Shown one piece after another: positions 1-64,000 of a stretch of DNA of 64,000 bases (its first letter is position 1; every line of letters begins with the position of its first letter). Position numbers and translations under genes: made by a program. The notes beneath the pieces were generated by a model. That model was not told the origin of the DNA, did no database searches, and saw nothing but the letters and a program-made list of their open reading frames with translations. This DNA is from Fodinicurvata sediminis DSM 21159 (GTDB taxonomy: Bacteria > Pseudomonadota > Alphaproteobacteria > Kiloniellales > DSM-21159): contig NZ_ATVH01000015.1 of assembly GCF_000420625.1 (NCBI RefSeq), positions 186,001-250,000 of the forward strand. Direction: 5' to 3'.

Positions 1-1314
1 GGAGAATTGCTGGCCCAGGCAAAAGAGGAGCATGACCAGCTTGATGCTTGGCAGGCCGCGAATCTGCACGAAATGGAACGCCTCTGGCGCCACGCCACGG
101 CTGTGCCGGCCGACCTGGTCGATGCCTTGTCGCGGGCGTCCCAGCGTTGCGAGATGGTCTGGCGCGAAGCGCGCCCCGCCTCGGATTTTACGCGCGTGCA
201 GCCAGCCCTTCAGGAAGTATTGGAGCTTACCCGTCAATCGGCGCAGGCCAAGGCGCAGGCGCTTGACTGCAGCCTGTATGACGCCCTGTTGGACCAGTAC
301 GAACCGGGTGGCAGCAGTGCGGAAGTGGACACGATCTTTCAGGACCTGGCAGGCTTCCTGCCGGATTTCCTGCCCCAGGTGCTGAAACAGCAGGCCCAAC
401 AGCCCGAGGCGACCCTGCCGGACGGACCTTTCCCCCTGGACCGGCAGGAGGCCCTGGGGCGGCGTCTGATGCAGCAGGTGGGGTTCGATTTCACCCATGG
501 CCGCCTGGACCGTTCGCTGCATCCCTTCTGCGGCGGTGTGCCCGATGACATACGCCTGACCACGCGCTATGACGAGGCCGATTTCGTCTCCTCGCTGATG
601 GGCATCCTGCACGAGACGGGGCACGCCATGTACGAGCGGGGACTTCCCCCCGACTGGCGGCACCAGCCCGTGGGCATGGCGCGGGGTATGGCCCTGCACG
701 AAAGCCAGAGCCTGATGGTCGAGATGCAGGCCTGCCGCAGCGATGCCTTCCTGAGCTATCTGGGGCCCTTGCTGGCCGAGACTTTCGCTGGCCCATCAGA
801 GGTCTGGCAGACAGACAATCTGGCGCGCATCTATCGCAAGGTGGAGCCGGGCTTCATCCGTGTGGATGCGGATGAGGTGACCTATCCCGCCCATGTGATC
901 CTGCGCTATCGCCTCGAGAAGGCGTTGATCGAGGGAGACATGTCCCTGGCCGACCTTCCGGCGGCCTGGAACGACGGCATGAGGGAACTTCTCGGAATCA
1001 CCCCGCCCGAGGACCGTGTGGGCTGCCTGCAGGACATTCACTGGTATGCCGGCGAGTGGGGCTATTTCCCCACCTATACCCTGGGGGCCATGATCGCCAC
1101 CCAGTTGTTCGATGCTGCACGCCAGGAGGTACCGGATGTGGAACAGTGCCTGAGGCAGGGGGATTTTGCACCGCTTATGGGATGGTTGAGACAGAACGTG
1201 CACGCCTGGGGCTCCTTCATGGAGACCGGCGCACTGCTGGAGGAAGTCACCGGCCGTCCGTTGGACCCCGAAACCTTCAAGGCGCATCTTCGCAATCGCT
1301 ACCTGGAAAAATGA
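1..1314 (+). CDS. M32 family (Taq-type) metallocarboxypeptidase, 5'-partial
   Basis: Cytoplasmic zinc carboxypeptidase that removes C-terminal residues from peptides. The zinc motif HETGH is encoded near 610-624 and the family's HESQS motif near 700, both typical of M32. The frame is open to base 1 and about 437 residues are visible against roughly 490-500 for the family, so about 60 N-terminal residues lie left of the window. The TTG at position 7 is probably internal and not the true start. It ends about 100 bases before thrC on the same strand. Confidence 0.9.
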   Translation, partial: GELLAQAKEEHDQLDAWQAANLHEMERLWRHATAVPADLVDALSRASQRCEMVWREARPASDFTRVQPALQEVLELTRQSAQAKAQALDCSLYDALLDQYEPGGSSAEVDTIFQDLAGFLPDFLPQVLKQQAQQPEATLPDGPFPLDRQEALGRRLMQQVGFDFTHGRLDRSLHPFCGGVPDDIRLTTRYDEADFVSSLMGILHETGHAMYERGLPPDWRHQPVGMARGMALHESQSLMVEMQACRSDAFLSYLGPLLAETFAGPSEVWQTDNLARIYRKVEPGFIRVDADEVTYPAHVILRYRLEKALIEGDMSLADLPAAWNDGMRELLGITPPEDRVGCLQDIHWYAGEWGYFPTYTLGAMIATQLFDAARQEVPDVEQCLRQGDFAPLMGWLRQNVHAWGSFMETGALLEEVTGRPLDPETFKAHLRNRYLEK

Positions 1315-1420
1315 GGCCTTGTCTCGACAGGTCCGGACAGGCCTGCCGCGCAGGGGACAGCGTGACTCCAGGGTCCAGCGTGACTAGAGTAACCGGCATT
1401 TCAGACGGGCAGAGGGTATC

Positions 1421-2827
1421 TTGCGCTATTTCTCCACACGCGGCCATGCGCCGGTCCTGAGTTTCGACGACGTCCTGCTGACAGGACTGGCGCGCGACGG
1501 CGGTCTTTACCTGCCGGAGAGCTGGCCCCAGTTGTCACCCGAGATGCTGCGATCACTTTCGGGGGCGCCCTACGCCGAAGTGGCGCGACAGGTTATGGCG
1601 CCCTTCGTGGCCGGCTCCGCCATCGAGGAAGACTTCGGGCAACTGGTAGCGGAGGCCTATGCCGACTTCGAGCATGCCAGCGTGACACCCTTGCGTCAGC
1701 TGGATCCCGATCTCTGGCTGATGGAGCTTTTCAACGGGCCGACGCTCGCCTTCAAGGACGTGGCCCTGCAGTTGCTGGGGCGCTTGTTCGACGCTGTCCT
1801 TGAGGCGCGCGGCGAGCGCCTGACCATCGTGGGCGCGACGTCAGGCGACACCGGATCGGCGGCCATAGAGGCCTGCCGCGACCGGGAGCGGGTGGATATC
1901 TTCATCCTGCACCCCCATGGCCGGACTTCGGAGGTCCAGCGCCGGCAGATGACCACGGTGGAGGCGTCCAACGTCCACAACATTGCGGTCGAGGGCACCT
2001 TCGACGACTGCCAGGACCTGGTGAAGGCCATGTTCAACGATGGGTCCTTCCGCGACCGCTTGCAGCTTTCGGCGGTGAATTCCATCAACTGGGCACGGAT
2101 CATGGCCCAGATCGTCTACTACGTTCAGGCGGCGGTCAGCCTTGGGGCGCCGGAGCGCCGACTTTCCTTTTCGGTGCCCACGGGCAACTTCGGAAACGTC
2201 TTCGCCGGCTATGCCGCCCGGCGCATGGGCGTTCCGATCGAACGGCTGCTCGTCGGTTCCAACAGCAACGATATCCTGACCCGCTTTTTCGACAGCGGCA
2301 TCATGGCCGTGGAAGAGGTGCAGCCGACCCTGTCGCCCTCGATGGATATCCAGGTTTCCAGCAATTTCGAGCGCCTGCTCTGCGACCTTTATGAGCGCGA
2401 CGGCGATCGCTTGACGCAAACGCTGGAGGGCTTTCGCAGGGAAGGACAGTTCCGGATCGATCCGGAACTGTTTGCCGCATTGCCCTTCGAAGGGCACCGT
2501 CTGGACGATACGGAAACCCTGGCCGAAATCGAACGGGCCTATCAGGTCTATGGCGAGCTGCTCGATCCGCACACCGCCATCGGCGTGGCTTCGGCCCGGA
2601 CATCCGCGACCCGGCGCCCGGACATTCCCAGCGTGGCCTTGGCGACGGCGCATCCCGCCAAGTTCCCCGATGCGGTTTTCAAGGCCACCGGCAAGCGGCC
2701 CGAACTGCCGGAACGCCTGGCCGACCTTTACGAGCGGGAGGAGCGCTATGTGACCCTGCCCGGTGAACTGGACGGACTGCAGACCTATATCGAGGGGCAC
2801 GCTCGAATTACAAAGGAAGTTGCATGA
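1421..2827 (+). CDS. thrC: Threonine synthase
   Basis: PLP enzyme that converts O-phosphohomoserine to threonine, the last step of threonine synthesis. The N-terminus (RYFSTRG, then LTGLARDGGLYLPE) is characteristic, and the PLP lysine is K112 in the FKDVALQLLG motif. Length of 468 aa is normal. The start is TTG at 1421, chosen because the conserved N-terminus begins there and no ATG fits. The stop overlaps the next start by 4 bases (ATGA), indicating translational coupling with the M16 peptidase. Homoserine kinase lies separately at 9034-9999 on the other strand. Confidence 0.96.
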   Translation: MRYFSTRGHAPVLSFDDVLLTGLARDGGLYLPESWPQLSPEMLRSLSGAPYAEVARQVMAPFVAGSAIEEDFGQLVAEAYADFEHASVTPLRQLDPDLWLMELFNGPTLAFKDVALQLLGRLFDAVLEARGERLTIVGATSGDTGSAAIEACRDRERVDIFILHPHGRTSEVQRRQMTTVEASNVHNIAVEGTFDDCQDLVKAMFNDGSFRDRLQLSAVNSINWARIMAQIVYYVQAAVSLGAPERRLSFSVPTGNFGNVFAGYAARRMGVPIERLLVGSNSNDILTRFFDSGIMAVEEVQPTLSPSMDIQVSSNFERLLCDLYERDGDRLTQTLEGFRREGQFRIDPELFAALPFEGHRLDDTETLAEIERAYQVYGELLDPHTAIGVASARTSATRRPDIPSVALATAHPAKFPDAVFKATGKRPELPERLADLYEREERYVTLPGELDGLQTYIEGHARITKEVA

Positions 2828-4122
2828 CGGTACAGGTTTCCCGACTGGACAATGGACTGACGGTGGCCACGGACCGGATGGAAGAGGCCGAGACGGTCTC
2901 TCTCGGTGTCTGGATCGGTGTCGGCACCCGTCACGAAGTGCCCGAACAGAATGGTGTGGCGCACCTGCTGGAACACATGATGTTCAAGGGGACGAGGCGC
3001 CGCAGTGCCCGCGCCATCGCCGAGGAAATAGAGGCCGTGGGCGGCCTGCTGAATGCCTATACAGGCCGCGAGACCACAGCCTATCATGCCAAGGTCCTGA
3101 CCGACGACCTGCCCCTGGCGCTCGACCTGGTCGCGGACATCCTGCAGGAGTCCCGCCATGATGCCACGGAGCTGGAACGCGAACGCTCGGTGGTGCTGCA
3201 GGAGATCGGGCAGGCCGAGGACACCCCCGATGACATCATCTTCGATCTGTTCCAGGAAACGGCCTATCCGGAGCAGGGCATAGGACGGCCGGTGCTGGGG
3301 CGGCCCGACATTGTTCAGAGCCTGCAACGGGATGACCTGGTCGGCTTCCAATCCCAGCGTTATGGAGCGGAGCGCATGGTACTTTCGGCGGCCGGGAAGG
3401 TGGATCACGAAGACTTCGTGGCCCGTGCTGCGGCTGCCTTTGGCACTTTGCCCAGCCGCAGTCATCTGCCGCATGAGGGGGCGCGCTATCAGGGCGGCGA
3501 CCTGCGGATCCAGCGCGATCTCGAACAGGTTCACGTCCTGCTGGGCTTTGACGGCGTGGGCTATGCCGATCCGGATTACTACGCGGCTGCCGTCTTTTCC
3601 TCGCTGTTGGGCGGGGGCATGTCCTCGCGTTTGTTCCAGGAGGTTCGCGAAGTTCGGGGTCTGGTCTACAGCATTTTCGCCTTTCATGGCGGGCAGACGG
3701 ACAGTGGTCTGTTCGGGGTTTATGCCGGGACCGGTGAATCCGAGGCCGGGGAATTGATGCCCGTGATCTGCGATGAAATCCTGAAAGCAGCCGAGGCGCC
3801 CATTGCCGACGAGGAACTGGCACGTGCCAAGGCGCAGCTGAAAGCCGGAATCCTGATGGGACGCGAGCGCAGCGACAACCGGGCCGAACACCTGGCCAGC
3901 CAGATCCTGGTCCACGGACGCCCGCTGGAGACCGAGGAGATCGTGGCCGAAGTCGAGGGTGTGACGCAGCAGGAGATCCAGCGTTTTGCCGCACGCATGC
4001 TGTCCTGCACGCCGACCCTGACGACGCTGGGGCCCATTTCGCGCATCGAAAGCCACGACAGTGTGACAGCGCGCTTGAAGCCGGCTGCCGGTCCAGTCGT
4101 GCAGCAGACTGCCGGAGTCTGA
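2824..4122 (+). CDS. M16 family zinc peptidase (processing-peptidase-like)
   Basis: Predicted inverzincin peptidase related to the mitochondrial processing peptidase beta subunit. The inverted zinc motif HLLEH is at residues 47-51, followed by the ERERSVVLQEI segment that carries the third ligand in this family. Length is 432 aa with both M16 halves. The start overlaps the thrC stop by 4 bases. The physiological substrate in bacteria is generally not known. The order thrC, M16 peptidase, GNAT is familiar from alphaproteobacteria, which supports a conserved operon (established knowledge, not tested here). Confidence 0.92.
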   Translation: MTVQVSRLDNGLTVATDRMEEAETVSLGVWIGVGTRHEVPEQNGVAHLLEHMMFKGTRRRSARAIAEEIEAVGGLLNAYTGRETTAYHAKVLTDDLPLALDLVADILQESRHDATELERERSVVLQEIGQAEDTPDDIIFDLFQETAYPEQGIGRPVLGRPDIVQSLQRDDLVGFQSQRYGAERMVLSAAGKVDHEDFVARAAAAFGTLPSRSHLPHEGARYQGGDLRIQRDLEQVHVLLGFDGVGYADPDYYAAAVFSSLLGGGMSSRLFQEVREVRGLVYSIFAFHGGQTDSGLFGVYAGTGESEAGELMPVICDEILKAAEAPIADEELARAKAQLKAGILMGRERSDNRAEHLASQILVHGRPLETEEIVAEVEGVTQQEIQRFAARMLSCTPTLTTLGPISRIESHDSVTARLKPAAGPVVQQTAGV

Positions 4123-4130
4123 GGCTGGGC

Positions 4131-4742
4131 ATGTTGCGGCCGTTGTTCGCCACGGACGCGCCCGGACCCGTACTTTCGTCCCGAAACCTTTTGCTGCGCT
4201 TGCCGGAGAACAAGGATTACCGTCAGTGGTCTGCCCTGCGTGAACGCAGCCGCGAATTCCTGAAGCCCTGGGAACCGAGCTGGCCGCGCGACAGCCTGAC
4301 GCGCCGGGCCTATCGGGCCCGTGTACGCCAGAGCGCGATCGATGTCCGCGAGGACACTGCCTACAGTTTCCTGATTTTTCGGCGCAGGGACGAGGTGCTG
4401 CTGGGCGGGGTGACGGTCGGCCATATTCGGCGGGGTGCGGCGCAGTCCGCCAGCATTGGCTATTGGATCGGCGTTGATCACGTACGCCAGGGCTACATGT
4501 CAGAAACCCTGAGCTCGGTCCTGAAGTTCTGCTTCGATGCCCTGCGTTTGAACCGGGTCGAGGCTGCCTGCCTACCGCACAATACGGCCAGCCGTGGCTT
4601 GTTGGAGAAGGTTGGCTTCGTGGAGGAAGGCCTGGCCCGTGAATACTTCCGAATCGACGGCATCTGGCAGGACCATGTCCTCTATGCCTTCCTGGAACGC
4701 GACCGGCGGTTCAAGACTGTCCTCGAGGCCGCAACACAGTGA
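4131..4742 (+). CDS. GNAT family N-acetyltransferase (RimJ/RimL type)
   Basis: Acetyl-CoA-dependent N-acetyltransferase of the family that modifies ribosomal proteins and other N-termini. The fold shows in SIGYWIGVDHVRQGYMSE (acetyl-CoA loop) and the later NTASRGLLEKVGFVEEG segment typical of RimJ/RimL proteins. It is 203 aa and starts 8 bases after the M16 peptidase gene, so it is probably the third gene of the thrC operon. The actual acceptor cannot be read from sequence. Confidence 0.85.
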   Translation: MLRPLFATDAPGPVLSSRNLLLRLPENKDYRQWSALRERSREFLKPWEPSWPRDSLTRRAYRARVRQSAIDVREDTAYSFLIFRRRDEVLLGGVTVGHIRRGAAQSASIGYWIGVDHVRQGYMSETLSSVLKFCFDALRLNRVEAACLPHNTASRGLLEKVGFVEEGLAREYFRIDGIWQDHVLYAFLERDRRFKTVLEAATQ

Positions 4743-4788
4743 CGCCATGGAATTTCAGGACGCCATGGCCTCCAGTACACTTTGGAAT

Positions 4789-5367
4789 TCAGGCGTGTCC
4801 GGCCGCCCCCGACAGCTTGCTGACATCGAAGCCAAGCTTGCCGATGGCCTTGTTCCACTTTTCCTCCAGGTCAGGCTGGAAGATCAGGTCCGGGTCGGGG
4901 TCGACCGTCAGCCAGCCATTGGCCTGGAGCTCCTCGTCGAGTTGTCCGGGTCCCCAGCCCGCATAGCCGATGGCCAGCAGGCTGTGCTGCGGGCCCTGGC
5001 CATTGGCCATGTCCTTGAGAATGTCGACCGTGGCCGTCAGGGCCACTTCCTCGCGAATGCGCAGGCTGCTTTCCTGAAGGTACTCGGAACTGTGCAGCAC
5101 GAAACCGCGACCGGTTTCCACGGGACCACCGAAATGCACACGGATGGTTTCGTCCGCATTGCTGCTGTCGATGCTGAGCTGCTGCAGAAGATCCGGAAAG
5201 CTCAGGCTCTCCACCAACTGATTGATGACAATCCCCATTGCGCCCTCGGCGCTATGGGCGCAGAGGTAGATGACGCTGCGCTCGAAACGCGGGTCGCTCA
5301 TGCCGGGCATTGCGACGAGAAGCTGGCCTTCCAGGTAATTTGCCTGGTCTGTCTCGGAACTTGTCAT
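4789..5367 (-). CDS. YqgE/AlgH family protein (UPF0301)
   Basis: Member of the YqgE/AlgH family, whose molecular function is unsettled. The family pattern is clear: YLEGQLLVAMPGM near the N-terminus, GIVINQL, FGGPVETGRGFVLHS, and AIGYAGWGPGQLD near the C-terminus. I chose the ATG at 5367, giving 192 aa, close to the usual 185-190; an upstream in-frame ATG at 5424 would add a basic extension not seen in the family. It converges with the GNAT gene and diverges from the disulfide reductase gene. Confidence 0.9.
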   Translation of the reverse strand: MTSSETDQANYLEGQLLVAMPGMSDPRFERSVIYLCAHSAEGAMGIVINQLVESLSFPDLLQQLSIDSSNADETIRVHFGGPVETGRGFVLHSSEYLQESSLRIREEVALTATVDILKDMANGQGPQHSLLAIGYAGWGPGQLDEELQANGWLTVDPDPDLIFQPDLEEKWNKAIGKLGFDVSKLSGAAGHA

Positions 5368-5506
5368 GCCTGGATACCGGTCTCCTGCGCTTTTCCTGTG
5401 CCGCTTCACGCGACGCTTCGCCACGTGTCAGCTGTCTTGCTGGATAACGGCTGTAACACCATGATTATACAGATAGTGCCTCCAAGCGTTAACGCCAGGG
5501 AAAGAC

Positions 5507-7705
5507 GTGGCAAGAACTAAATTTCTCATGCATGCCCTTAGCCGGCCATGGGCCATGCTGCCCTGGCTGCTGCTCGCCCTCCTGTTGCCCCTGTCGAATG
5601 CCTTGGCGGAAGCTGGCGATTGGGCGGAGAACGAGCACAGCCGGATTCGCCTGATTTCCGCCCAGAATGCCGTCGGCGACAGCGATGCGCTTTCGCTGGG
5701 CGTGCAGGTGGAGCTCGATCCCGGCTGGAAGACCTATTGGCGCGCGCCCGGCGATGCCGGTTATCCCATCAGCCTGGATTGGAGTGGCTCGGAGAACCTG
5801 AAGGACACCCGGCTGGACTGGCCGGTGCCGCACCGTTTCGAGCTGTTCGACCTGCAGACCTTCGGCTACGAGGAGGAAGTGGTCTTTCCGCTGAGTGTCG
5901 TGCCGGAAACGCCGGGCGAACCCGTGAAACTGCGTGCCACGGCGGATTACCTGGTCTGCGAGGAAGTCTGCATTCCCTTCGAGGAGCAGCTTTCGCTGGA
6001 CCTGCTCGCCGGCGAGGCGGGCCCCGCCCGCGAATCCTTCCTGATCGAGCTTTACCGCGCGCGCGTACCCCAGGGGCCTGAGACAAGCCCGCTGCAGATC
6101 GAGCGCGCCAGTTTTGTGCAAAAAGATGGCAGCGCGCATCGCCAGTTGGTGGTTGAAGCGGCGTCCGAGCAGCCGATGGAGGCTCCGGACCTGCTGGTCG
6201 AGGGTGCAGAGGGGTACCGCTTCGGCAAGCCGGAGGTCAGCCTGCAGCAGGATCGGCACGCCGCGCGCCTGGTCCTGCCGGTGCTGGAGCGATCGGCATC
6301 GGCCGCCTCGGACCTGACGGGACGTGAGTTGACGCTGACCCTGACCGACGAGGACCATGGCCTGGAGCAGCGTCTGGTTCCGAGCCAGGCCCAGGCAGCA
6401 CCCACGACAGCGGCAGGGCCGGCGACGGCGGGCGGTTCGGGTGGGAACCTGTTGCTTTATCTGGGGATCGCGCTGCTGGGGGGCCTGATCCTGAATGTCA
6501 TGCCCTGTGTCCTGCCGGTGCTGTCGATCAAGCTGCTCTCGCTGGTGCGCCACGGCGGGGCCGAGCGCCACAGAATCCGACTGTCCTTCCTGGCCAGTAC
6601 GGCGGGCATCCTGTCCTTCTTCCTCTTGCTGGCGCTCGGGGCCATTGCCCTGAAGCTGGCCGGCGCGTCGGTGGGCTGGGGAATCCAGTTCCAGCAGCCG
6701 CTGTTCCTTCTGGCGATCGCACTGGTTCTGGTGCTCTTCGCAGCCAACCTGTTCGGCCTGTTCGAGATCACCCTGCCGGGGCGTCTTGGTTCGGCTGCGG
6801 CTCAGGTGGGACAGGGACGCGAGGGGCTGACAGGCGCCTATCTGACGGGCGCCTTCGCCGCCGTTCTGGCCACACCCTGCTCCGCACCCTTCGTCGGTAC
6901 GGCCGTGGGGTTTGCGCTGACCCGCGGCCCGCTGGAAATCCTGGCGATCTTCCTGGCACTGGGGATGGGGTTGGCCATGCCCTATCTGCTGGTTGCGGCC
7001 TGGCCGGCCCTGGCAGCCGCCTTGCCGAAACCGGGACGCTGGATGGTGATCCTGCGCCGCATCCTGGGCCTTGCCCTGCTGGCCTCTGCCTTCTGGGTGC
7101 TGATGGTCCTGTCGGTACAGCTGTCGTCCCTGGCGGCCTGGATGGCCGGCATCCTTTTCGGCCTGCTTTTGTTTGTGCTCTGGCTGCGGCACAGGCATCA
7201 GCTGTCCTATGGCCCGACGATCGGCATCGGTGGACTCATAGCCCTTGGCGCAGTGGGAATCGCCCTGCCGGGCATGCCGTTCGGTGCAGGGCCCGAGTCT
7301 CCGGCAGCAGAGTCGCGGCGTTCGATTTCCGGTGAAATTGCCTGGCGCAGCTTTGCGCCAGACGAGATTGCTCAGAAGGTCGAGCGGGGCCAGGTGGTCT
7401 TTGTCGATGTGACAGCCGAGTGGTGCATTACCTGCCAGGTCAACAAGACGCTGGTGCTTGATCGTGCACCCGTTGCCGATCTGTTGGCCAAGGAGGTGGT
7501 GGTGGCCATGCGCGGCGACTGGACGAAACCGGACCAGGAGATTTCCGACTACCTGGCTCGTTATGGCCGCTATGGGATTCCCTTCAACATCGTTTACGGC
7601 CCCGGCGCCCCTGAGGGAATCGTCCTGCCCGAGGTCCTGAGCGAAGGGGCTGTCCTTGATGCCTTCGAGGAGGCCGCCGGGGACGAGGTGGCGGCGCTGC
7701 AGTGA
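5507..7705 (+). CDS. ScsB/DsbD-type protein-disulfide reductase
   Basis: Inner-membrane protein that carries reducing power from cytoplasmic thioredoxin to the periplasm. Order of parts: signal peptide (residues about 1-35), N-terminal periplasmic domain with a CEEVC pair, a DsbD-like membrane core with the paired cysteine motifs MPCVLPV and TPCSAPF, and a C-terminal thioredoxin-like domain with WCITC. The 732-aa length and N-terminal domain favour ScsB-like over classical DsbD. The GTG start follows an AGGGAAA ribosome site; ATG at 5528 is an alternative. A peroxiredoxin gene follows. Confidence 0.9.
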   Translation: MARTKFLMHALSRPWAMLPWLLLALLLPLSNALAEAGDWAENEHSRIRLISAQNAVGDSDALSLGVQVELDPGWKTYWRAPGDAGYPISLDWSGSENLKDTRLDWPVPHRFELFDLQTFGYEEEVVFPLSVVPETPGEPVKLRATADYLVCEEVCIPFEEQLSLDLLAGEAGPARESFLIELYRARVPQGPETSPLQIERASFVQKDGSAHRQLVVEAASEQPMEAPDLLVEGAEGYRFGKPEVSLQQDRHAARLVLPVLERSASAASDLTGRELTLTLTDEDHGLEQRLVPSQAQAAPTTAAGPATAGGSGGNLLLYLGIALLGGLILNVMPCVLPVLSIKLLSLVRHGGAERHRIRLSFLASTAGILSFFLLLALGAIALKLAGASVGWGIQFQQPLFLLAIALVLVLFAANLFGLFEITLPGRLGSAAAQVGQGREGLTGAYLTGAFAAVLATPCSAPFVGTAVGFALTRGPLEILAIFLALGMGLAMPYLLVAAWPALAAALPKPGRWMVILRRILGLALLASAFWVLMVLSVQLSSLAAWMAGILFGLLLFVLWLRHRHQLSYGPTIGIGGLIALGAVGIALPGMPFGAGPESPAAESRRSISGEIAWRSFAPDEIAQKVERGQVVFVDVTAEWCITCQVNKTLVLDRAPVADLLAKEVVVAMRGDWTKPDQEISDYLARYGRYGIPFNIVYGPGAPEGIVLPEVLSEGAVLDAFEEAAGDEVAALQ

Positions 7706-7816
7706 ATGGAAACCATGGATCAGGAGCCTTGGCAGCTGGCGCCCACTCGCCTAGGGTCCCGGTGACATATCAACCGCCAGCCATGCGTGGCGCAGACAAA
7801 AAGGAATATTGATAGG

Positions 7817-8299
7817 ATGACCATCTCTGTAGGGGAACAGCTGCCCAGCGGGAAACTCTGGATGAAGACCGAAGACGGTGTGCAGGAGATCGACACCGAC
7901 GATTTCTTCGCCAACAAGAAGGTAGTGGTTTTCGCCCTGCCGGGGGCCTTCACCCCGACCTGCTCGGCCAAGCACCTGCCGGGTTACGTGGAGCATGCCC
8001 AGGAATTCTTCGACAAGGGCGTTGACGCCATCGTCTGCCTGTCGGTGAACGATGCCTTCGTCATGGATGCCTGGGGCAAGGACCAGAAGGTGAACGGCAA
8101 GGTCATGATGGTGGCCGACGGCAACGCCGACTTCTCCAAGGCGCTGGGCCTGTCCATGGACGTCAGTGCCCGGGGGATGGGCATCCGCTCGCAGCGCTAT
8201 GCCATGCTGGTGGAAAACGGCGTCGTGAAACTGCTGAACGTGGAAGAACCGGGCGCTTTCGAGGTTTCCGGCGCCGAGGCGATGCTGCGGGCGCTGTAG
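7817..8299 (+). CDS. Peroxiredoxin (Prx5-like redoxin)
   Basis: Thiol peroxidase that reduces hydrogen peroxide and alkyl hydroperoxides. The peroxidatic cysteine is C49 in the motif PGAFTPTCS, as in Prx5 enzymes, and VNDAFVMDAWGK is also typical. I chose the ATG at 7817 (160 aa), preceded by an A/G-rich AAGGAAT and directly matching the family N-terminus; an in-frame start at 7787 would add ten non-conserved residues. It lies 111 bases downstream of the disulfide reductase gene. Confidence 0.93.
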   Translation: MTISVGEQLPSGKLWMKTEDGVQEIDTDDFFANKKVVVFALPGAFTPTCSAKHLPGYVEHAQEFFDKGVDAIVCLSVNDAFVMDAWGKDQKVNGKVMMVADGNADFSKALGLSMDVSARGMGIRSQRYAMLVENGVVKLLNVEEPGAFEVSGAEAMLRAL

Positions 8300-8367
8300 G
8301 AGCCAGGAACGAAAAAAGGTAAGGGCGCCGCCGTTGGCCTGTGCCTACCACACCGCCCGTGCCAGGG

Positions 8368-8482
8368 TGCTTCGAGGCTCCGCGCTTACGCGCTCCGCAC
8401 CTCAGCATGAGGGTCGTAAGTGATTGATTCAAAAACGCTCTTATCCTGAGGTGCCCTGCCAAAGGCAGGGCCTCGAAGGGGC
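8368..8482. repeat. Intergenic nested palindromic repeat (TTCGAGGC...CACCTCAG type)
   Basis: Two arms with the boundary words TTCGAGGC and CACCTCAG face each other; the left arm is 8371-8411 and the right arm 8442-8478. Each arm contains its own small hairpin (CGCGCTTACGCG on the left, CCCTGCCAAAGGCAGGG on the right). This resembles the short dispersed palindromes with GCACCTCAGGATGAGG cores that I recall from many alphaproteobacterial genomes. It sits between convergent genes and shows no coding potential. Copy number elsewhere cannot be judged from one window. Confidence 0.6.
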
Positions 8483-8534
8483 TTTGCGCTGCCGGCGCCG
8501 TTTGCCTGTGATTACTCCGCAGTCTGTGTCGAAT

Positions 8535-8565
8535 CTCCTGAAGTATACTTCGGTACTTTCAGGAG
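8535..8565 (-). terminator. Hairpin downstream of the rnhA operon
   Basis: Arms CTCCTGAAGTA and TACTTTCAGGAG pair with one bulged base, 5 bases past the rnhA stop. There is no clear T-run on the minus strand, so it may act as a transcript 3' end or stability hairpin and not as a classical intrinsic terminator. Confidence 0.5.
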
Positions 8566-8569
8566 ATGC

Positions 8570-9037
8570 TCAAGAAGGCGTGCCCTCCGGCTTGTAGGCC
8601 TTGAGGGCTTCGCGGGCCAGGGCGTCGCAGCGTTCGTTCTCCGCGTGGCCGCTGTGGCCCTTGATCCAGTGCCAGTCGATCTCGTGCTGTTGTGTGGCCT
8701 CCAACAGACGCTCCCAGAGGTCGCGGTTCTTCACCGCCTTCTTGCCGGCGGTCTTCCAGCCGTTGCGCTGCCAGGAATGGATCCATTTGGTGATGCCGTC
8801 GCGCAGATAGACGCTGTCGGTTGTCAGCTCCACCCTGGATGGCCGCTTGAGGGCCTCGAGCGCGGCCACGGCGGCCATCAGTTCCATGCGGTTGTTGGTG
8901 GTCTCGGGCTCGCCGCCGGAGAGTTCCTTCTCGTGGCCGCGCCAGCGCAGGACGGCGCCCCAGCCCCCGGGACCGGGATTGCCGCTGCAGGCCCCGTCCG
9001 TGAAGATCTCGATCCGGTCGCTTTCCGGCGCACTCAT
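8570..9037 (-). CDS. rnhA: Ribonuclease HI
   Basis: Endonuclease that cuts the RNA strand of RNA-DNA hybrids. The four catalytic acidic residues are visible as D14 ([12 protein letters not shown]), E52 (NNRMELMA), D74 (TTDSVY) and D137 (ERCDALA), with the conserved WIKGHSGH just before the last. Length of 155 aa is normal. The start overlaps the stop of thrB by 4 bases, so it is the distal gene of an ispH-thrB-rnhA unit. Confidence 0.97.
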
Positions 9038-9999
9038 ACCTCGAGCCCATAGGCGCCGGGACCGGAAATGTCGCGGTGGAAGCGCAGCTTGCGCCAGTAT
9101 TCCAGTGGGTCCTTCGGTTCCACGAAGGCGCCGGGCGGGTGATTCAGCCAGTCATAGAGCCGGGTCAGCAGAAAGCGCAGCGCCGATCCGCGCGCCATCA
9201 GGGGCAGGGCCGTCAGCTCCTCCGCGGAGAAGGGACGGACCTTGCGATAGGCGGCTAGCAGCAGGCGCGCCTTGGTGGCGTTGAAGGCGCCGTCCGACTC
9301 GAAACACCAGGCGTTCATGCAGGTGGCCACGTCATAGGCATAGAAGTCGTTGCAGGCGAAATAGAAGTCGATCAGGCCCGAAAGCCGCTCGTCCCGGAAG
9401 AAGACATTGTCGGGGAAAAGGTCGGCATGGATGATTCCGCTGGGCAGATCCTGGGGCCAGCGTGCCTCCAGGTCCTGCAGCTCGCTTTCCAGTTCTCCGC
9501 CAAGGCCCGAGAAGACCTCGTCGGCGCGCGCCCGGCAGGTGTCCAGCAGGCCGCGCCAGCCGTCGATGGACAGGCGGTTGCGGCGATGGCCCTCGAAATC
9601 GCTTCCAGCCAGATGCAGGTGGGCCAGATGGTGGCCCACCTCCTGGCAGTGGAAGGGGTGGATGCGTCGCGGCCAGAGGCCATTCAGGAAGGTGATGACA
9701 GCGGCCGGCCGGCCGTTCAGCTCCTGCAGGGTTTCGCCGTCGCGGCTGTGGACCGGCGTGGGGCAGGGAATGCCACGCTGGGCCAGGTGCTCCATCAGGT
9801 TGACGAAGAACGGAAGCTCACTGCGTTCCACGCGCTTTTCATAGAGCGTCAGGATATAGCGCCCGCGATCGGTCTGCAGGAGGTAGTTGGAATTCTCCAC
9901 GCCCTCGGCAATGCCCTTGAAAGAGAGAATCTCGCCCAGGTCATAACGCGACAGGAAAGCGCGCAGGTCGGCATCCGTAACTTCTGTGTAAACGGCCAT
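9034..9999 (-). CDS. thrB: Homoserine kinase (ThrB, choline-kinase-like type)
   Basis: Phosphorylates homoserine to O-phosphohomoserine, the substrate of the threonine synthase encoded at 1421-2827. It belongs to the APH/choline-kinase-like ThrB form used by alphaproteobacteria and not the GHMP type: N-terminal [13 protein letters not shown], and the [11 protein letters not shown] catalytic loop followed by LIDFYFAC. Length is 321 aa with an ATG start. It lies 15 bases downstream of ispH and overlaps rnhA, so the three are probably cotranscribed. Confidence 0.95.
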
Positions 10000-10014
10000 G
10001 GGCTAAAAGGAATC

Positions 10015-10974
10015 TCAGGCGGCGTCGGTGTCGGCGAGGAGCCGGGGAAGCTTGAAGTGCACGTTCTCGCGCGATTGGTCGTTCAGTTCAACCTGAACGC
10101 GCTCGAACCGCGCGCGAAAAGCATCGATCACCTCTTCCACCAGAGCTTCGGGAGCCGAGGCGCCGGCCGTGATGCCGACAGTGGAGATATCCTGCAGCTT
10201 GTCCCAGGGAATGTCGCCGGCGCGCTCGATCAGGCAGGCATAGGGGCAGCCCGAGCGCTGTGCCACCTCGACAAGCCGCTGGGAATTCGAGGAGTTGGGC
10301 GCACCCACCACCAGCAGGGCATCGCATTGTCCGGCAATCTCCTTCACCGCCTGCTGGCGATTCGTGGTGGCGTAGCAGATATCCTCGCGCGCTGGCCCCT
10401 CGATATCGGGAAAGCGCGCCTGGAGCGCCTCCACGATGCCGGCCGTGTCGTCCACGGACAGGGTCGTCTGGGTGGCGTAGGCCAGTTTTTCGGGATCCTC
10501 TACCGTTATGCTGCGGGCATCCTCGATGGTTTCCACCAGCAGGATGGCGCCCTCGGGCAATTGGCCCATGGTGCCAATGACCTCCGGATGGCCGCGATGG
10601 CCGATCAGGATGACCTGGCGTCCGTTGCGATGGTGGCGCTCCGCCTCGCGATGGACCTTGCTGACCAGGGGGCAGGTGGCATCGATGTAGAGCAGTTCCC
10701 GCTCTGAGGCTTCCTCGGGCACGGCCTTGGGAACGCCGTGCGCGGAGAAGATCACGGGCACGTCGTCGGGTACTTCCGTCAGCTCGTCCACGAAGACGGC
10801 CCCCTTGGACTCGAGCGAATCCACGACGAAACGGTTGTGGACGATCTCGTGGCGCACATAGACAGGGGGGCCGTACTTGGCCAGGGCGCGCTCGACGATC
10901 TCGATGGCCCGCTCCACGCCGGCGCAGAAGCCGCGCGGGTTGGCCAGCAGCAGGGTCAGGGATGAGGTGCTCAT
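10015..10974 (-). CDS. ispH: 4-hydroxy-3-methylbut-2-enyl diphosphate reductase
   Basis: Iron-sulfur enzyme of the last step of the MEP isoprenoid pathway, yielding IPP and DMAPP. Conserved parts include [12 protein letters not shown] (first cluster cysteine), [11 protein letters not shown] (second cysteine), the [11 protein letters not shown] segment, and GAPNSSNS, which precedes the third cysteine region. I chose the ATG at 10974 (319 aa); an in-frame upstream ATG at 10992 adds only six residues. First gene of the ispH-thrB-rnhA group. Confidence 0.95.
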
Positions 10975-11185
10975 GAATCGTGCTCGCGCCAAAGTCTTGA
11001 CTGTTCCGACCCTACTCCAGGCCGGGGTTACATAAAAGAGATCATGATGATCCGGGGCTTTCGCAAGGGCGGGAAGGGAAGGCAGGCTTGCGCTGCGTTG
11101 CGGGACGTGCGAGACCAGACATCACGTTCAAGCACCCAGCGGTCGTTCAGAAGCTGCTGGCGATCCGTTATCAGGGAAGGCAAAG

Positions 11186-11719
11186 ATGCGAAAGATCTTG
11201 AGTGCGGTTGCGATTGTTCCCCTGCTTTCGGCCTGTTCGATCCTTGGCAAGGAGGAAAACCAGGCGAGCGAGCAGGACTGCCCCGGCGTGGTGGCGCTGG
11301 AGGAGACACGGGAGCAGGTCAGTTTCGTGGGCGAAAGCCGGGACCTGACCCAGGTGGATTACAGCGCCGAGCTGGTGGACGTGCGCTATGGCTGCGAATA
11401 CCGGGACGGTGGCAGCGAGATCGCCATGGAAATGGATGTGATTCTGGCCGCCAGTCGTGGGCCCGCCAATCAGGACCGTCAGGCCGAACTGAGTTATTAC
11501 CTGGCGATCGGGCATCCGGGCAATCCGCCGGAGATTCTTGTGCGTGAAGCCTACAGGGCCCCGGTCAGCTTCGAGGGCAACGAGAACACCGTGGATCTGA
11601 CTGACGAAGTCAGCATGACGCTGCCCCTGGCTGAGGGAGAAACTGCCAGCGACTATCGGGTTTTCGTGGGCCTGGTGCTGAGCCGCGACGAAGTGGAGTA
11701 CAACCGCAACAGCCGTTGA
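11186..11719 (+). CDS. Predicted lipoprotein, function unknown
   Basis: The 177-aa product has a lipoprotein signal: a short basic start, a hydrophobic stretch and the lipobox LLSAC, so it should be lipid-anchored in the envelope. The rest is acidic with no domain I recognise. The ribosome site GGGAAGG is about 8 bases before the ATG. It is followed 70 bases later by another small secreted protein on the same strand; the two may share a transcript. Confidence 0.75.
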   Translation: MRKILSAVAIVPLLSACSILGKEENQASEQDCPGVVALEETREQVSFVGESRDLTQVDYSAELVDVRYGCEYRDGGSEIAMEMDVILAASRGPANQDRQAELSYYLAIGHPGNPPEILVREAYRAPVSFEGNENTVDLTDEVSMTLPLAEGETASDYRVFVGLVLSRDEVEYNRNSR

Positions 11720-11789
11720 CCTGCCACGGCATGTGAGGCAACGGGTCCGCGGGTGACGACGCAAGCAACTGTCGAAGGGAAATAGGTTG

Positions 11790-12353
11790 ATGAAAATACT
11801 CTCCTGGTCATTGAGCGCCTTTTTGCTGGCGACCCCGGCCGCCGTGGCCGCCGAGACCATGCCGCTGCCCGAAACCGACTTCGAAGGCGAATGGGCCGAT
11901 CCGGGTGCAGACTCCAGCGGTATGAAGGTCCGCTATTCCAGCGACCTCGAGACCATGCGCGTCGAGGGCCAGTCCGAAGGGGCTTCCGGTGGCATGCTGC
12001 GCAACATGCGCAACGGCGAGATGACGATCTGGAGCGACCAGATGGGCGAGCAGGCCCTGCAGGGACAGATCGACGACATGGGCCTGATGGAAGGCGAGAA
12101 CACCGGCGAGACCAAGACGGTGAACGGCGAGACCTGTACCATCTGGGAGGTTCAGGGCTCACAGACCTGCCTGACCGACGATCACATCCCCATGGAAGTC
12201 GAGCATCAACAGGGCCATGCCGTGCTGCGCAACCTGCAACGCACCGCCCAGGACGACAGCTATTTCTCGCCGCCGGAGGGCCTCGAGATCGTGCCGATGC
12301 CCGATGCCATGAAGAAGATGATGGAGCAGGCCGGCGAAGAGGCGCCGTTCTGA
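11790..12353 (+). CDS. Predicted periplasmic protein, DUF4412-like
   Basis: The 187-aa product has a cleavable signal peptide (KILSWSLSAFLLATPAAVAA) and then a polar, methionine-rich body with motifs such as MRNGEMTIWSD and GETCTIWEV. These recall DUF4412-type periplasmic proteins, but this is a weak recognition. The ATG at 11790 is chosen over a TTG one codon upstream. A good hairpin follows the stop at 12368-12396. Confidence 0.7.
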   Translation: MKILSWSLSAFLLATPAAVAAETMPLPETDFEGEWADPGADSSGMKVRYSSDLETMRVEGQSEGASGGMLRNMRNGEMTIWSDQMGEQALQGQIDDMGLMEGENTGETKTVNGETCTIWEVQGSQTCLTDDHIPMEVEHQQGHAVLRNLQRTAQDDSYFSPPEGLEIVPMPDAMKKMMEQAGEEAPF

Positions 12354-12367
12354 GGACCGATCCTTAC

Positions 12368-12396
12368 AGGAACCGCTCCGCAGAGGGGCGGTTCCT
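12368..12396. terminator. Bidirectional terminator hairpin between convergent genes
   Basis: Arms AGGAACCGC and GCGGTTCCT pair around an 11-base loop. TAAAGTTTCC follows on the plus strand. It separates the rightward DUF4412-like gene from the leftward DUF1127-like gene, whose stop lies at the right arm. Confidence 0.6.
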
Positions 12397-12625
12397 AAAG
12401 TTTCCTTTGTGAAGCGATGACTTCTTGAGAGACTTGGGTGATGTCGCTTCGATCCAGGCCGATCTTCTCCAGGCTTGCATCATCGAAAGTATGCAAAACC
12501 CGCGCTGTGGCAGCGATTTGACCACGGCACAGCGCAGCTTTTGCGATTGCGATGAAGCTATAGCTTTGACGGGATGTGCTTTGTGCCAGGCCGTCAACAG
12601 AGTTGATAAAGGGGTCTGCAGTCAT
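12395..12625 (-). CDS. DUF1127-like small protein
   Basis: A 76-aa basic protein whose C-terminal half (LHTFDDASLEKIGLDRSDI) follows the DUF1127 pattern, where a leucine-rich stretch leads to a DIGLxRxDI-like core. These small proteins often act in post-transcriptional or phosphate/stress regulation, but the role here is unknown. The ATG has a strong ribosome site (AGGAAAGGG, about 6 bases upstream). A CRP-like palindrome lies about 340 bases upstream at 12964. Confidence 0.65.
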   Translation of the reverse strand: MTADPFINSVDGLAQSTSRQSYSFIAIAKAALCRGQIAATARVLHTFDDASLEKIGLDRSDITQVSQEVIASQRKL

Positions 12626-12732
12626 TGGTTTTCCCTTTCCTGCCGTTCAGATGGAGCTAAGCGGGCCGGCAACTTGCCAGGCAGGTCATCATCTGGCGTG
12701 CGGCGGCTCAGCAGCGCTCCGACTGGCAATTG

Positions 12733-12945
12733 TCAGGGTGCTGGGTAGATCGAGAGCAATTCCGACAAACCAACCCCTCTCCGGATAACGCCTTGAGGCA
12801 CAGGAATGGGCCGCACAGGAAAAGGTCCCATTGTCTCGCACCGCAGCCAGATGATGAACTCAAGCAGGGTTGGTATTGTCGCCCCCGCCATCTCTATCGT
12901 TTCTAGAAAAGCACCTTTATGGCTTTTGAAATAAAAGCATGGCAT
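12733..12945 (-). CDS. Possible small ORF, unrecognised
   Basis: Open frame of 70 codons from ATG 12945, or 52 codons from ATG 12891 (MAGATIPTLLEFIIW...). No ribosome site is convincing and I recognise no family. It lies just downstream (leftward) of the CRP-like palindrome at 12964-12979 and upstream of the DUF1127-like gene. It could be a real small gene or simply leader sequence. The rest of 12626-13284 shows no other gene that I can support. Confidence 0.2.
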   Translation of the reverse strand: MPCFYFKSHKGAFLETIEMAGATIPTLLEFIIWLRCETMGPFPVRPIPVPQGVIRRGVGLSELLSIYPAP

Positions 12946-12963
12946 TTGGCTGGGAACGAACGC

Positions 12964-12979
12964 TGTGAGATTTCTCACA
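12964..12979. promoter_or_regulatory. CRP-type palindrome (site 1)
   Basis: TGTGAGATTTCTCACA is an exact TGTGA-N6-TCACA match to the enterobacterial CRP consensus. It lies about 1.3 kb from the start of the CRP-type regulator gene at 13598-14320. The first 13 bases of the surrounding CGCTGTGAGATTT are identical to those of site 2 at 13562. Confidence 0.6.
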
Positions 12980-13284
12980 CTGGTTCATGAAAAAATGGCT
13001 GAATATCAGCCTGGGAAGGTGGATCAGAGTGGCTGTCGATTTTTTGTGATGCCTTCCTCCCGAGTCAGTCGTGACTCACGGCTGATGCTCAGATCTCAGA
13101 AGCCTGTACTTGGGCGTAGCTGACCCACATCGGGGCGCTTTTGCCATACGACTTGGAGAATATGCATGGTGCATGCACAAACGCGGTTCTGGAAAAACAC
13201 AGCACGTGCATATGACCTGATGGTGCAGGCCAGGATTATCGTTGTTCCCCGTATAAAGTCTGTCTTCAGGGTAAAAGTCTGCCG

Positions 13285-13485
13285 TCAGGTTCGTTTTGAC
13301 TGACTGTATAGATCCACCCTTTCCTGGTAGCGGAGTCTGGGCTTGTTGATCTGGGCTTCACAGAGGCCAATATCCTCGAGCAAATGCACGCTGAGTTTGT
13401 GCAAACCGGTTCGATTGCTGTAACGGAGTGGCGCGCTTGGAATCACGGCGTTTGCTCGCTTCGAGCGACTGTTCTCGATTTCCAT
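13285..13485 (-). CDS. DUF1127-like small protein
   Basis: A 66-aa basic protein; residues around LHKLSVHLLEDIGLCEAQI match the DUF1127 core. A very strong ribosome site (AAGGAGG) lies 8 bases before the ATG, supporting a real gene despite the small size. A CRP-like palindrome is centred about 87 bases upstream of the start. Function unknown; it may be a regulated partner of the other DUF1127-like gene at 12395-12625. Confidence 0.6.
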   Translation of the reverse strand: MEIENSRSKRANAVIPSAPLRYSNRTGLHKLSVHLLEDIGLCEAQINKPRLRYQERVDLYSQSKRT

Positions 13486-13564
13486 CTCGATGCCTCCTTA
13501 TGCTCAGAGAAGTGTCCTTGAGGACCATGAGCAGAAAGCATCACACCTAATCTTCTCTGCGCGC

Positions 13565-13580
13565 TGTGAGATTTAACACA
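13565..13580. promoter_or_regulatory. CRP-type palindrome (site 2)
   Basis: TGTGAGATTTAACACA matches TGTGA-N6-TCACA at 9 of 10 fixed positions. It lies between the end of the CRP-type regulator gene and the start of a DUF1127-like gene, where it could activate the latter. Confidence 0.55.
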
Positions 13581-13597
13581 GTGCTTGGAAGTTCTTC

Positions 13598-14320
13598 TCA
13601 ACTCTTTCGTGGTGTCCCGAGAGAGGGCTCCCTGGCATTGAGAAGCAGACGGGACAGGGCCTCCACGTCGTTGATGACCAGGGCCTTCTTGCCCTGACGT
13701 TCCAGAAACCCGTGCTGCCTCAATTGGGAAAGTTCGCGTGAAACGGCTTCCCGATGGGTGGAAACGCGTGCGGCAATCTGCTCCTGGGTTGGCGCTTCAG
13801 CGATCATGGCCTTGTTATTTCTGATACCGCTCTGATGCGCCATGCGCAGCAGCTCAGCCTGGATACGCCGGTTCACCCCCAGTGTGGAGAATTCGAAAAT
13901 TCGGGCTGAAAGTTGGCGTATGACGGCAGCCATCTCCTGAAGCAGATGCTCCATGATAATCGGGTAAGCATGGCAGAAAGCCCTGAAATCCGTGTGGGAA
14001 AGACAGGCAAGCTGGCAGTCGCTGCCTGCCGTTACGGAAGCCGAGCGTGGAGCGCCGTCCAGGGCGGAAAATTCACCGAATTGCTGACCCGGTCCCAATT
14101 CGCGGAAGTCCACTTGCCGGCCATCCATGCTGAAAACCAGGACAGATACAAGTCCGTGGACAATGAAGAAGACGGTTCTGGATGCATCGAACTGGCCAAT
14201 GATCTCTTCGCCCGCCCGATGAGTCTGCCAGTGGCATTTATCCTCAATCTGTGTGATAACCTGCGCGGGCAGGCCACGGAACAACTTGATGTGCGATAAA
14301 GTGCGATCGGGGTCGTTCAT
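13598..14320 (-). CDS. CRP/FNR family transcriptional regulator, CRP-like
   Basis: A 240-aa regulator with an N-terminal cyclic-nucleotide-binding domain and a C-terminal winged helix. The phosphate-binding cassette is well kept: G82, E83 and the P91-R92-S93 group (FGEFSALDGAPRSAS), as in cAMP binders. The recognition helix REAVSR (R190, E191, R195) matches E. coli CRP RETVGR, predicting TGTGA half-sites; two such palindromes are at 12964 and 13565. No FNR-type cysteine cluster is seen. It starts 72 bases after the end of the cyclase gene on the same strand, so cotranscription is likely. Confidence 0.9.
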   Translation of the reverse strand: MNDPDRTLSHIKLFRGLPAQVITQIEDKCHWQTHRAGEEIIGQFDASRTVFFIVHGLVSVLVFSMDGRQVDFRELGPGQQFGEFSALDGAPRSASVTAGSDCQLACLSHTDFRAFCHAYPIIMEHLLQEMAAVIRQLSARIFEFSTLGVNRRIQAELLRMAHQSGIRNNKAMIAEAPTQEQIAARVSTHREAVSRELSQLRQHGFLERQGKKALVINDVEALSRLLLNAREPSLGTPRKS

Positions 14321-14391
14321 TTTACCATCCCGCCCTTTTCATCGGGTGATGGAGCGTTGCTGCCTCGCTCGCAGATTTGCGGGCGAGTCAA

Positions 14392-17300
14392 TCATGACAG
14401 TTTTGACAGGTACGCGGCGGCACGCTTTACGTCTTCTGTCTCTCCTCCTTCCGTAAACCAGTCGTGAAGCGGCTGCAGCAATTGCTGCGCTTGCCTGAAC
14501 CTGCCCTGCCGGATCCAGAGATTCGCCAAGCGGTTTGCCGCACGGAGTTCCAGGAGTCTCGCCTGCTGGTGTCCTGCAACTGTCATGGAGTCTCGAAGCA
14601 GGTTTTCTGCGGTTTCCAGGGGTTCGTTCTGCTGCGCCAAGTACAGTTCCCCCTGCAGCCGGCGAAGATTGGCATCAAGGTGCCCAACAGCCGTCCCTTC
14701 CAGCTCGCTTTCGATTCGCTCGGCCAATTCCAGTCCTTCGGTGGTGCGTCCATCTTCGGCCAGGGCTTTGAGGAGAAGTATCTGAGAATGAAGCATCAGA
14801 AGCTTCTGGTTTTTGCCATCAAGTCTGGCAATTCCCTCGCGAATCTGTGTGATGCCGGCGTTTCGCTCACCCAGGGAGAAGCGGGCACTGCCACCAAGAA
14901 CAACAGCCAAGCCTGCCCAGAGTGGCAGGCCGTATCTTGTTGCCGTCTGGAGAGCAGAGTCCGCGAATTCACAAGCCTTGGAATAGTCTCCCCTTTCGAA
15001 GGCGACCTCTGCACGCCAGGTCATGGCCTCCACGTAACTCATGGTGTGGGCGGCGTTCTCGGCATAGATTTGGGCGTGCCTAGTCCAGTCGACGGCTTGA
15101 TCTAGATAGCCGAGTTGCAGGAGCGCGCGTCCTCGATAGGCAGCGCAGGTCATGCAAGCGTCATTCTCGTAGCAGGGCCCCAGATCCTGCGCGGCCTGAT
15201 TTGCGTAATTATCCAAACCTCTGGAGACAAGATCATGGGCTTGCACAAAATCTCCGGCGAAATAGGCAACGACGGCAGAGGCTCTGTAGGCCTCAAGTTG
15301 GTGCCTTGGAGCACACTGGTCGGAGACGGTTTCCATAAGACGATTGGCCATTTCACTTGCCGTCTTGAGGTCGGCGCGTTCCTGGAAGTGAAGCCGTAAG
15401 CCCTGGAAAATCGGTACGGCAGCTGTGCGTACACCAAGCTTTCGCGCCAGCTCGGCGGCCTTTTCGTGTGCCGTGGCCACGGTCTTTGCGCCAGCACCTT
15501 GCGTGCTGATAAGGCTGGAGCCCAGAAGGGTCAGAAGCTCCAGTTCCTCATGGTCTCGTGGTTCGCTTTCCGGCAGATCCGCGAGGCAATCCAGGGCATT
15601 CTGGAAGTGGGCCGCGGCTTCACTTGCGGAAGAGCGCTCAGAGGCCAGCAGGCCTGCTTTCTTCCAATACAGCAAGGCTTCGCGTGTACGCTTGCCTTCG
15701 GTGAAATGCTGCGCAACCAGTTCGGGCTGCTCAGCCACAAGCTCCGGGAAGTCCTCAAGCAGGATATCTGCAAGGCGGGCATGAAGCTGCTGGCGCCGGC
15801 TTCTAAGCAGGCTCTTGTAAGCGGTGTCCTGAATAAAGGCATGCTTGAACCGAAAGCTGGCTTCCGGAGGGGTGCCGCGCGTGATGACCAGATCCGAATC
15901 CATGAGTTGCTGTGTGATGTCCAAAAGGACGGGTTCCTGATAGGGGGCAAGTTGTGCAATCAGGTCATAGGTGAACTCACGACCGATGACGGCTCCGATC
16001 TGCGCCAGCTCCTTGACGACAGGGTCACGGTCCAGACGCGCCATAAGAAGGTCCTGCAAGGTAGAAGGTATCGATAGCAGATCTGCCTGGTATGCAGCGT
16101 TCTGTCCTTCTTCGCGATGTTGCGGGTAATTCATTTCCAGCAGCATCTTGGTCAACTCTTCTATGAAGAACGGTATGCCGTCAGTCTTGACCAGGATGTG
16201 CTGTATGACCTCCTGAGGCAGCTGTCGCTCGCCACTGACCCTACGAATCATTGTCACGACTTCTTTGCGGCTGAGGCGGGTGAGGCTGATTGAGGTAAGA
16301 TGGGCATGGCTGCCGATCTGGGCAGGCTCATGACTGCGTGATGTCGCCAGAAGCAAGACGGGAAGATGCTGCAGGCGATCGGCAATCTGACTGAAGAACT
16401 CGGCAGATGTCGGGTCCAACCAGTGTGAGTCTTCCAGGACCATGATCACAGGACAGCTTTTTGATAATCCGGCAATCTGCTCGAAGAGGAACTCGAAGAT
16501 ACGCGCTTTCTTTGCATCCGCAGAAAGCTCAAGTGAGCTGTAAGGAGGGGCAAAAGGCACTGCAAGCAAGGAAGCAAGCAGGGGAACCACTTGCGCACTG
16601 TCTGCATGAGTCTTCTGCACCATTTCCTCAAGCCGTTGGAGTTTGAGCTCCTCCGGCTCTTCGCTGGTCATGCCGGCGGCATGCTTGAGGGATTCTATGA
16701 CCGGATGGAGCGCGCTGTTCGTATGATAAGGGGAGCAGTGATACTGCAGGCGGTGGAATTTTTCCTGCCCAAGTCTTTCGACCAGGGCGCCAATCAGACG
16801 TGACTTACCAATTCCTGGCGGGCCGGTCAGCAGCACGACCTGCCCCTCACCGTTCTTTGCCAGAGCCAAGCGGTTCAGCAGGAGCTCCATCTCGCTCGTG
16901 CGCCCGACCAGTGGTGTGGGCTGATACCCGTGCATGGCTTCGAAGCGGCTTCGAACATCGCTTTCGCCTGCAACTTCCCAGATATGCAGGTTCTGCGAGA
17001 AACCCTTGAGTTCATGAAGGCCCAGATCGGCCAGTTCAAATAGGCCACCCAGGAGCCGCCGTGTATGCGGACTGATCACCACTGTATCTGGGTGCGCGAG
17101 ACTCTGAAGACGGGCCGCAAGATTCGGCGTTTCTCCAAAGGCGGCCTCTTCCCATGTCTCATCGCTCGTATCGCCGACGACGACGAGACCTGTTGCAATG
17201 CCAATGCGGCAACTCAACTTCTCCGTCATGTCGGGGTAAAGCATCAGGCCTCCGGAGATGATCTCCAAAGCGGCCCGCACAGCCCGTTCTCCATCATCTT

Positions 17301-17820
17301 CATGCACGCGCGGCCAGCCGAAATAGACCATGATTCCGTCCCCCATGTAGCTGGCGATATGTCCGTCCCAGCGCTTGATCACTTGGGCACAGGCCTTGTG
17401 ATATTGCCTGATGACCTGGCGCATTTCCTCGGGATCCAGCCTGGCGGCGAGCGAACTGGATCCGACAAGGTCACAGAACATCACGGTGATCTGCCGCCTT
17501 TCGGCACGTGTGCCTTGGGATGGTCCGTCCTCGTCCTCTTGGGAGGGCGCGCTTCTGCTCTGCGCTGTTGCAATTCCATCCTGCTGCGCCAGGGCTCTCA
17601 GGAGTTTCTTTCTGGGGCCGAGCGGAAGGCCCAGGGATTTCAGGTCCTGCTCCCCGAGTTCCGGCAGGATATCCAGATCGATTTCCTGTTGCCGGAACAG
17701 ACTCTCATAGTGTTCCAGTCCCAATCCCTGCAGCCAGATGCTCAGATCCAGTGTCCCCTCCCAGCCCTGTTTCTTGTTGAATAATATCTGCACACAGGCA
17801 TTGAAAGAAGCTGTCGCCAT
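14392..17820 (-). CDS. SAM / class III nucleotidyl cyclase / AAA-type ATPase / TPR protein
   Basis: An 1142-aa multidomain signalling protein. Order: SAM-like domain (about 22-80), class III cyclase domain (about 110-260), P-loop ATPase (about 300-560) and a long helical TPR-like tail. The cyclase keeps both metal aspartates (D117 in FCDLVGSS, D161 in YMGDGIM) and the catalytic N233/R237 pair in GETPNLAARL. Thr231 replaces the usual Asp, a mark of class IIIb, and the layout resembles mammalian soluble adenylyl cyclase. Walker A is GPPGIGKS (333-340); a Walker B-like MVLEDSHW follows. The product is inferred to be cAMP because the next gene is CRP-like. Confidence 0.9.
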   Translation of the reverse strand: MATASFNACVQILFNKKQGWEGTLDLSIWLQGLGLEHYESLFRQQEIDLDILPELGEQDLKSLGLPLGPRKKLLRALAQQDGIATAQSRSAPSQEDEDGPSQGTRAERRQITVMFCDLVGSSSLAARLDPEEMRQVIRQYHKACAQVIKRWDGHIASYMGDGIMVYFGWPRVHEDDGERAVRAALEIISGGLMLYPDMTEKLSCRIGIATGLVVVGDTSDETWEEAAFGETPNLAARLQSLAHPDTVVISPHTRRLLGGLFELADLGLHELKGFSQNLHIWEVAGESDVRSRFEAMHGYQPTPLVGRTSEMELLLNRLALAKNGEGQVVLLTGPPGIGKSRLIGALVERLGQEKFHRLQYHCSPYHTNSALHPVIESLKHAAGMTSEEPEELKLQRLEEMVQKTHADSAQVVPLLASLLAVPFAPPYSSLELSADAKKARIFEFLFEQIAGLSKSCPVIMVLEDSHWLDPTSAEFFSQIADRLQHLPVLLLATSRSHEPAQIGSHAHLTSISLTRLSRKEVVTMIRRVSGERQLPQEVIQHILVKTDGIPFFIEELTKMLLEMNYPQHREEGQNAAYQADLLSIPSTLQDLLMARLDRDPVVKELAQIGAVIGREFTYDLIAQLAPYQEPVLLDITQQLMDSDLVITRGTPPEASFRFKHAFIQDTAYKSLLRSRRQQLHARLADILLEDFPELVAEQPELVAQHFTEGKRTREALLYWKKAGLLASERSSASEAAAHFQNALDCLADLPESEPRDHEELELLTLLGSSLISTQGAGAKTVATAHEKAAELARKLGVRTAAVPIFQGLRLHFQERADLKTASEMANRLMETVSDQCAPRHQLEAYRASAVVAYFAGDFVQAHDLVSRGLDNYANQAAQDLGPCYENDACMTCAAYRGRALLQLGYLDQAVDWTRHAQIYAENAAHTMSYVEAMTWRAEVAFERGDYSKACEFADSALQTATRYGLPLWAGLAVVLGGSARFSLGERNAGITQIREGIARLDGKNQKLLMLHSQILLLKALAEDGRTTEGLELAERIESELEGTAVGHLDANLRRLQGELYLAQQNEPLETAENLLRDSMTVAGHQQARLLELRAANRLANLWIRQGRFRQAQQLLQPLHDWFTEGGETEDVKRAAAYLSKLS

Positions 17821-17949
17821 GCAATTTTCAGATGCTAAAGGGAGAATCTTGCAGCCCGGAGCAAGCGATAACTATCTGTCAGCGAAGAAAAAAACCTGTA
17901 CAGCTAAGCTATGCAGATTATTGGAAGATGTCTGAGATAATCGAAGTTA

Positions 17950-19185
17950 CTACTTTTGCGTCGCTCTGAAATCCCGCCGAAAGGCGAGCCCATAAAGCGT
18001 TATGCCGACCAGGCAATAGGCGGCACAGCCGGCCAGAAGGGCGTTGACGCTGACGCCGAAGTCGATCAGCAGGCCCAGCAGGCCGGGGGCAAGGGCTGTT
18101 GAAATGACCATCAGGGCGGCCGCAACAGCACGAATGGAGCCCAGGTGGCTGGTGCCGTAGGTCTCGGCCCACATGGCCGTGGTGACGGAGGTGTTGGAGC
18201 CGGCAGTGAGGCCGGCCAGCAGCATGTAGACCAGGGCGATCCAGGGCGAATTGCCAAGCGAGATAACCAGGCAGGCCAGGGCCAGAGGAATCAGATAGAA
18301 GGGCATCAGGCGGCGCGCCGTCAGGCGGTCGATCAGGGCGCCCGAGGCCAGGTTGGCGCAGACCGAGCTGATGGCAAAGGCGACGAAGCAGGTGGCGAAC
18401 CAGGCGAGTGCCCAGCCCTTCACCTCTGTGATGTGGATCTGGTGAAAGAAGACACCGGTGTTGATGAAGCCGGAGGCCATGAGACCCGGCAGCATCATCA
18501 GGAAGAGCGGCTGGCGCACGAAGGGCCCGAGCCGGAAACTGGCGCCGCCCTTCGGCTGAAAACTACCGGCCCGCCCGCCGTGCAGCAGGAACAACACCAG
18601 AGGCAGCAGCACGCAGAGCAGGAAGAGCGCGGCCAGCAGCCAGGTGGTGCGCCAGCCGACGGCCGCTGTTACCAGCACGACGGTCAGCGGGAAGACGGCT
18701 TCGCCGGCGGGATTGCCCATGGAGGCAAAGGCGATGGCCTTGCCGCGGCTGCGTTCGAAGTGGCGGGCCATACTGGTGATGGCGGCGTGCACCATCAGCC
18801 CCTGTCCACAGAGCCGCAACAGGAAAAGCGCGATGCCCAGCATGATGACGCTCTGCACCGAAAAGGTCAGCAGGCAGGCGAGTGCGAGGCCCAGGAGTGT
18901 GGCGATGACGAAGCGGCGCAGCGGCATGCGGTCGAGCTGGGCGCCCAGCTTGATCATGCAGAGTCCGCTGGCCAGCGTGGCAATGGAGTAGACCGTGCCT
19001 ATGCCGCCATGGCTGAGGTCGAAGGCGGCGCGGAAATCGGCATTGAACAGCGAGATGAAGAAGGTCTGGCCGAAGCTGGAGAAGAAGGCCAGGAGGAAAC
19101 CGAAGGCCAGCAACTTGAGGCGCTCGGGGAGCGCAAAGGCGGTTTCGGCCGCGCCAGTGGAGGAAGGTTCCTGTTCGAGTGACAT
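17950..19185 (-). CDS. MFS transporter
   Basis: A 411-aa protein with about 12 hydrophobic segments and the major facilitator loop 2-3 motif in modified form (GAQLDRMPLRRF). A second related motif (GALIDRLTARRLMPF) between TM8 and TM9 marks the two-fold repeat. The substrate cannot be told. It lies upstream of the cyclase gene on the same strand with a 129-base gap. Confidence 0.85.
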   Translation of the reverse strand: MSLEQEPSSTGAAETAFALPERLKLLAFGFLLAFFSSFGQTFFISLFNADFRAAFDLSHGGIGTVYSIATLASGLCMIKLGAQLDRMPLRRFVIATLLGLALACLLTFSVQSVIMLGIALFLLRLCGQGLMVHAAITSMARHFERSRGKAIAFASMGNPAGEAVFPLTVVLVTAAVGWRTTWLLAALFLLCVLLPLVLFLLHGGRAGSFQPKGGASFRLGPFVRQPLFLMMLPGLMASGFINTGVFFHQIHITEVKGWALAWFATCFVAFAISSVCANLASGALIDRLTARRLMPFYLIPLALACLVISLGNSPWIALVYMLLAGLTAGSNTSVTTAMWAETYGTSHLGSIRAVAAALMVISTALAPGLLGLLIDFGVSVNALLAGCAAYCLVGITLYGLAFRRDFRATQK

Positions 19186-19536
19186 GGGCCCTTGGTGTAG
19201 CGGGCCTGCCCCGGGGAGCCAAGGGCAATGACCCCAACAAGGGGATCACAGGAAGCTTGTTGAGGCAGGAAAGACCGTGCGTGATCGGTTTCGAATTGTT
19301 CGGACTGTAGTACTTTCAAGGCTTTATGGGTGAATGCTCACCTGCGCTATCTATGTGATGATTTAAGAGTACAACTGTTCTTTATTTGCTATTTTTTGTG
19401 TTTCACAAGAATTCAAAATTAAAAAAGCCATGTTGTTTTTGAATACGAGGTATTCGCGCAGTTTTCTTAACCAATTCAAAACGAATAAGGAGCATAAACC
19501 GGGTATCTTTAATCCCTCCTTCCCTAAGGGCATACG
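19186..19536. other. AT-rich intergenic region before the chemotaxis receptor
   Basis: 351 bases between divergent genes, clearly richer in A+T than the surroundings. It holds a short hairpin (GAATAC-GAG-GTATTC near 19441-19455) and the TTAACC element described separately. No ORF is supported here. Confidence 0.5.
19467..19481 (+). promoter_or_regulatory. TTAACC element upstream of first chemotaxis receptor
   Basis: TTAACCAATTCAAAA lies 70 bases before the start codon. The same layout (TTAACC, three bases, TTCAAAA) occurs 74 bases before the second receptor. TTAACC resembles the CtrA half-site common in front of alphaproteobacterial motility genes; that link is inference. Confidence 0.45.
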
Positions 19537-21573
19537 ATGACAACGACGACAGGACGTCCCGCCGTTTCTTTCAAGAACCTGAAAGTCGGTTCGAAGATCT
19601 TCAGTGGCTTTGCCGTGATTCTGGCCTTTCTGCTTATCCTGGGTGGGGCCGCTTACTATAGCTCCATTCAGTCTTCCGAAAATCTCTCACTTTACAGGAA
19701 CGAAAGCAGGATCGCGGAGTTGAGCGGTCAGGCGGATGCAGAGCTGCTGCGTGCGCGCCTTTCCGCCAGCACCTTCCTGTCTTCAGGCGGGGAAGACTAT
19801 ATTGAGGCTTTCCAGGAAGCGGATCGCAAGCTGAGCCAGAATTTCACCAGCGCCCGCGAGTTGATGGCGAAGGAGGAAAGTCGTGCCGCCGTCGACCAGA
19901 TCCTGGATATCCAGCAGAACTACACCGGCAACTTTGAACGCCTGGTGGAACTGCGAGGTCTGCGGGAGCAACTGACCAGCGACATCATCAACGACATCGG
20001 GGCCGAAACGCGCGCCCTGATCACGAGCATTCAGGAAGCGGAACTGAATGGCGAAAACCTGCGCAACATCGCGATTGCCGCCGACATCAACAACGATTTT
20101 CAGATGCTGCGCGCTGTCGCGGCGCGTTTTCTCCAGGACCAGAATGCGGCCGCGCGCGAAGAGGTGACGTCTGGACTGCCCGATCTGCAGTCCCGCCTGA
20201 GTGGCCTTAGGGAGCAGACACTCGTTCCCGGCCAGGAGGACCGAATCGGCAAGGCCCTTGCTCTTATGGACGAATACCAGGAAGGCTTTTCCGAACTCAG
20301 TTCGACAATCGCACAGATGAATGACACGGTCGCCACCATGCTGGACCAGGGGGCGCAGGTTATTTCTTTTTCCGGAAACATCCGTGAGGTGGCGGCCAGG
20401 GAGCAGGACAGGGCGTCTGCCCAGGCCGAAAGTGCCGCGGACATGGCCGAGCAGCTTTCCCTTGGCCTTTCCGGTGGCGCCCTCGTCCTGGGCCTGCTGG
20501 TGGCCTGGCTGATTGCGCGTGCCATTACCCGGCCGGTGGTGTCCATGACCGGCGCCATGAACCGCCTTGCGAGTGGAGACGAGAGCGTCGAGATCCCGGC
20601 GGTCGGCCAGCGTGACGAGATCGGCCAGATGGCCGGAGCGGTCCAGGTCTTCAAGGACAACATGATCCGTTCGCGTGAGCAGGAAGCCAAGGCGGCTGAG
20701 CAGGAAAAGCGGGCCGAAGAGGAGCAGAAGCGTGCCATGAATGCCATGGCGGACCGTTTCGAGGAGACGGTGGGACAGATGGTTCAGGCCATCGGCTCCA
20801 TGGCCAACGAGCTGGAAGCAGCGGCGCAGACCATGACCTCCTCGGCCGAGGAGACCAACTCCCAGGCGGCAAGTGTGTCGGCGTCCTCGCTGCAGGCCTC
20901 CACCAATGTACAGACCGTGGCCAGTTCGGCCGAGGAGATGGCGGCCTCCATCCGGGAGATCAGCCAACAGGTTTCCACGTCCGCCAGGACGGCCAATGCC
21001 GCGGTCGAGGACGCGGACCGTACCTCGGAAACGGTGAACGTGCTGGCCGGCTCGGCCGAGAAGATCGGCGATGTGGTGAAGCTGATCCAGGACATTGCCG
21101 AGCAGACGAACCTGCTGGCGCTGAACGCCACCATCGAAGCGGCGCGGGCCGGTGAGGCCGGCAAGGGCTTTGCCGTGGTGGCCAGCGAGGTGAAGAACCT
21201 GGCCAACCAGACCGCCAAGGCGACCGAGGAGATTTCCCAGCAGATCTCCGGCATGCAGGGAGTCACCAGCGAGACGGTCGGGGCGATCGACAAGATCAGC
21301 CAGCGCATCCGGGAGAGCCAGGAGATCGCCAGTTCCATCGCAGCCGCGATGGAGGAGCAGGATGCGGCCACCGGCGAGATTACCCGCAACGTTCAGCAGG
21401 CGGCCGAAGGCACCAACGAGGTGACCAGTGCTATCGAGCAGGTCAGCCAGGCGGCCGCCGAGGGTGGCTCTGCCGCCGAACAGGTGCTGTCCAGCGCCCG
21501 TCAGTTGGGCGAGACAGCCGGCCAATTGCAGAAGGGCGTCGATGACTTCCTGAAGAACGTCCGGGCCGCTTGA
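19537..21573 (+). CDS. Methyl-accepting chemotaxis protein (copy 1)
   Basis: A 678-aa inner-membrane chemoreceptor. TM1 is near residues 17-36, followed by a periplasmic all-helical sensor of about 265 residues (HBM-like), TM2 near 305-328, a HAMP domain, and a cytoplasmic coiled-coil signalling domain. The hairpin tip [28 protein letters not shown] starts near residue 521 and is canonical. The ligand is unknown. A near twin of equal length follows at 21797, identical over long stretches of the signalling region but divergent in the sensor. Confidence 0.93.
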
Positions 21574-21604
21574 CCCCGGGCTTGGATTATCCCATTGCGC
21601 CTAA

Positions 21605-21640
21605 GAGAAGGGGGGCTGCTGATCAGCAGCCCCCCTTCTC
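21605..21640. terminator. 36-bp perfect palindrome, terminator after chemotaxis receptor 1
   Basis: Each half is GAGAAGGGGGGCTGCTGA read toward the centre, making a perfect 36-base palindrome 31 bases past the stop. Only a weak T-rich tail (TTCTCGTTTCC) is involved. Likely transcription end between the tandem receptor genes. Confidence 0.7.
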
Positions 21641-21722
21641 GTTTCCATTACCAGGTCATCTTGCAGAGGTTGCTTTGGTGGAGACAGAGCAGGGTTGCAC
21701 GCAAAAGGGGAATTTCTCTCGC

Positions 21723-21737
21723 TTAACCTTTTCAAAA
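21723..21737 (+). promoter_or_regulatory. TTAACC element upstream of second chemotaxis receptor
   Basis: TTAACCTTTTCAAAA lies 74 bases before the start codon and matches the element at 19467 in sequence and spacing, although the surrounding intergenic sequences differ. This suggests a shared promoter or operator. Confidence 0.45.
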
Positions 21738-21796
21738 GGATTCAGGGGCATCCTTCAGTGACCTAACTCTATTATCCGTAGCAGGCTGTAAGACAC

Positions 21797-23833
21797 ATGA
21801 GTGAGAAGAAAACTTCGCGCGCAGGCTTTTTTGCAAACCTCAGGATCAGCACCAAGATCTTCACCGGCTTTGCCATCGTCCTGGTCCTGATGGCAACACT
21901 GGGTATCGTGTCATTTTTGAGTTCCAAGCAGGGTTCGGAGAACCTGGCGACTTATTCCGCGCAAGGAGAGATCGTCGAGCTGACGGGATCCGCGCAATCC
22001 GAGATTGTCCGTGCGCGCCTGGCGGTGACGAGCTTCATGAACTCGGGCGCCAGCGCTGATGTCGAGGCCTTCAGGGAAGCAAACCAGGGTGCGATCGAAG
22101 ATTTCGAGGCGGCCCAGAAGCTGATGCAGACCCAGGAAAACCAGGCGACGGTCGAGCAGATCCTGAGCAACCAGCGCAGTTACAGCGACCTCTTCGAATA
22201 CCTGGTTAGCCTGCGCAAGCAGCGGGAAGGCATCATCGCCGCGACCCTGAACGCCCTGGGCGCCCAAGCGCGCGCCAGCATCACGGAATTGCAGGAAGCC
22301 GAGGTTGCGGGCGAGAACTTGCGCAACATCGGGATCATCGCTGGTGTCAACAACGACTTCCAGATGCTGCGCACGGTCGCGGCGCGCTATCTTCAGGGTG
22401 AGAATACAGCCGATCGTGACGAGGTCCTGGAGCTGTTGCCGGATCTGCGTGAACGCTTGGGCCAGTTGGCGGAGACCACGCTGGTTCCAGACCAACCCCA
22501 GAAGATCAATGCCACGATCGCCATGCTGGAAAGCTATGAACGTGGCTTTGGCCGCCTGGCAGACACCCTGGACTCTCTGAACGAGCAGGCAGCCGAGATG
22601 ACGGAGCTGGGACAGGAAACCCTGGCTCTGGCCACAGATATTCAGACTGTTGCCAGAGGCGAGCAGACTCAGGTTGCGGAGGCAGCCGAAACGCAGTCGA
22701 CCCTGGCTGAACAGCTGGCATTGGGCTTGACGGCGGGGGCCGTTGTCCTGGGCCTGATCGTGGCTTGGCTGATTGCGCGGGTGATTACCCGGCCGGTCAA
22801 GGCCATGACGGGAACGATGGACAGCCTGGCTGATGGTGACCTTTCGGTCGAAATCCCGGCGGTGGGACAGAAGGACGAGATCGGCCAGATGGCAGAATCG
22901 GTCCAGGTCTTCAAGGACAACCTGGTTCGCACACGGGAAATGGAGGCCGAGGCCGAAGCTCAGAAGCACAAGGCCGAGGAAGAGAAGAAGCAGGCCATGA
23001 ACGACATGGCGAATCGCTTCGAGGAGACGGTCGGTCAGATGGTTCAGGCCATCGGCTCCATGGCCAACGAACTGGAGGCCGCGGCACAGACCATGACGTC
23101 TTCGGCCGAGGAAACGAACTCCCAGGCCACCAGTGTCGCAGCTTCGGCAACCCAGGCCTCGACCAACGTGCAGACGGTGGCGAGTTCGGCCGAGGAGATG
23201 TCCGCCTCGATCAAGGAGATCAACCAGCAGGTCTCGACCTCGTCCAAGACGGCAGATTCGGCGGTCGAGGATGCCGATCGTACCTCCGAGACGGTGAATG
23301 TGCTGGCCGGATCGGCCGACAAGATCGGCGATGTGGTGAAGCTGATCCAGGACATTGCCGAGCAGACGAACCTGCTGGCGCTGAACGCCACCATCGAGGC
23401 GGCGCGGGCCGGTGAGGCCGGCAAGGGCTTTGCCGTGGTGGCCAGTGAAGTGAAGAATCTGGCCAACCAGACGGCCAAGGCCACCGAGGACATCTCGCAG
23501 CAGATATCCGAGATGCAGGGCGTGACCAGCGAGACGGTCGAGGCAATCCAGAAGATCAGCCAGCGCATCCGGGAGAGCCAGGAGATTGCCGGTTCCATCG
23601 CAGCCGCAATGGAGGAGCAGGATGCCGCCACTGACGAGATCTCGCGCAACGTTCAGCAGGCCGCCGAGGGTACCAATGAGGTCTCCAGTGCCATCGAGCA
23701 AGTCAGCCAGGCGGCCTCCGAGGGCGGCTCTGCCGCCGAACAGGTGCTGTCCAGCGCCCGTCAGTTGGGCGAGACGGCTGGTCAATTGCAGAAGGGCGTC
23801 GATGACTTCCTGAAGAACGTGCGGGCTGCATGA
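21797..23833 (+). CDS. Methyl-accepting chemotaxis protein (copy 2)
   Basis: A 678-aa chemoreceptor paralogous to the preceding gene and exactly the same length. TM1 is near residues 17-37, the helical periplasmic sensor follows, TM2 is near 305-328, then HAMP and the signalling coiled coil. The signalling region is almost identical to copy 1 at protein level, with runs of identical DNA over 100 bases (for example around 23330-23450), while the sensor differs widely. This points to duplication with homogenisation of the output domain. It probably senses a different ligand. Confidence 0.93.
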
Positions 23834-23881
23834 TGGCAGGGCTGTGCATGATGGAAGGGCGGTTCTGAACTTGTCCAAAGG

Positions 23882-23908
23882 CGGGAGGGTTCGACTGGGA
23901 TCCTCCCG
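23882..23908 (+). terminator. Terminator after chemotaxis receptor 2
   Basis: Arms CGGGAGG and CCTCCCG with a 13-base loop, followed by TCCTGTTTTCG. It lies about 50 bases past the stop. Confidence 0.6.
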
Positions 23909-24073
23909 TCCTGTTTTCGTGGCCTCCCTGCCCACAAGGCTGGAAAACGACAGGGTTAATGTTCCCCATGACAGCCACAGGGGGACTGTGTTAGGCGAAA
24001 GAGACAGCCGCCGACTCAAAATAGATGAAATACAAGAATCTAGGCTGCTCGAAACGAATGGGGATCTGATTTC

Positions 24074-24229
24074 ATGATGGTGCTGCCGTTCCTACTGCTG
24101 TTTGCCGGGCTGGTCGCCGTGGCCGGCAACAAGCGGGAACTTGGTATGGGGTTGTGGTTCCTGAGTCTGCTGGTGACGCTGGGCCTGTTTGCCATGCATG
24201 CCACCGATACACTGTCGCTGCAGTGGTGA
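24074..24229 (+). CDS. DUF5993 family small membrane protein
   Basis: A 51-aa protein with two hydrophobic helices separated by the polar GNKRELGMG turn: MMVLPFLLLFAGLVAVAG, then LWFLSLLVTLGLFAMHATDTL. This fits the small DUF5993 family, which I recall as commonly encoded next to DsbB-like proteins, as here. The next start is 10 bases after its stop. The role is unknown; it may be a small subunit of the neighbouring oxidoreductase. Confidence 0.75.
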   Translation: MMVLPFLLLFAGLVAVAGNKRELGMGLWFLSLLVTLGLFAMHATDTLSLQW

Positions 24230-24239
24230 GGACAGCCCC

Positions 24240-24806
24240 ATGATCACACCTGAAATGTCGCGCCAACTGAATGCGCTGATCCTGCTGGGGATTGCCGCTA
24301 TCCTGGGCTTTGCCTTCCTGGATCAGTTCGTGATGGATGACCTGCCGTGTCCGCTTTGCCTGTTGCAGCGGGTCGGTTTTGTCCTGGCTGGCTTCGGTTT
24401 CGCATTGAACGTGGTGATTGGGCCGCGTCCCAGCCACTATGGCGTGGCAATCCTGGGGGCGGCCGTCGGTGCGGGTGTGGCGACGCGCCAGGTGCTGCTG
24501 CATATCGTGCCGGGAAGCGGGTCCTACGGCGATCCGCTCTTCGGCCTGCACTTCTATACCTGGGCCTTGATCGCCTTCTGCCTGATCATCGTGGTTGCAG
24601 CCCTGTTGCTGTTGTTCGAGGACCAGTTCCGGCCCACGCCCGGCATGATCAAGCGGGAAGGCTGGCGCGGCGCGACGGGACTGGGCTTGGTGGCCCTGTT
24701 TTTCTTTACGCTGCTGACCCTCGTGAACGCCGGCTCTACCTTCGTCGAGTGCGAATTGGGTCTCTGCCCGGACAATCAGGAAAGCTACCAACTGCTCCAG
24801 GAGTGA
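24240..24806 (+). CDS. DsbB-like disulfide oxidoreductase with C-terminal cysteine pair
   Basis: A 188-aa inner-membrane protein related to DsbB, which reoxidises periplasmic thiol oxidases using quinone. The first pair is C37-x-x-C40 (DDLPCPLC) after TM1. About five hydrophobic segments are predicted (11-30, 41-60, 66-90, 105-126, 146-166). The TM3-TM4 loop, where classical DsbB holds its second pair, has no cysteine; instead C171 and C176 sit in the C-terminal tail, which by topology would be periplasmic. ATG 24240 is chosen, 10 bases after the DUF5993 stop. Confidence 0.85.
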   Translation: MITPEMSRQLNALILLGIAAILGFAFLDQFVMDDLPCPLCLLQRVGFVLAGFGFALNVVIGPRPSHYGVAILGAAVGAGVATRQVLLHIVPGSGSYGDPLFGLHFYTWALIAFCLIIVVAALLLLFEDQFRPTPGMIKREGWRGATGLGLVALFFFTLLTLVNAGSTFVECELGLCPDNQESYQLLQE

Positions 24807-24834
24807 GCCTCTTCCCTTTCGGCCTATCCGGACA

Positions 24835-25850
24835 TCACAGGAAACGGTATCCAGTCTGCACGAGATCCCGCGGCACCATGTAGGAACGGGTTTCGATGCG
24901 CGGGCTGATGCGGCTGCGCTGGCCACCGCCGCCGGCCGGGCCACAGCAGTAAAGCGCCAGGACTTCCTGAAGGGCGGCGGCCACCTGTTCACGTTCCATG
25001 GCGCTGACCGCGAGGCGTACGCGCAGGTCTTCGGGCAGGAGGTCCGGATCCTGGTGTGCAGCTTCCTGCCAGAGGGTACCTGAATCGCTGTCGAAGGCGC
25101 TGCTGATCCCGATAATGTCCAGACGATGCCGCAGGGTCAGGTTGCGCCTGGCCAGGCGTTTTTCGATGGTTTCCGCGGCCAGCCTGGCTCGCGCAAAGGC
25201 ATTGGGGCCGGCATAGGAAATCTCGGCCTCGCCCAACCAGTCACCGATGAAGCCCACAGTGGTCTTCAGGCTTTCAGGGCGTTCCTGTCCGCGTGCCCCG
25301 CTGACGGCCACGCGGTCCGGGCCAAGCTGTTCCAGTGCCACATCACGGATGTCCAGGACCACATCGGGGGTCATGTAGTGGCCCGGGTCATGGATTTCAT
25401 AGAGCATCTGCTCCTTGACGGTTCTGAGATCAACAAGGCCGCCTGTCCCCTCGGGCTTCGTCAGGATAAAGCGGCCGTCGGCCTCGACCTGGGCGATGGG
25501 AAAGCCGATGTTGTCTGGCTCGGGCACGTCCTTCCAGCCGGGATCCGCAAAGTAGCCGCCGGTGACCTGGGCTCCGCATTCCAACAGGTGCCCGGCCAGG
25601 GTGCCGGCGGCAAGCCGGTCGTCGTCCTGCCACGACCAGCCGAAGTGGGCCACCAGAGGGCCGAGGACCAGGGCCGGATCGGCCACCCGGCCCGTGACAA
25701 CCACCTGCGCGCCGGCGTCTATCGCCTCGGCTATGGCGGCGGCGCCGATATAGGCATTGGCCGAAACCATCTCGCCCTGGGGCGAGGGCTGGTCGCGGTC
25801 CGCGTCCCAGAGCGCGTGTTGCTCCAGGTCGATGGACGCGCGGATTCGAT
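24835..25850 (-). pseudogene. AtuA-like (DUF1446) gene, 5'-truncated
   Basis: The product matches the C-terminal two-thirds of DUF1446/AtuA proteins: EMVSANAYIGAAAIAEAIDAG, VTGRVADPALVLGPL, RLAAGTLAGHLLECGAQVTGGYFADPG, and EISYAGPNAFARARLAAE. AtuA-family proteins have been linked to acyclic terpene utilisation, but many members have other or unknown roles. About 130 N-terminal residues of the family are absent. Upstream of about 25842 the frame becomes unrelated sequence that, on the other strand, encodes a TRAP permease. The open frame runs on to an ATG at 25941, but that part is probably not original. Confidence 0.7.
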
Positions 25851-27536
25851 GCCCTGCTCTGGTTGGTGAGCTGTGCAGCCTGCCTGCATGTAACCTGGAC
25901 GGCCAATGAAATCCTGACGACCCTGCCCTGGGCGGAGCCATCGGACATGGTCCTGATCGGGGTTCTGGTCGTCACCATTCTGGAACTGGCCCGGCGCGCC
26001 GTCGGCATCATCTTTCCGATACTTGTCATAACCGGACTGGCCTATGCCTTTCTTGGAAACCTGCTGCCCGGGCGGCTGGGGCACAGTGGCTTCGATATCT
26101 ATACCATCACCGAGACGCTCTATCTCAGCGATATCGGGCTCTGGGGCACGCTGACCGGCATTGCCGCCACGGTCATCGCGGCTTTCGTGCTGTTTGGTGC
26201 GGTGCTGCTGCATACGGGTGGCGGGCAGACCTTCATGGACCTGGCCCTGCTGATCTCGGGACGCTCTGTCGGGGGCGCCGCCAAGATGGCGACCGTGGCG
26301 TCCGCCTCGTTCGGCACGGTCAACGGCAGCGCCGTGGCCAATGTGGCGACCACGGGCACCATGACCATTCCGTTGATGCAGCGCATCGGTTATCCGGCCC
26401 CCTTTGCCGCTGCGGTGGAGGCGGTGGCCTCAACGGGCGGACAGATCACGCCGCCGATCCTGGGGGCGGCAGCCTTCATCATGGCCGAGATGATCGGCAT
26501 GGAATACCTGCGCATCGCCTTGGCGGCCCTGATTCCGGCAATCCTATTCTACATCGGGGTCTTTCTGACCATCGACCTGGTGGCCCTGCGAAAGCAGGTC
26601 GGTTTCGTGCCGCGCGAGGAAATTCCTTCTGCGCGCCAGGCGCTCAATCCTGTGCGGTTGCTGCCAGTGGTTGGGGGCCTGACGGGCCTGATCTGGATGC
26701 TGGTGGCCGGGCGCTCCGTGGCCTTTTCAGCGGCGTTCGGGATGGCCTGTATCGTCGTGCCCTACATAGTATTGAATCTGGCCATCTACCGCCGGCCCAG
26801 AGAAACCCTTCGGGCGCTTCTGGATGCCCTCGTTGCAGGTGGCAACGGAGTGATCATCATCGCCCTGATGTTGGCCGGTGCACAGATACTCGTTTCGCTG
26901 ATCAACATGACGGGTATTGGCGTGAAACTCTCGTCCCTGACGGTCGCGCTTGGGGGAGAGAGCACGGTGCTGGTGGGTCTGATTGTGGCCGTTGCCTGCC
27001 TGATCCTGGGGATGGGCATTCCCACCACGGCGGCTTACGTTCTGGTTGCAGCCGTCATGGCTCCAGCCCTGATCGCGATTGGCATCGAACCGTTGATCGC
27101 GCACATGTTCGTTTTCTATTACGCGACGATCTCGGTCATTACGCCGCCCGTCTGTATCGCGGTTTTCGTCGCCGCTTCCCTGGCCTCCACGCGATGGTGG
27201 CCGGTGGCGGTCAATGCCGTACGCCTGGCCGCCGTGACCTACATCATACCCTTCATGCTGCTTTCCTATCCGGGTCTGGTCTGGTCCGGCAGCGGTCTGG
27301 ATATCTTCGAGGCCGCGCTTTCGGGGAGTGTCCTGGTGGTTTGCTCGTCCATCCTGCTTTCCGGCATGCCAACACGCGGGCGCTGGGTGTTCTCACTGGC
27401 CTTGTATGGTCCAGCTGCCGTTCTTGCCCTGGTACCCGCCCATTGGGCACTTGTGGGGGCCGTGGCATTGACGATTCTTGGCCTGACCGTCGGGCGACCG
27501 TTCAGCCGTGCACAGATACGTCAGTCTGCTGGATAA
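25836..27536 (+). pseudogene. TRAP transporter fused permease (4TM/12TM), 5'-truncated
   Basis: The product matches TRAP fused permeases of the TAXI class: FDALLWLVSCAACLHVTWTANEIL, then ILELARRAVGIIFPILVITGLAYAFLG, LTGIAATVIAAFVLFGAVLLHTGGGQTFMDLAL, and VNGSAVANVATTGTMTIPLMQRIGY. The 12TM part looks complete to the C-terminus, but roughly 80-100 N-terminal residues (first helices) are missing. The frame is open leftward to a head-to-head join with the truncated AtuA-like gene. Residual starts at 25863 (TTG) or 25866 (GTG) exist. No substrate-binding subunit gene is nearby. Probably non-functional. Confidence 0.7.
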
Positions 27537-27643
27537 CCGTGTGGTTGGAAAAACAGGCCCATTACCCCATTTCAGTAACAGGCCGCCGCATTCAAGCTGT
27601 TCTTGCGGCAAGTCATCAGTAGTGAACATAACGGGGTAGATCC

Positions 27644-28477
27644 ATGGATTCAGTTGAAGCAAACGGCGCACGCATTCCCAAGATCGGTTTCGGGACCTTC
27701 CAGCTGGATGCGGATGTGGCGCGTGCACGGGTGCGCGATGCGCTGGATGCCGGCTATCGGCACATCGATACGGCACAGATGTACAAGAACGAGGATGCCG
27801 TTGGTGCTGGCCTGCGGGACAGTGGCCTGCAGCGCAAGGATATCTTCCTGACTACCAAGGTCTGGCCGGACCGCTTTGCCGATGGCGACCTGCAACGTTC
27901 GGTGAACGAGAGCCTGGACCGCCTGAAGCTGGATTACGTGGACCTGCTGCTGCTGCACTGGCCCAATCCGGAGATTCCCCTGTCGGAAACCATCGGGGCA
28001 CTGAACGATGTGCGCAAGCGCGGCCTGGCCAAGCACATCGGCATCAGCAACTTCAACGTTGCCCTGATCCGCGAGGCTGTGGCCGCTTCAGAGGCGCCGC
28101 TGGTAACCAACCAGGTGGAGTATCATCCTTGGCTGTCCCAGGACCCGGTGCGCCAGGAACTGGAACGTCACGGCATGGCACTGACCGCCTATTGCCCCAT
28201 CGGTCAGGGCAAGCTGCTTGAAGAAGCGGTGATCCAGCGCATTGCCAAGGCCCACGGCAAGGAGCCGGGGCAGGTTGTCCTGCGCTGGCACTACCAGCAG
28301 CCGGATGTGATCGCCATTCCGCGCAGCTCGAAGGCCGAGCGGGTGCGCAGCAACCTGGACATCTTCGACTTCGAATTGAGCGAGGCCGAGATGCAGCAAA
28401 TCTCGGGCATGGCGCGTTCGGACGGACGCATCATCAATCCGGCGCACCTGGCACCCGCTTGGGATAATGCCGCCTGA
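27644..28477 (+). CDS. Aldo/keto reductase (diketogluconate reductase-like)
   Basis: NADPH-dependent reductase of carbonyl compounds, 277 aa. The catalytic tetrad is visible: D42 and Y47 (HIDTAQMYKNE), K72 (TTKVW) and H105 (LLLLHWP). The cofactor motif IPRSSKAERVRSNLDIF is near the C-terminus. It resembles 2,5-diketo-D-gluconate reductases, but the substrate is not certain. The ATG follows GGGGTAGATCC, a moderate ribosome site. A strong terminator follows. Confidence 0.93.
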   Translation: MDSVEANGARIPKIGFGTFQLDADVARARVRDALDAGYRHIDTAQMYKNEDAVGAGLRDSGLQRKDIFLTTKVWPDRFADGDLQRSVNESLDRLKLDYVDLLLLHWPNPEIPLSETIGALNDVRKRGLAKHIGISNFNVALIREAVAASEAPLVTNQVEYHPWLSQDPVRQELERHGMALTAYCPIGQGKLLEEAVIQRIAKAHGKEPGQVVLRWHYQQPDVIAIPRSSKAERVRSNLDIFDFELSEAEMQQISGMARSDGRIINPAHLAPAWDNAA

Positions 28478-28508
28478 CTCTTACGAGGGTACATACTGGA
28501 TGCTGAAC

Positions 28509-28537
28509 AAAAGGCCTCCCGGACGGGAGGCCTTTTT
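28509..28537 (+). terminator. Strong intrinsic terminator after aldo/keto reductase
   Basis: Arms AAAAGGCCTCCCG and CGGGAGGCCTTTT form a 13-bp perfect stem with a 2-base loop spacer, followed by a further T. Thirty bases past the stop. Confidence 0.88.
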
Positions 28538-28645
28538 GCATGAAACTGCGCCCAAATGGCTCACTTCATTGCAGGACAACTTCCTGTAGACTGCGCGAGA
28601 TTCGAGCGATCCGGCATCACCAGGATCATGGAGGGAGATTGAGCC

Positions 28646-29404
28646 ATGCCAAAAGGTCTGTTTGACAACAAGGTGGCCATCGTCACGGGCGCTGGTTCCG
28701 GCATCGGGGCGGCGATTGCCCGCGAGCTGGGCCGCGAAGGCGCGGTCGTGGTCGTGAGCGACGTCGAGGCCAAGTCTTCCGAAGCGGTGGCCGAAGAGAT
28801 CCGCAAGGCCGGGGGCAGGGCAGAAGTTTGTACCGCGGACGTGGCCGATGCCGGGGCCGTGGAAGCCCTGGTGGACTTCGCGGTCAAGGAATGCGGCGGC
28901 CTGCACCTGGCGGTGAACAATGCCGGCATCGGCGGGCCCAGCGAGAAGACTGGCGACTATCCCCTGGACGGCTGGCGCCAGGTCATCGACATCAACCTGA
29001 ACGGCGTGTTCTATGGCCTGCGCTACCAGATACCGGCGATGCTGCAGAGCGGCGGCGGCGCCATCGTGAACATGGCCTCCATCCTGGGCTCCGTGGGCTT
29101 TGCCAAGGCCTCGGCCTACGTGGCGGCCAAGCATGCCCTGGTCGGTCTGACGAAGACTGCGGCCATGGAGTATGCCACCGAGGGCGTTCGCATCAATGCC
29201 GTGGGGCCGGCCTTCATCGACACGCCGCTGTTGTCGAAGAATCTGGATGAAGAGACCCTGGGCCAATTGGCAAGCCTGCATCCGGTGCAGCGCCTGGGCA
29301 CTGCGGAGGAGGTTTCCGCGCTGACCTGCTTCCTGCTGTCCGAGCGGGCAAGCTTCATCACGGGCAGCTATCACCTGGTCGACGGTGGATACACCGCCCC
29401 GTAG
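28646..29404 (+). CDS. SDR family NAD(P)-dependent oxidoreductase
   Basis: A 252-aa classical short-chain dehydrogenase/reductase. Cofactor motif TGAGSGIG (14-21), NNAG (91-94), and the catalytic N118, S145, Y158 and K162 (YVAAK) are all present. The acidic D39 after the second strand (VVVSDVEAK) favours NAD over NADP. The C-terminus ends VDGGYTAP. The substrate is unknown. The ribosome site GGAGGGAG lies just before the ATG. Confidence 0.92.
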   Translation: MPKGLFDNKVAIVTGAGSGIGAAIARELGREGAVVVVSDVEAKSSEAVAEEIRKAGGRAEVCTADVADAGAVEALVDFAVKECGGLHLAVNNAGIGGPSEKTGDYPLDGWRQVIDINLNGVFYGLRYQIPAMLQSGGGAIVNMASILGSVGFAKASAYVAAKHALVGLTKTAAMEYATEGVRINAVGPAFIDTPLLSKNLDEETLGQLASLHPVQRLGTAEEVSALTCFLLSERASFITGSYHLVDGGYTAP

Positions 29405-29422
29405 GGTTCAGAGGGCAATGGC

Positions 29423-30715
29423 GTGAACCTTGGCGACGCCATCATTCCCCTGGCCCTGTCTCTGGCGGCGGGTCTGCTGATCGGTCTCGAGCGCGGATGG
29501 CACGCGCGTGCGGCGGCGGAAGGCAGCCGTGTGGCTGGTGTGCGTACCTTCGCCCTGCTGGGTTTGCTGGGCGGCTTTGTCGGGCTGTTGGCTGAAGCCA
29601 GCGAACTGGCCGTGATCGGCTATGGCTTTGTCGCCGTGGCGGCCGTCCTGGTGGCTGGGTACGTCGTAAGCGGCCGGCAAGGTGGCGATGTCGGCGTCAC
29701 AAGTCTGATCGCCGCCTTGCTGACTTTCGCCTTCGGGGTGGCGGCAAGCCTGGGCTACATGTTGGAAGCGGCCATGGCGGCGGTCGCGACAGCCCTGCTG
29801 CTCGGTTACAAGTCTTTGCTACACCGCTGGGTCGGTGCGCTGGAACCCGTGGAACTGCGGGCTACACTGAAGCTGTTGGCCATCTCGGTCATCGTGCTGC
29901 CGCTGCTGCCCGATCGGGGTTATGGCCCTTGGCAGGTCCTGAACCCCTTCGAAATCTGGTGGATGGTGGTGCTGATCGCCGGGATTTCCTTCAGTGGTTA
30001 TTTCGCCATGCGGATTGCCGGGCCGGAAAAGGGCGCGCTGTTGACCGGCCTGTTCGCCGGTTTGGCCTCCTCGACGGCACTGACCCTGCATTTCTCCCGC
30101 CTGGCGCAACGTCATCGCGGTACTGCCGCAACCGCCAGCTATTCCCTTCTCTCGGCCGGGATACTTGTGGCCTGCGGCACCATGTTCCCAAGGATGCTGG
30201 TGGTGGTGGCCATCATCCATCCAGCACTGCTTCCGTCCTTGCTGCTGCCGGGCCTGCTCATGGCCTGCGTGACCTATGCCGCGGTGCTGTTGCTCTGGTG
30301 GAAGGGAAAACACGCCGCAGAGGACAAGGCCCCGGCGCAGCTCAGGAATCCCCTGGAACTGGGTTCAGCCCTGGTGTTCGGGGCCCTGTTGGCCCTGATC
30401 CTGCTGGTGGCAACGGCCCTCGAACAGTCTCTGGGGGAGAGCGGGTTGCTCGCTGTCGCCGCGGTCTCTGGGGTGACCGACGTGGACGCCATAACCCTGG
30501 CGTTGGCCCGGATGAGCCGAGAGGGGACGACGCTGGAGCTGGCCGCTCTGGGCATCCTGCTGGCCAGTGCCGTGAACAGCCTGGCCAAGGGTGCCCTGGC
30601 GGCAGGTATCGGAGGGATGGCCCTGGCCTGGCGCGTGAGCCTTCCTCTTGGCCTGGCTGCGGCCGGCGGCCTCCTGCTGTTCTGGGTACTGGGAGGGGCC
30701 GTCGTTCATCTGTGA
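29423..30715 (+). CDS. MgtC/SapB-domain membrane protein with DUF4010
   Basis: A 430-aa inner-membrane protein. The N-terminal part has the MgtC/SapB pattern (LAAGLLIGLERGWHAR, then GVRTFALLGLLGG) and the rest is the DUF4010 multi-helix region (ISFSGYFAMRIAGPEKGALLTGLFAGLASSTA, and SGVTDVDAITLALARMS). About 12 hydrophobic segments are visible. The function of this combination is unknown; ion transport has been proposed for relatives. GTG start, 18 bases after the SDR stop. Confidence 0.85.
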   Translation: MNLGDAIIPLALSLAAGLLIGLERGWHARAAAEGSRVAGVRTFALLGLLGGFVGLLAEASELAVIGYGFVAVAAVLVAGYVVSGRQGGDVGVTSLIAALLTFAFGVAASLGYMLEAAMAAVATALLLGYKSLLHRWVGALEPVELRATLKLLAISVIVLPLLPDRGYGPWQVLNPFEIWWMVVLIAGISFSGYFAMRIAGPEKGALLTGLFAGLASSTALTLHFSRLAQRHRGTAATASYSLLSAGILVACGTMFPRMLVVVAIIHPALLPSLLLPGLLMACVTYAAVLLLWWKGKHAAEDKAPAQLRNPLELGSALVFGALLALILLVATALEQSLGESGLLAVAAVSGVTDVDAITLALARMSREGTTLELAALGILLASAVNSLAKGALAAGIGGMALAWRVSLPLGLAAAGGLLLFWVLGGAVVHL

Positions 30716-31739
30716 CGCCGGTTGTCAGGCAGTCATTCACCCTTCAAACCGGGACAGGGCACCTGGAAGCGTCCCGGTCCCAGGGAAACCACCTCACGCG
30801 TGCGGTCGAAGAATTCGCCGCTGCCTGTAAGCGTGGTTCCCTCCAGGTACAGGAGCGGGCTGTCCAACGGCGCGCCGAAGGGATCGTTCCAGCCGTCTCG
30901 GTGATCTCCTCGATATGGACTTCCCCTCCAGACGCCCGCCCACCAGGGTGACCTCTCCCTGGAAGGCCTGGCCCTCACCTGTCTGGGCCATGCGCGCCAG
31001 ATCTAGCCCCTTCATGCCCGCGGGCAGGGAGAAATCGCGCTGGATTTCTCGCAATATCCGGGCGCCCAGGGGATTGGCGCGCTCGGGGTTCTGGAAGCGC
31101 TGGAACTGGCCGTTCCAAGAGGTATGGAACGCCATGAGCGTGGGCATGGCGTCAGGTTCGGTTCCGTCGATGGGGGCCAGGGCCGTGGCTTTGTAGCTCT
31201 TGCCGGGCTGCAGGTCGTCCTGTGTGGTGCCGGGCAACTGAATGACGAAATGACTGGCAGTCCGTGGGCTCCAGCCCGTTGCGCCGCTGTGCTGGATCCA
31301 GATGGGATTGCCGAGCTGTCCGCTATCCAGCGTGAAGGCGTTGGGGTTGGAAACCTCCAGGATCACATCGCGTTGCTGCTCGTCCTGGGGGATCAGGACA
31401 TTGAGCGGATCGAAGTCGTTGCCACCTCCGGACTTCGGGTCACCGGATGCCCGGCCCATCAAATCCATCAAGGCATCGACCTGATCTTCGGCATTGCCGG
31501 CGTCCCGGATCTCTTCGGCGCGTTTCTTCAATGTCTCGGCCCGTTCCTGGACGCTCTTCTTGGCCTTTTCTCCCGAAAGGGCGCCGCTCATCAACAGGCC
31601 GTCGCTGGTGAGTGTCGCCACGGGCTGGGCACAAGCCGAGCCCGTCTCCGTGACCAGGCCGGAGAGGGAGAGCCGGGCCTGGCCCGGAGGCGTGCGGCCT
31701 TCGGCATAGAGCTCTTCTGGTGCGCGGGGCCCTGTGATG

Positions 31740-32926
31740 GAGACCTTTGCACGGAAATCAGGGATGTGATTCAATTCGGGCATGCACATTGCTGATTGGG
31801 GGGGCGGTTATGGCGCAGAAATCGGTTGGTCAGCTGGGTTTCGGGGATGCCATGGTTGCGGAGAGTCGAGTGCGGCGAGAGGATCGCCTGGGACGGATCG
31901 AAGGGCTCCTCGACTGGTCCCGCTTCGAAGCTCTTTTGTCGGGCCTGTATCCCTCTCGCCGTGGCGAGCCGGCTTATCCACCGCTCTTGATGTTCAAGGC
32001 CCTGCTGCTGCAGCGCTGGTACGGCTTGTCGGATCCGGGCCTTGAGGAGGCTTTGGACGACCGCTTGTCGTTCCGGCGCTTTGTGGGTTTGAGCCTGAGC
32101 GACCCGACGCCCGATCATACCACCCTGCACCGCTTTCGGGACCGCCTGGAGCGGGCGGAGTTACTGGAGAAACTGACGGCCGAGCTGGCGCGCCAACTGG
32201 ACGAGAAGGGTGTAATCCTGCGTCAGGGAACGCTGATCGACGCCTCGCTGGTCACCTCTGCGGCACGGCGCCCGCGCATGTCCGAGGGCCGCACCAGTCC
32301 CGTGGACCCTGACGCAACCTTTGGCACCAACAATGAGCGACGCCGGTATGAGTTCGGCTACAAGCTGCATATCGCTGTGGACCAGACAAGTGGCCTGGTT
32401 CGTGACCTGCGGGTTTCGCCGGCCAATCGCCAGGAGATCGACTTTGCCTGTGATCTGGTTCAGGGGGACGAGGCGATGGTTTATGCCGATCGCGGGTATG
32501 ACAGCCGGCGCCTGCATGACTATCTGGAGGAGCGGGAGATCAAGAACGGCGTGATGCGGCGCAACCGGCGTGACAAGCCGCTCAACCAGATGGAGACCTT
32601 GCGCAACTACGCCCTGGTCCTGGCCAGGCGGCCGGTGGAGAAGGTCTTTGGTACGCTCAAACGCTCCTATCGCCTGAACCGCCTGCCGCACTTCTCGCTG
32701 TCGCGCAACACAGCCTGCCTCACGCTGGCCTGCTTTGCCTACAACCTCAGACGCCTGGACAGGTTGCTTGCGGGATGAGTCTGCCTGGAATTCGCTCAAA
32801 CGGGCCACAACAAGCCCCCATCAAGGCCAAATCACCAAAAAGCTCCTCATAAACCCGCCTGATCGAGGGTGTGTTATGGGGTTCATGTCTTAGCTCAGCA
32901 CCAAGTACCTACCGCGCAAAGGTCTC
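31740..32926 (+). mobile_element. IS5-family insertion sequence, 1187 bp
   Basis: Imperfect terminal inverted repeats: GAGACCTTTGCACGG at 31740-31754 and, at 32912-32926 read inward, GAGACCTTTGCGCGG (one mismatch in 15). GTGATG occurs directly on both sides (31734-31739 and 32927-32932) as a 6-base target duplication. One intact transposase gene fills most of it. Complete ends and duplication suggest fairly recent insertion. Confidence 0.92.
31810..32778 (+). CDS. IS5 family transposase (DDE)
   Basis: A 322-aa DDE transposase. The N-terminal region (GQLGFGDAMVAESR and FKALLLQRWYGLSDPGLEEALDDRLSFRRFVGL) is typical of the IS5 family. Catalytic acidic residues are likely in GTLIDASLV, in MVYADRGYDS, and in the C-terminal RRPVEKVFGTLKRSY segment that carries the family glutamate. 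I chose ATG 31810. The frame is intact, so the element may still be active. Confidence 0.93.
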   Translation: MAQKSVGQLGFGDAMVAESRVRREDRLGRIEGLLDWSRFEALLSGLYPSRRGEPAYPPLLMFKALLLQRWYGLSDPGLEEALDDRLSFRRFVGLSLSDPTPDHTTLHRFRDRLERAELLEKLTAELARQLDEKGVILRQGTLIDASLVTSAARRPRMSEGRTSPVDPDATFGTNNERRRYEFGYKLHIAVDQTSGLVRDLRVSPANRQEIDFACDLVQGDEAMVYADRGYDSRRLHDYLEEREIKNGVMRRNRRDKPLNQMETLRNYALVLARRPVEKVFGTLKRSYRLNRLPHFSLSRNTACLTLACFAYNLRRLDRLLAG

Positions 32927-33148
32927 GTGATGAGGAGGTCCTCGTTGAGGGCGTCAAGCATGGCATCGGACGCGCATTCGGCCAGTTTCGGCACCGCGGC
33001 TGGTTCGCAGACCTCTTCAGCCGCCAGAGCTGGCTGCAGGGAAAGGCAAAAGGGCAAGAGGACGAACAGCCCTCTTTATAGGAAATGACGACACTTCATC
33101 GGGCAACCCTTCCCTGTTTAGGATCCGCTGTGTGGAGAGCGTGCGAGC

Positions 33149-34735
33149 TCAGCTGTCTGCTCTTGACCCTTCCAGCTCGGTGGTCAGATCCGGATTGCGT
33201 GCTGAAAAGGTCCCCCTGTCCAGGCGCAGGCGAACGGCCCAGAGGATCGTGCCCATGGCCAGCAGGCTGCCCAGCAGGATGTCCCAGCCGAAGGGGATGA
33301 CATCCAGTCCGCCGCCGAAGCCGCCCAGCCAGGAGAGCAGGGTGAGGCCGACCAGGTAGGGCACCAGCCAGAGCGCGCTCCGGGCATCCACGTTCCACTG
33401 TCCGCTACGGGTTTGAACGATCGTGAACAAAACACCGCCCAGGGCCAGTGCGAGCACGAGGCGCCAGGTGTTGTCCCAGCCAGACCAGTAGATCACCAGG
33501 GTGGCGACGATGAAGGCCAGGCTTGCCACCGGCCAGGCGAGCGGCAGGCGGAACCCGCGCTCGGCCTCGGGCATCTGATAGCGCAGGGCCAGCAGGGCGA
33601 TGGGCCCGATGGTCAGCGACAGGGTGATGGCCGAAGAGTTGAGGGCCACCAGTTCCTGGAAAGGCAGAGCCAAGAAGGCCGCGATGCCCAGTGCCAGGTT
33701 GAGCAGCAGGGCATTGAGCGGGACCTGGCGTTCGGACAGGCGGGTCATGAGTTTGGGGAAGAAGCCGTTGCGCGCCAGGGCCAGGGTGATGCGCGCATTG
33801 GAACCGGTGGCCACGAGCGCACCGCCGAAGGGCGCGATCACGGCCCCGGCCAGGATGACGCTGGACAGCCAGACCATGCCGAGCGCAACGGCCAGGGCGC
33901 CCAGCGGCCCCAGCTGATGGCCGCTTTCAAGCTGGGCCCAGCCCTTGGCCAGGGAGTCCTCGGATAGCGCCCCGATGAAGGAGACCTGCAGCAGGAGATA
34001 GAGCAGCAGGCAGATCAGAACCGAAAGTCCCAGGGCCACGGGCATGGTGACCTGAGGGCGGCGCACCTCGCCGGCCATGTCGATGGCGTGCCGGAAGCCC
34101 AGGAAGGCGAAGAGCACGCCCCCGGCGGGTATGGCCGAAAGCACACCCTCCCAGCCCATGGGGGCGAAGGAGGGGCTGGTGGTGAAGTTGGCGCCCTGGA
34201 AGCGATCGGCGATGATCAGGACCGCCACCACGATGGGCACGATCACCTTGAAAACGGTCAGTCCGGCGTTGAGCTTGGCGAAGAGCGCGGCGCCGAAGGC
34301 ATTGATCACCGTCATGATGGCCAGGAAGACGATGGCAAAGGCGATCCCCAGGTAACTTAGTCCGTGACTGGCTGAACCGCCAGACAGCCAGGGCAGGGGC
34401 CCCTGCAGGTACTGCAGCATCACGGTGACCTCAATGGGGGCGGCCAGGACATAGCCCAACCAGGCCGTCCAGCCCATGGCGGCGGCCGCCAGCTGGCCAT
34501 GACTGTAGTAGGGAATGCGTCCCAGGCCGCCGGCCACCGGAAGGCAGGTGCAGACCTCGGCAAAGGTCAAAGCCAGCAGCATCACGGCCACGCCGCAGAT
34601 AATCCAGGACAGCATGGCGGCCGGTCCGGCATGCTGTGCGGCATTGATCGGTGCGAACAGCCAGCCGGAGCCGACGACACCGCCCACTCCGATGCAGGTC
34701 AGACCGACGACGCCGATCGAGCGCTTGAGTTCCAT
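33149..34735 (-). CDS. APC family amino acid permease
   Basis: A 528-aa inner-membrane transporter with about 12-14 hydrophobic segments. The N-terminus (GLTCIGVGGVVGSGWLFAPINAAQHAGPAA) carries the glycine-rich TM1 substrate-binding motif of APC transporters, and GFRHAIDMAGEVRRPQVTMP is the usual TM6-TM7 region. The substrate is probably an amino acid or amine, not specified. It diverges from the FadR-type regulator at 34916, which may control it. Confidence 0.88.
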   Translation of the reverse strand: MELKRSIGVVGLTCIGVGGVVGSGWLFAPINAAQHAGPAAMLSWIICGVAVMLLALTFAEVCTCLPVAGGLGRIPYYSHGQLAAAAMGWTAWLGYVLAAPIEVTVMLQYLQGPLPWLSGGSASHGLSYLGIAFAIVFLAIMTVINAFGAALFAKLNAGLTVFKVIVPIVVAVLIIADRFQGANFTTSPSFAPMGWEGVLSAIPAGGVLFAFLGFRHAIDMAGEVRRPQVTMPVALGLSVLICLLLYLLLQVSFIGALSEDSLAKGWAQLESGHQLGPLGALAVALGMVWLSSVILAGAVIAPFGGALVATGSNARITLALARNGFFPKLMTRLSERQVPLNALLLNLALGIAAFLALPFQELVALNSSAITLSLTIGPIALLALRYQMPEAERGFRLPLAWPVASLAFIVATLVIYWSGWDNTWRLVLALALGGVLFTIVQTRSGQWNVDARSALWLVPYLVGLTLLSWLGGFGGGLDVIPFGWDILLGSLLAMGTILWAVRLRLDRGTFSARNPDLTTELEGSRADS

Positions 34736-34915
34736 GGAGCCCCCCGAATTCTTTGAAACCCTTGTATTTTTGTCGGCACTATAACGCCTTGAGAGTCACG
34801 GGTCATCCGAAGCATGGGCAGCGCAGTGCGCGCATGGGACTTCCGTGCGCTCAGGGGACCTGATATCAGGGGATAGAAGCTAGATTACGGGAGCGGGGAA
34901 GGATCCCCGGCCAGG

Positions 34916-35674
34916 ATGTCGCAGTACGAACATGCGCTCAAAAGCCTGCGCGCCGCGCTGGATGACGGCACCTATGCTCCGGGCAAGCGCCTGCCGCCCG
35001 AGCGGGAGCTGGCCGCCATCCTGGGTGTGGGCCGCCGGACCCTGCGACGGGCCCTTGACCTGCTGGAAGCTGAAGGGCGTGTCTGGCGCCATGTGGGACA
35101 GGGAACCTTTGCCGGCCCGCGCCCGCAGCGGCAGGTTGCGGACATCGCGCAGCTGACCGAAAGCACCAATCCCTCGGAGATCATGGAGGTCAGGCTTGAG
35201 GTCGAACCCCGCCTGGCCGCCTTTGCGGCACTGCGCGCCACACAGCGCGAAATTGACGAGATCTGCTATTACGCCGAGAAGAGCGAGTCCTCCACCAATA
35301 TCGAAGCCTATGAAATCTGGGACAGCAAGCTGCACAGGGCGATTGCGCTGGCTGCCCACAACAGCCTGTTCCTGGGTCTGTTCGACACACTCAATGCCGT
35401 GCGGGCGCAGACGGCCTGGGGGCGCTTGCGCGAGACCGTGATCGATGACCGCCGCCGGAAGCGCTACGCCGCGGATCACTCCCGCCTGGCCGAAGCCATT
35501 GCCGAACGTTTGCCGGAGAAGGCCGCCGCCTGCATGCAGGCGCATTTGCGCATGGTGCAGAATGATCTGGTCGGCGGCGCAGACCTGTGGACCGGGCCGC
35601 GGCAGGATAAGCCGCGGCCCGGTGACTCATCCGGCCTGGAAGGCCGTGAAAAGGTCGTAGAACAGTCTGAGTGA
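34916..35674 (+). CDS. FadR-subfamily GntR transcriptional regulator
   Basis: A 252-aa regulator with an N-terminal winged helix (LPPERELAAILGVGRRTLRRALDLLEAEGRVWRHVGQGTF) and an all-helical FCD ligand domain (EIMEVRLEVEPRLAAFAALRA, then IEAYEIWDSKLHRAIALAAHNSLFLGLFDTLN, then HSRLAEAIAERLPEKAAACMQAHL). FCD proteins commonly sense carboxylates. It diverges from the amino acid permease. Its last 48 bases overlap the convergent TauE gene. Targets could be the permease or the tct genes downstream. Confidence 0.9.
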   Translation: MSQYEHALKSLRAALDDGTYAPGKRLPPERELAAILGVGRRTLRRALDLLEAEGRVWRHVGQGTFAGPRPQRQVADIAQLTESTNPSEIMEVRLEVEPRLAAFAALRATQREIDEICYYAEKSESSTNIEAYEIWDSKLHRAIALAAHNSLFLGLFDTLNAVRAQTAWGRLRETVIDDRRRKRYAADHSRLAEAIAERLPEKAAACMQAHLRMVQNDLVGGADLWTGPRQDKPRPGDSSGLEGREKVVEQSE

Positions 35675-36472
35675 CGTGGCCAGGAGGAAGAGCGCGAAGG
35701 CGATCTTCAATTTGCCGGGCTTGATGGTGTGGGCCAGGCGCGCGCCATAGGGTGCCAGCAGCGTTGTCGTCGGCACAATCAGGCAGAAAGCCACCAGGTT
35801 GACGTAGCCGATGGTCAGCGGCGGACGCCCTTCGACCCCCTGGCCACTGATCAGGAAGCCGATGGCACCGGGAATGGCAATGACGATGCCGACAGCGGCG
35901 GCCGTGCCGACGGCGCGGCGGATCGGATAATTGCAGGCCGAGAGCAGCGGGACGGTCAGGGTTCCGCCGCCAATGCCCATCATGGTCGAGATCATGCCTA
36001 TGAAGCTGCCAAGCAGGCTTCGCAGGGGTTCGCCGGGAAGGGATTCCGCCAGGTTCAGCGTATTCTCGCCACGCAGCATGCGCAGGGAGACCAGCAGGGC
36101 CACCACCGCGAAGACGGCTGCCAGTATATTGCCGTTCAGGTAGGCGGCCACGACGGTTCCTATGACGACCCCTCCCAGAAGCGGGGCCACCCAGCGCTTT
36201 AGCAGCGGCAGGTCCACAGCCTCACGGCGATAGTGCGAGCGGGCCGAGATGATGCTGGTGGGAATGATGATGGCCAGCGAACTGCCAACCGCGACATGCA
36301 TGCGAATGGCTTCCCCGACATCCATCAGGGCCAGGACGTGATAGAGGGCAGGGACGATCACGATTCCGCCGCCAACCCCAAGCAGACCTGCGATCAGGCC
36401 GGCAAAGGCGCCGACCCCGAGCATGGCGAGTGCCCAGAAGATCAGGAGAAGCGGCTCGTTGAGGATGTCCAT
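35627..36472 (-). CDS. TauE/SafE family sulfite/organosulfonate exporter
   Basis: A 281-aa membrane protein with about eight hydrophobic helices in two related halves. Family motifs are GLIAGLLGVGGGIVIVPAL near the N-terminus and GSFIGMISTMMGIGGGTLTVPLLSA in the second half. Substrates proposed for the family include sulfite and sulfonates, but specificity cannot be told here. I chose ATG 36472, where the family N-terminus begins, over the upstream in-frame ATG at 36529. Confidence 0.87.
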   Translation of the reverse strand: MDILNEPLLLIFWALAMLGVGAFAGLIAGLLGVGGGIVIVPALYHVLALMDVGEAIRMHVAVGSSLAIIIPTSIISARSHYRREAVDLPLLKRWVAPLLGGVVIGTVVAAYLNGNILAAVFAVVALLVSLRMLRGENTLNLAESLPGEPLRSLLGSFIGMISTMMGIGGGTLTVPLLSACNYPIRRAVGTAAAVGIVIAIPGAIGFLISGQGVEGRPPLTIGYVNLVAFCLIVPTTTLLAPYGARLAHTIKPGKLKIAFALFLLATSLRLFYDLFTAFQAG

Positions 36473-36556
36473 TGGCGAGAATCCCGAAGATGCAACCGTC
36501 CGCAAAGGCGGGGAAGGTGTATGTGGCAAACAAGGGGTTTATGATAGCAATAACAA

Positions 36557-36564
36557 ATTGGTTC
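36557..36564. promoter_or_regulatory. ATTGGTTC half-site
   Basis: The eight bases equal the outer part of one arm of the palindrome at 36652-36672, about 100 bases away in the same divergent region. It may be a second, weaker operator site. Confidence 0.35.
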
Positions 36565-36651
36565 TCAAGGCTGGAGCCAGAATTTCGGAGAAAAACTTGA
36601 AATCCTGTGCCCTGATGGCTAATCATGACGGTGAAAAGCAAGAAGAATAAT

Positions 36652-36672
36652 GAACCAATATAATATTGGTTC
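36652..36672. promoter_or_regulatory. 21-bp palindromic operator candidate upstream of tctC
   Basis: Arms GAACCAATAT and ATATTGGTTC are perfect inverted copies around a single central A. It lies 77 bases before the TctC start, in the region shared with the divergent TauE gene. The size and symmetry suit a dimeric regulator such as the FadR-type protein encoded at 34916. Confidence 0.5.
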
Positions 36673-36748
36673 CTACCTTACCATCAGACTGTTGTCTGCG
36701 GTACAGTGGATGGCAGTGTACAAGGAGCACAATCGGGAGATGGCAATC

Positions 36749-37705
36749 ATGAGTTTTCGAAAGACATCACTGACTCTCGCCTGCACGTTGGCCGCCGGCC
36801 TGGTGCTGGGCGGTGCTGCTGCGGCACAGGATTTTCCTGATGGCCCCGTCGAGATGATCGTGCCCTGGGGTCCTGGCGGTGGCAGTGACACGCTGATGCG
36901 GATTGTCGCCAACCACGGCGAAGAGTACCTGGGTGCGTCCATTCCGGTGATCAACCTGCCGGGTGTCAGCGGTACACAGGGGCTGGAAGAAGCCCGCGAG
37001 CGCGACGCGGATGGCTATACCATGGCCCAGATTCACGAAGGCCTGCTGGTCTCGCACTACACGGGCGTTACCGACGTTCACCCGGATGACTTCGAACCGG
37101 TCGCCTCGTTCACCCTGTCGCCGCAGTATGTGGTGGTGAACGCGGACACACCCTGGGAAACCTTCGACGAATTCGTGGAATACGCCAAGGAAAACCCGGG
37201 TGAAGTGACCTTCGGGGTGACCATGGCGGGCGTGCCGCACCTGCATGCCGCCATGATCGAGGATGCCACCGGCGCTGAATTCTCCTATGTCGGTTATGAA
37301 GGCACCGGCGAGCGCATCCAGGCCCTGGTCGGCGGTCATATCGATGCCGCGATCGGCGATATCGCTTCGTCGCTGGAGTTCGTGAAGAACGACGATCTGC
37401 GCTTCCTGGCCACGGGTGCCACGGAGCGTATCGAAGCCACCCCGGATGTTCCAACCTTGCAGGAACTCGGCCACGATCTCGAGCTGACGATCAACCGTGG
37501 CCTCTTCGTGCCCAAGGGTACGCCGGAGGAGCGGATCGAAGTGCTCGAGGAAAGCCTGAGCAAGCTTGGGGATGACGAGGAATTCGTCGAGCAGGTGAAT
37601 GCCGCCGGTGCTGAGGTGGTCATCCGCAATCGGGAGGACTATGCCGAATATATGGATGACCTCGACCAGACCGTTTCCAACCTGGCCGAACACATCAAGC
37701 AGTGA
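36749..37705 (+). CDS. TctC-family (Bug) solute-binding protein of a tripartite tricarboxylate transporter
   Basis: A 318-aa periplasmic binding protein with a signal peptide ending near GAAAAQDFPDG. The Bug-family pattern is clear: VEMIVPWGPGGGSDTLMRI, NLPGVSGTQGLEEAR, and GTPEERIEVLEESLSK. It captures a carboxylate-type ligand and passes it to the TctA/TctB membrane parts, whose genes follow directly. ATG 36749 is chosen (GGGAG about 9 bases upstream); ATG 36740 is also possible. The stop overlaps the tctB start. Confidence 0.9.
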   Translation: MSFRKTSLTLACTLAAGLVLGGAAAAQDFPDGPVEMIVPWGPGGGSDTLMRIVANHGEEYLGASIPVINLPGVSGTQGLEEARERDADGYTMAQIHEGLLVSHYTGVTDVHPDDFEPVASFTLSPQYVVVNADTPWETFDEFVEYAKENPGEVTFGVTMAGVPHLHAAMIEDATGAEFSYVGYEGTGERIQALVGGHIDAAIGDIASSLEFVKNDDLRFLATGATERIEATPDVPTLQELGHDLELTINRGLFVPKGTPEERIEVLEESLSKLGDDEEFVEQVNAAGAEVVIRNREDYAEYMDDLDQTVSNLAEHIKQ

Positions 37706-38283
37706 TGACGACATCGTCTGACCGGACCTCCTCCGCTTCCGTCACGGAAACGGAGGAGGGGCCGGCAAAGCAGGACAGGAGTGCAGGGGGCGCCAGCAGA
37801 TCGGCGCTCCTTCACCTGTTGTTGAACCTGGCCATGCTGGTCATTTTCGCGTTCCTCTTCGTGGTGGCCGGGGACCTGCCCGATTCCGCCTGGGAGCCGC
37901 TTGGGGCCTGGGCCTTTCCGCGCTTCGTCCTGGGCGCACTGATCCTGCTCAATCTCGCCATGATCGGGCAGAACCTGCCAGGCGCCGTAAAAGAAGTGCA
38001 GGCGCGGCACGGTGAGATGGCGGGGATCGTGGCCACTGGGGTTGCGGAAAAGAAACTGGTCATCCTGATGCTGGCCCTTTTCGGCGTCTACGTCGCCGCT
38101 TTCGGGCTGGTGGGCTATGCGGTGGCGACCTTCCTGTTCATCGTGATCGCCCAGTTTGCCGTGGGTCCCAAGACCCTGGCGAATGGGGTAACAGCCGTGA
38201 TCATCGCGTTGGTTGCCTCCGTGGGCGTGGAGTATTTCTTTGCACGTGCGCTCAGCGTTTTCTTGCCGGGCGGATTCTTCTAG
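37705..38283 (+). CDS. TctB-family small membrane subunit
   Basis: A 192-aa protein with a hydrophilic N-terminal tail of about 30 residues and then about four hydrophobic helices (LLNLAMLVIFAFLFVVAG, FPRFVLGALILLNLAMIG, LVILMLALFGVYVAAFGLVGYAVATFLFIV, GVTAVIIALVASVGVEYFFA). This is the usual small subunit of tripartite tricarboxylate transporters. Start and preceding stop overlap as TGATG. Confidence 0.88.
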   Translation: MTTSSDRTSSASVTETEEGPAKQDRSAGGASRSALLHLLLNLAMLVIFAFLFVVAGDLPDSAWEPLGAWAFPRFVLGALILLNLAMIGQNLPGAVKEVQARHGEMAGIVATGVAEKKLVILMLALFGVYVAAFGLVGYAVATFLFIVIAQFAVGPKTLANGVTAVIIALVASVGVEYFFARALSVFLPGGFF

Positions 38284-38345
38284 GCAGGACGGGGCGAAGG
38301 CCATGATCTTGTACCGGTTCGGGACAACAGGGAGCCGAGAACGCC

Positions 38346-39857
38346 ATGTTTGAGGGTTTGGGAGGCGCGCTGGGGCAGATTTTCCAGTTGGCGACGATTG
38401 CCACGATGTTGATCGGGGTCGTGGCCGGCCTCGTTGCCTCGGCCATTCCGGGATTCACGATCACCATGGCCATCGTGCTGACCTTGCCGCTGACCTTCTA
38501 CATGCCGGCAATACAGGGGGTGGCCACTATGCTGGCCGTTTATGTCGGCGGCCTTTGTGGCGGCATGATATCGGCCGCGCTGCTGAGCATTCCGGGAACC
38601 CCCTCAGCGGTTGCGACCACATTCGATGCCTTCCCAATGGCGCGCAATGGCGATCCCGGACGCGCACTCGGCCTGGGCATCTGGGCCTCGTTCTTCGGAA
38701 CCATCATCTCGGTCATCGTTCTGGTCCTTGCGGCTCCACCGCTGGCGCTCATCGCCATCGAGCTGGGCCCCTGGGAGTACTTCTCCCTGATCGTCTTTGC
38801 CATGACGGTGATTGCCAGCCTGGTGGGGGAATCCATGCTCAGGGGCTTGATCGCGGGCATCCTGGGCATGTTCCTGGCGACCATCGGGGACGACCCAATG
38901 ATGGGCGCCCAGCGCTTCAGCTTCGATCTGCGCATGCTGCAGGCCGGCCTGCCTTTCCTGGCCGTGCTGATCGGCATCTTCGCGGTCAGCCAGCTGTTGA
39001 GCGAACTGGAGGATGTCGGTCGGGTCCAGCGTGGCAAGGCGCTGGTCGACAGCCCCATCGTATTTCGGCCCTTCCAGTTCATGCGCGAGGTTCTCTCGCG
39101 GCCTGTGAATCTGATCCGCTCGTCCCTGATCGGTGTCTTCATCGGTGCCGTTCCTGGCGCCGGCGGTTCCATCGCCAATCTGCTGGCCTATGACCAGGCG
39201 CGGCAGGCCTCGAAGACACCGGAGAAGTTCGGCACCGGGATCCCCGAAGGCGTCGTGGCCTCGGAATCCGGCAATTCCTCGACCGCCGGCGGCGGCCTGA
39301 TTCCCATGATCGCGCTGGGCATTCCCGGCAGCGCCGTTGATGCCGTTCTGATCGCGGCCCTGATGGTCCACGGCATCAGCGTCGGGCCGCGCCTGATGGT
39401 GGACAACCCGGAACTGGTCCAGAGCATTTTCGTTGCCATGGTCGTGGCCGCGGTGATGATGCTGGTGATCGCATTGATGACCATGCGCTATTTCCTGATG
39501 GTCACCAAGGTGCCAAAGCACATCATCGTGCCTCTGGTGCTGGTCTTCTGTGCCGTTGGTGTGTTTGCGCTCAACAACCGCGTCACCGACGTCCACCTGC
39601 TGTTCTTCGTGGGCGCGCTGGGCTACCTGCTGAAGAAGATGGACTATCCGCTGGCGCCGCTGGTGCTGGGCGTGATCCTGGGGCCGATTGCGGAGACGAA
39701 CCTGCGCCGGGCCCTGATGGCGAATGAGGACTGGACGCAGTTCTTCACACGCCCCGTATCGGCGGGTTTTCTGGCCCTGGCCGTGATCTCGATCCTGTTG
39801 TTCATCCGTTATCGCTATCGCCAGCGAAAGCAGCGAGAGCCACGAAACAGCAGCTGA
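38346..39857 (+). CDS. TctA-family large permease subunit
   Basis: A 503-aa membrane protein with about 12 helices. Family motifs include GVVAGLVASAIPGFTITMAIVLTLPLTF near the N-terminus, GGLCGGMISAALLSIPGTPSAVATTFDAFPMARNG, and ESGNSSTAGGGLIPMIALGIPGSAVDAVLIAALMVHGI. It forms the main channel of the tripartite system and follows tctC and tctB on the same strand. Confidence 0.93.
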   Translation: MFEGLGGALGQIFQLATIATMLIGVVAGLVASAIPGFTITMAIVLTLPLTFYMPAIQGVATMLAVYVGGLCGGMISAALLSIPGTPSAVATTFDAFPMARNGDPGRALGLGIWASFFGTIISVIVLVLAAPPLALIAIELGPWEYFSLIVFAMTVIASLVGESMLRGLIAGILGMFLATIGDDPMMGAQRFSFDLRMLQAGLPFLAVLIGIFAVSQLLSELEDVGRVQRGKALVDSPIVFRPFQFMREVLSRPVNLIRSSLIGVFIGAVPGAGGSIANLLAYDQARQASKTPEKFGTGIPEGVVASESGNSSTAGGGLIPMIALGIPGSAVDAVLIAALMVHGISVGPRLMVDNPELVQSIFVAMVVAAVMMLVIALMTMRYFLMVTKVPKHIIVPLVLVFCAVGVFALNNRVTDVHLLFFVGALGYLLKKMDYPLAPLVLGVILGPIAETNLRRALMANEDWTQFFTRPVSAGFLALAVISILLFIRYRYRQRKQREPRNSS

Positions 39858-39915
39858 TGGCGAACAAGGCCCATCCAGAACCCGCAAACCATAACCGGAA
39901 CAAGGCTTACCCAAC

Positions 39916-41508
39916 ATGTCCATGTCATTCGAGTTTCCCTATCCCTCGCAGCGCATGCCGGTCATGGCGCGCAACATGGTGGCAACCTCGCAACCGCTGG
40001 CCTCTCAGGCCGGGGTGCGGATGCTGCTGCAGGGCGGCAACGCCATTGATGCGGCGCTGGCGACCGCCATCGCGCTGACGGTGGTCGAGCCGACGGGCAA
40101 TGGGCTGGGCAGTGATGCCTTCGCCATCCTGCATGACGGGAACGAACTGCATGGCCTCAATGCGTCGGGTCGGGCGCCCGCCGCCTGGACGCCGGAACGT
40201 TTTGCCGGACAGGACGCCATGCCGGAGCGCGGTTGGGATTCGGTGACCGTTCCGGGCGCCGTTTCGGCCTGGGTCTCGCTGTCGGAACGTTTTGGCCGCC
40301 TGCCCTTCGAGGCTCTGTTCGAGCCGGCGATAACCTATGCCGAAAAGGGCTATGCCGTCAGTCCGATCATTGCCCAGCTCTGGGCCAATGGAGCCAAGGT
40401 GCTGAAGGAGCAGCCGGGCTTTGCCGAGGCCTTCATGCCGGAGGGGCGGGCGCCGAAAGCAGGCGAACTGTACAGCAATGCCGCCATGGGGCGCAGCCTG
40501 CGTTTGATTGCCGAGACACGCGGACAGGCCTTCTATCGCGGGGAATTGGCAGAGAAGATGGCGGCCTTTGCCGGACGGCATGGTGGCGCGCTGAGCGTGG
40601 AAGACCTGGCCTCGCATGAACCATTCTGGTGCGGCACTGTCAGCAAGGACTATCACGGTGTGGAAGCCCACGAGATCCCGCCGAATGGACAGGGGATCGC
40701 TGCCTTGATCGCGCTTGGGATTCTGGAGCACACCGCCGTGTGCGACCACGGTGTGGATTCGGTTGCCGGCCTGCATCTGCAGATTGAGGCGATGAAGCTG
40801 GCTCTGGCCGAGGTCTACGCCCATGTGGGAGATCCGGAAACGATGGAGATCCCCCCGGAGCAGATGCTGGAGCCGGATTATCTCAAGGCACGGGCGAAGG
40901 AGATCGATCCGAAGAGAGCGGGAGACCCGGGGCATGCCATCCCGCGGCCGGGCGGCACGGTCTATATCACCGCGGCGGATGCCAGCGGCTCGATGGTGTC
41001 CTTCATCCAGTCGAACTACTCCGGATTCGGGTCCGGTGTCGTGGTGCCCGAGACGGGCATCAGCCTGCAGAACCGCGGCTCCGGCTTCCGGCTTGATGCC
41101 AATCACCCCAATTGCGTGGGGCCGCGCAAGCTGCCCTTCCACACCATCATTCCCGGCTTCCTGACGCGCGGTGGAGAGCCACTGACCAGCTATGGCGTGA
41201 TGGGCGGCCCCATGCAGGCCCAGGGGCATGTCCAGATGGTCCTGCGCATGCTGGATTATGGCCAAACTCCGCAGACCGCCAGCGATGCCCCCCGCTGGCG
41301 CGTGACCGGCGGGCGTCGGGTGGCGATGGAGCAGAGCTTCCCGGCCGAAACCCTGGAGGGGCTGAAGACCATGGGACACGAGATCAGCGTGGAGCCACCC
41401 GAAGCGGCTTTCGGGTTCGGGGGTGCGCAGCTGATCCACCGCATGGACAATGGCATCTACATCGCCGGCTCCGACCACCGCAAGGATGGCCAGGCCGTCG
41501 GTTTCTAG
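39916..41508 (+). CDS. Gamma-glutamyltransferase family protein
   Basis: A 530-aa Ntn-hydrolase of the gamma-glutamyltranspeptidase family, which cleaves gamma-glutamyl bonds and is made as a self-processing precursor. The N-terminal region (GGNAIDAALATAIALTVVEPTGNGLGSDAFAIL) is typical, and the likely catalytic threonine is T348 in PGGTVYITAADASGSMVS. I see no obvious signal peptide, unlike periplasmic Ggt, so it may be cytoplasmic. It follows the tct genes and precedes a polyamine-type ABC importer. The ribosome site is weak. Confidence 0.88.
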   Translation: MSMSFEFPYPSQRMPVMARNMVATSQPLASQAGVRMLLQGGNAIDAALATAIALTVVEPTGNGLGSDAFAILHDGNELHGLNASGRAPAAWTPERFAGQDAMPERGWDSVTVPGAVSAWVSLSERFGRLPFEALFEPAITYAEKGYAVSPIIAQLWANGAKVLKEQPGFAEAFMPEGRAPKAGELYSNAAMGRSLRLIAETRGQAFYRGELAEKMAAFAGRHGGALSVEDLASHEPFWCGTVSKDYHGVEAHEIPPNGQGIAALIALGILEHTAVCDHGVDSVAGLHLQIEAMKLALAEVYAHVGDPETMEIPPEQMLEPDYLKARAKEIDPKRAGDPGHAIPRPGGTVYITAADASGSMVSFIQSNYSGFGSGVVVPETGISLQNRGSGFRLDANHPNCVGPRKLPFHTIIPGFLTRGGEPLTSYGVMGGPMQAQGHVQMVLRMLDYGQTPQTASDAPRWRVTGGRRVAMEQSFPAETLEGLKTMGHEISVEPPEAAFGFGGAQLIHRMDNGIYIAGSDHRKDGQAVGF

Positions 41509-41667
41509 GCGGCACGGCCATATTCCAGGCGGCGAGGCCATAGGCCTGCGTATCGCGTCATGGCTGCAAAGCGATAAAGTTCAACCAGAGGCGATATGGA
41601 CAAAGCCTTTTCAGTTCCGTAGCTTGCAGTGCGGACAGAGTATTACCGATAAGAAGAAGGAGGCATT

Positions 41668-42723
41668 ATGTCTGTAGCAAGAAACATCTCACTGGGCCTG
41701 GCTGCCACGGCACTGGGGACCATGACCCTGGCCGGCAGTGCTGCAGCCCAGGACCGTGACCTGACGGTGGTCGGCTGGGGTGGTTCCTACCAGGACCAGC
41801 AGGGAATCGCCTATTTCGAACCCTTTACCGAAGAGACCGGCATTCCCATCCTGGAGGAAAGCTTCAACGGCGGCCTTTCGAACATCATGTCCATGGTCGA
41901 GACCGATTCGGTGGTCTGGGACGTGGTGCAGCTTGAGGATCCCGAACTTCAGCGTGCCTGCCAGCAGGGTTATCTCGAGCGCCTGCCCTGGGACGAAATC
42001 GGTGGTCGTGATGACTTCATCGACGGCGGATCGAGTGAGTGCGGTGCCGGAACCATCGTCTGGTCGATCGTCAACGCCTACAACACGGAACAGGTCGAAG
42101 GCACGCCAAGCGGCTGGGATGACTTCTTCAATGTCGAGGAATTCCCGGGCAAGCGTGGCCTGCGCCGCGGTGCCAAGTTCAATCTCGAACTGGCTCTGAT
42201 GGCCGATGGTGTCGCGCCTGAAGACGTCTATGAGACCTTGAGCACGGAAGAAGGTGTGGACCGGGCGTTTGCCAAGCTGGATGAACTGAAAGAGCATATC
42301 CAGTGGTGGGAAGCCGGTGCGCAGCCGCCGGAGTGGGTGTCTTCGGGTGATGTCGCCATGACCACTGCCTACAACGGCCGCATCGACAAGGCGCAGACCG
42401 AGGGCCAGCCGGTGGACATCGCATGGGAAGGCCAGATCTATGCCATTGATTCCTGGGCGATCATCAGCGGTTCGCCCAACAAGGACGAGGCGGTTGAGTT
42501 CATCAAGTATGTCAGCGAGCCCGAGAACATGTCTCGCTTGCAGCAGCACATCGCCTATGGGCCGACCAAGGAAGCGGCCTTTGAGTCGGTTCCCGAGGAG
42601 ATGGCGCCACGCCTGCCGACAGCGCCAAAGAACTTGGAAGGGGCGCTGCTGAACAGCACCGAATTCTGGGTGGACAATCAGGAGCGCCTGGACCGGCGTT
42701 TCAACGCCTGGGCCTCTCAGTAA
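41668..42723 (+). CDS. PotD-like periplasmic substrate-binding protein
   Basis: A 351-aa binding protein with a signal peptide (to about GSAAAQ) and the family start DLTVVGWGGSYQDQQGIAYFEPFTEETGI. The GDVAMTTAYNGRI and SGSPNKDEAVEFIKYVSEPENM segments are typical of the polyamine/opine/thiamine-like extracellular binding proteins. Ligand is probably a polyamine or similar amine but not certain. A strong AAGAAGGAGG site precedes the ATG. A hairpin follows before the permease genes. Confidence 0.9.
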   Translation: MSVARNISLGLAATALGTMTLAGSAAAQDRDLTVVGWGGSYQDQQGIAYFEPFTEETGIPILEESFNGGLSNIMSMVETDSVVWDVVQLEDPELQRACQQGYLERLPWDEIGGRDDFIDGGSSECGAGTIVWSIVNAYNTEQVEGTPSGWDDFFNVEEFPGKRGLRRGAKFNLELALMADGVAPEDVYETLSTEEGVDRAFAKLDELKEHIQWWEAGAQPPEWVSSGDVAMTTAYNGRIDKAQTEGQPVDIAWEGQIYAIDSWAIISGSPNKDEAVEFIKYVSEPENMSRLQQHIAYGPTKEAAFESVPEEMAPRLPTAPKNLEGALLNSTEFWVDNQERLDRRFNAWASQ

Positions 42724-42742
42724 GCAAAAGCCTGTAACCTGC

Positions 42743-42776
42743 CGGGCGGTCAGGAGACATCCTGACCGCCCGTTTT
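42743..42776 (+). terminator. Attenuator hairpin between binding protein and permease genes
   Basis: Arms CGGGCGGTCAGG and CCTGACCGCCCG are a perfect 12-bp stem with a 6-base loop, followed by TTTT. It lies between the binding-protein stop and the permease start, so it should let only part of the transcripts continue and keep the binding protein in excess. Confidence 0.78.
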
Positions 42777-42792
42777 ATCGGAGTCTTCGTCC

Positions 42793-44022
42793 ATGGCGGA
42801 CTCGACCGCGGATCTCAAGCAAAGGCTTCGCCGGACCGAGCGGCGCCGGCGGCTTGGTTCGCTGGGGCTCTTTGCGCCTTCGGTGATCTTCCTGCTGATC
42901 TTCTTTGCCCTGCCCATCGCACTGATGCTCTATCGTGCGGTGCAGAATCCGGAAGTGGCCAACACCTTTCCGGAAACAATGGCGGCCATCCAGCAGTGGG
43001 ATGGCGAGGGCATGCCCGAAGAGGCCATCGTCGCCCAGTTTGCAACGGAACTGCGGGACGCCCGGGAAGAGCGCCAGCTTTCGGCTCCGGGCCGGCGCCT
43101 TGACTACGAGGTTGTCGGCTATCGCGGCCTCTTGCGGGCTACGGCCTTTGGTCTGCCCGATGGAGAACCGGAGGCAAGTTGGACCGACACACTCATAGAG
43201 ATCGATCCGCGCTGGGAGGAGAGCAAGTACTGGCAGGCCCTCAAGGAGAATGCCAGTCCCTTCACCCTGGATTACGTGCTGACGGCCCTGGATCTGGAAT
43301 TTGCCGAGGATGGTAGTCTGCAGTGGGTTTCGGATCAGCAGGCCATCTATCTGGATCTGTACGAACGCACACTCTGGATGGCCTTCGTTATCACGTCAGC
43401 AGCCCTGTTGCTCGGCTATCCCATAGCCTATCTTATGACCAATTCCTCGCGGATGGTGCAGGGTATTCTGCTGGTCCTGGTTCTGCTGCCCTTCTGGACA
43501 TCCTTGCTTGTACGCACGGCCTCCTGGATGGTGCTGCTCTCGCGCACGGGGCCGGTCAATACATTGCTGGTCAACCTGGGGCTGACCGATGCGCCCCTTG
43601 AACTGCTCTACAACAGGTTTGGCGTCTATGTGGGCATGATCCACATATTGCTGCCTTTCATGATCATGCCGCTTTATGCCGTGATGCGCGGAATCCCGCA
43701 TTCCCACATGCGGGCGGCGGCTTCGCTGGGTGCTCCGCCCCTGCGCGCCTTCCGCCGGGTCTATCTGCCACAGACCATGCCGGGAATTGCCGCCGGCTGC
43801 CTGCTAGTCTTCATCCTGGCCATCGGATTCTACATCACGCCCGCACTTCTGGGTGGCAACGATGACCAGATGATCAGCTATTTCATCGCCTATCACACCA
43901 ACGAGACCCTCAACTGGGGTCTGGCCGCAGCGCTGGGCGTGATCCTGTTGGTGATGATCTTCGTGCTCTACGCCATTTTCACGCGCCTGACCGGTACAGG
44001 CCGCATCCAGATGGGGACGTGA
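42793..44022 (+). CDS. ABC transporter permease, PotB type
   Basis: A 409-aa membrane protein. TM1 is near residues 25-50, then a long extra periplasmic segment of about 130 residues, then the usual five or so helices. The coupling loop that contacts the ATPase is RAAASLGAPPLRAFRRVYLPQTMPG. The long insertion between TM1 and TM2 is seen in a subset of polyamine-type permeases. Followed directly by the partner permease. Confidence 0.9.
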   Translation: MADSTADLKQRLRRTERRRRLGSLGLFAPSVIFLLIFFALPIALMLYRAVQNPEVANTFPETMAAIQQWDGEGMPEEAIVAQFATELRDAREERQLSAPGRRLDYEVVGYRGLLRATAFGLPDGEPEASWTDTLIEIDPRWEESKYWQALKENASPFTLDYVLTALDLEFAEDGSLQWVSDQQAIYLDLYERTLWMAFVITSAALLLGYPIAYLMTNSSRMVQGILLVLVLLPFWTSLLVRTASWMVLLSRTGPVNTLLVNLGLTDAPLELLYNRFGVYVGMIHILLPFMIMPLYAVMRGIPHSHMRAAASLGAPPLRAFRRVYLPQTMPGIAAGCLLVFILAIGFYITPALLGGNDDQMISYFIAYHTNETLNWGLAAALGVILLVMIFVLYAIFTRLTGTGRIQMGT

Positions 44023-44030
44023 GGAAAGAC

Positions 44031-44858
44031 ATGGCTGCACCCTCCTATGCAACCAAGCCCCAGGTCGCCGGCCACTATGGCCTGCGCATCTTCGTGGCCC
44101 TGGTCTGTGTCTTCCTGGTCGCACCGATCTTCGCGATCATTCCCCTGTCCTTCAGCTCGGGCACCTTCCTGTCCTATCCCATGCCGGGGTTCTCCCTGCG
44201 CTGGTACGAGGAGGTACTGGCGCCGCGGCCCTGGATGTTCACCCTGCGCAACAGCCTGTTTGTCGCGATCGGGGCCACGCTCTTCTCCACGACCCTGGGA
44301 ACGCTGGCCGCGCTGGCCATGGCGCGCAAGAACCTGCGCAGTCTGCCGGTGATCAATGCCTTCCTGCTTTCGCCGATGATCGTGCCTCTGATCATAACGG
44401 CGGTCGGGCTCTACTTCTTCTTTGCCCAGCTGGGACTGACCAACAGCTTCACCGGCCTGATCATTGCGCACACGGCGCTCTGTCTGCCATTCGTGCTGGT
44501 CACAGTGGCGGCAACCCTTGAGGGGTTCGATGGAACGCTGGTCCGGGCAGCTCAGAGCTTGGGGGCTCCGCCGCTGACGGTGTTCCGCCGCGTCATCCTG
44601 CCCATCATCTCGCCAGGCGTGGCGTCAGGGGCGCTCTTCGCCTTTGCGATTTCCTTCGATGAGGTGGTGGTGGCGGTGTTCCTGGCCGGACCAACCCAGA
44701 GAACCTTGCCGAAACAGATGTTCTCGGGCCTGCGCGAGAATATCGATCCCTCGATCCTGGCCATGGCCACCCTTTTGGTGGTGATGGCCACAGGCCTGAT
44801 GATCGTGGCTGGACTGCTGAAGCGGCGCAGCGAGCGCATGCGCGGGCTGTCCGGATAA
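44031..44858 (+). CDS. ABC transporter permease, PotC type
   Basis: A 275-aa inner-membrane permease with about six helices and the coupling motif RAAQSLGAPPLTVFRRVILPIISPG. ATG 44031 is chosen, directly after GAGGAAAG; a GTG at 44019 is the alternative and would overlap the previous stop. It completes the membrane part of the importer. Confidence 0.9.
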   Translation: MAAPSYATKPQVAGHYGLRIFVALVCVFLVAPIFAIIPLSFSSGTFLSYPMPGFSLRWYEEVLAPRPWMFTLRNSLFVAIGATLFSTTLGTLAALAMARKNLRSLPVINAFLLSPMIVPLIITAVGLYFFFAQLGLTNSFTGLIIAHTALCLPFVLVTVAATLEGFDGTLVRAAQSLGAPPLTVFRRVILPIISPGVASGALFAFAISFDEVVVAVFLAGPTQRTLPKQMFSGLRENIDPSILAMATLLVVMATGLMIVAGLLKRRSERMRGLSG

Positions 44859-44920
44859 GCCCGGGGCCCGCAAGGGTCATTTCATCCTGAAACGGGACGC
44901 GCCTGGCTTGGGCAGCCGGC

Positions 44921-46069
44921 TCAGGCGGAATCCAGCGCCCGACAGGCATCGGCTCGCCAGCCGATGCGAACTTTGTCTCCGACCTTGAGCGCTGCTCGTT
45001 CCTCGGTGTTCGGGACCTGGATTACGAACTCCTCGTCACCTCCGAAGGCCACCCCGACCCGGACATGGTCGCCCATGAAGATGGTTTCGCGGATTTCGGC
45101 TTCGAAGACATTGTCATAGCCCTCGGCGGCCTCGCCCAGGCGAACCCGTTCCGGGCGTACGGAGAGCGTCGTGCGGCTGCCCGGTCCGTCGGTCCGGATA
45201 TCCAGTGCCTTGACGCGATTGACGCCGTCATCCAGCTGCACGATGCAATACTCGCCTTCACTGCTTTCCACCTTGCCCTTAAGGCGATTGTTCTTGCCGA
45301 TGAAGCCGGCGACAAAGGCATTCTCGGGAGCATTGTAGAGGGTGTCCGGACCGGCGAGCTGCTGAATTTCCCCGGCCTCGAAGACGGCCACCCGGTCCGA
45401 CATGGTCAGAGCCTCGGCCTGGTCGTGGGTGACGTAGACCATGGTGACACCAAGCTGCTCGTGGATATGCTTCAGTTCGATCTGCATTTCCTCGCGCAGG
45501 TTCTTGTCCAGGGCCCCCAGAGGCTCGTCCAGCAAGATCAGCTTCGGTTCGAAGACCAGGGCGCGTGCCACGGCGACACGTTGCTGCTGTCCGCCCGATA
45601 GTTGGGTCGGTTTGCGATTGCCGAAGCCTTGCAGGCGGACGATTTCGAGCGCCTTTTCCACGCTCTTCTCGGCTTCCTTGCGGGAGACGCCGCGTACATC
45701 CAGGGGAAAGCGCAGGTTCTCGGCGACAGACATGTGCGGGAAAAGGGCATAGTTTTGGAAGACCACGCCGATATCGCGCTTGTAGGGAGGAACCCGGGTG
45801 ATCTCCTTCCCACCGATCTTTATGGTCCCGCCAGTGGGTGTTTCGAATCCCGCCAGCATCATCAGAACCGTGGTCTTGCCGGACCCCGAAGGTCCAAGCA
45901 GCGTGAGGAATTCGCCGCACTGGATGTCCAGGTTGAGGCCTTCGATGACCAGGGTCTCGCCGTCATAGGTCTTGGAGACATCCTGAATTTCGACCAGTGT
46001 GTCCCTGTCGCTGTGGCTTTCGCTGCTATCCATCTCGGCCGTTGCGGTCTTGTTCATTGTCGTGTCCAT
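44921..46069 (-). CDS. ABC transporter ATP-binding protein, PotA type
   Basis: A 382-aa ATPase with Walker A GPSGSGKTT, signature LSGGQQQR, Walker B LILLDEPLGALD, and a C-terminal TOBE-like regulatory domain (TLSVRPERVRLGEA). It most likely powers the permeases encoded at 42793-44858. Oddly, it is transcribed toward them from the opposite strand, so the ATPase is under a separate promoter. A second start, MNKTATAEM, lies four codons in. Confidence 0.92.
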   Translation of the reverse strand: MDTTMNKTATAEMDSSESHSDRDTLVEIQDVSKTYDGETLVIEGLNLDIQCGEFLTLLGPSGSGKTTVLMMLAGFETPTGGTIKIGGKEITRVPPYKRDIGVVFQNYALFPHMSVAENLRFPLDVRGVSRKEAEKSVEKALEIVRLQGFGNRKPTQLSGGQQQRVAVARALVFEPKLILLDEPLGALDKNLREEMQIELKHIHEQLGVTMVYVTHDQAEALTMSDRVAVFEAGEIQQLAGPDTLYNAPENAFVAGFIGKNNRLKGKVESSEGEYCIVQLDDGVNRVKALDIRTDGPGSRTTLSVRPERVRLGEAAEGYDNVFEAEIRETIFMGDHVRVGVAFGGDEEFVIQVPNTEERAALKVGDKVRIGWRADACRALDSA

Positions 46070-46251
46070 GCCCTGTTCTCGGAGTCTGGGTATAGCTGCA
46101 GGAGCTTTGCGGTCTCCGCTAGTCCTGTCGATTCTTGTGACAGGGACGCCGGACCGCGTGAAGCGATCCGACGTCCGAGGCGCTAGAGGTACCCAATCTT
46201 CGAACTGCGGTCAAATCCGGCGGCAGCCGGGAAACCGAACAACAGAAAGGT

Positions 46252-47763
46252 TTATCCGCCCTGGTTCTCTGAAGATTTCTGCTGGCGCAGAACCACCTGA
46301 CCCTCAGGGTCCAGATAGACGTAATGGGCGTCGGGATAGCTGGGCAGTCCGAGACCAAAGGCCCCTTCGCCGCAGCTTTCCTCATCGTCGGCGACCAGCA
46401 GGCGCAGCAATCCGTTGTGGAATTCGGGAAGGCGCACGTTGTGGCAGGGGGCCAGGTTCGGCAGCCGCTCCGGCACGAAGGCCACCTGACCCTGCGTGTC
46501 GATAAAAGCCAGTACGGACGGCCCGTCCTCCGACAGCTTTGCCTTGACGGGGGCACGTCCACTGTGGAATGCGCCGCCCATCTCGATTTCGGCTTCCTGG
46601 CCTGTTTCAGGATCGTGGACCTTTTCAATCGCGAAATCCTCCAGGTCCATGTACAGGGTTGTGAAGGCTTCGATGGAGACCGGAGCCAGCCCCTCGGAAA
46701 AAGACCGCGCGGATTCCAGCGTCCATTTACGCGGCAGGACCAGGCGGCCCGTCGGATCTATGAAGCCGGCGCCCCCCCTTTGCGATTCGGCGGGCGCCAG
46801 GCCGTCGACGAAATTCCCGGCGTCGGCGAATTCAGCCGGAATGGCGACCTCACCCTGGCTGTCGAGCCAGCCGTAATGCCATTCCAGGTCTTCGCTCCAG
46901 GAGAACCAGGCCAGCCCTTCCGAGAAGTTGCCCAGTCCAGCCAGTTCCTCACCGTTCGGAAGGGAGGGGCGATGGAGACCGCCGTCGCGATCAACGAAGA
47001 GATACTCGGGTTCGCTGGTGAAGATTTCGGCGGCAGCACAACCTTCCGAGAACAGCTCGAAGGGGGAGGAGGAAATGCGTACGTCCCCAACGGTGGTGTA
47101 GGAGGGGTTCTCGTATGTGGTTTCCAGCACATGGTTTCCCGAACGGTCGATGATACCCCAGCGCTGCCCGGTGCCGACAGCCGCCCGGCCTTCCGAGAAG
47201 TCGTCGGCCTGCTCCCACTGCGGTTCTATGACCCAGTTTCCGTCCCAGTCGACATAGCCCCACTTGCCATCTCGTGGCATCGGGTAGAGCGGCTCGCCTT
47301 CAGCCTCCACCGGCTGACCACAAGGCAGGGGGCCTTCGGTCGAGGCCTTCTGTGCTGCACTGGCCGAGGGTCCTCCCAGGACCTGGTAGAGTTCACCCTG
47401 ACAACTGCCTTCTGGGCCGCCACCTTCCAGGCAGGCGCGCAACTGGTTCTTGACCTCGGATTCCAGGTCCGCCGCTGAAGGATCGACAAGGAAGCTCAGG
47501 GGCTTCTCAGCCAGCTGCGGGTTCGGATTGTGAAGATAGGTGAATTCCAGGCGACAGGAATCGCCTTCGGGCCCCAAGACCTCATAGCGCACGACGGCGC
47601 CCGTCCCTTCGCTGGTGGTGTATTCACCCGTTTCGCAGGCGGCCACCTTGCCCAGGTAGTGCTCCTGGGTTGGATGCCAAGTTTGCGGCTCTTCGGTTTC
47701 GGCGAATGCTGCTGTGGTGCAGACCAGAAACGGCAAGCACAAGGCCAGGTGTTTCTTGCGCAT
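46252..47763 (-). CDS. Secreted WG-repeat protein
   Basis: A 503-aa exported protein with a signal peptide (RKKHLALCLPFLVCTTAAFA). The N-terminal part (to about 130) has four or more cysteines and no domain I recognise. The rest is built of WG beta-hairpin repeats, such as GKWGYVDWDGNWVIEPQWEQADDFSEGRAAV, RWGIIDRSGNHVLE, HYGWLDSQGEVAIPAEFADAGNFVDGLAP, and GAGFIDPTGRLVLP. Function unknown. ATG 47763 is chosen because it starts the signal peptide. It follows the VWA gene on the same strand, with a long hairpin between. Confidence 0.85.
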   Translation of the reverse strand: MRKKHLALCLPFLVCTTAAFAETEEPQTWHPTQEHYLGKVAACETGEYTTSEGTGAVVRYEVLGPEGDSCRLEFTYLHNPNPQLAEKPLSFLVDPSAADLESEVKNQLRACLEGGGPEGSCQGELYQVLGGPSASAAQKASTEGPLPCGQPVEAEGEPLYPMPRDGKWGYVDWDGNWVIEPQWEQADDFSEGRAAVGTGQRWGIIDRSGNHVLETTYENPSYTTVGDVRISSSPFELFSEGCAAAEIFTSEPEYLFVDRDGGLHRPSLPNGEELAGLGNFSEGLAWFSWSEDLEWHYGWLDSQGEVAIPAEFADAGNFVDGLAPAESQRGGAGFIDPTGRLVLPRKWTLESARSFSEGLAPVSIEAFTTLYMDLEDFAIEKVHDPETGQEAEIEMGGAFHSGRAPVKAKLSEDGPSVLAFIDTQGQVAFVPERLPNLAPCHNVRLPEFHNGLLRLLVADDEESCGEGAFGLGLPSYPDAHYVYLDPEGQVVLRQQKSSENQGG

Positions 47764-47825
47764 GGTCTTTGTCCTCTTGTTGTGGATGCGTCGATGCTTT
47801 TCGGAACACAAGGCCAGGGGTTCGG

Positions 47826-47870
47826 CAGGCAGTTCCCAACCAGAACAACTTGCTGGTTGGGAACTGCCTG
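47826..47870 (-). terminator. 18-bp perfect intercistronic hairpin between VWA and WG genes
   Basis: Arms CAGGCAGTTCCCAACCAG and CTGGTTGGGAACTGCCTG with a 9-base loop, 17 bases past the VWA gene stop. There is no T-run on the minus strand, so it may attenuate or protect the upstream message and not terminate fully. Confidence 0.65.
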
Positions 47871-47886
47871 GCCTAGCCATGCAAGG

Positions 47887-50421
47887 CTACTGGACGTCGA
47901 TGATCGCCCGGCTGAGCACCTTCCGGCCCGGTATGTCGAGCAGGCGGAATTCGTACCGCCCAGCTTCTTCGGGCAGGGTGAAGCTGAGTGGTGGGCCATC
48001 CGATGCCGATTGCACCTCGATCCAGGTGAAATCGGCCTGGTCGGCCTGAGCCAGCGCAATTCGCTGGTCCCCGCTTTCGGTGTCCGCCGACCAGGAGATT
48101 TCGATGGTCTCGCCGGCGGCGGCCGTTTCCGGAACCTCCAGCGATCCGCCAGTGTCCAGAGCAGCCGTTTCATCCACCACTTCCAGCATGTGCCGAGCAA
48201 GGGTCCGCTTGCCTTCGTTGAGGATGTAGCGGATTTCGTACATGCCGGTCTCGGCAGGTGCCGGGAGCTTGGCTTCGTCCTTGGACTGAACACGCTCATA
48301 TTCACCGTAGGAGCCTTCCTCGGCTCCCATGGGGACGACGGTGACGTAATCGCGCGGATGCGGCACCGTTCCCGACCAGCTAACGGTGATTTCGTCGCCG
48401 GCCCGAATGGTATCCGGCCCGCTCAGTTCCATCCCGGCCTCGACAATCTCGATTTCGGTCGAGGCGAGTGGCTGCCTTCCCTCGTTCAGGATATAGCGGA
48501 CTTCATAGAGACCTGTTTCGGCGGGCGCCTGGAGCTTGCCTTCGTTGTCGTCATTGACGCGGACATAGTCCAGGTAGGCGTCATCCTCGGCACCCATGGG
48601 GACGATGGTGACGTAATCCCGCGGATGGACGTTGCCCGTCCAGCTGACCGGGAAGCTGGAGCCGACGATCGCGCTTCCCGGAGCACTTACCGTGGCTTCA
48701 GGTTCCGTGATCTCGATTTCTGTGGAGGCGAGTGACTGCCGTCCCTCGTTCAGGATATAGCGGACTTCATAGAGGCCGGTCTCTGCTGGTGCCTGCAGCT
48801 TTCCCGCGTTGTCGTTGTTGACACGAACATAGTCCATGTAGGCGTCTTCTTCGGCGCCCATGGGGACGATGGTGACATAATCCCGGGGATGTATGTTGCC
48901 CGTCCAACTGATCTCGAAGGTAGAACCGGCGGTGGCTTTCTCTGGGGCGCTTACCGTGGCTTCGGGCTCCGTGATCTCGATTTCGACCGAGGCAAGCGGT
49001 TTCCTGCCCTCGTTCAGGACATAGCGGACTTCGTAGAGCCCTGTTTCGGCGGGTGCCTGCAGCTTTCCCTCGTTGTCGTCATTGACGCGGACATAGTCCA
49101 TATATTCGTCGTCCGCGGCGCCCATGGGGACGATGGTGACGTAATCCCGGGGGTGCACATTGCCCGTCCAACTGATCTCGAAGGTGGCGCCGGCAGTGGC
49201 ATTCTCCGGGGCGGACACCGTGACGTCTGGCTCGGTGATCTCGATCTCGTCGGATGCCAGGGTGCGTCCGCCTTCGTCCAGGACATAGCGGACTTCATAG
49301 ACGCCAGTCTCGGCGGGCGCCTGAAGTTGTCCCTCACTGTCTTCCTTCACACGGGTGTAGTCAGTGTAGGCACCCTCCTCGGCGCCCATGGGTACGATTG
49401 TCACGTAATCCTTGGGATGGACATTTCCTGTCCAGGAGACGGAAAAGGCCTCACCTGTGATGGCCGATTCCGGTGCGCTGACGGTCACTTCGGGGTCGGT
49501 GATCTCGATTTCAGCAGATGCAAGTGTGCTATCGTCTTCGTCGCGGATATAGCGAACCTCGAACAACCCCGTTTCACCGGGCGCACGAAGGCTGCCCTCA
49601 TTCTCCTCCTTGACGCGGAAGTAGTTGGTGTAGCTGCCCTCTTCGGCGCCTGCGGGCACGATTGTGATGTAGTCCTTGGGCTGTTGCGTTTCCGCCTGCC
49701 AGCTGACGGGCAGGCTCGCGCCGCTGTCCGCGGTTTCGGGTGCGGTCAACTCGACTTCTGGGGCAGGCTCAGGTTCCGGCTCGGGCTCCGGGGTCTTGGC
49801 CACGGTTGCGCCCACCTTGCTCAAGGCCGTGCCGAGTTCAGCCGCATCCCCGGCTGGAAGGAAACGGCCGCCAGTGCGTTCGGCGATGCAGGCCACGGCG
49901 TCCTGTTCCTCGTCTTTCAGGTCGAAGCCGACCACATGGGCCGTGAAGCCGACGCCCATGCGCTCCAGGTCATCGGCCAGGGCACAGGGGTCGCGGCGGC
50001 AGGTTTCAATACCATCCGTGATCACGACCAGGGTTGCCGGATTGTCGCGATAAGCCAGTGTTTCTGCGGCCTGCTCGATGGAATCGGTCAGCGGAGTCTT
50101 ACCGCGCGGCGAAATGCCCTGGATCTTCGAAAAGAAGGCCTCGCGCTCATAGGGGCCGGGCTCGATCAGGGTTTCGATGTCCTTGCAATCCGCTTCCCGT
50201 CGATGGCCATAAGCCATCAGACCGACATTGGTGCCTTCGGTCCAGTCTCCCATCAGGCTGTCCATGGCCTCTCGGGCAATCTCGATCTTGGCGGTGCCAT
50301 CGATCTGTCCCCACATGGAATTGGAGCCATCGAACACCACCATGACATCCTCGGCAGCCAAGGCCGGTGCCGCGGCCAGAAACCCTACTGTGGCGGCGAG
50401 CAGTGTTTTGCGCATTTGCAT
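47887..50421 (-). CDS. Secreted VWA-domain protein with seven tandem Ig-like repeats
   Basis: An 844-aa exported protein: signal peptide (to about residue 23), von Willebrand A domain (about 25-215), a PEPEPEPEPAPE linker, then seven repeats of 88 residues. The metal site is visible as D31-x-S33-x-S35 (DGSNS), a threonine in GKTPLTDS, and a later ITDGIE. Each repeat has a core like SVSWTGNVHPRDYVTIVPMGAEE followed by LQAPAETGLYEVRYILNEG. Repeats 3-5 are the most alike, 1 and 7 the most diverged. Likely role in adhesion or surface binding, by inference. Confidence 0.9.
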   Translation of the reverse strand: MQMRKTLLAATVGFLAAAPALAAEDVMVVFDGSNSMWGQIDGTAKIEIAREAMDSLMGDWTEGTNVGLMAYGHRREADCKDIETLIEPGPYEREAFFSKIQGISPRGKTPLTDSIEQAAETLAYRDNPATLVVITDGIETCRRDPCALADDLERMGVGFTAHVVGFDLKDEEQDAVACIAERTGGRFLPAGDAAELGTALSKVGATVAKTPEPEPEPEPAPEVELTAPETADSGASLPVSWQAETQQPKDYITIVPAGAEEGSYTNYFRVKEENEGSLRAPGETGLFEVRYIRDEDDSTLASAEIEITDPEVTVSAPESAITGEAFSVSWTGNVHPKDYVTIVPMGAEEGAYTDYTRVKEDSEGQLQAPAETGVYEVRYVLDEGGRTLASDEIEITEPDVTVSAPENATAGATFEISWTGNVHPRDYVTIVPMGAADDEYMDYVRVNDDNEGKLQAPAETGLYEVRYVLNEGRKPLASVEIEITEPEATVSAPEKATAGSTFEISWTGNIHPRDYVTIVPMGAEEDAYMDYVRVNNDNAGKLQAPAETGLYEVRYILNEGRQSLASTEIEITEPEATVSAPGSAIVGSSFPVSWTGNVHPRDYVTIVPMGAEDDAYLDYVRVNDDNEGKLQAPAETGLYEVRYILNEGRQPLASTEIEIVEAGMELSGPDTIRAGDEITVSWSGTVPHPRDYVTVVPMGAEEGSYGEYERVQSKDEAKLPAPAETGMYEIRYILNEGKRTLARHMLEVVDETAALDTGGSLEVPETAAAGETIEISWSADTESGDQRIALAQADQADFTWIEVQSASDGPPLSFTLPEEAGRYEFRLLDIPGRKVLSRAIIDVQ
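47900..49750. repeat. 264-bp tandem coding repeats in the VWA gene
   Basis: Period is 264 bases (88 codons): the word CTCGTTCAGGA recurs at 48481, 48745 and 49009. The central copies are nearly identical, which makes expansion or contraction by recombination likely and could also confuse short-read assembly. Confidence 0.85.
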
Positions 50422-50544
50422 ACTTCCCCTGTTTTCCTGTTCCTTGCGGACACTGGCGACCTTGCTCCCGCAAAGACGAGGCCCTCGGCACGATAACATG
50501 CCTGGGCAAGGTTCATGATGCCCCGTTTGTTTTGAGGGGGAAGC

Positions 50545-50573
50545 AAAAAAACCCCGGCGAATGGCCGGGGTTT
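50545..50573 (-). terminator. Terminator of the Liv-type operon
   Basis: On the minus strand, CCCCGGCCATTCGCCGGGG forms a hairpin followed directly by a run of seven T. It lies about 45 bases past the LivF-like stop. Confidence 0.85.
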
Positions 50574-50616
50574 CAGTTGGGATGAGTCCGAGATGGACTC
50601 GCTTATGGGGAACTGC

Positions 50617-51375
50617 CTATATGGCCAAGTACTGGTCACGCAGTTCCTGATTATCCAGGACTTCCTGAGAGCTTCCGTCGAAAACGATCTGGCCATTGTC
50701 CATGATGATGGCACGGTCGGCCAGTTTCAGGGCCGCAATGGCATTCTGTTCTACGATGATGGTGGTGATGCCCAGGGCCTTCACGTTCTGAAGGGTCTTT
50801 TCGATCTCCTGGACAATGACGGGGGCCAAGCCTTCGTAAGGCTCATCGAGAAGCAGAAGCTTGATATCCCGTGCCAGAGCACGACCGATGGCCAGCATCT
50901 GCTGCTCTCCGCCGGACAGGGTTGTCGCTTCCTGTTCCTTGCGTTCGCCCAACCTTGGGAAAAGCTCGTAGATGCGCTCGATGGTCCAGCCGTGAGGTTC
51001 CGCGATCTGGGCCAATTCCAGGTTCTGCTCGACCGTGAGGCCGGGCAGGATGCGACGGTCCTCCAGCACCAACTGCAGCCCCAGACGGGCAGCCTGCCAG
51101 GATTTCATCTCGTGGAGCGGTTGGTGGTCAAGCCAGATTTCCCCGCCATGCAGTTCCGGATCATCCATGCGGGCCAGGGTGCGTAATGTCGAGGTCTTGC
51201 CTGCGCCGTTGCGGCCCAGAAGGGCGACGATCTCGCCTTCGCGAACGTCGATATTGACCCCTTGCACAATATAGCTTTCGCCGTAGTAGGCATGGATGTC
51301 CCAGGCTGAGAAAAAGGCTGGAGCGGAGCCCCGCGCCGTGACGGGTTTGCTGGTGGGCACATTTGCCGTGCTCAT
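50617..51375 (-). CDS. Branched-chain-type ABC transporter ATP-binding protein, LivF-like
   Basis: A 252-aa ATPase with Walker A GRNGAGKTS, the signature LSGGEQQM and Walker B LLLLDEPYEGLAP, as in LivF/UrtE proteins. Pairs with the LivG-like ATPase encoded upstream; the two genes overlap by 4 bases. Last gene of a five-gene importer operon. Substrate could be branched-chain amino acids, urea or amides. Confidence 0.93.
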   Translation of the reverse strand: MSTANVPTSKPVTARGSAPAFFSAWDIHAYYGESYIVQGVNIDVREGEIVALLGRNGAGKTSTLRTLARMDDPELHGGEIWLDHQPLHEMKSWQAARLGLQLVLEDRRILPGLTVEQNLELAQIAEPHGWTIERIYELFPRLGERKEQEATTLSGGEQQMLAIGRALARDIKLLLLDEPYEGLAPVIVQEIEKTLQNVKALGITTIIVEQNAIAALKLADRAIIMDNGQIVFDGSSQEVLDNQELRDQYLAI

Positions 51376-52133
51376 AGCTGCTCTCCTCCCAGGTAGGCTT
51401 CCTTGACCTTGGGGTCGTTGCGGACTTCCTCGGGGGTGCCCTGCGCGATGATGGCCCCCTGAGCCAGCACGCTGATCCGGTCGGCCAGGCTGAACACCAC
51501 GTGCATGTCGTGTTCGATGATGACCTTGGTCATACCCTGTTCCTTGATGCTTTTCAGCAGGTCGATGGTGCGGTTGGTGTCGTGCCGCGACATGCCGGCC
51601 GTGGGTTCGTCAAGCAGCACAAGCTTGGGATGCTGGACCAGGCACATGGCCAGTTCCAGGCGTCGCTTGTCGCCACGTGACATGGACTTGGCCAACTGGT
51701 CCTTGTGCTCGATCAACCCCAGGTCTTTCAGCATGTGTTCGGCAGACTCACGAAGTTCCACTTCGTGATAGAGGCTCTTGAGGATGCTCATGTTGAATTG
51801 GCCGTCGCGCTTGGCCAGTGCCGGGACCATGGCATTCTGCAGCAGAGTGAGGTCGGGGAAGATCTCCGGTGTCTGGAAGACTCGGGCGACCCCCATTTGG
51901 TTGATCTCATAGGGGCGCTTGCCGGTTAGCTCCTGGCCGTTGAATTTCACGTGGCCCCGGCTCGGAGGCAGGCGTCCGACGATCACGTTCAGCAGCGTCG
52001 ACTTTCCGGCGCCGTTGGGGCCGATGATGGCATTCACCGTGCCTTCCTCAATCTGAAGATTGATATCGCTGAGTGCGCGGAGGCCGCCGAAGTTCTTGTC
52101 GACATCGGATACATCCAGAACGACTTTACTCAT
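51372..52133 (-). CDS. Branched-chain-type ABC transporter ATP-binding protein, LivG-like
   Basis: A 253-aa ATPase with Walker A GPNGAGKST and Walker B LVLLDEPTAGMSRHD. The usual LSGG signature is modified to SMSRGDKRRLE, a variant also known in some urea/amide-type transporters. It is encoded 4 bases after the LivM-like permease gene. Confidence 0.92.
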   Translation of the reverse strand: MSKVVLDVSDVDKNFGGLRALSDINLQIEEGTVNAIIGPNGAGKSTLLNVIVGRLPPSRGHVKFNGQELTGKRPYEINQMGVARVFQTPEIFPDLTLLQNAMVPALAKRDGQFNMSILKSLYHEVELRESAEHMLKDLGLIEHKDQLAKSMSRGDKRRLELAMCLVQHPKLVLLDEPTAGMSRHDTNRTIDLLKSIKEQGMTKVIIEHDMHVVFSLADRISVLAQGAIIAQGTPEEVRNDPKVKEAYLGGEQL

Positions 52134-52136
52134 GGG

Positions 52137-53300
52137 TCAGGCCTCCTCTGCCGAAGTTTGCTTTGACTTCGACTGGTGATCGCGTCTCTGCCGCCCATGG
52201 CGGATCAGTCGCCAGATGCGTTGCAGTCCTTCCATCATGCCACCGGGCAGGAAGATCACGATCAGCATGAAGACCAGCCCCAGGGTCAGGTGCCAGCCAT
52301 CGCCCACGAAAAGGCCCAGGAAGGTGGCCACACCCTCGGCCATCCAGTCGGGCAGGAAAGAGAAGGTGTTCGTCAGCATATTCTCGTTGAAGGCCGAGAA
52401 GATATTCTCGAAGTACTTGATGATGCCCGCGCCGAGCAGGGGACCGATCAGGGTGCCTGCACCGCCGAGGATGGTCATCAGGACCACCTCGCCGGAGGCC
52501 GTCCACTGCATGCGTTCGGCTCCGGCCAGGGGGTCGGTGACCGCCATCAACGAGCCGGCCAGTCCGGCATACATTCCCGAGATCACGAAGGTCGTCATCA
52601 GGAAGGGACGTGTGTTGTATCCGGTGTAGCTCATCCGGGTCTGGTTGGACTTGATGGCCCGCAGCTTCAGTCCGAAGGACGAGCGGAAGATCCTGAGCGC
52701 GATGAAGAAGACGATGATCATCACGGCCGCGCAGATGTAGAAACCGTAGAAGCCGGCCGAGGTGATTCCGAACAGGTTGGGAAACGGCAGGGAACTGGTG
52801 GCCTCGATCCCGAACATGCGATCGAGGATGCGCGGATCCTGCTGGCTGAGCTGCAAGCCGGTTTCACCGTTCGTTATCGGAGTCAGCACGGAATAGGCCA
52901 GGTTATAGGCCATTTGGGCGAAGGCCAGCGTCAGGATGGCGAAATAGATGCCGGCCCGGCGCAGGCAGACGTAGCCGACCACCACCGCAAAGAGTCCGGA
53001 CATCAGCGTGCCGAAGATGATGGCCGGGATCACGTTCATGGACAGCAGCTTGAACGACCAGACGGCGGCATAGGAGCCGATACCAAGGAAGGCGGCGTGC
53101 CCGAAGGACAGGTAGCCTGTCAGACCAAACAGCAGATTGTAGCCGATGGCCAGGATGCCGAAGATCATGAACTTCTGTAACAGTCCCGGATAGGCGGCCC
53201 CGAAGGGTTGTAGCCAGAGCGGCATGGTCAGGATGACGGCCGAGAAGACCAGCATGTAGATCAGGTCCTGTCGGGGAGAGGCCAAGTTTGCATTTATCAT
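52137..53300 (-). CDS. Branched-chain-type ABC permease, LivM-like
   Basis: A 387-aa inner-membrane permease with about ten helices. The N-terminal helices and the family segment [27 protein letters not shown] are typical of LivM/UrtC, as is [47 protein letters not shown]. The C-terminal tail is basic. It is encoded 4 bases after the LivH-like gene. Confidence 0.93.
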
Positions 53301-53303
53301 TGT

Positions 53304-54320
53304 TCAGCTCTCCATCACGCCACGCCGTCCCAACAGGCCACGCGGACGGGTCAGAAGGATCACGACGGCAACAAGGTAGATGATGATCTGGTCGATGCCC
53401 GGAAAGATATCCTTCACCGCGGTCATCGAGGCGAAGGAATGCAGCAGCCCCAGCAGGAAGCCGGCTGCCACGGCCCCGGGCAGGGAGCCCATGCCGCCGA
53501 CCACGACAACCACGAAGGAAATCACCAGGAACTCCATGCCCATGTGATAGTCCGGGGGCAGGATGGGTGTGTACATCACACCGGCAAGACCGGCGACAAT
53601 GGCGGCGATGCCGAAGACGATCGTGAAACGCTTCTCGATGTTTATGCCTAGCAGTTCCACGGTTTCGCGGTCGGCCATGCCGGCGCGGACCACCATGCCG
53701 TAGGTGGTGAAGTGCAGGAAGGAAAAGACCAGGCCGATGACGATCAGTGAAAAGAGCAGGTAGATCAGGCGCCACCAGGGATAGGATATGGTTTCGCCGA
53801 TCCCGAAGATCATGCTCAGGTCCGCCGATCCGGAAATGACGTCCGGTGTCGACTGCGGAATCGGGTTGGCCCCGAACATGAGCTTGAGAATCTCTTGCAG
53901 AACAATAGCCAGGCCGAAGGTGACCAGAATCTGTTCGGCGTGAGAGCGCCGGTAGAAGTGGCGAATCAGGCCACGCTCCATGACCACGCCGATCAGCAAC
54001 ATTACGGGAATCGCGATCAATATGGACAGCGGAACCGACCAGTTGATGATCTGGCTGCCCACATCACCGAACCAGAGCTCTAGGTAGGGCGTTTCCTTGT
54101 AGGCATCGAACATCGTTACGGACTCGTCCTTCACCCTGACCGAAAGGCTCAGGAGTTTGTTGAGAGTCACCGCAACGAAGGCGCCTAGCATGAAAAGGGC
54201 GCCGTGGGCAAAATTCACCACGCCGAGCGTGCCGAACACGAGGGTTAGGCCAAGTGCTATCAGGGCATAGGCCCCGCCCTTGTCCAGACCGTTCAGGATC
54301 TGAAGGAGTATCGCGTCCAT
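53304..54320 (-). CDS. Branched-chain-type ABC permease, LivH-like
   Basis: A 338-aa inner-membrane permease with about eight helices and the LivH/UrtB pattern: LNGLDKGGAYALIALGLTLVFGTLGVVNFAHGALFMLGAF at the start and GVMYTPILPPDYHMGMEFLVISFVVVVVGGMGSLPGAVAAGFLLG. It contains an insert of about 35 residues after the first helices (LSLSVRVKDESVTMFDAYKETPYLELWFGD) that is also seen in a subset of such permeases. Confidence 0.93.
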   Translation of the reverse strand: MDAILLQILNGLDKGGAYALIALGLTLVFGTLGVVNFAHGALFMLGAFVAVTLNKLLSLSVRVKDESVTMFDAYKETPYLELWFGDVGSQIINWSVPLSILIAIPVMLLIGVVMERGLIRHFYRRSHAEQILVTFGLAIVLQEILKLMFGANPIPQSTPDVISGSADLSMIFGIGETISYPWWRLIYLLFSLIVIGLVFSFLHFTTYGMVVRAGMADRETVELLGINIEKRFTIVFGIAAIVAGLAGVMYTPILPPDYHMGMEFLVISFVVVVVGGMGSLPGAVAAGFLLGLLHSFASMTAVKDIFPGIDQIIIYLVAVVILLTRPRGLLGRRGVMES

Positions 54321-54362
54321 GGGTCAACCGCGCTAATGGAACAGACTGTTGGGTTGGAAAGC

Positions 54363-54397
54363 GCGTGCGGGGAGTGCCAGAAGCACTCCCCGCACGC
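54363..54397 (-). terminator. 15-bp hairpin between binding-protein and LivH genes
   Basis: Arms GCGTGCGGGGAGTGC and GCACTCCCCGCACGC with a 5-base loop, just past the binding-protein stop. No clear T-run follows on the minus strand. Likely attenuates or protects the upstream message so that binding protein exceeds membrane parts. Confidence 0.7.
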
Positions 54398-54408
54398 TGC
54401 CGAGTGCG

Positions 54409-55776
54409 TTACTCGCCCGGCTTGTAGGGGCCGAGCTCGCCGCCCCACTTGTCGGCGGGGTACTCGACCTGCGAACGCGGAACCTGCTGAACGACCTCGA
54501 GGATGTCGAACTCGCTCTCGGGGTTCGCCTTACCACGCACCACCAGGACATCCTTGAAGCACTGATGGTCCTCGGCGCGATACAGCGTGGGTCCATTGCC
54601 CATGCCGTCGAACTCGAAGCCTTCCAGCGAGCGGATGACCTCCCACGGTGCGAATGTGCCGGCCATCTCACAGGCATTGGCATAGAGCAGCGCCTGCACG
54701 TAGCAGGTGTGCGCCGCCTGGGACGGCGGGAAGCCGTACTCCTGGCCGAAGGACTTGACGAAGGCCTGGGAGCCTTCGTCCTGCAGCGACCAGTGCCAGT
54801 TGGAGGTGCCCAAAATGCCCTTGGCCGCATCACCGGCACCCTGTGCCATCAGGCGGGAATAGAGCGGCACCACGATGGCGAAGTCCTTGCCGTTGGCCAC
54901 GCGCTCCTTCATGCCGAACTGCACCGCCTGGGTCAGGGAGTTCACCATGTCGTTGCCGTAGTGATTCAGGATCAGCACGTCGGCATCGGAGTCCTGGACC
55001 GGCGTCAGGTACTGCGAGAAGTCGCCGGCACCCACCGGGGTCTTGACCGTCTCCACGGTCTCCCAACCGATGTTCTCGGTGGCGTCCCGGATCGACTCCT
55101 CCTGGGTCCAGCCCCAGGTGTAGTCGGCCGTCAGGTGGTAGGCCTTGCGGTCGTTGCCGTACTCGTCCTCAAGGATCGGCGCCAGGGCCTGACCGGACAT
55201 GTAGGCATTGAAGAAGTGGCGGAAGCCGTAGCGACGCTTGTCCTTGCCCGTGGTGTCGTTGGAGTGGGTCAGGCCGGCCATGAAGATGACGCCCATCTCC
55301 TGACAGAGGCTCTGCACGGCAATGGCCACACCGGAGGAGGAGCCTCCGGTCACCATGGCCACGTTGTCGCGTTCGATCATGCGGCGGGCCGAGGAACGTG
55401 CGGCGTCGGACTTGGTCTGGGTGTCACCGGTCACGTACTCGACCTTCTTGCCCAGGATGCCGTTTCCGGTGAGTTCGCTGGGCTGCATGGTGTTGAGCAT
55501 GCCGCCATCACCTTCGCCGTTCAGGTGCTTTACGGCCAGCTCGTAGGCGCGCAGCTCGTCGGCGCCCTCGTCGGAATAGGGACCGGTCTGCGGTACGTTG
55601 AAGCCGAGAACGACGCTGCTGTTGTTACCGGGATCGCCCGGAAATTCCTGGGCGTGAGCGTTGCGAATAAAGTGCAGGGGCGCTACGCCGCCGAACATCA
55701 GGGCGCCTGTGGTGGCGGCCGTGCCTGCGAGGACGGAGCGCCTCGATACCTTCATGGAATCCTTGGATTTCGACAT
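54409..55776 (-). CDS. Liv-type ABC substrate-binding protein with Tat signal
   Basis: A 455-aa periplasmic binding protein of the amide/urea/branched-chain type. It has a twin-arginine signal (KVSRRSVLAGTAATTGALMFGG), unusual for this role but known in alphaproteobacteria, and the fold start VVLGFNVPQTGPYSDEGADELRAYELAVKHLN. The ligand cannot be read directly. ATG 55776 is chosen, with GGAGGAAAT ahead of it. First gene of the importer operon, divergent from the regulator gene at 55985. Confidence 0.92.
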   Translation of the reverse strand: MSKSKDSMKVSRRSVLAGTAATTGALMFGGVAPLHFIRNAHAQEFPGDPGNNSSVVLGFNVPQTGPYSDEGADELRAYELAVKHLNGEGDGGMLNTMQPSELTGNGILGKKVEYVTGDTQTKSDAARSSARRMIERDNVAMVTGGSSSGVAIAVQSLCQEMGVIFMAGLTHSNDTTGKDKRRYGFRHFFNAYMSGQALAPILEDEYGNDRKAYHLTADYTWGWTQEESIRDATENIGWETVETVKTPVGAGDFSQYLTPVQDSDADVLILNHYGNDMVNSLTQAVQFGMKERVANGKDFAIVVPLYSRLMAQGAGDAAKGILGTSNWHWSLQDEGSQAFVKSFGQEYGFPPSQAAHTCYVQALLYANACEMAGTFAPWEVIRSLEGFEFDGMGNGPTLYRAEDHQCFKDVLVVRGKANPESEFDILEVVQQVPRSQVEYPADKWGGELGPYKPGE

Positions 55777-55984
55777 CTGTATTTCCTCCCTCATCCTGTC
55801 ACGGATGCTGTTTATTGGAGTGCGCGGCCGGCTGTTGTGCGCGGAAGTTTATTACCCGGCCAAACGCCAGCATGAAATTTTCCTGTTAACAAATCAATAA
55901 AGTTTTGATTATAAAAACTTTTTCTGTAAAAATAATTTCGAGAAGAATGAAAAGTTGTAAATTTTGTGAAAGAGAAGGCCTGCT

Positions 55985-57562
55985 ATGTCCCGCCAGATAC
56001 CCATCGGCCATCGCCTGCGGCGCCATCGCAAGGACCATGGCCTGACCCAGATGGCCCTGGCTGAAGCCGTTGGCATCTCCCCATCCTACCTGAACCTGAT
56101 CGAGCACAATCGACGTGCCATCGGGGGCAGTCTGCTTGTGCGGCTGGCCGAGGCCTTGGAGCTGGAACCGGGAAGCCTGTCGGGCTCGGAAGAAGGGCGT
56201 CTTGTGTCGGACCTGGGCGAGATGACGGCCGATCCGGTCTTCGAGGAGGCGCCCCTGGACACGAAGGAGTTCTCGTCCGCCGTGGCCAATACGCCGGCCA
56301 TGGTGAAGGCGCTGATGACGCTTTACCGCGCCTATCGCAGTTCGCTGGACGAGGTCGACATCCTGTCAGAGCGTCTCAGCCACGACCCTTTCCTGGCCGA
56401 TGCCAGCCATTCCGTTCTGACCCGGATCACGGCCATCCGGACAGTGGCTGAAATCTTTCACAGCTATGACGACTTGCCGTCCGAGAAGCGGGCTCACTTC
56501 AACCAGACCCTGATACGGGAATCCGAACGCCTGGCCGAGTCGGCCACGGAGATCTTCAACTTCCTGGAGCGCGGTGCCGCCGGACGGCGGGCGGTCAATC
56601 CGGCCGAGGAAGTGGATGATCTGCTTTACGATCACGACAACTACTTTCCGGAGCTGGAAACGCGTGCAGGCGAGCTTCAGCATTCCGTGGATCCGGAGGG
56701 CGGTGTGTTCCTGACGGATCTGATCCTGCATCTGGAAGCACGGCATGACGTGCGTGTCGAACGTCTGTCGTCCGGCAACCTGCCCGCGCGGGGCTATCGC
56801 TGGGATCCGCAGGAGCGTGTGCTGCAGTTGTCGCGTGCCCTGCCCATCACCTCGTCGCGCTTCCTGGCGGCGCGCCTGATCTGTCGCCTGGAGGCCGGAG
56901 AGGAGATCGAGGCGCTCGTGCGCAGTGCACGCCTGACCACCGATATGGCGCGTGAGCGCGCGCGCGAGGCCCTGGTGTCCTATGCCGCGGCAGCCCTGCT
57001 GTTTCCCTATGATGCCTTCCGCGAAGCCGCCCTGGAGTTGCGCCATGACATCGAGATGCTGCAGCAACGCTTTGCAGCCAGTTGGGAACAGGTCTGCCAC
57101 CGCCTGACCACCTTGCGTCATCCCGGCCGTGAGGGTGTGCCTTTCCACTTCCTGCGCACTGACATTGCCGGCAACATCTCGAAACGTTTCTCGGCCTCGG
57201 GCCTGCAGTTACCGCGCTACAGCGGGGCGTGCCCGCGCTGGGCTGTGCACGAGGCCTACCTGACTCCGGACCGGCTGGTGACGCAGTATGTGCGCCTGCC
57301 GGACAACACGACCTATCTTTTCGTCGCCCGCGCCGTGCGTCGCGGCGGTGGCGGCTATTGGGCCCCGCAGGCCGTGCATTCGGTGATGATCGGCTGCGAT
57401 ACTGCATTTGCCAAGGATATCGTTTACGCTGACGGACTGCCGTTGGACAATCCCGAGGCGGCCGTGCCCGTGGGAGTGGGCTGCCGTCAGTGTCCGCGCG
57501 AGGATTGCCTGCAGCGCGCCTACGACCAGGCTGAACCGGGCCTGGAGGTTGGCGCGACCTGA
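55985..57562 (+). CDS. ScfR-type short-chain fatty acyl-CoA regulator (XRE family)
   Basis: A 525-aa regulator. An N-terminal XRE helix-turn-helix (about 8-65: IGHRLRRHRKDHGLTQMALAEAVGISPSYLNLIEHNRR) is followed by an IrrE-like region and a C-terminal DUF2083 domain ending in CRQCPREDCLQRAY, a possible metal or redox site. Relatives (ScfR, RamB, PrpR-like) bind short-chain acyl-CoA and control propionate, glyoxylate or acyl degradation genes. It diverges from the Liv-type importer, which may be a target. Confidence 0.9.
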   Translation: MSRQIPIGHRLRRHRKDHGLTQMALAEAVGISPSYLNLIEHNRRAIGGSLLVRLAEALELEPGSLSGSEEGRLVSDLGEMTADPVFEEAPLDTKEFSSAVANTPAMVKALMTLYRAYRSSLDEVDILSERLSHDPFLADASHSVLTRITAIRTVAEIFHSYDDLPSEKRAHFNQTLIRESERLAESATEIFNFLERGAAGRRAVNPAEEVDDLLYDHDNYFPELETRAGELQHSVDPEGGVFLTDLILHLEARHDVRVERLSSGNLPARGYRWDPQERVLQLSRALPITSSRFLAARLICRLEAGEEIEALVRSARLTTDMARERAREALVSYAAAALLFPYDAFREAALELRHDIEMLQQRFAASWEQVCHRLTTLRHPGREGVPFHFLRTDIAGNISKRFSASGLQLPRYSGACPRWAVHEAYLTPDRLVTQYVRLPDNTTYLFVARAVRRGGGGYWAPQAVHSVMIGCDTAFAKDIVYADGLPLDNPEAAVPVGVGCRQCPREDCLQRAYDQAEPGLEVGAT

Positions 57563-57655
57563 AATCGGCTATTATAACCTAGGCGCGAACGCGCTAGACT
57601 AGGGCACAGAACAAGAATGCGGCCAAAAAAGGCCGGCACCAGCAAGGGGGGCAAC

Positions 57656-58039
57656 TTGGCCCGAAAATCCACGGTCCTGATTGCAGAGGACGAGCATACG
57701 ATCGCGGAGTCCCTGAGCTTCCTGATGGAGAAACAGGGTTTCTCGGTCGGCGTCGCCAAGGACGGCGCGTGTGCCATCGAAATGGCGATTCGGGATGTGC
57801 CGGATATCCTGCTTCTGGATATCATGATGCCGGGTTGCGACGGCTTCGAGGTGGTTCGCACCCTGCGCGGCGATGCAAGGACACGCGAGATTCCCATTAT
57901 CATGCTGACCGCGCGTATCCGCGAGGTGGACCGCCGCAAAGGAATCGAACTGGGTGTGGACGATTTCGTCACCAAACCCTTTTCCACCACGGACGTGGTG
58001 GCCCGGGTGAAGGCCCTGCTGTCACCGGAAGCCGACTGA
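57656..58039 (+). CDS. Single-domain CheY-like response regulator
   Basis: A 127-aa receiver domain with no output domain. The acidic pocket is E-D near the start (LIAEDEHT), the phospho-acceptor aspartate in ILLLDIMMPGCDGFEV, the conserved threonine in MLTAR, and the lysine in TKPF. The TTG at 57656 is chosen because AAGGGGGG lies just before it and the usual N-terminus starts there; an ATG at 57617 is the alternative. No partner kinase gene is in the window. Confidence 0.85.
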   Translation: MARKSTVLIAEDEHTIAESLSFLMEKQGFSVGVAKDGACAIEMAIRDVPDILLLDIMMPGCDGFEVVRTLRGDARTREIPIIMLTARIREVDRRKGIELGVDDFVTKPFSTTDVVARVKALLSPEAD

Positions 58040-58075
58040 GCGTTGGAAGCATTGAGCGGCCAGAAAGGTATGTTG

Positions 58076-58222
58076 TAGGCGCCGCATGGCGGACTCTGTC
58101 GCAACGGAGGGGACGTTGCCCTCACCTCCGGCGCCTCAGAGTAGGCGGAAAACGCCACTCCGGTTCCCGAAGCAACCTTTGGAGCGCGAAGCCGCCAACC
58201 GCCATGCAGCGGGTTCACGCTA
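58076..58222. ncRNA. Candidate structured RNA or palindromic element, family unknown
   Basis: A 9-bp closing stem (GCATGGCGG at 58084-58092 with CCGCCATGC at 58199-58207) encloses at least three further stems: ACTCTG/CAGAGT (58093-58098 with 58137-58142, holding GGAGG/CCTCC), GGCG/CGCC around GAAAA (58144-58156), and CTCC/GGAG. This is more ordered pairing than expected from an ordinary spacer. I could not match it to 6S, SRP, RNase P or a known riboswitch. Strand is not certain. Confidence 0.35.
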
Positions 58223-58291
58223 GGAGAAGATGCAGGGGCCCGCATTGATCTGTGTAAAGGCCGCAACCGAAAATATGACTGAAAAACCCGA

Positions 58292-58993
58292 TCAGAGTTC
58301 CGTTGTCAGACTGTAGTCCCCGCGATAGGACATGCGCACGAAGGTGACGGGCTGGGTGCCCAGCCAGGTGGTGCGCTCGACAATGAACAGCGCGCTGCCT
58401 TCAGGCGCTTCCAACAGCTCGGCTTCACGCGGCCCAGCATTGGCGGCAGAAAAGTGTATGCGTCCGTGGGAATAGGGCACTTCCTGCACCAGCCATTCGT
58501 TGGCGCTGAGACGGTCCAGGGGGGCGTCCAGTATGCCCGATGCCGCGGGGACATGAATCCAGCGGTCCTCCAGCTGGAAGGGTCGCTGGTCGGCCAGGTG
58601 CAGGCTGCAGACATGCAGCATGTCGGCCTCGGCCGGCAGATCCAGGCGTGCCCGAACGGAAGCGCTGGGGGCCACGCGCTGGCGCTCCAGCAGGCTATAG
58701 CCGTAAACGGCGCTGCGGCTTTCGACCTCGTGGCGGGTGATGGGGATATCCAGGACGGCCTTGCGCACCGGATTGAGCGCTACCCGCGTGCCGGCCCGGC
58801 GCTTGCGCTCCAGGATGCCCGTATCTGCCAGTTCGCGCAGGGCACGGTTCACCGTGGCCCGGGCGCAGCCAAAGGTTTCGGCCAGCTCTGTCTCGCCGGG
58901 AATCAGGGTGCCGGGCGGCCATTTGCGGTCCTGGATCCGCTTCATGATCTCGGCCTGCACGGCCTGGTATGAATTGATCTGTGCCTCGCTCAC
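58292..58993 (-). CDS. hutC: Histidine utilization repressor HutC
   Basis: A 233-aa GntR-family repressor of the HutC subfamily, which in relatives releases DNA when urocanate is bound. Winged helix near residues 8-75 (IQDRKWPPGTLIPGETELAETFGCARATVNRALRELADTGILERKRRAGTRV) and a C-terminal UTRA ligand domain. GTG start, overlapping the hutF stop as GTGA. Adjacent hut genes and the palindrome at 60381 support the name. Confidence 0.93.
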   Translation of the reverse strand: MSEAQINSYQAVQAEIMKRIQDRKWPPGTLIPGETELAETFGCARATVNRALRELADTGILERKRRAGTRVALNPVRKAVLDIPITRHEVESRSAVYGYSLLERQRVAPSASVRARLDLPAEADMLHVCSLHLADQRPFQLEDRWIHVPAASGILDAPLDRLSANEWLVQEVPYSHGRIHFSAANAGPREAELLEAPEGSALFIVERTTWLGTQPVTFVRMSYRGDYSLTTEL

Positions 58994-60354
58994 AGAGAGT
59001 TCCTCAAGCGGCCCAGGACCTTGCGGTAACGAGCCTCGATGACGTCGCGATTGCGGTGGCGGCCGCCCTCGACCATGTGGCGGCCGGCCGACCAGACGTC
59101 CTTCACGATGGGCGAGTTGGCGGCGAAGATCCAGGCGTCCAGCATCTCGTCGCCACGCGCGCCGGCCAGGGGCAGGCTGTTGCCGTCCAGGGACAGGATA
59201 TCGGCCAGCTTACCGACCTTCAGTGCGCCGCTGTCGCGCCCCAGGGCTTGGGCGCCGCCGGCCAGCATACCGTCATAGAGGAAGCGCCCTGCCGAACGCT
59301 GGTCGTCGGCCAGGACCACACGGCCCTGCTGTTTCAGGCGCTGACTGTACTCCAGGGTCCGCAGTTCCTCGGGTAGGGTGATGCAGACGTTGGAATCCGT
59401 GCCGATGCCGAAGCGTCCGTCCTGCTCGATGAAGGCCGGGCCTTCGAAGATGCCGTCGCCCAGGTTGCTTTCGGTGATAGGGCAGAGCCCGGCGACAGCC
59501 CTGGTGTGGGCCAGCCGCTGCGTTTCCTGCGTGCTCATGTGCGTGGCATGAACCAGGCACCAGCGTTCGTCCACCTGGCAGTTGTCCAGCAGCCAGTCGA
59601 TGGGCCGGGCGCCATAGGCCTGCTTCACCGCAGTAACCTCGGCCATCTGCTCGGCGATGTGGATGTGCAGAGGGCCCTGCGTCCGCAGGGCCACGGCTTC
59701 GGAAAGGTTTTCCGGCGCCACGGCACGCAGCGAGTGCAGGGCCAGGCCCAGGCGCGCGTCGTCCGGCAGGGATGCAAGGCTCGCTTCGGCGTCTTCGAGC
59801 AGCCGGGCATGGCGCGTCAGATCGTTGCCAAAGCGCTTCTGGCCCCCCTGGAGAGGCTGGTTGTCCAGTCCGCCGCGGCTGTAGAGCACCGGCAGATGGG
59901 TCAGGCCAAGGCCGCTTTCCTGGGCGGCCGCCTGGATGCGGTGACTGGTTTCGCCAAGCTTCGCATAGGGCTGGCCATCGGGCTGATGGTGCAGGTAGTG
60001 GAACTCGGCAACGGCGCCGTAGCCGGCCTCGAGCATCTCCATGAAGGCCAGGGCGGCAATCGCCTCTAGGTCGTCTGGCGTCAGCTTTTCCAGGAAGGCG
60101 TACATGAGCTGGCGCCAGGTCCAGAAGGAATCCTGGCCACCGGGACCGCGCTGCTCGGTCAGGCCGGCCAGCGCACGCTGGAAGGAATGGCTGTGCAGGT
60201 TGCCAGGCGCGGGCAGCAGGCAGTCCGTGACGGGGTCGGGCAGGTTACAGCCGCTGCGTACCGCGGCGATCCGTCCGTCCGTTCCGATGTCGATTTCCAC
60301 TGCCTCGCGCCAGCCATCGGGCAGGAGAGCCTGGCGCGCCTGGATCGTTTGCAT
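58990..60354 (-). CDS. hutF: Formimidoylglutamate deiminase
   Basis: A 454-aa amidohydrolase that deaminates N-formimidoyl-L-glutamate to N-formylglutamate and ammonia, the fourth step of the five-step histidine pathway. Metal-binding HSHSFQRAL near the start, HIHIAEQ in the middle, and GTDSNVCITLPEELRTLEYSQRL are typical. ATG 60354 is chosen, nine codons into the longer frame, at the conserved start. Confidence 0.94.
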   Translation of the reverse strand: MQTIQARQALLPDGWREAVEIDIGTDGRIAAVRSGCNLPDPVTDCLLPAPGNLHSHSFQRALAGLTEQRGPGGQDSFWTWRQLMYAFLEKLTPDDLEAIAALAFMEMLEAGYGAVAEFHYLHHQPDGQPYAKLGETSHRIQAAAQESGLGLTHLPVLYSRGGLDNQPLQGGQKRFGNDLTRHARLLEDAEASLASLPDDARLGLALHSLRAVAPENLSEAVALRTQGPLHIHIAEQMAEVTAVKQAYGARPIDWLLDNCQVDERWCLVHATHMSTQETQRLAHTRAVAGLCPITESNLGDGIFEGPAFIEQDGRFGIGTDSNVCITLPEELRTLEYSQRLKQQGRVVLADDQRSAGRFLYDGMLAGGAQALGRDSGALKVGKLADILSLDGNSLPLAGARGDEMLDAWIFAANSPIVKDVWSAGRHMVEGGRHRNRDVIEARYRKVLGRLRNSL

Positions 60355-60374
60355 GACAGCTCCCGAACTTGATG

Positions 60375-60412
60375 TTGACAAATATGTGCAGACATATTCA
60401 AATTATGTCAAG
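60375..60412. promoter_or_regulatory. Divergent hut promoter region with HutC operator candidate
   Basis: AATATGT and ACATATT (60381-60387 and 60392-60398) form an inverted repeat around GCAG, close to the AT-rich palindromes bound by HutC in relatives. TTGACA boxes lie on both sides: on the plus strand at 60375-60380 and on the minus strand at 60407-60412, pointing outward toward hutI and hutF. One repressor could thus block both directions. Confidence 0.6.
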
Positions 60413-60432
60413 TTTATTGAAGGGAGGCTGCC

Positions 60433-61641
60433 TTGGCCGATTGCGTGCTCACCGGGGGACGACTTGCCACCATGACGAAGGGGGGCGCTTCCTATGGGCT
60501 GATCGAGAACGGCGCCCTGGCCCTGCAGGCTGGCCGCATCGCCTGGGTGGGGCCTGCCGATGAACTTCCCTCAGACTACAGCGCGCTGCCACAGCAGGAT
60601 CTGGAAGGCCGTCTGGTCACGCCAGGCCTGATCGATTGCCATACTCATCTGGTCTATGGCGGTGACAGGGCACGCGAGTTCGAATTGCGCCTTGAGGGCG
60701 CGTCCTATGAAGAAGTGGCCAAGGCCGGCGGCGGCATCCTCTCCACCATGCAGGCGACACGCGAGGCCAGCGAGGACGATCTGGTCGCTTCCGCCCTGCC
60801 GCGACTGGACGCCCTTATGGACGAGGGGGTCACTACGGTCGAAATCAAGTCCGGGTATGGGCTGAACATCGAAGACGAGAAGAAGATGCTCTCGGCGGCC
60901 CGCCGCCTGGGCAAGGAACGCGCTATCCGGGTGGAGACGACCTACCTGGGCGCCCACGCCTTGCCGCCCGAATACAAGGGCGAGAGCGATGCCTATATCG
61001 ACGAGGTGGTGCTGCCTGGCCTGGAAAGCACCGCCGCTGACGGCCTGGTCGATGCCGTGGACGGCTTCTGCGAGAACATCGCCTTTTCCACCGAACAGAT
61101 CGAACGTGTCTTCCGGAAGGCCCGGGACCTGGACCTCCCGCTGAAGCTGCATGCCGAGCAGCTGTCCAATCAGGGTGGCACGGAACTGGCCGCACACTAT
61201 GGCGCGCTGTCGGCCGATCATCTGGAATACCTGGATGCCGCCGGCGTAGAAGCCATGGCCCAGGCCGGCACGGTGGCCGTGCTGCTTCCGGGCGCCTTCT
61301 ACACCCTGCGCGAAACCCAGCTGCCGCCCCTGGCCCTGCTGCGTCAGGCCGGTGTGCCCCTGGCGCTGGCGACCGACTGCAACCCCGGTTCCTCGCCGCT
61401 GTTTTCGCCGCTGCTGGTGATGAACATGGCCTGCACGCTGTTCCGCATGACACCCGAAGAGGCGCTGGCCGGCTTGACGCGCGAAGGCGCTCGGGCCCTG
61501 GGGTTATCCGACGAGGTGGGCACACTGCAGGCAGGCAAGCGCGCGGACCTGGCCATATGGGATGTGGAGGAGCCGGCCTCGCTGGCCTATCGCATCGGCT
61601 TCAACCCGCTCCACCGGCGCATCAGCGGAGGCGAAGGATGA
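60433..61641 (+). CDS. hutI: Imidazolonepropionase
   Basis: A 402-aa metal-dependent amidohydrolase that opens imidazolone-5-propionate to N-formimidoyl-L-glutamate. Motifs: [76 protein letters not shown], and [13 protein letters not shown] start with AAGGGAGG about 8 bases upstream. The stop overlaps the hutH start (ATGA). Confidence 0.95.
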
Positions 61642-63176
61642 CCCTTACGCTCACTCCCGGGACCGTCACGCTGGCGGATCTGCAATCCATCCTGTTCGAG
61701 GCGCGCGCGGTCCAGCTCGACCCGCAGGCCCGCACCGCTGTGGAGGCCAGTGCGGCCCGGATCTCGGCTGCGGTCGAAGACGGCGCGCCGGTTTATGGCG
61801 TCAACACCGGCTTCGGCAAACTGGCCAGCGTCGGCATCTCGAAAGAGGACACGGCCAACCTGCAGCGCAACCTGATCCGCTCCCACTGTGCGGGTGTGGG
61901 CGAACCGCTGGATGCGGATATCGTGCGTCTGGTGATGGCCCTGAAGCTGATTTCCCTGGGGCGTGGCGCCTCGGGTGTGCGCTGGGCGGTGATCGATCAG
62001 CTGCAGCAGATGCTGGCCGCGGACATCCTGCCGGTGATTCCCTCGCAAGGCTCGGTGGGGGCCTCGGGCGACCTGGCACCGCTGGCGCATATGGCGGCCG
62101 CGATGATGGGCGAGGGCGAAAGCCTCCATCGGGGCTCGCGCATGCCGTCGGCCGAGGCGCTGTCGAAAGCCGGACTTGTGCCGCTGGTCCTGGGCGCCAA
62201 GGAGGGCCTGGCGCTTATCAACGGGACGCAGGTCTCGACGGCTCTGGCGCTAGCGGGCCTGTTCCGGACCTGGCGTGCGGCCCTGTCCTCACTGGTGACC
62301 GGCGCGTTGTCCACCGATGCGGCCATGGGCTCCAGTGCCCCCTTCCGGGTGGAGATTCACGAGCTGCGCGGTCAGCCTGGGCAGATTGATGCCGGTGCGT
62401 CGCTGCGCCACCTGCTGGAAGGCTCGGAGATTCGCGAGAGCCACCGTGAGGGCGACGAGCGGGTGCAGGATCCCTATTGCCTGCGCTGCCAACCTCAGGT
62501 AGCGGGCGCGGCCCTGGACCTGCTGCGCCAAGCCGGCCGGACTCTGGTGATCGAATCCAATGCCGTCACCGACAATCCGCTGGTGCTCGAGGATGGCTCC
62601 ATCGTCTCCGGCGGCAACTTCCACGCCGAGCCCGTGGCCTTTGCCGCCGATCAGATCGCGCTGGCCGTGGCCGAACTGGGCTCCATCGCGCAGCGGCGTA
62701 TCTCGCTGCTGGTCGACCCGGCCCTGAGCTTCGGCCTGCCGGCCTTCCTGTCGCCCAAGCCGGGCCTGAATTCCGGGCTGATGATTGCCGAGGTGACCTC
62801 GGCGGCCCTGATGAGTGAGAACCGGCAGCGGGCCCATCCCGCTTCGGTGGACTCGACCCCGACCTCGGCCAACCAGGAGGATCATGTCTCCATGGCCTGT
62901 CATGGCGCCTATCGCCTGTTGGCCATGAGCGCCAACCTGGAACGCATCATCGGGATCGAGGCGCTGGCCGGAGCACAGGGTGTGGAGTTCCGCGCCCCTC
63001 TGCAGACCAGCCCCCGCCTGCGTGACGGGCTGTCCCTCATTCGCCGCGTGGTGCCCAGCCTGAGCGAGGATCGCTACCTGAGCGACGAGCTGGAGTTGGC
63101 GGCACGCCTTGTGGCCGACGGTGCCCTGCTGGGCGCGCTGGACGGCCAGGTTCCGCCCCTGGAGATGACGCCATGA
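61638..63176 (+). CDS. hutH: Histidine ammonia-lyase
   Basis: Cytoplasmic lyase converting histidine to urocanate and ammonia, the first step of the pathway. The self-formed MIO cofactor comes from A142-S143-G144 ([15 protein letters not shown]), exactly at the usual position. Other typical parts are [12 protein letters not shown] and [10 protein letters not shown]. Length is 512 aa. The start is ATG 61638. Overlaps hutI before it and hutG after it, so the three form one unit. Confidence 0.97.
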
Positions 63177-64000
63177 CCCCCGTCAAGGTGACACGCGGGT
63201 CTAGTCCCGTTCTGCTGACTTTCCCGCACAGCGGCACCGAGGTGCCCGCGGAGATCTTCGCCCGCCTGAACGAACGTGGGCAGCAACTGACCGACACCGA
63301 CTGGCATGTGGACCGGCTCTATTCCGGCCTGTTGCCCAATGCCACGAAGGTCATGGCGCGTTTCCACCGCTATGTGATCGACGCCAACCGTCCGCCCTCG
63401 GGGGAATCGCTCTATCCCGGCCAGGCAACCACCGGTCTGGTGCCCGACACCGATTTCGACGGCAATCCCATTTGGCGCGAGGGCGAAGCGCCCGGCGACG
63501 TCGATATGACGGAACGGCGCGATGCCTTCCACAAGCCCTACCATGACGCCATCGCAGGTGAGCTTGAGCGCCTGCGTGCAGAGCACGGCTTTGCCGTCCT
63601 CTATGATTGTCACTCGATCCGTGCATGGGTGCCGCGCCTGTTCGAGGGGCGGCTGCCCGATTTCAATATCGGTACCAACCAGGGGGCATCCTGTGCCCCG
63701 ATTCTGGAACAACGTGTCGCCGAGGTTTGTGCTGCGGCCGAGGCTGACGGCTACAGCCACATCCTGAACGGCCGTTTTCGCGGCGGCTGGACCACGCGCC
63801 ACTACGGTCGGCCCCGGGAGGGGCTACATGCCATCCAGATGGAACTGGCGCAGGTGGCCTACCTGCTGGCGGAAGAACCGCCCTTCGCCTACGACGTGGA
63901 CAAGGCTGAAGATCTGCGCCGGCACCTGGGCCGGGTGCTGCAGGTCATCGAGACAACGGCGCTTGAGGGCGCCCTGACAACAAGCGAGGCAGAGAATGAA
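63173..64000 (+). CDS. hutG: N-formylglutamate amidohydrolase, 3'-partial
   Basis: Hydrolyses N-formylglutamate to glutamate and formate, the last step. It starts at ATG 63173, overlapping the hutH stop by 4 bases, and stays open for 276 codons to the window end. Family motifs include [53 protein letters not shown] and [15 protein letters not shown]. Typical length is about 260-280, so only a few residues and the stop are missing. Confidence 0.93.

Follow-up and report, generated by a model that had tools for sequence, protein, structure and literature searches.

The 64-kb window (the whole stretch of DNA analysed here) appears to carry a circuit for cyclic-nucleotide signalling that was acquired horizontally and is largely self-contained, a reading to which we give a probability of about 0.65. 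Because a probable cyclase, a CRP switch and two CRP-type sites beside small-protein genes lie together in one block (Table 1), we anticipate a circuit that talks mainly to itself. An earlier note on this DNA had proposed that the cyclase feeds the regulator, which in turn controls the small proteins. Sequence comparison supports this proposal in part, since the block is absent from a same-genus genome, cyclase and CRP genes are recurrently adjacent, CRP-type sites crowd around such CRP genes, the two sites lead a matrix ranking, and two other cyclase-CRP loci have DUF1127-like genes near CRP sites. It does not support cAMP specifically as the messenger, because the substrate-selecting Lys of the cyclase is Ser.

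Table 1. Features of the cassette, in window coordinates.
Feature	Coordinates	Strand	Basis or remark
Whole cassette	12354..17971		absent from same-genus genome G001
Small DUF1127-like gene, 76 aa	12395..12625	-	outside-window DUF1127 profile
Candidate 52-aa ORF, possible leader ORF, between site 1 and the 76-aa gene	12733..12891	-	sequence and spacing only
CRP site 1, TGTGAGATTTCTCACA	12964..12979		only perfect TGTGA-N6-TCACA in the 3.69-Mb genome
Small DUF1127-like gene, 66 aa	13285..13485	-	Pfam DUF1127, 16.1 bits; AAGGAGG Shine-Dalgarno-like sequence before ATG
CRP site 2, TGTGAGATTTAACACA	13565..13580		at most 1 mismatch; second-best matrix match in 64 kb
CRP-family regulator, 240 aa	13598..14320	-	Pfam; alignment with 13 relatives, 39-47% identical
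SAM - class III cyclase (CHD) - AAA_16 ATPase - TPR-like protein, 1142 aa	14392..17820	-	Pfam

The block of ~5.6 kb is missing in G001, the closest of the relatives searched and the only one from the same genus. There, G001:C14 67430-70781 matches window 9000-12353 at 88% and G001:C14 70909-72461 matches window 17972-19516 at 78%. The flanks are joined at this point, with a gap of 127 bp between the two matches, and the cyclase, the CRP and the sites are all missing together as a single block. Because the GC content of the cassette (55.7%) is below that of the window (62.1%), its horizontal acquisition as one unit is likely. Third-position GC is 0.63-0.64 in the cyclase and CRP genes versus 0.85 in the neighbouring MFS gene. 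Alternatively, the block may have been lost from G001 instead of gained in the window genome.

The cyclase matches the Pfam families SAM_1 (1.1e-13), Guanylate_cyc (6.2e-22) and AAA_16 (6.8e-20); its TPR match is weak and lies under the Pfam cut-off. With 78.5 bits against a cut-off of 21.9 for PF00211, it belongs by profile to the class III nucleotidyl cyclases, and it is the sole match to this family (Guanylate_cyc) in the genome. A column read-out of 96 aligned rows, in which some loci were entered twice, indicates that the two metal-binding Asp and the transition-state Asn and Arg are kept. The adenine-selecting Lys is Ser in the window protein, which on its residues does not classify as an adenylate cyclase proper. 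This column holds Lys in 47 rows, Arg in 31 and Ser in 5, three of the five Ser rows being the window protein itself. The partner position, Asp or Thr elsewhere, is Ala (read by eye from the motif). With Ser and Ala in place of the adenine-selecting Lys and Asp, the product may differ from cAMP. The enzyme probably makes a cyclic nucleotide, either cAMP or possibly cGMP. The best-matching solved cyclase domain is 2w01, whose entry name is adenylate cyclase and which we take to be a guanylyl cyclase.

The CRP gene follows the cyclase gene on the same strand, as the earlier note had described, and starts 71 bp past the cyclase stop. The protein falls within the CRP/FNR superfamily (cNMP_binding, 2.1e-18, 66.5 bits against 27.5; HTH_Crp_2, 5.7e-13, 49.1 bits against 27). 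Also as claimed before, it has the predicted cyclic-nucleotide pocket residues G82, E83, R92 and S93 and a REAVSR recognition helix, here read as HREAVSR. Both G82 and R92 are invariant in the 14 aligned rows, and E83 is present in at least 90%. The score for the E. coli-type CRP equivalog NF008732 (81.5 bits) is below the NCBIfam cut-off of 266. Among solved structures the protein scores better against 3d0s (9e-20) and 1hw5 (1e-17), which we take to be the CRPs of M. tuberculosis and E. coli, both presumably cAMP receptors, than against 7pza (4e-13), presumably S. meliloti Clr. On these scores we reject the window CRP as a Clr ortholog. The CRP tree has long end branches, including that of the window protein, and unsettled bootstrap values, and did not place it; its rows labelled unlinked include short-flank loci. 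The window genome has 11 Crp-type HTH family matches (this CRP included, some of them weak) and G001 has 14.

Both palindromes named in the earlier note are present and have 13 bases, CGCTGTGAGATTT, in common. Genome-wide, TGTGA-N6-TCACA with at most one mismatch occurs 37 times, compared with 14 for a reversed control pattern; at this density the 1.2 kb that follow the CRP gene should hold ~0.01 sites, yet two are seen there. The genome-wide total says little by itself, because G001, without this CRP, has 32 such sites (control 12) and likewise a single perfect one. In a scan for the 16-base site, as the earlier note had proposed, the genome has the two cassette sites alone within two mismatches of TGTGAGATTTCTCACA; at three mismatches the window genome and CRP-less G001 look alike. 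A matrix trained without the window gives 24.7 bits to site 12964 and 16.3 to site 13565, and the next score in the 64-kb window is 9.6. This matrix adds mainly the spacer, since its training sites were picked for deviating from the CRP consensus at no more than one position. Its score alone is no proof of use by this CRP, because site C9:145381 of CRP-less G001 reaches 16.8, above site 13565. We reject pure chance as the origin of the sites on the site counts together with the matrix ranking.

The centre of site 13565 lies 87.5 bp upstream of the ATG of the 66-aa gene. The earlier note placed small genes near both sites, which needs adjusting for site 12964: the start codon of the 76-aa gene is 346 bp away, and that of the candidate 52-aa ORF only 80 bp. 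Between 12300 and 14500 we found no sigma-70-type promoter match (mean of shuffles 1.0) and one minus-strand terminator (13011-12997; mean of shuffles 2.2), which immediately precedes site 12964. For a small RNA at site 12964, Rfam models gave no match in 12000-18200 at E values of up to 0.1.

The two small genes had been called DUF1127-like. They are where the earlier note put them, but both miss the Pfam DUF1127 cut-off: the 66-aa protein stays below the gathering threshold of 23.3 bits for PF06568, the 76-aa protein has no Pfam match up to E 0.01, and neither is among the three DUF1127 matches listed for the genome. With a DUF1127 profile built outside the window and run against 47,868 small ORFs, the 76-aa protein has E = 3.9e-4 and the 66-aa protein E = 1.6. 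The profile is not fully independent, because the search that supplied its six training proteins was partly seeded with window segments; two of the six, both from L235, are Pfam-confirmed.

Relatives of the CRP were found by an alignment-based scan of genome contigs (521 relatives, 80 loci kept, 59 with enough flank); the same kind of scan with the single CRP as query found none. A class III cyclase-domain frame lies within 3 kb of the CRP gene in 21 of the 59 loci and is absent within that distance in 38. By distance from the CRP, 50 loci have 16 cyclase genes at 0-2 kb, 2 at 2-4 kb, 3 at 4-6 kb and none at 6-8 kb. CRP-type sites are ~15-fold denser near the relatives' CRP genes (26 in 109 kb) than farther away (17 in 1.085 Mb), while two control patterns give 2 and 0 near and 5 and 3 far. 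This count includes kindred loci at full weight (duplicated MAG loci and six of Pelagibius type). Intergenic DNA also makes up more of the near zone, a bias that the control patterns only partly address. Approached from the cyclase, a CRP match by tblastn is present in 1 of 35 loci (L096). In a later set of 166 sequences, 16 have both genes, though some of these overlap and represent the same locus. These counts do not support the idea that this type of cyclase is always paired with a CRP; given the 38 CRP loci without cyclase and the one cyclase locus with CRP, neither gene needs the other nearby.

The four-gene synteny that the earlier note suggested checking is mixed: all four kinds of element occur together at two other loci only. 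L096, in genome G013, has a SAM-cyclase-AAA gene and two CRP genes whose products are ~24% identical to that of the window. Four of the six perfect sites of G013 lie within 8.3 kb there, two of them upstream of DUF1127-like genes with weak matches (E 0.045, with no Pfam match, and E 3.7). L235, in Bradyrhizobium niftali, combines a cyclase and a CRP with two sites and with two genes that are true DUF1127 members; its cyclase architecture is unlike that of the window, and a 110-aa ORF sits between site and DUF1127 gene. In G024 the order is CRP, a one-mismatch site, an acyl-CoA-dehydrogenase-like gene (named by eye) and cyclase. CRP-cyclase adjacency recurs with different cyclase architectures. 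A general DUF1127 enrichment near CRP genes was not borne out in the fetched loci: apart from the window, L096 and the nearer L235 gene, DUF1127 genes lie 2.6-7.4 kb from a CRP gene or where no CRP was found, and the link of DUF1127 to CRP sites comes from the window, L096 and L235.

From these features we infer how the circuit could work. A signal would be sensed by the ATPase-TPR part of the cyclase and would turn on synthesis of a cyclic nucleotide (cAMP, possibly cGMP), which would load the CRP-family protein encoded just downstream in the same direction. The loaded CRP would bind both palindromes and activate the small genes after them; site 13565 would serve the 66-aa gene, and site 12964 the 52-aa ORF/76-aa gene. 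The output would be small DUF1127-like proteins, which may act on another host protein.

It is possible, if somewhat unlikely, that the nucleotide is cGMP, or cGMP plus cAMP, with the circuit otherwise as proposed; this alternative overlaps our preferred explanation. The non-canonical substrate residues of the cyclase point in this direction, as does its match to 2w01, presumably a guanylyl cyclase despite the entry name, whereas the CRP scores better against the presumed cAMP receptors 3d0s and 1hw5 than against 7pza, which we take to be Clr and to accept both nucleotides. The precedent is Rhodospirillum centenum, where CgrA uses cGMP at a TGTGA-N6-TCACA site, according to the excerpted report (PMC4681086). 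The CRP could also bind both sites and control the small genes with a ligand from elsewhere, or with none, the cyclase being catalytically altered and mainly an ATPase-type sensor whose adjacency reflects cassette history. We consider this improbable. Ser and Ala at the two substrate-selecting positions and the many CRP relatives without a nearby cyclase would fit it, but the metal-binding Asp and the transition-state Asn and Arg are kept, the gene is the genome's only PF00211 cyclase, and the adjacency recurs with different cyclase architectures.

Less probable still is that a different Crp/Fnr regulator uses the sites and that their closeness to the cyclase is chance. The genome has other Crp-type HTH family matches to draw on, and since CRP-less G001 has nearly the same number of near-consensus sites (32 versus 37), other regulators may use such sites. 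Against this, the genome has no other perfect site, G001 misses sites, CRP and cyclase together yet has its 14 Crp-type HTH matches, and other genomes show such sites clustered close to CRP genes from this subfamily.

We prefer the local circuit of cyclase, CRP and small-protein genes. Whereas cAMP-CRP usually acts as a global regulator, this CRP has all its detectable sites inside one cassette, and the single same-genus genome that was searched lacks that cassette. The locus is therefore well suited to asking how a cell separates one cyclase-regulator pair from others. Small DUF1127-type proteins may, on this evidence, receive a cyclic-nucleotide input, and the locus hints at where the outputs of the many AAA-TPR cyclases could be sought. 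Tentatively, Alphaproteobacteria might possess a class of cyclic-nucleotide cassettes that are transferable and insulated, assembled repeatedly from different cyclases and CRPs, with small DUF1127-like effectors driven by each cyclase through a CRP of its own. In this more speculative reading, a single incoming locus would supply everything from the sensor and second messenger to the regulator, its sites and the output, and would rewire a host pathway via the small proteins.

The earlier note knew of no described system of this arrangement; circuits of the cyclase-CRP kind are already published in R. centenum (gcy/cgrA; PMC4681086) and Sinorhizobium meliloti (cyaD1/clr; PMC4222275), to judge from excerpts of both reports. 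With a cyclase, a CRP and a site before a candidate target at one locus, the window would belong to the same type. A search of the literature on cyclase-CRP neighbourhoods and SAM-TPR cyclases gave nothing that we judged relevant.

As described in the excerpt of PMC4681086, the R. centenum locus (RC1_3784 / RC1_3785-gcyB-gcyC-cgrA) is similar in that a CRP homolog and cyclase subunit genes share one cluster, that it has a TGTGA-N6-TCACA site, there footprinted, and that RC1_3784, a small ORF which points away from the cluster at the site, is CgrA-activated. It differs in its ligand, cGMP, in gcyB and gcyC, which code for putative, non-catalytic cyclase subunits, and in the 295 genome-wide CgrA binding sites (PMC4681086). 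The site there also drives the cyclase operon (PMC4681086); such feedback is not seen in the window, because the region upstream of the cyclase has no match to the CRP site at up to one mismatch. The exact RC1_3784 site occurs in 2 of 385 genomes, at L252 together with CRP and cyclase and at L251 without these two.

In S. meliloti, the excerpts of PMC4222275 and PMC10127613 place the cyclase cyaD1, the Crp-like regulator clr and its target smc02178 at one locus; smc02178 has no assigned function and is controlled by the regulator, with a site ~68 bp upstream of its start. Unlike the window protein, the cyclases there are receptor-like (PMC4222275, PMC10127613), and the window CRP scores better against E. 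coli-type CRP structures. For the output, small DUF1127 proteins of Agrobacterium bind the sensor kinase PhoR and, like the window proteins, are small with a DUF1127-type C-terminal motif; the excerpt of this report describes no CRP control and mentions cAMP once, as a two-hybrid read-out (PMC12501420), and the window proteins fall under the family cut-off. Finally, plasmids of Azospirillum brasilense, Tistrella mobilis and Methylocystis carry pairs whose cyclase is divergent and ~566-590 aa long, and in which, as in the window, a CRP relative (38-41% identical) lies beside an annotated cyclase gene.

Within the cassette (12354-17971), all genes lie on the reverse strand and both CRP-type sites (consensus TGTGA-N6-TCACA, named by their start positions) fall downstream of the CRP-family gene.

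Features of the cassette in transcription order (window coordinates)
Feature	Position	Strand	Remark
SAM-cyclase-AAA-TPR gene, 1142 aa	17820-14392	-	first in transcription order
gap between cyclase gene and CRP-family gene			71 bp
CRP-family gene, 240 aa	14320-13598	-	second gene
CRP site	13565-13580		between CRP-family gene and 66-aa gene
small gene, 66 aa	13485-13285	-
CRP site	12964-12979		between 66-aa gene and 52-aa ORF
putative 52-aa ORF	12891-12733	-	coding status unproven
small gene, 76 aa	12625-12395	-	last in transcription order

The cassette cyclase is the single PF00211 match in the genome. In G001, the one same-genus genome searched, neither the CRP (threshold E <= 1e-15) nor the cyclase (threshold E <= 1e-60) has a match. 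Contig C14 of G001 matches window positions 9000-12353 (88%) and, 127 bp beyond that match, 17972-19516 (78%); the intervening 5.6 kb, which carries the two sites and the two small genes, is absent. GC content is 55.7% in the block versus 62.1% in the window, and third-position GC is 0.63-0.64 in the cyclase and CRP genes versus 0.85 in the neighbouring MFS gene. Comparison with this one same-genus genome makes acquisition in the window's lineage more probable than loss in G001. Two tandem ORFs of equal length (678 aa; 19537-21573 and 21797-23833) adjoin the cassette; the former encodes a chemoreceptor (Pfam), and many places in relatives match its signalling part.

Site 12964 is the only perfect TGTGA-N6-TCACA in the 3.69-Mb genome, and 13565 is among 37 sites with at most one mismatch (control pattern, 14). 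G001, which lacks this CRP, has 32 such sites (control, 12), one of them perfect; thus, the genome-wide total is independent of this CRP. At two or fewer mismatches to TGTGAGATTTCTCACA, the window's genome holds the two cassette sites only and G001 none. Allowing three brings up a few places in each genome, several of them alike, so a regulon beyond the cassette is not visible at that level. The site centres lie 87.5 bp (13565) and 80.5 bp (12964) upstream of the ATGs of the 66-aa gene and the 52-aa ORF, respectively, a spacing compatible with a putative CRP-activated promoter; a promoter search of 12300-14500 returned no sigma-70 match.

Scanning the named genomes gave 521 CRP relatives, of which the best 80 were kept; these cover Alpha-, Beta- and Gammaproteobacteria plus a few MAGs with other labels. 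Across these 80 loci, sites with at most one mismatch number 26 in 109 kb near the CRP gene (within about 600 bp) versus 17 in 1.085 Mb farther away; counts for two control patterns were 2 and 0 in the near zone and 5 and 3 in the far one. Many near-CRP sites share the spacer; examples are TGTGGGATTTGTCACA, present in four Pelagibius-type loci, and TGTGGCATTTCTCACA of genome G024. When the 64-kb window is scored with a matrix built from the 22 distinct sites of relatives, leaving the window out, 12964 comes first at 24.7 and 13565 second at 16.3, ahead of a third place at 9.6. Random sequence reached the score of 13565 1.6 times per Mb and that of 12964 never in 12 Mb; however, one site in the CRP-less G001 scores 16.8. 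In six Pelagibius-type loci (L171, L173, L177, L181, L182, L186), a CRP-type site follows the CRP frame at a distance of about 160-260 bp, and no cyclase frame was found in the fetched flanks. In L202 (9775-10044), L216 (9812-10021) and L230 (9920-10105), a CRP-type site close behind the CRP gene is followed by a short ORF that has a hydrophobic stretch; possible additional outputs are small membrane proteins.

Measured as gaps between stop-to-stop frames, a cyclase-domain frame lies within 3 kb of the CRP frame in 21 of the 59 loci with at least 3 kb on either side, and none does in 38. In the 50 loci whose flanks extend at least about 7-8 kb both ways, 16 cyclase genes lie at 0-2 kb, 2 at 2-4, 3 at 4-6 and none at 6-8 kb. 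On a tree of 85 CRPs, whose bootstrap had not settled, the cyclase-linked state requires 17 changes, below all 500 shuffles (mean 26.5), or 8 counting well-supported branches only. Linkage is thus clustered, yet gained and lost repeatedly. Domains of the neighbouring cyclases (Pfam, run on a subset) include TPR (L040), CHASE2 (L129), AAA plus TPR (L166), zinc ribbon plus AAA (L208) and alpha/beta-hydrolase (L235). CRP relatives also occur in 38 plasmid records; an annotated cyclase adjoins the CRP in three of five inspected, lies about 3.8 kb away in a Sinorhizobium medicae record, and is not annotated within 4 kb in a Microvirga record. On Tistrella mobilis pTM2 (L247), where cyclase and CRP form a divergent pair, the latter overlaps an annotated gene for a CBASS cGAMP-activated phospholipase.

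Metal and transition-state residues are conserved in the cassette cyclase, which carries Ser in place of the expected adenine-selecting Lys and Ala in place of that residue's Asp partner. Across 96 aligned rows the Lys position holds Lys in 47 and Arg in 31, and Ser recurs in the CRP-linked cyclase of G024. The predicted circuit could run on cAMP, on cGMP or on both.

The 66-aa protein scores 16.1 bits against Pfam DUF1127, under the 23.3 cut-off, and the 76-aa protein has no Pfam match. A DUF1127 profile of six proteins from outside the window, searched against 47,868 small ORFs of fetched loci, recovered only four new distinct ORFs up to E = 5 (training rows and copies aside): the 76-aa protein (3.9e-4), a first ORF of L096 (0.045), the 66-aa protein (1.6) and a second ORF of L096 (3.7). 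Locus L096 (G013:C8:3000-22000) comes from a genome of the same order as the window's host and a different family. Its 6100-15620 stretch holds a SAM-cyclase-AAA gene, two CRP genes, four perfect CRP sites and two DUF1127-like genes; 4 of the 6 perfect sites of that genome fall within 8.3 kb. The first DUF1127-like ORF is divergent from the SAM-cyclase-AAA gene; the second, behind an Arg-rich 28-aa ORF, is divergent from a CRP gene. A perfect site lies between the partners of each pair. L096 is a denser version of the cassette theme. Its CRPs share about 24-25% identity with the window CRP, so the two loci look like separate assemblies from the same kinds of parts. In Bradyrhizobium niftali (L235), about 6 kb accommodates a CRP and a hydrolase-cyclase, a perfect and a one-mismatch site, and two DUF1127 genes that are genuine family members (6e-10 and 7e-10); a 110-aa ORF separates the perfect site from the nearer of these two genes.

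In Rhodospirillum centenum, the CRP homolog CgrA is reported to activate a divergent small ORF, RC1_3784 (PMC4681086). Sinorhizobium meliloti is reported to have the cyclase gene cyaD1, the Crp-like regulator gene clr and a regulator-controlled target, smc02178, at a single locus (PMC4222275, PMC10127613). Site 12808 of L096 reproduces the R. centenum CgrA site letter for letter. The exact CgrA site also occurs in L252 (G112:C42, 1-3016), together with a CRP gene and a cyclase-domain gene within 3 kb, the latter starting about 90 bp past the site. Agrobacterium DUF1127 proteins are reported to bind PhoR (PMC12501420). At the level of titles and abstract openings, no literature connecting DUF1127 with cAMP or Crp was found. 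Judged from its sequence, the window holds a predicted local cyclase-CRP circuit of a kind already described. What is new in this putative circuit is the AAA-TPR cyclase, the candidate DUF1127-like output and the lack of close site copies elsewhere in the genome.
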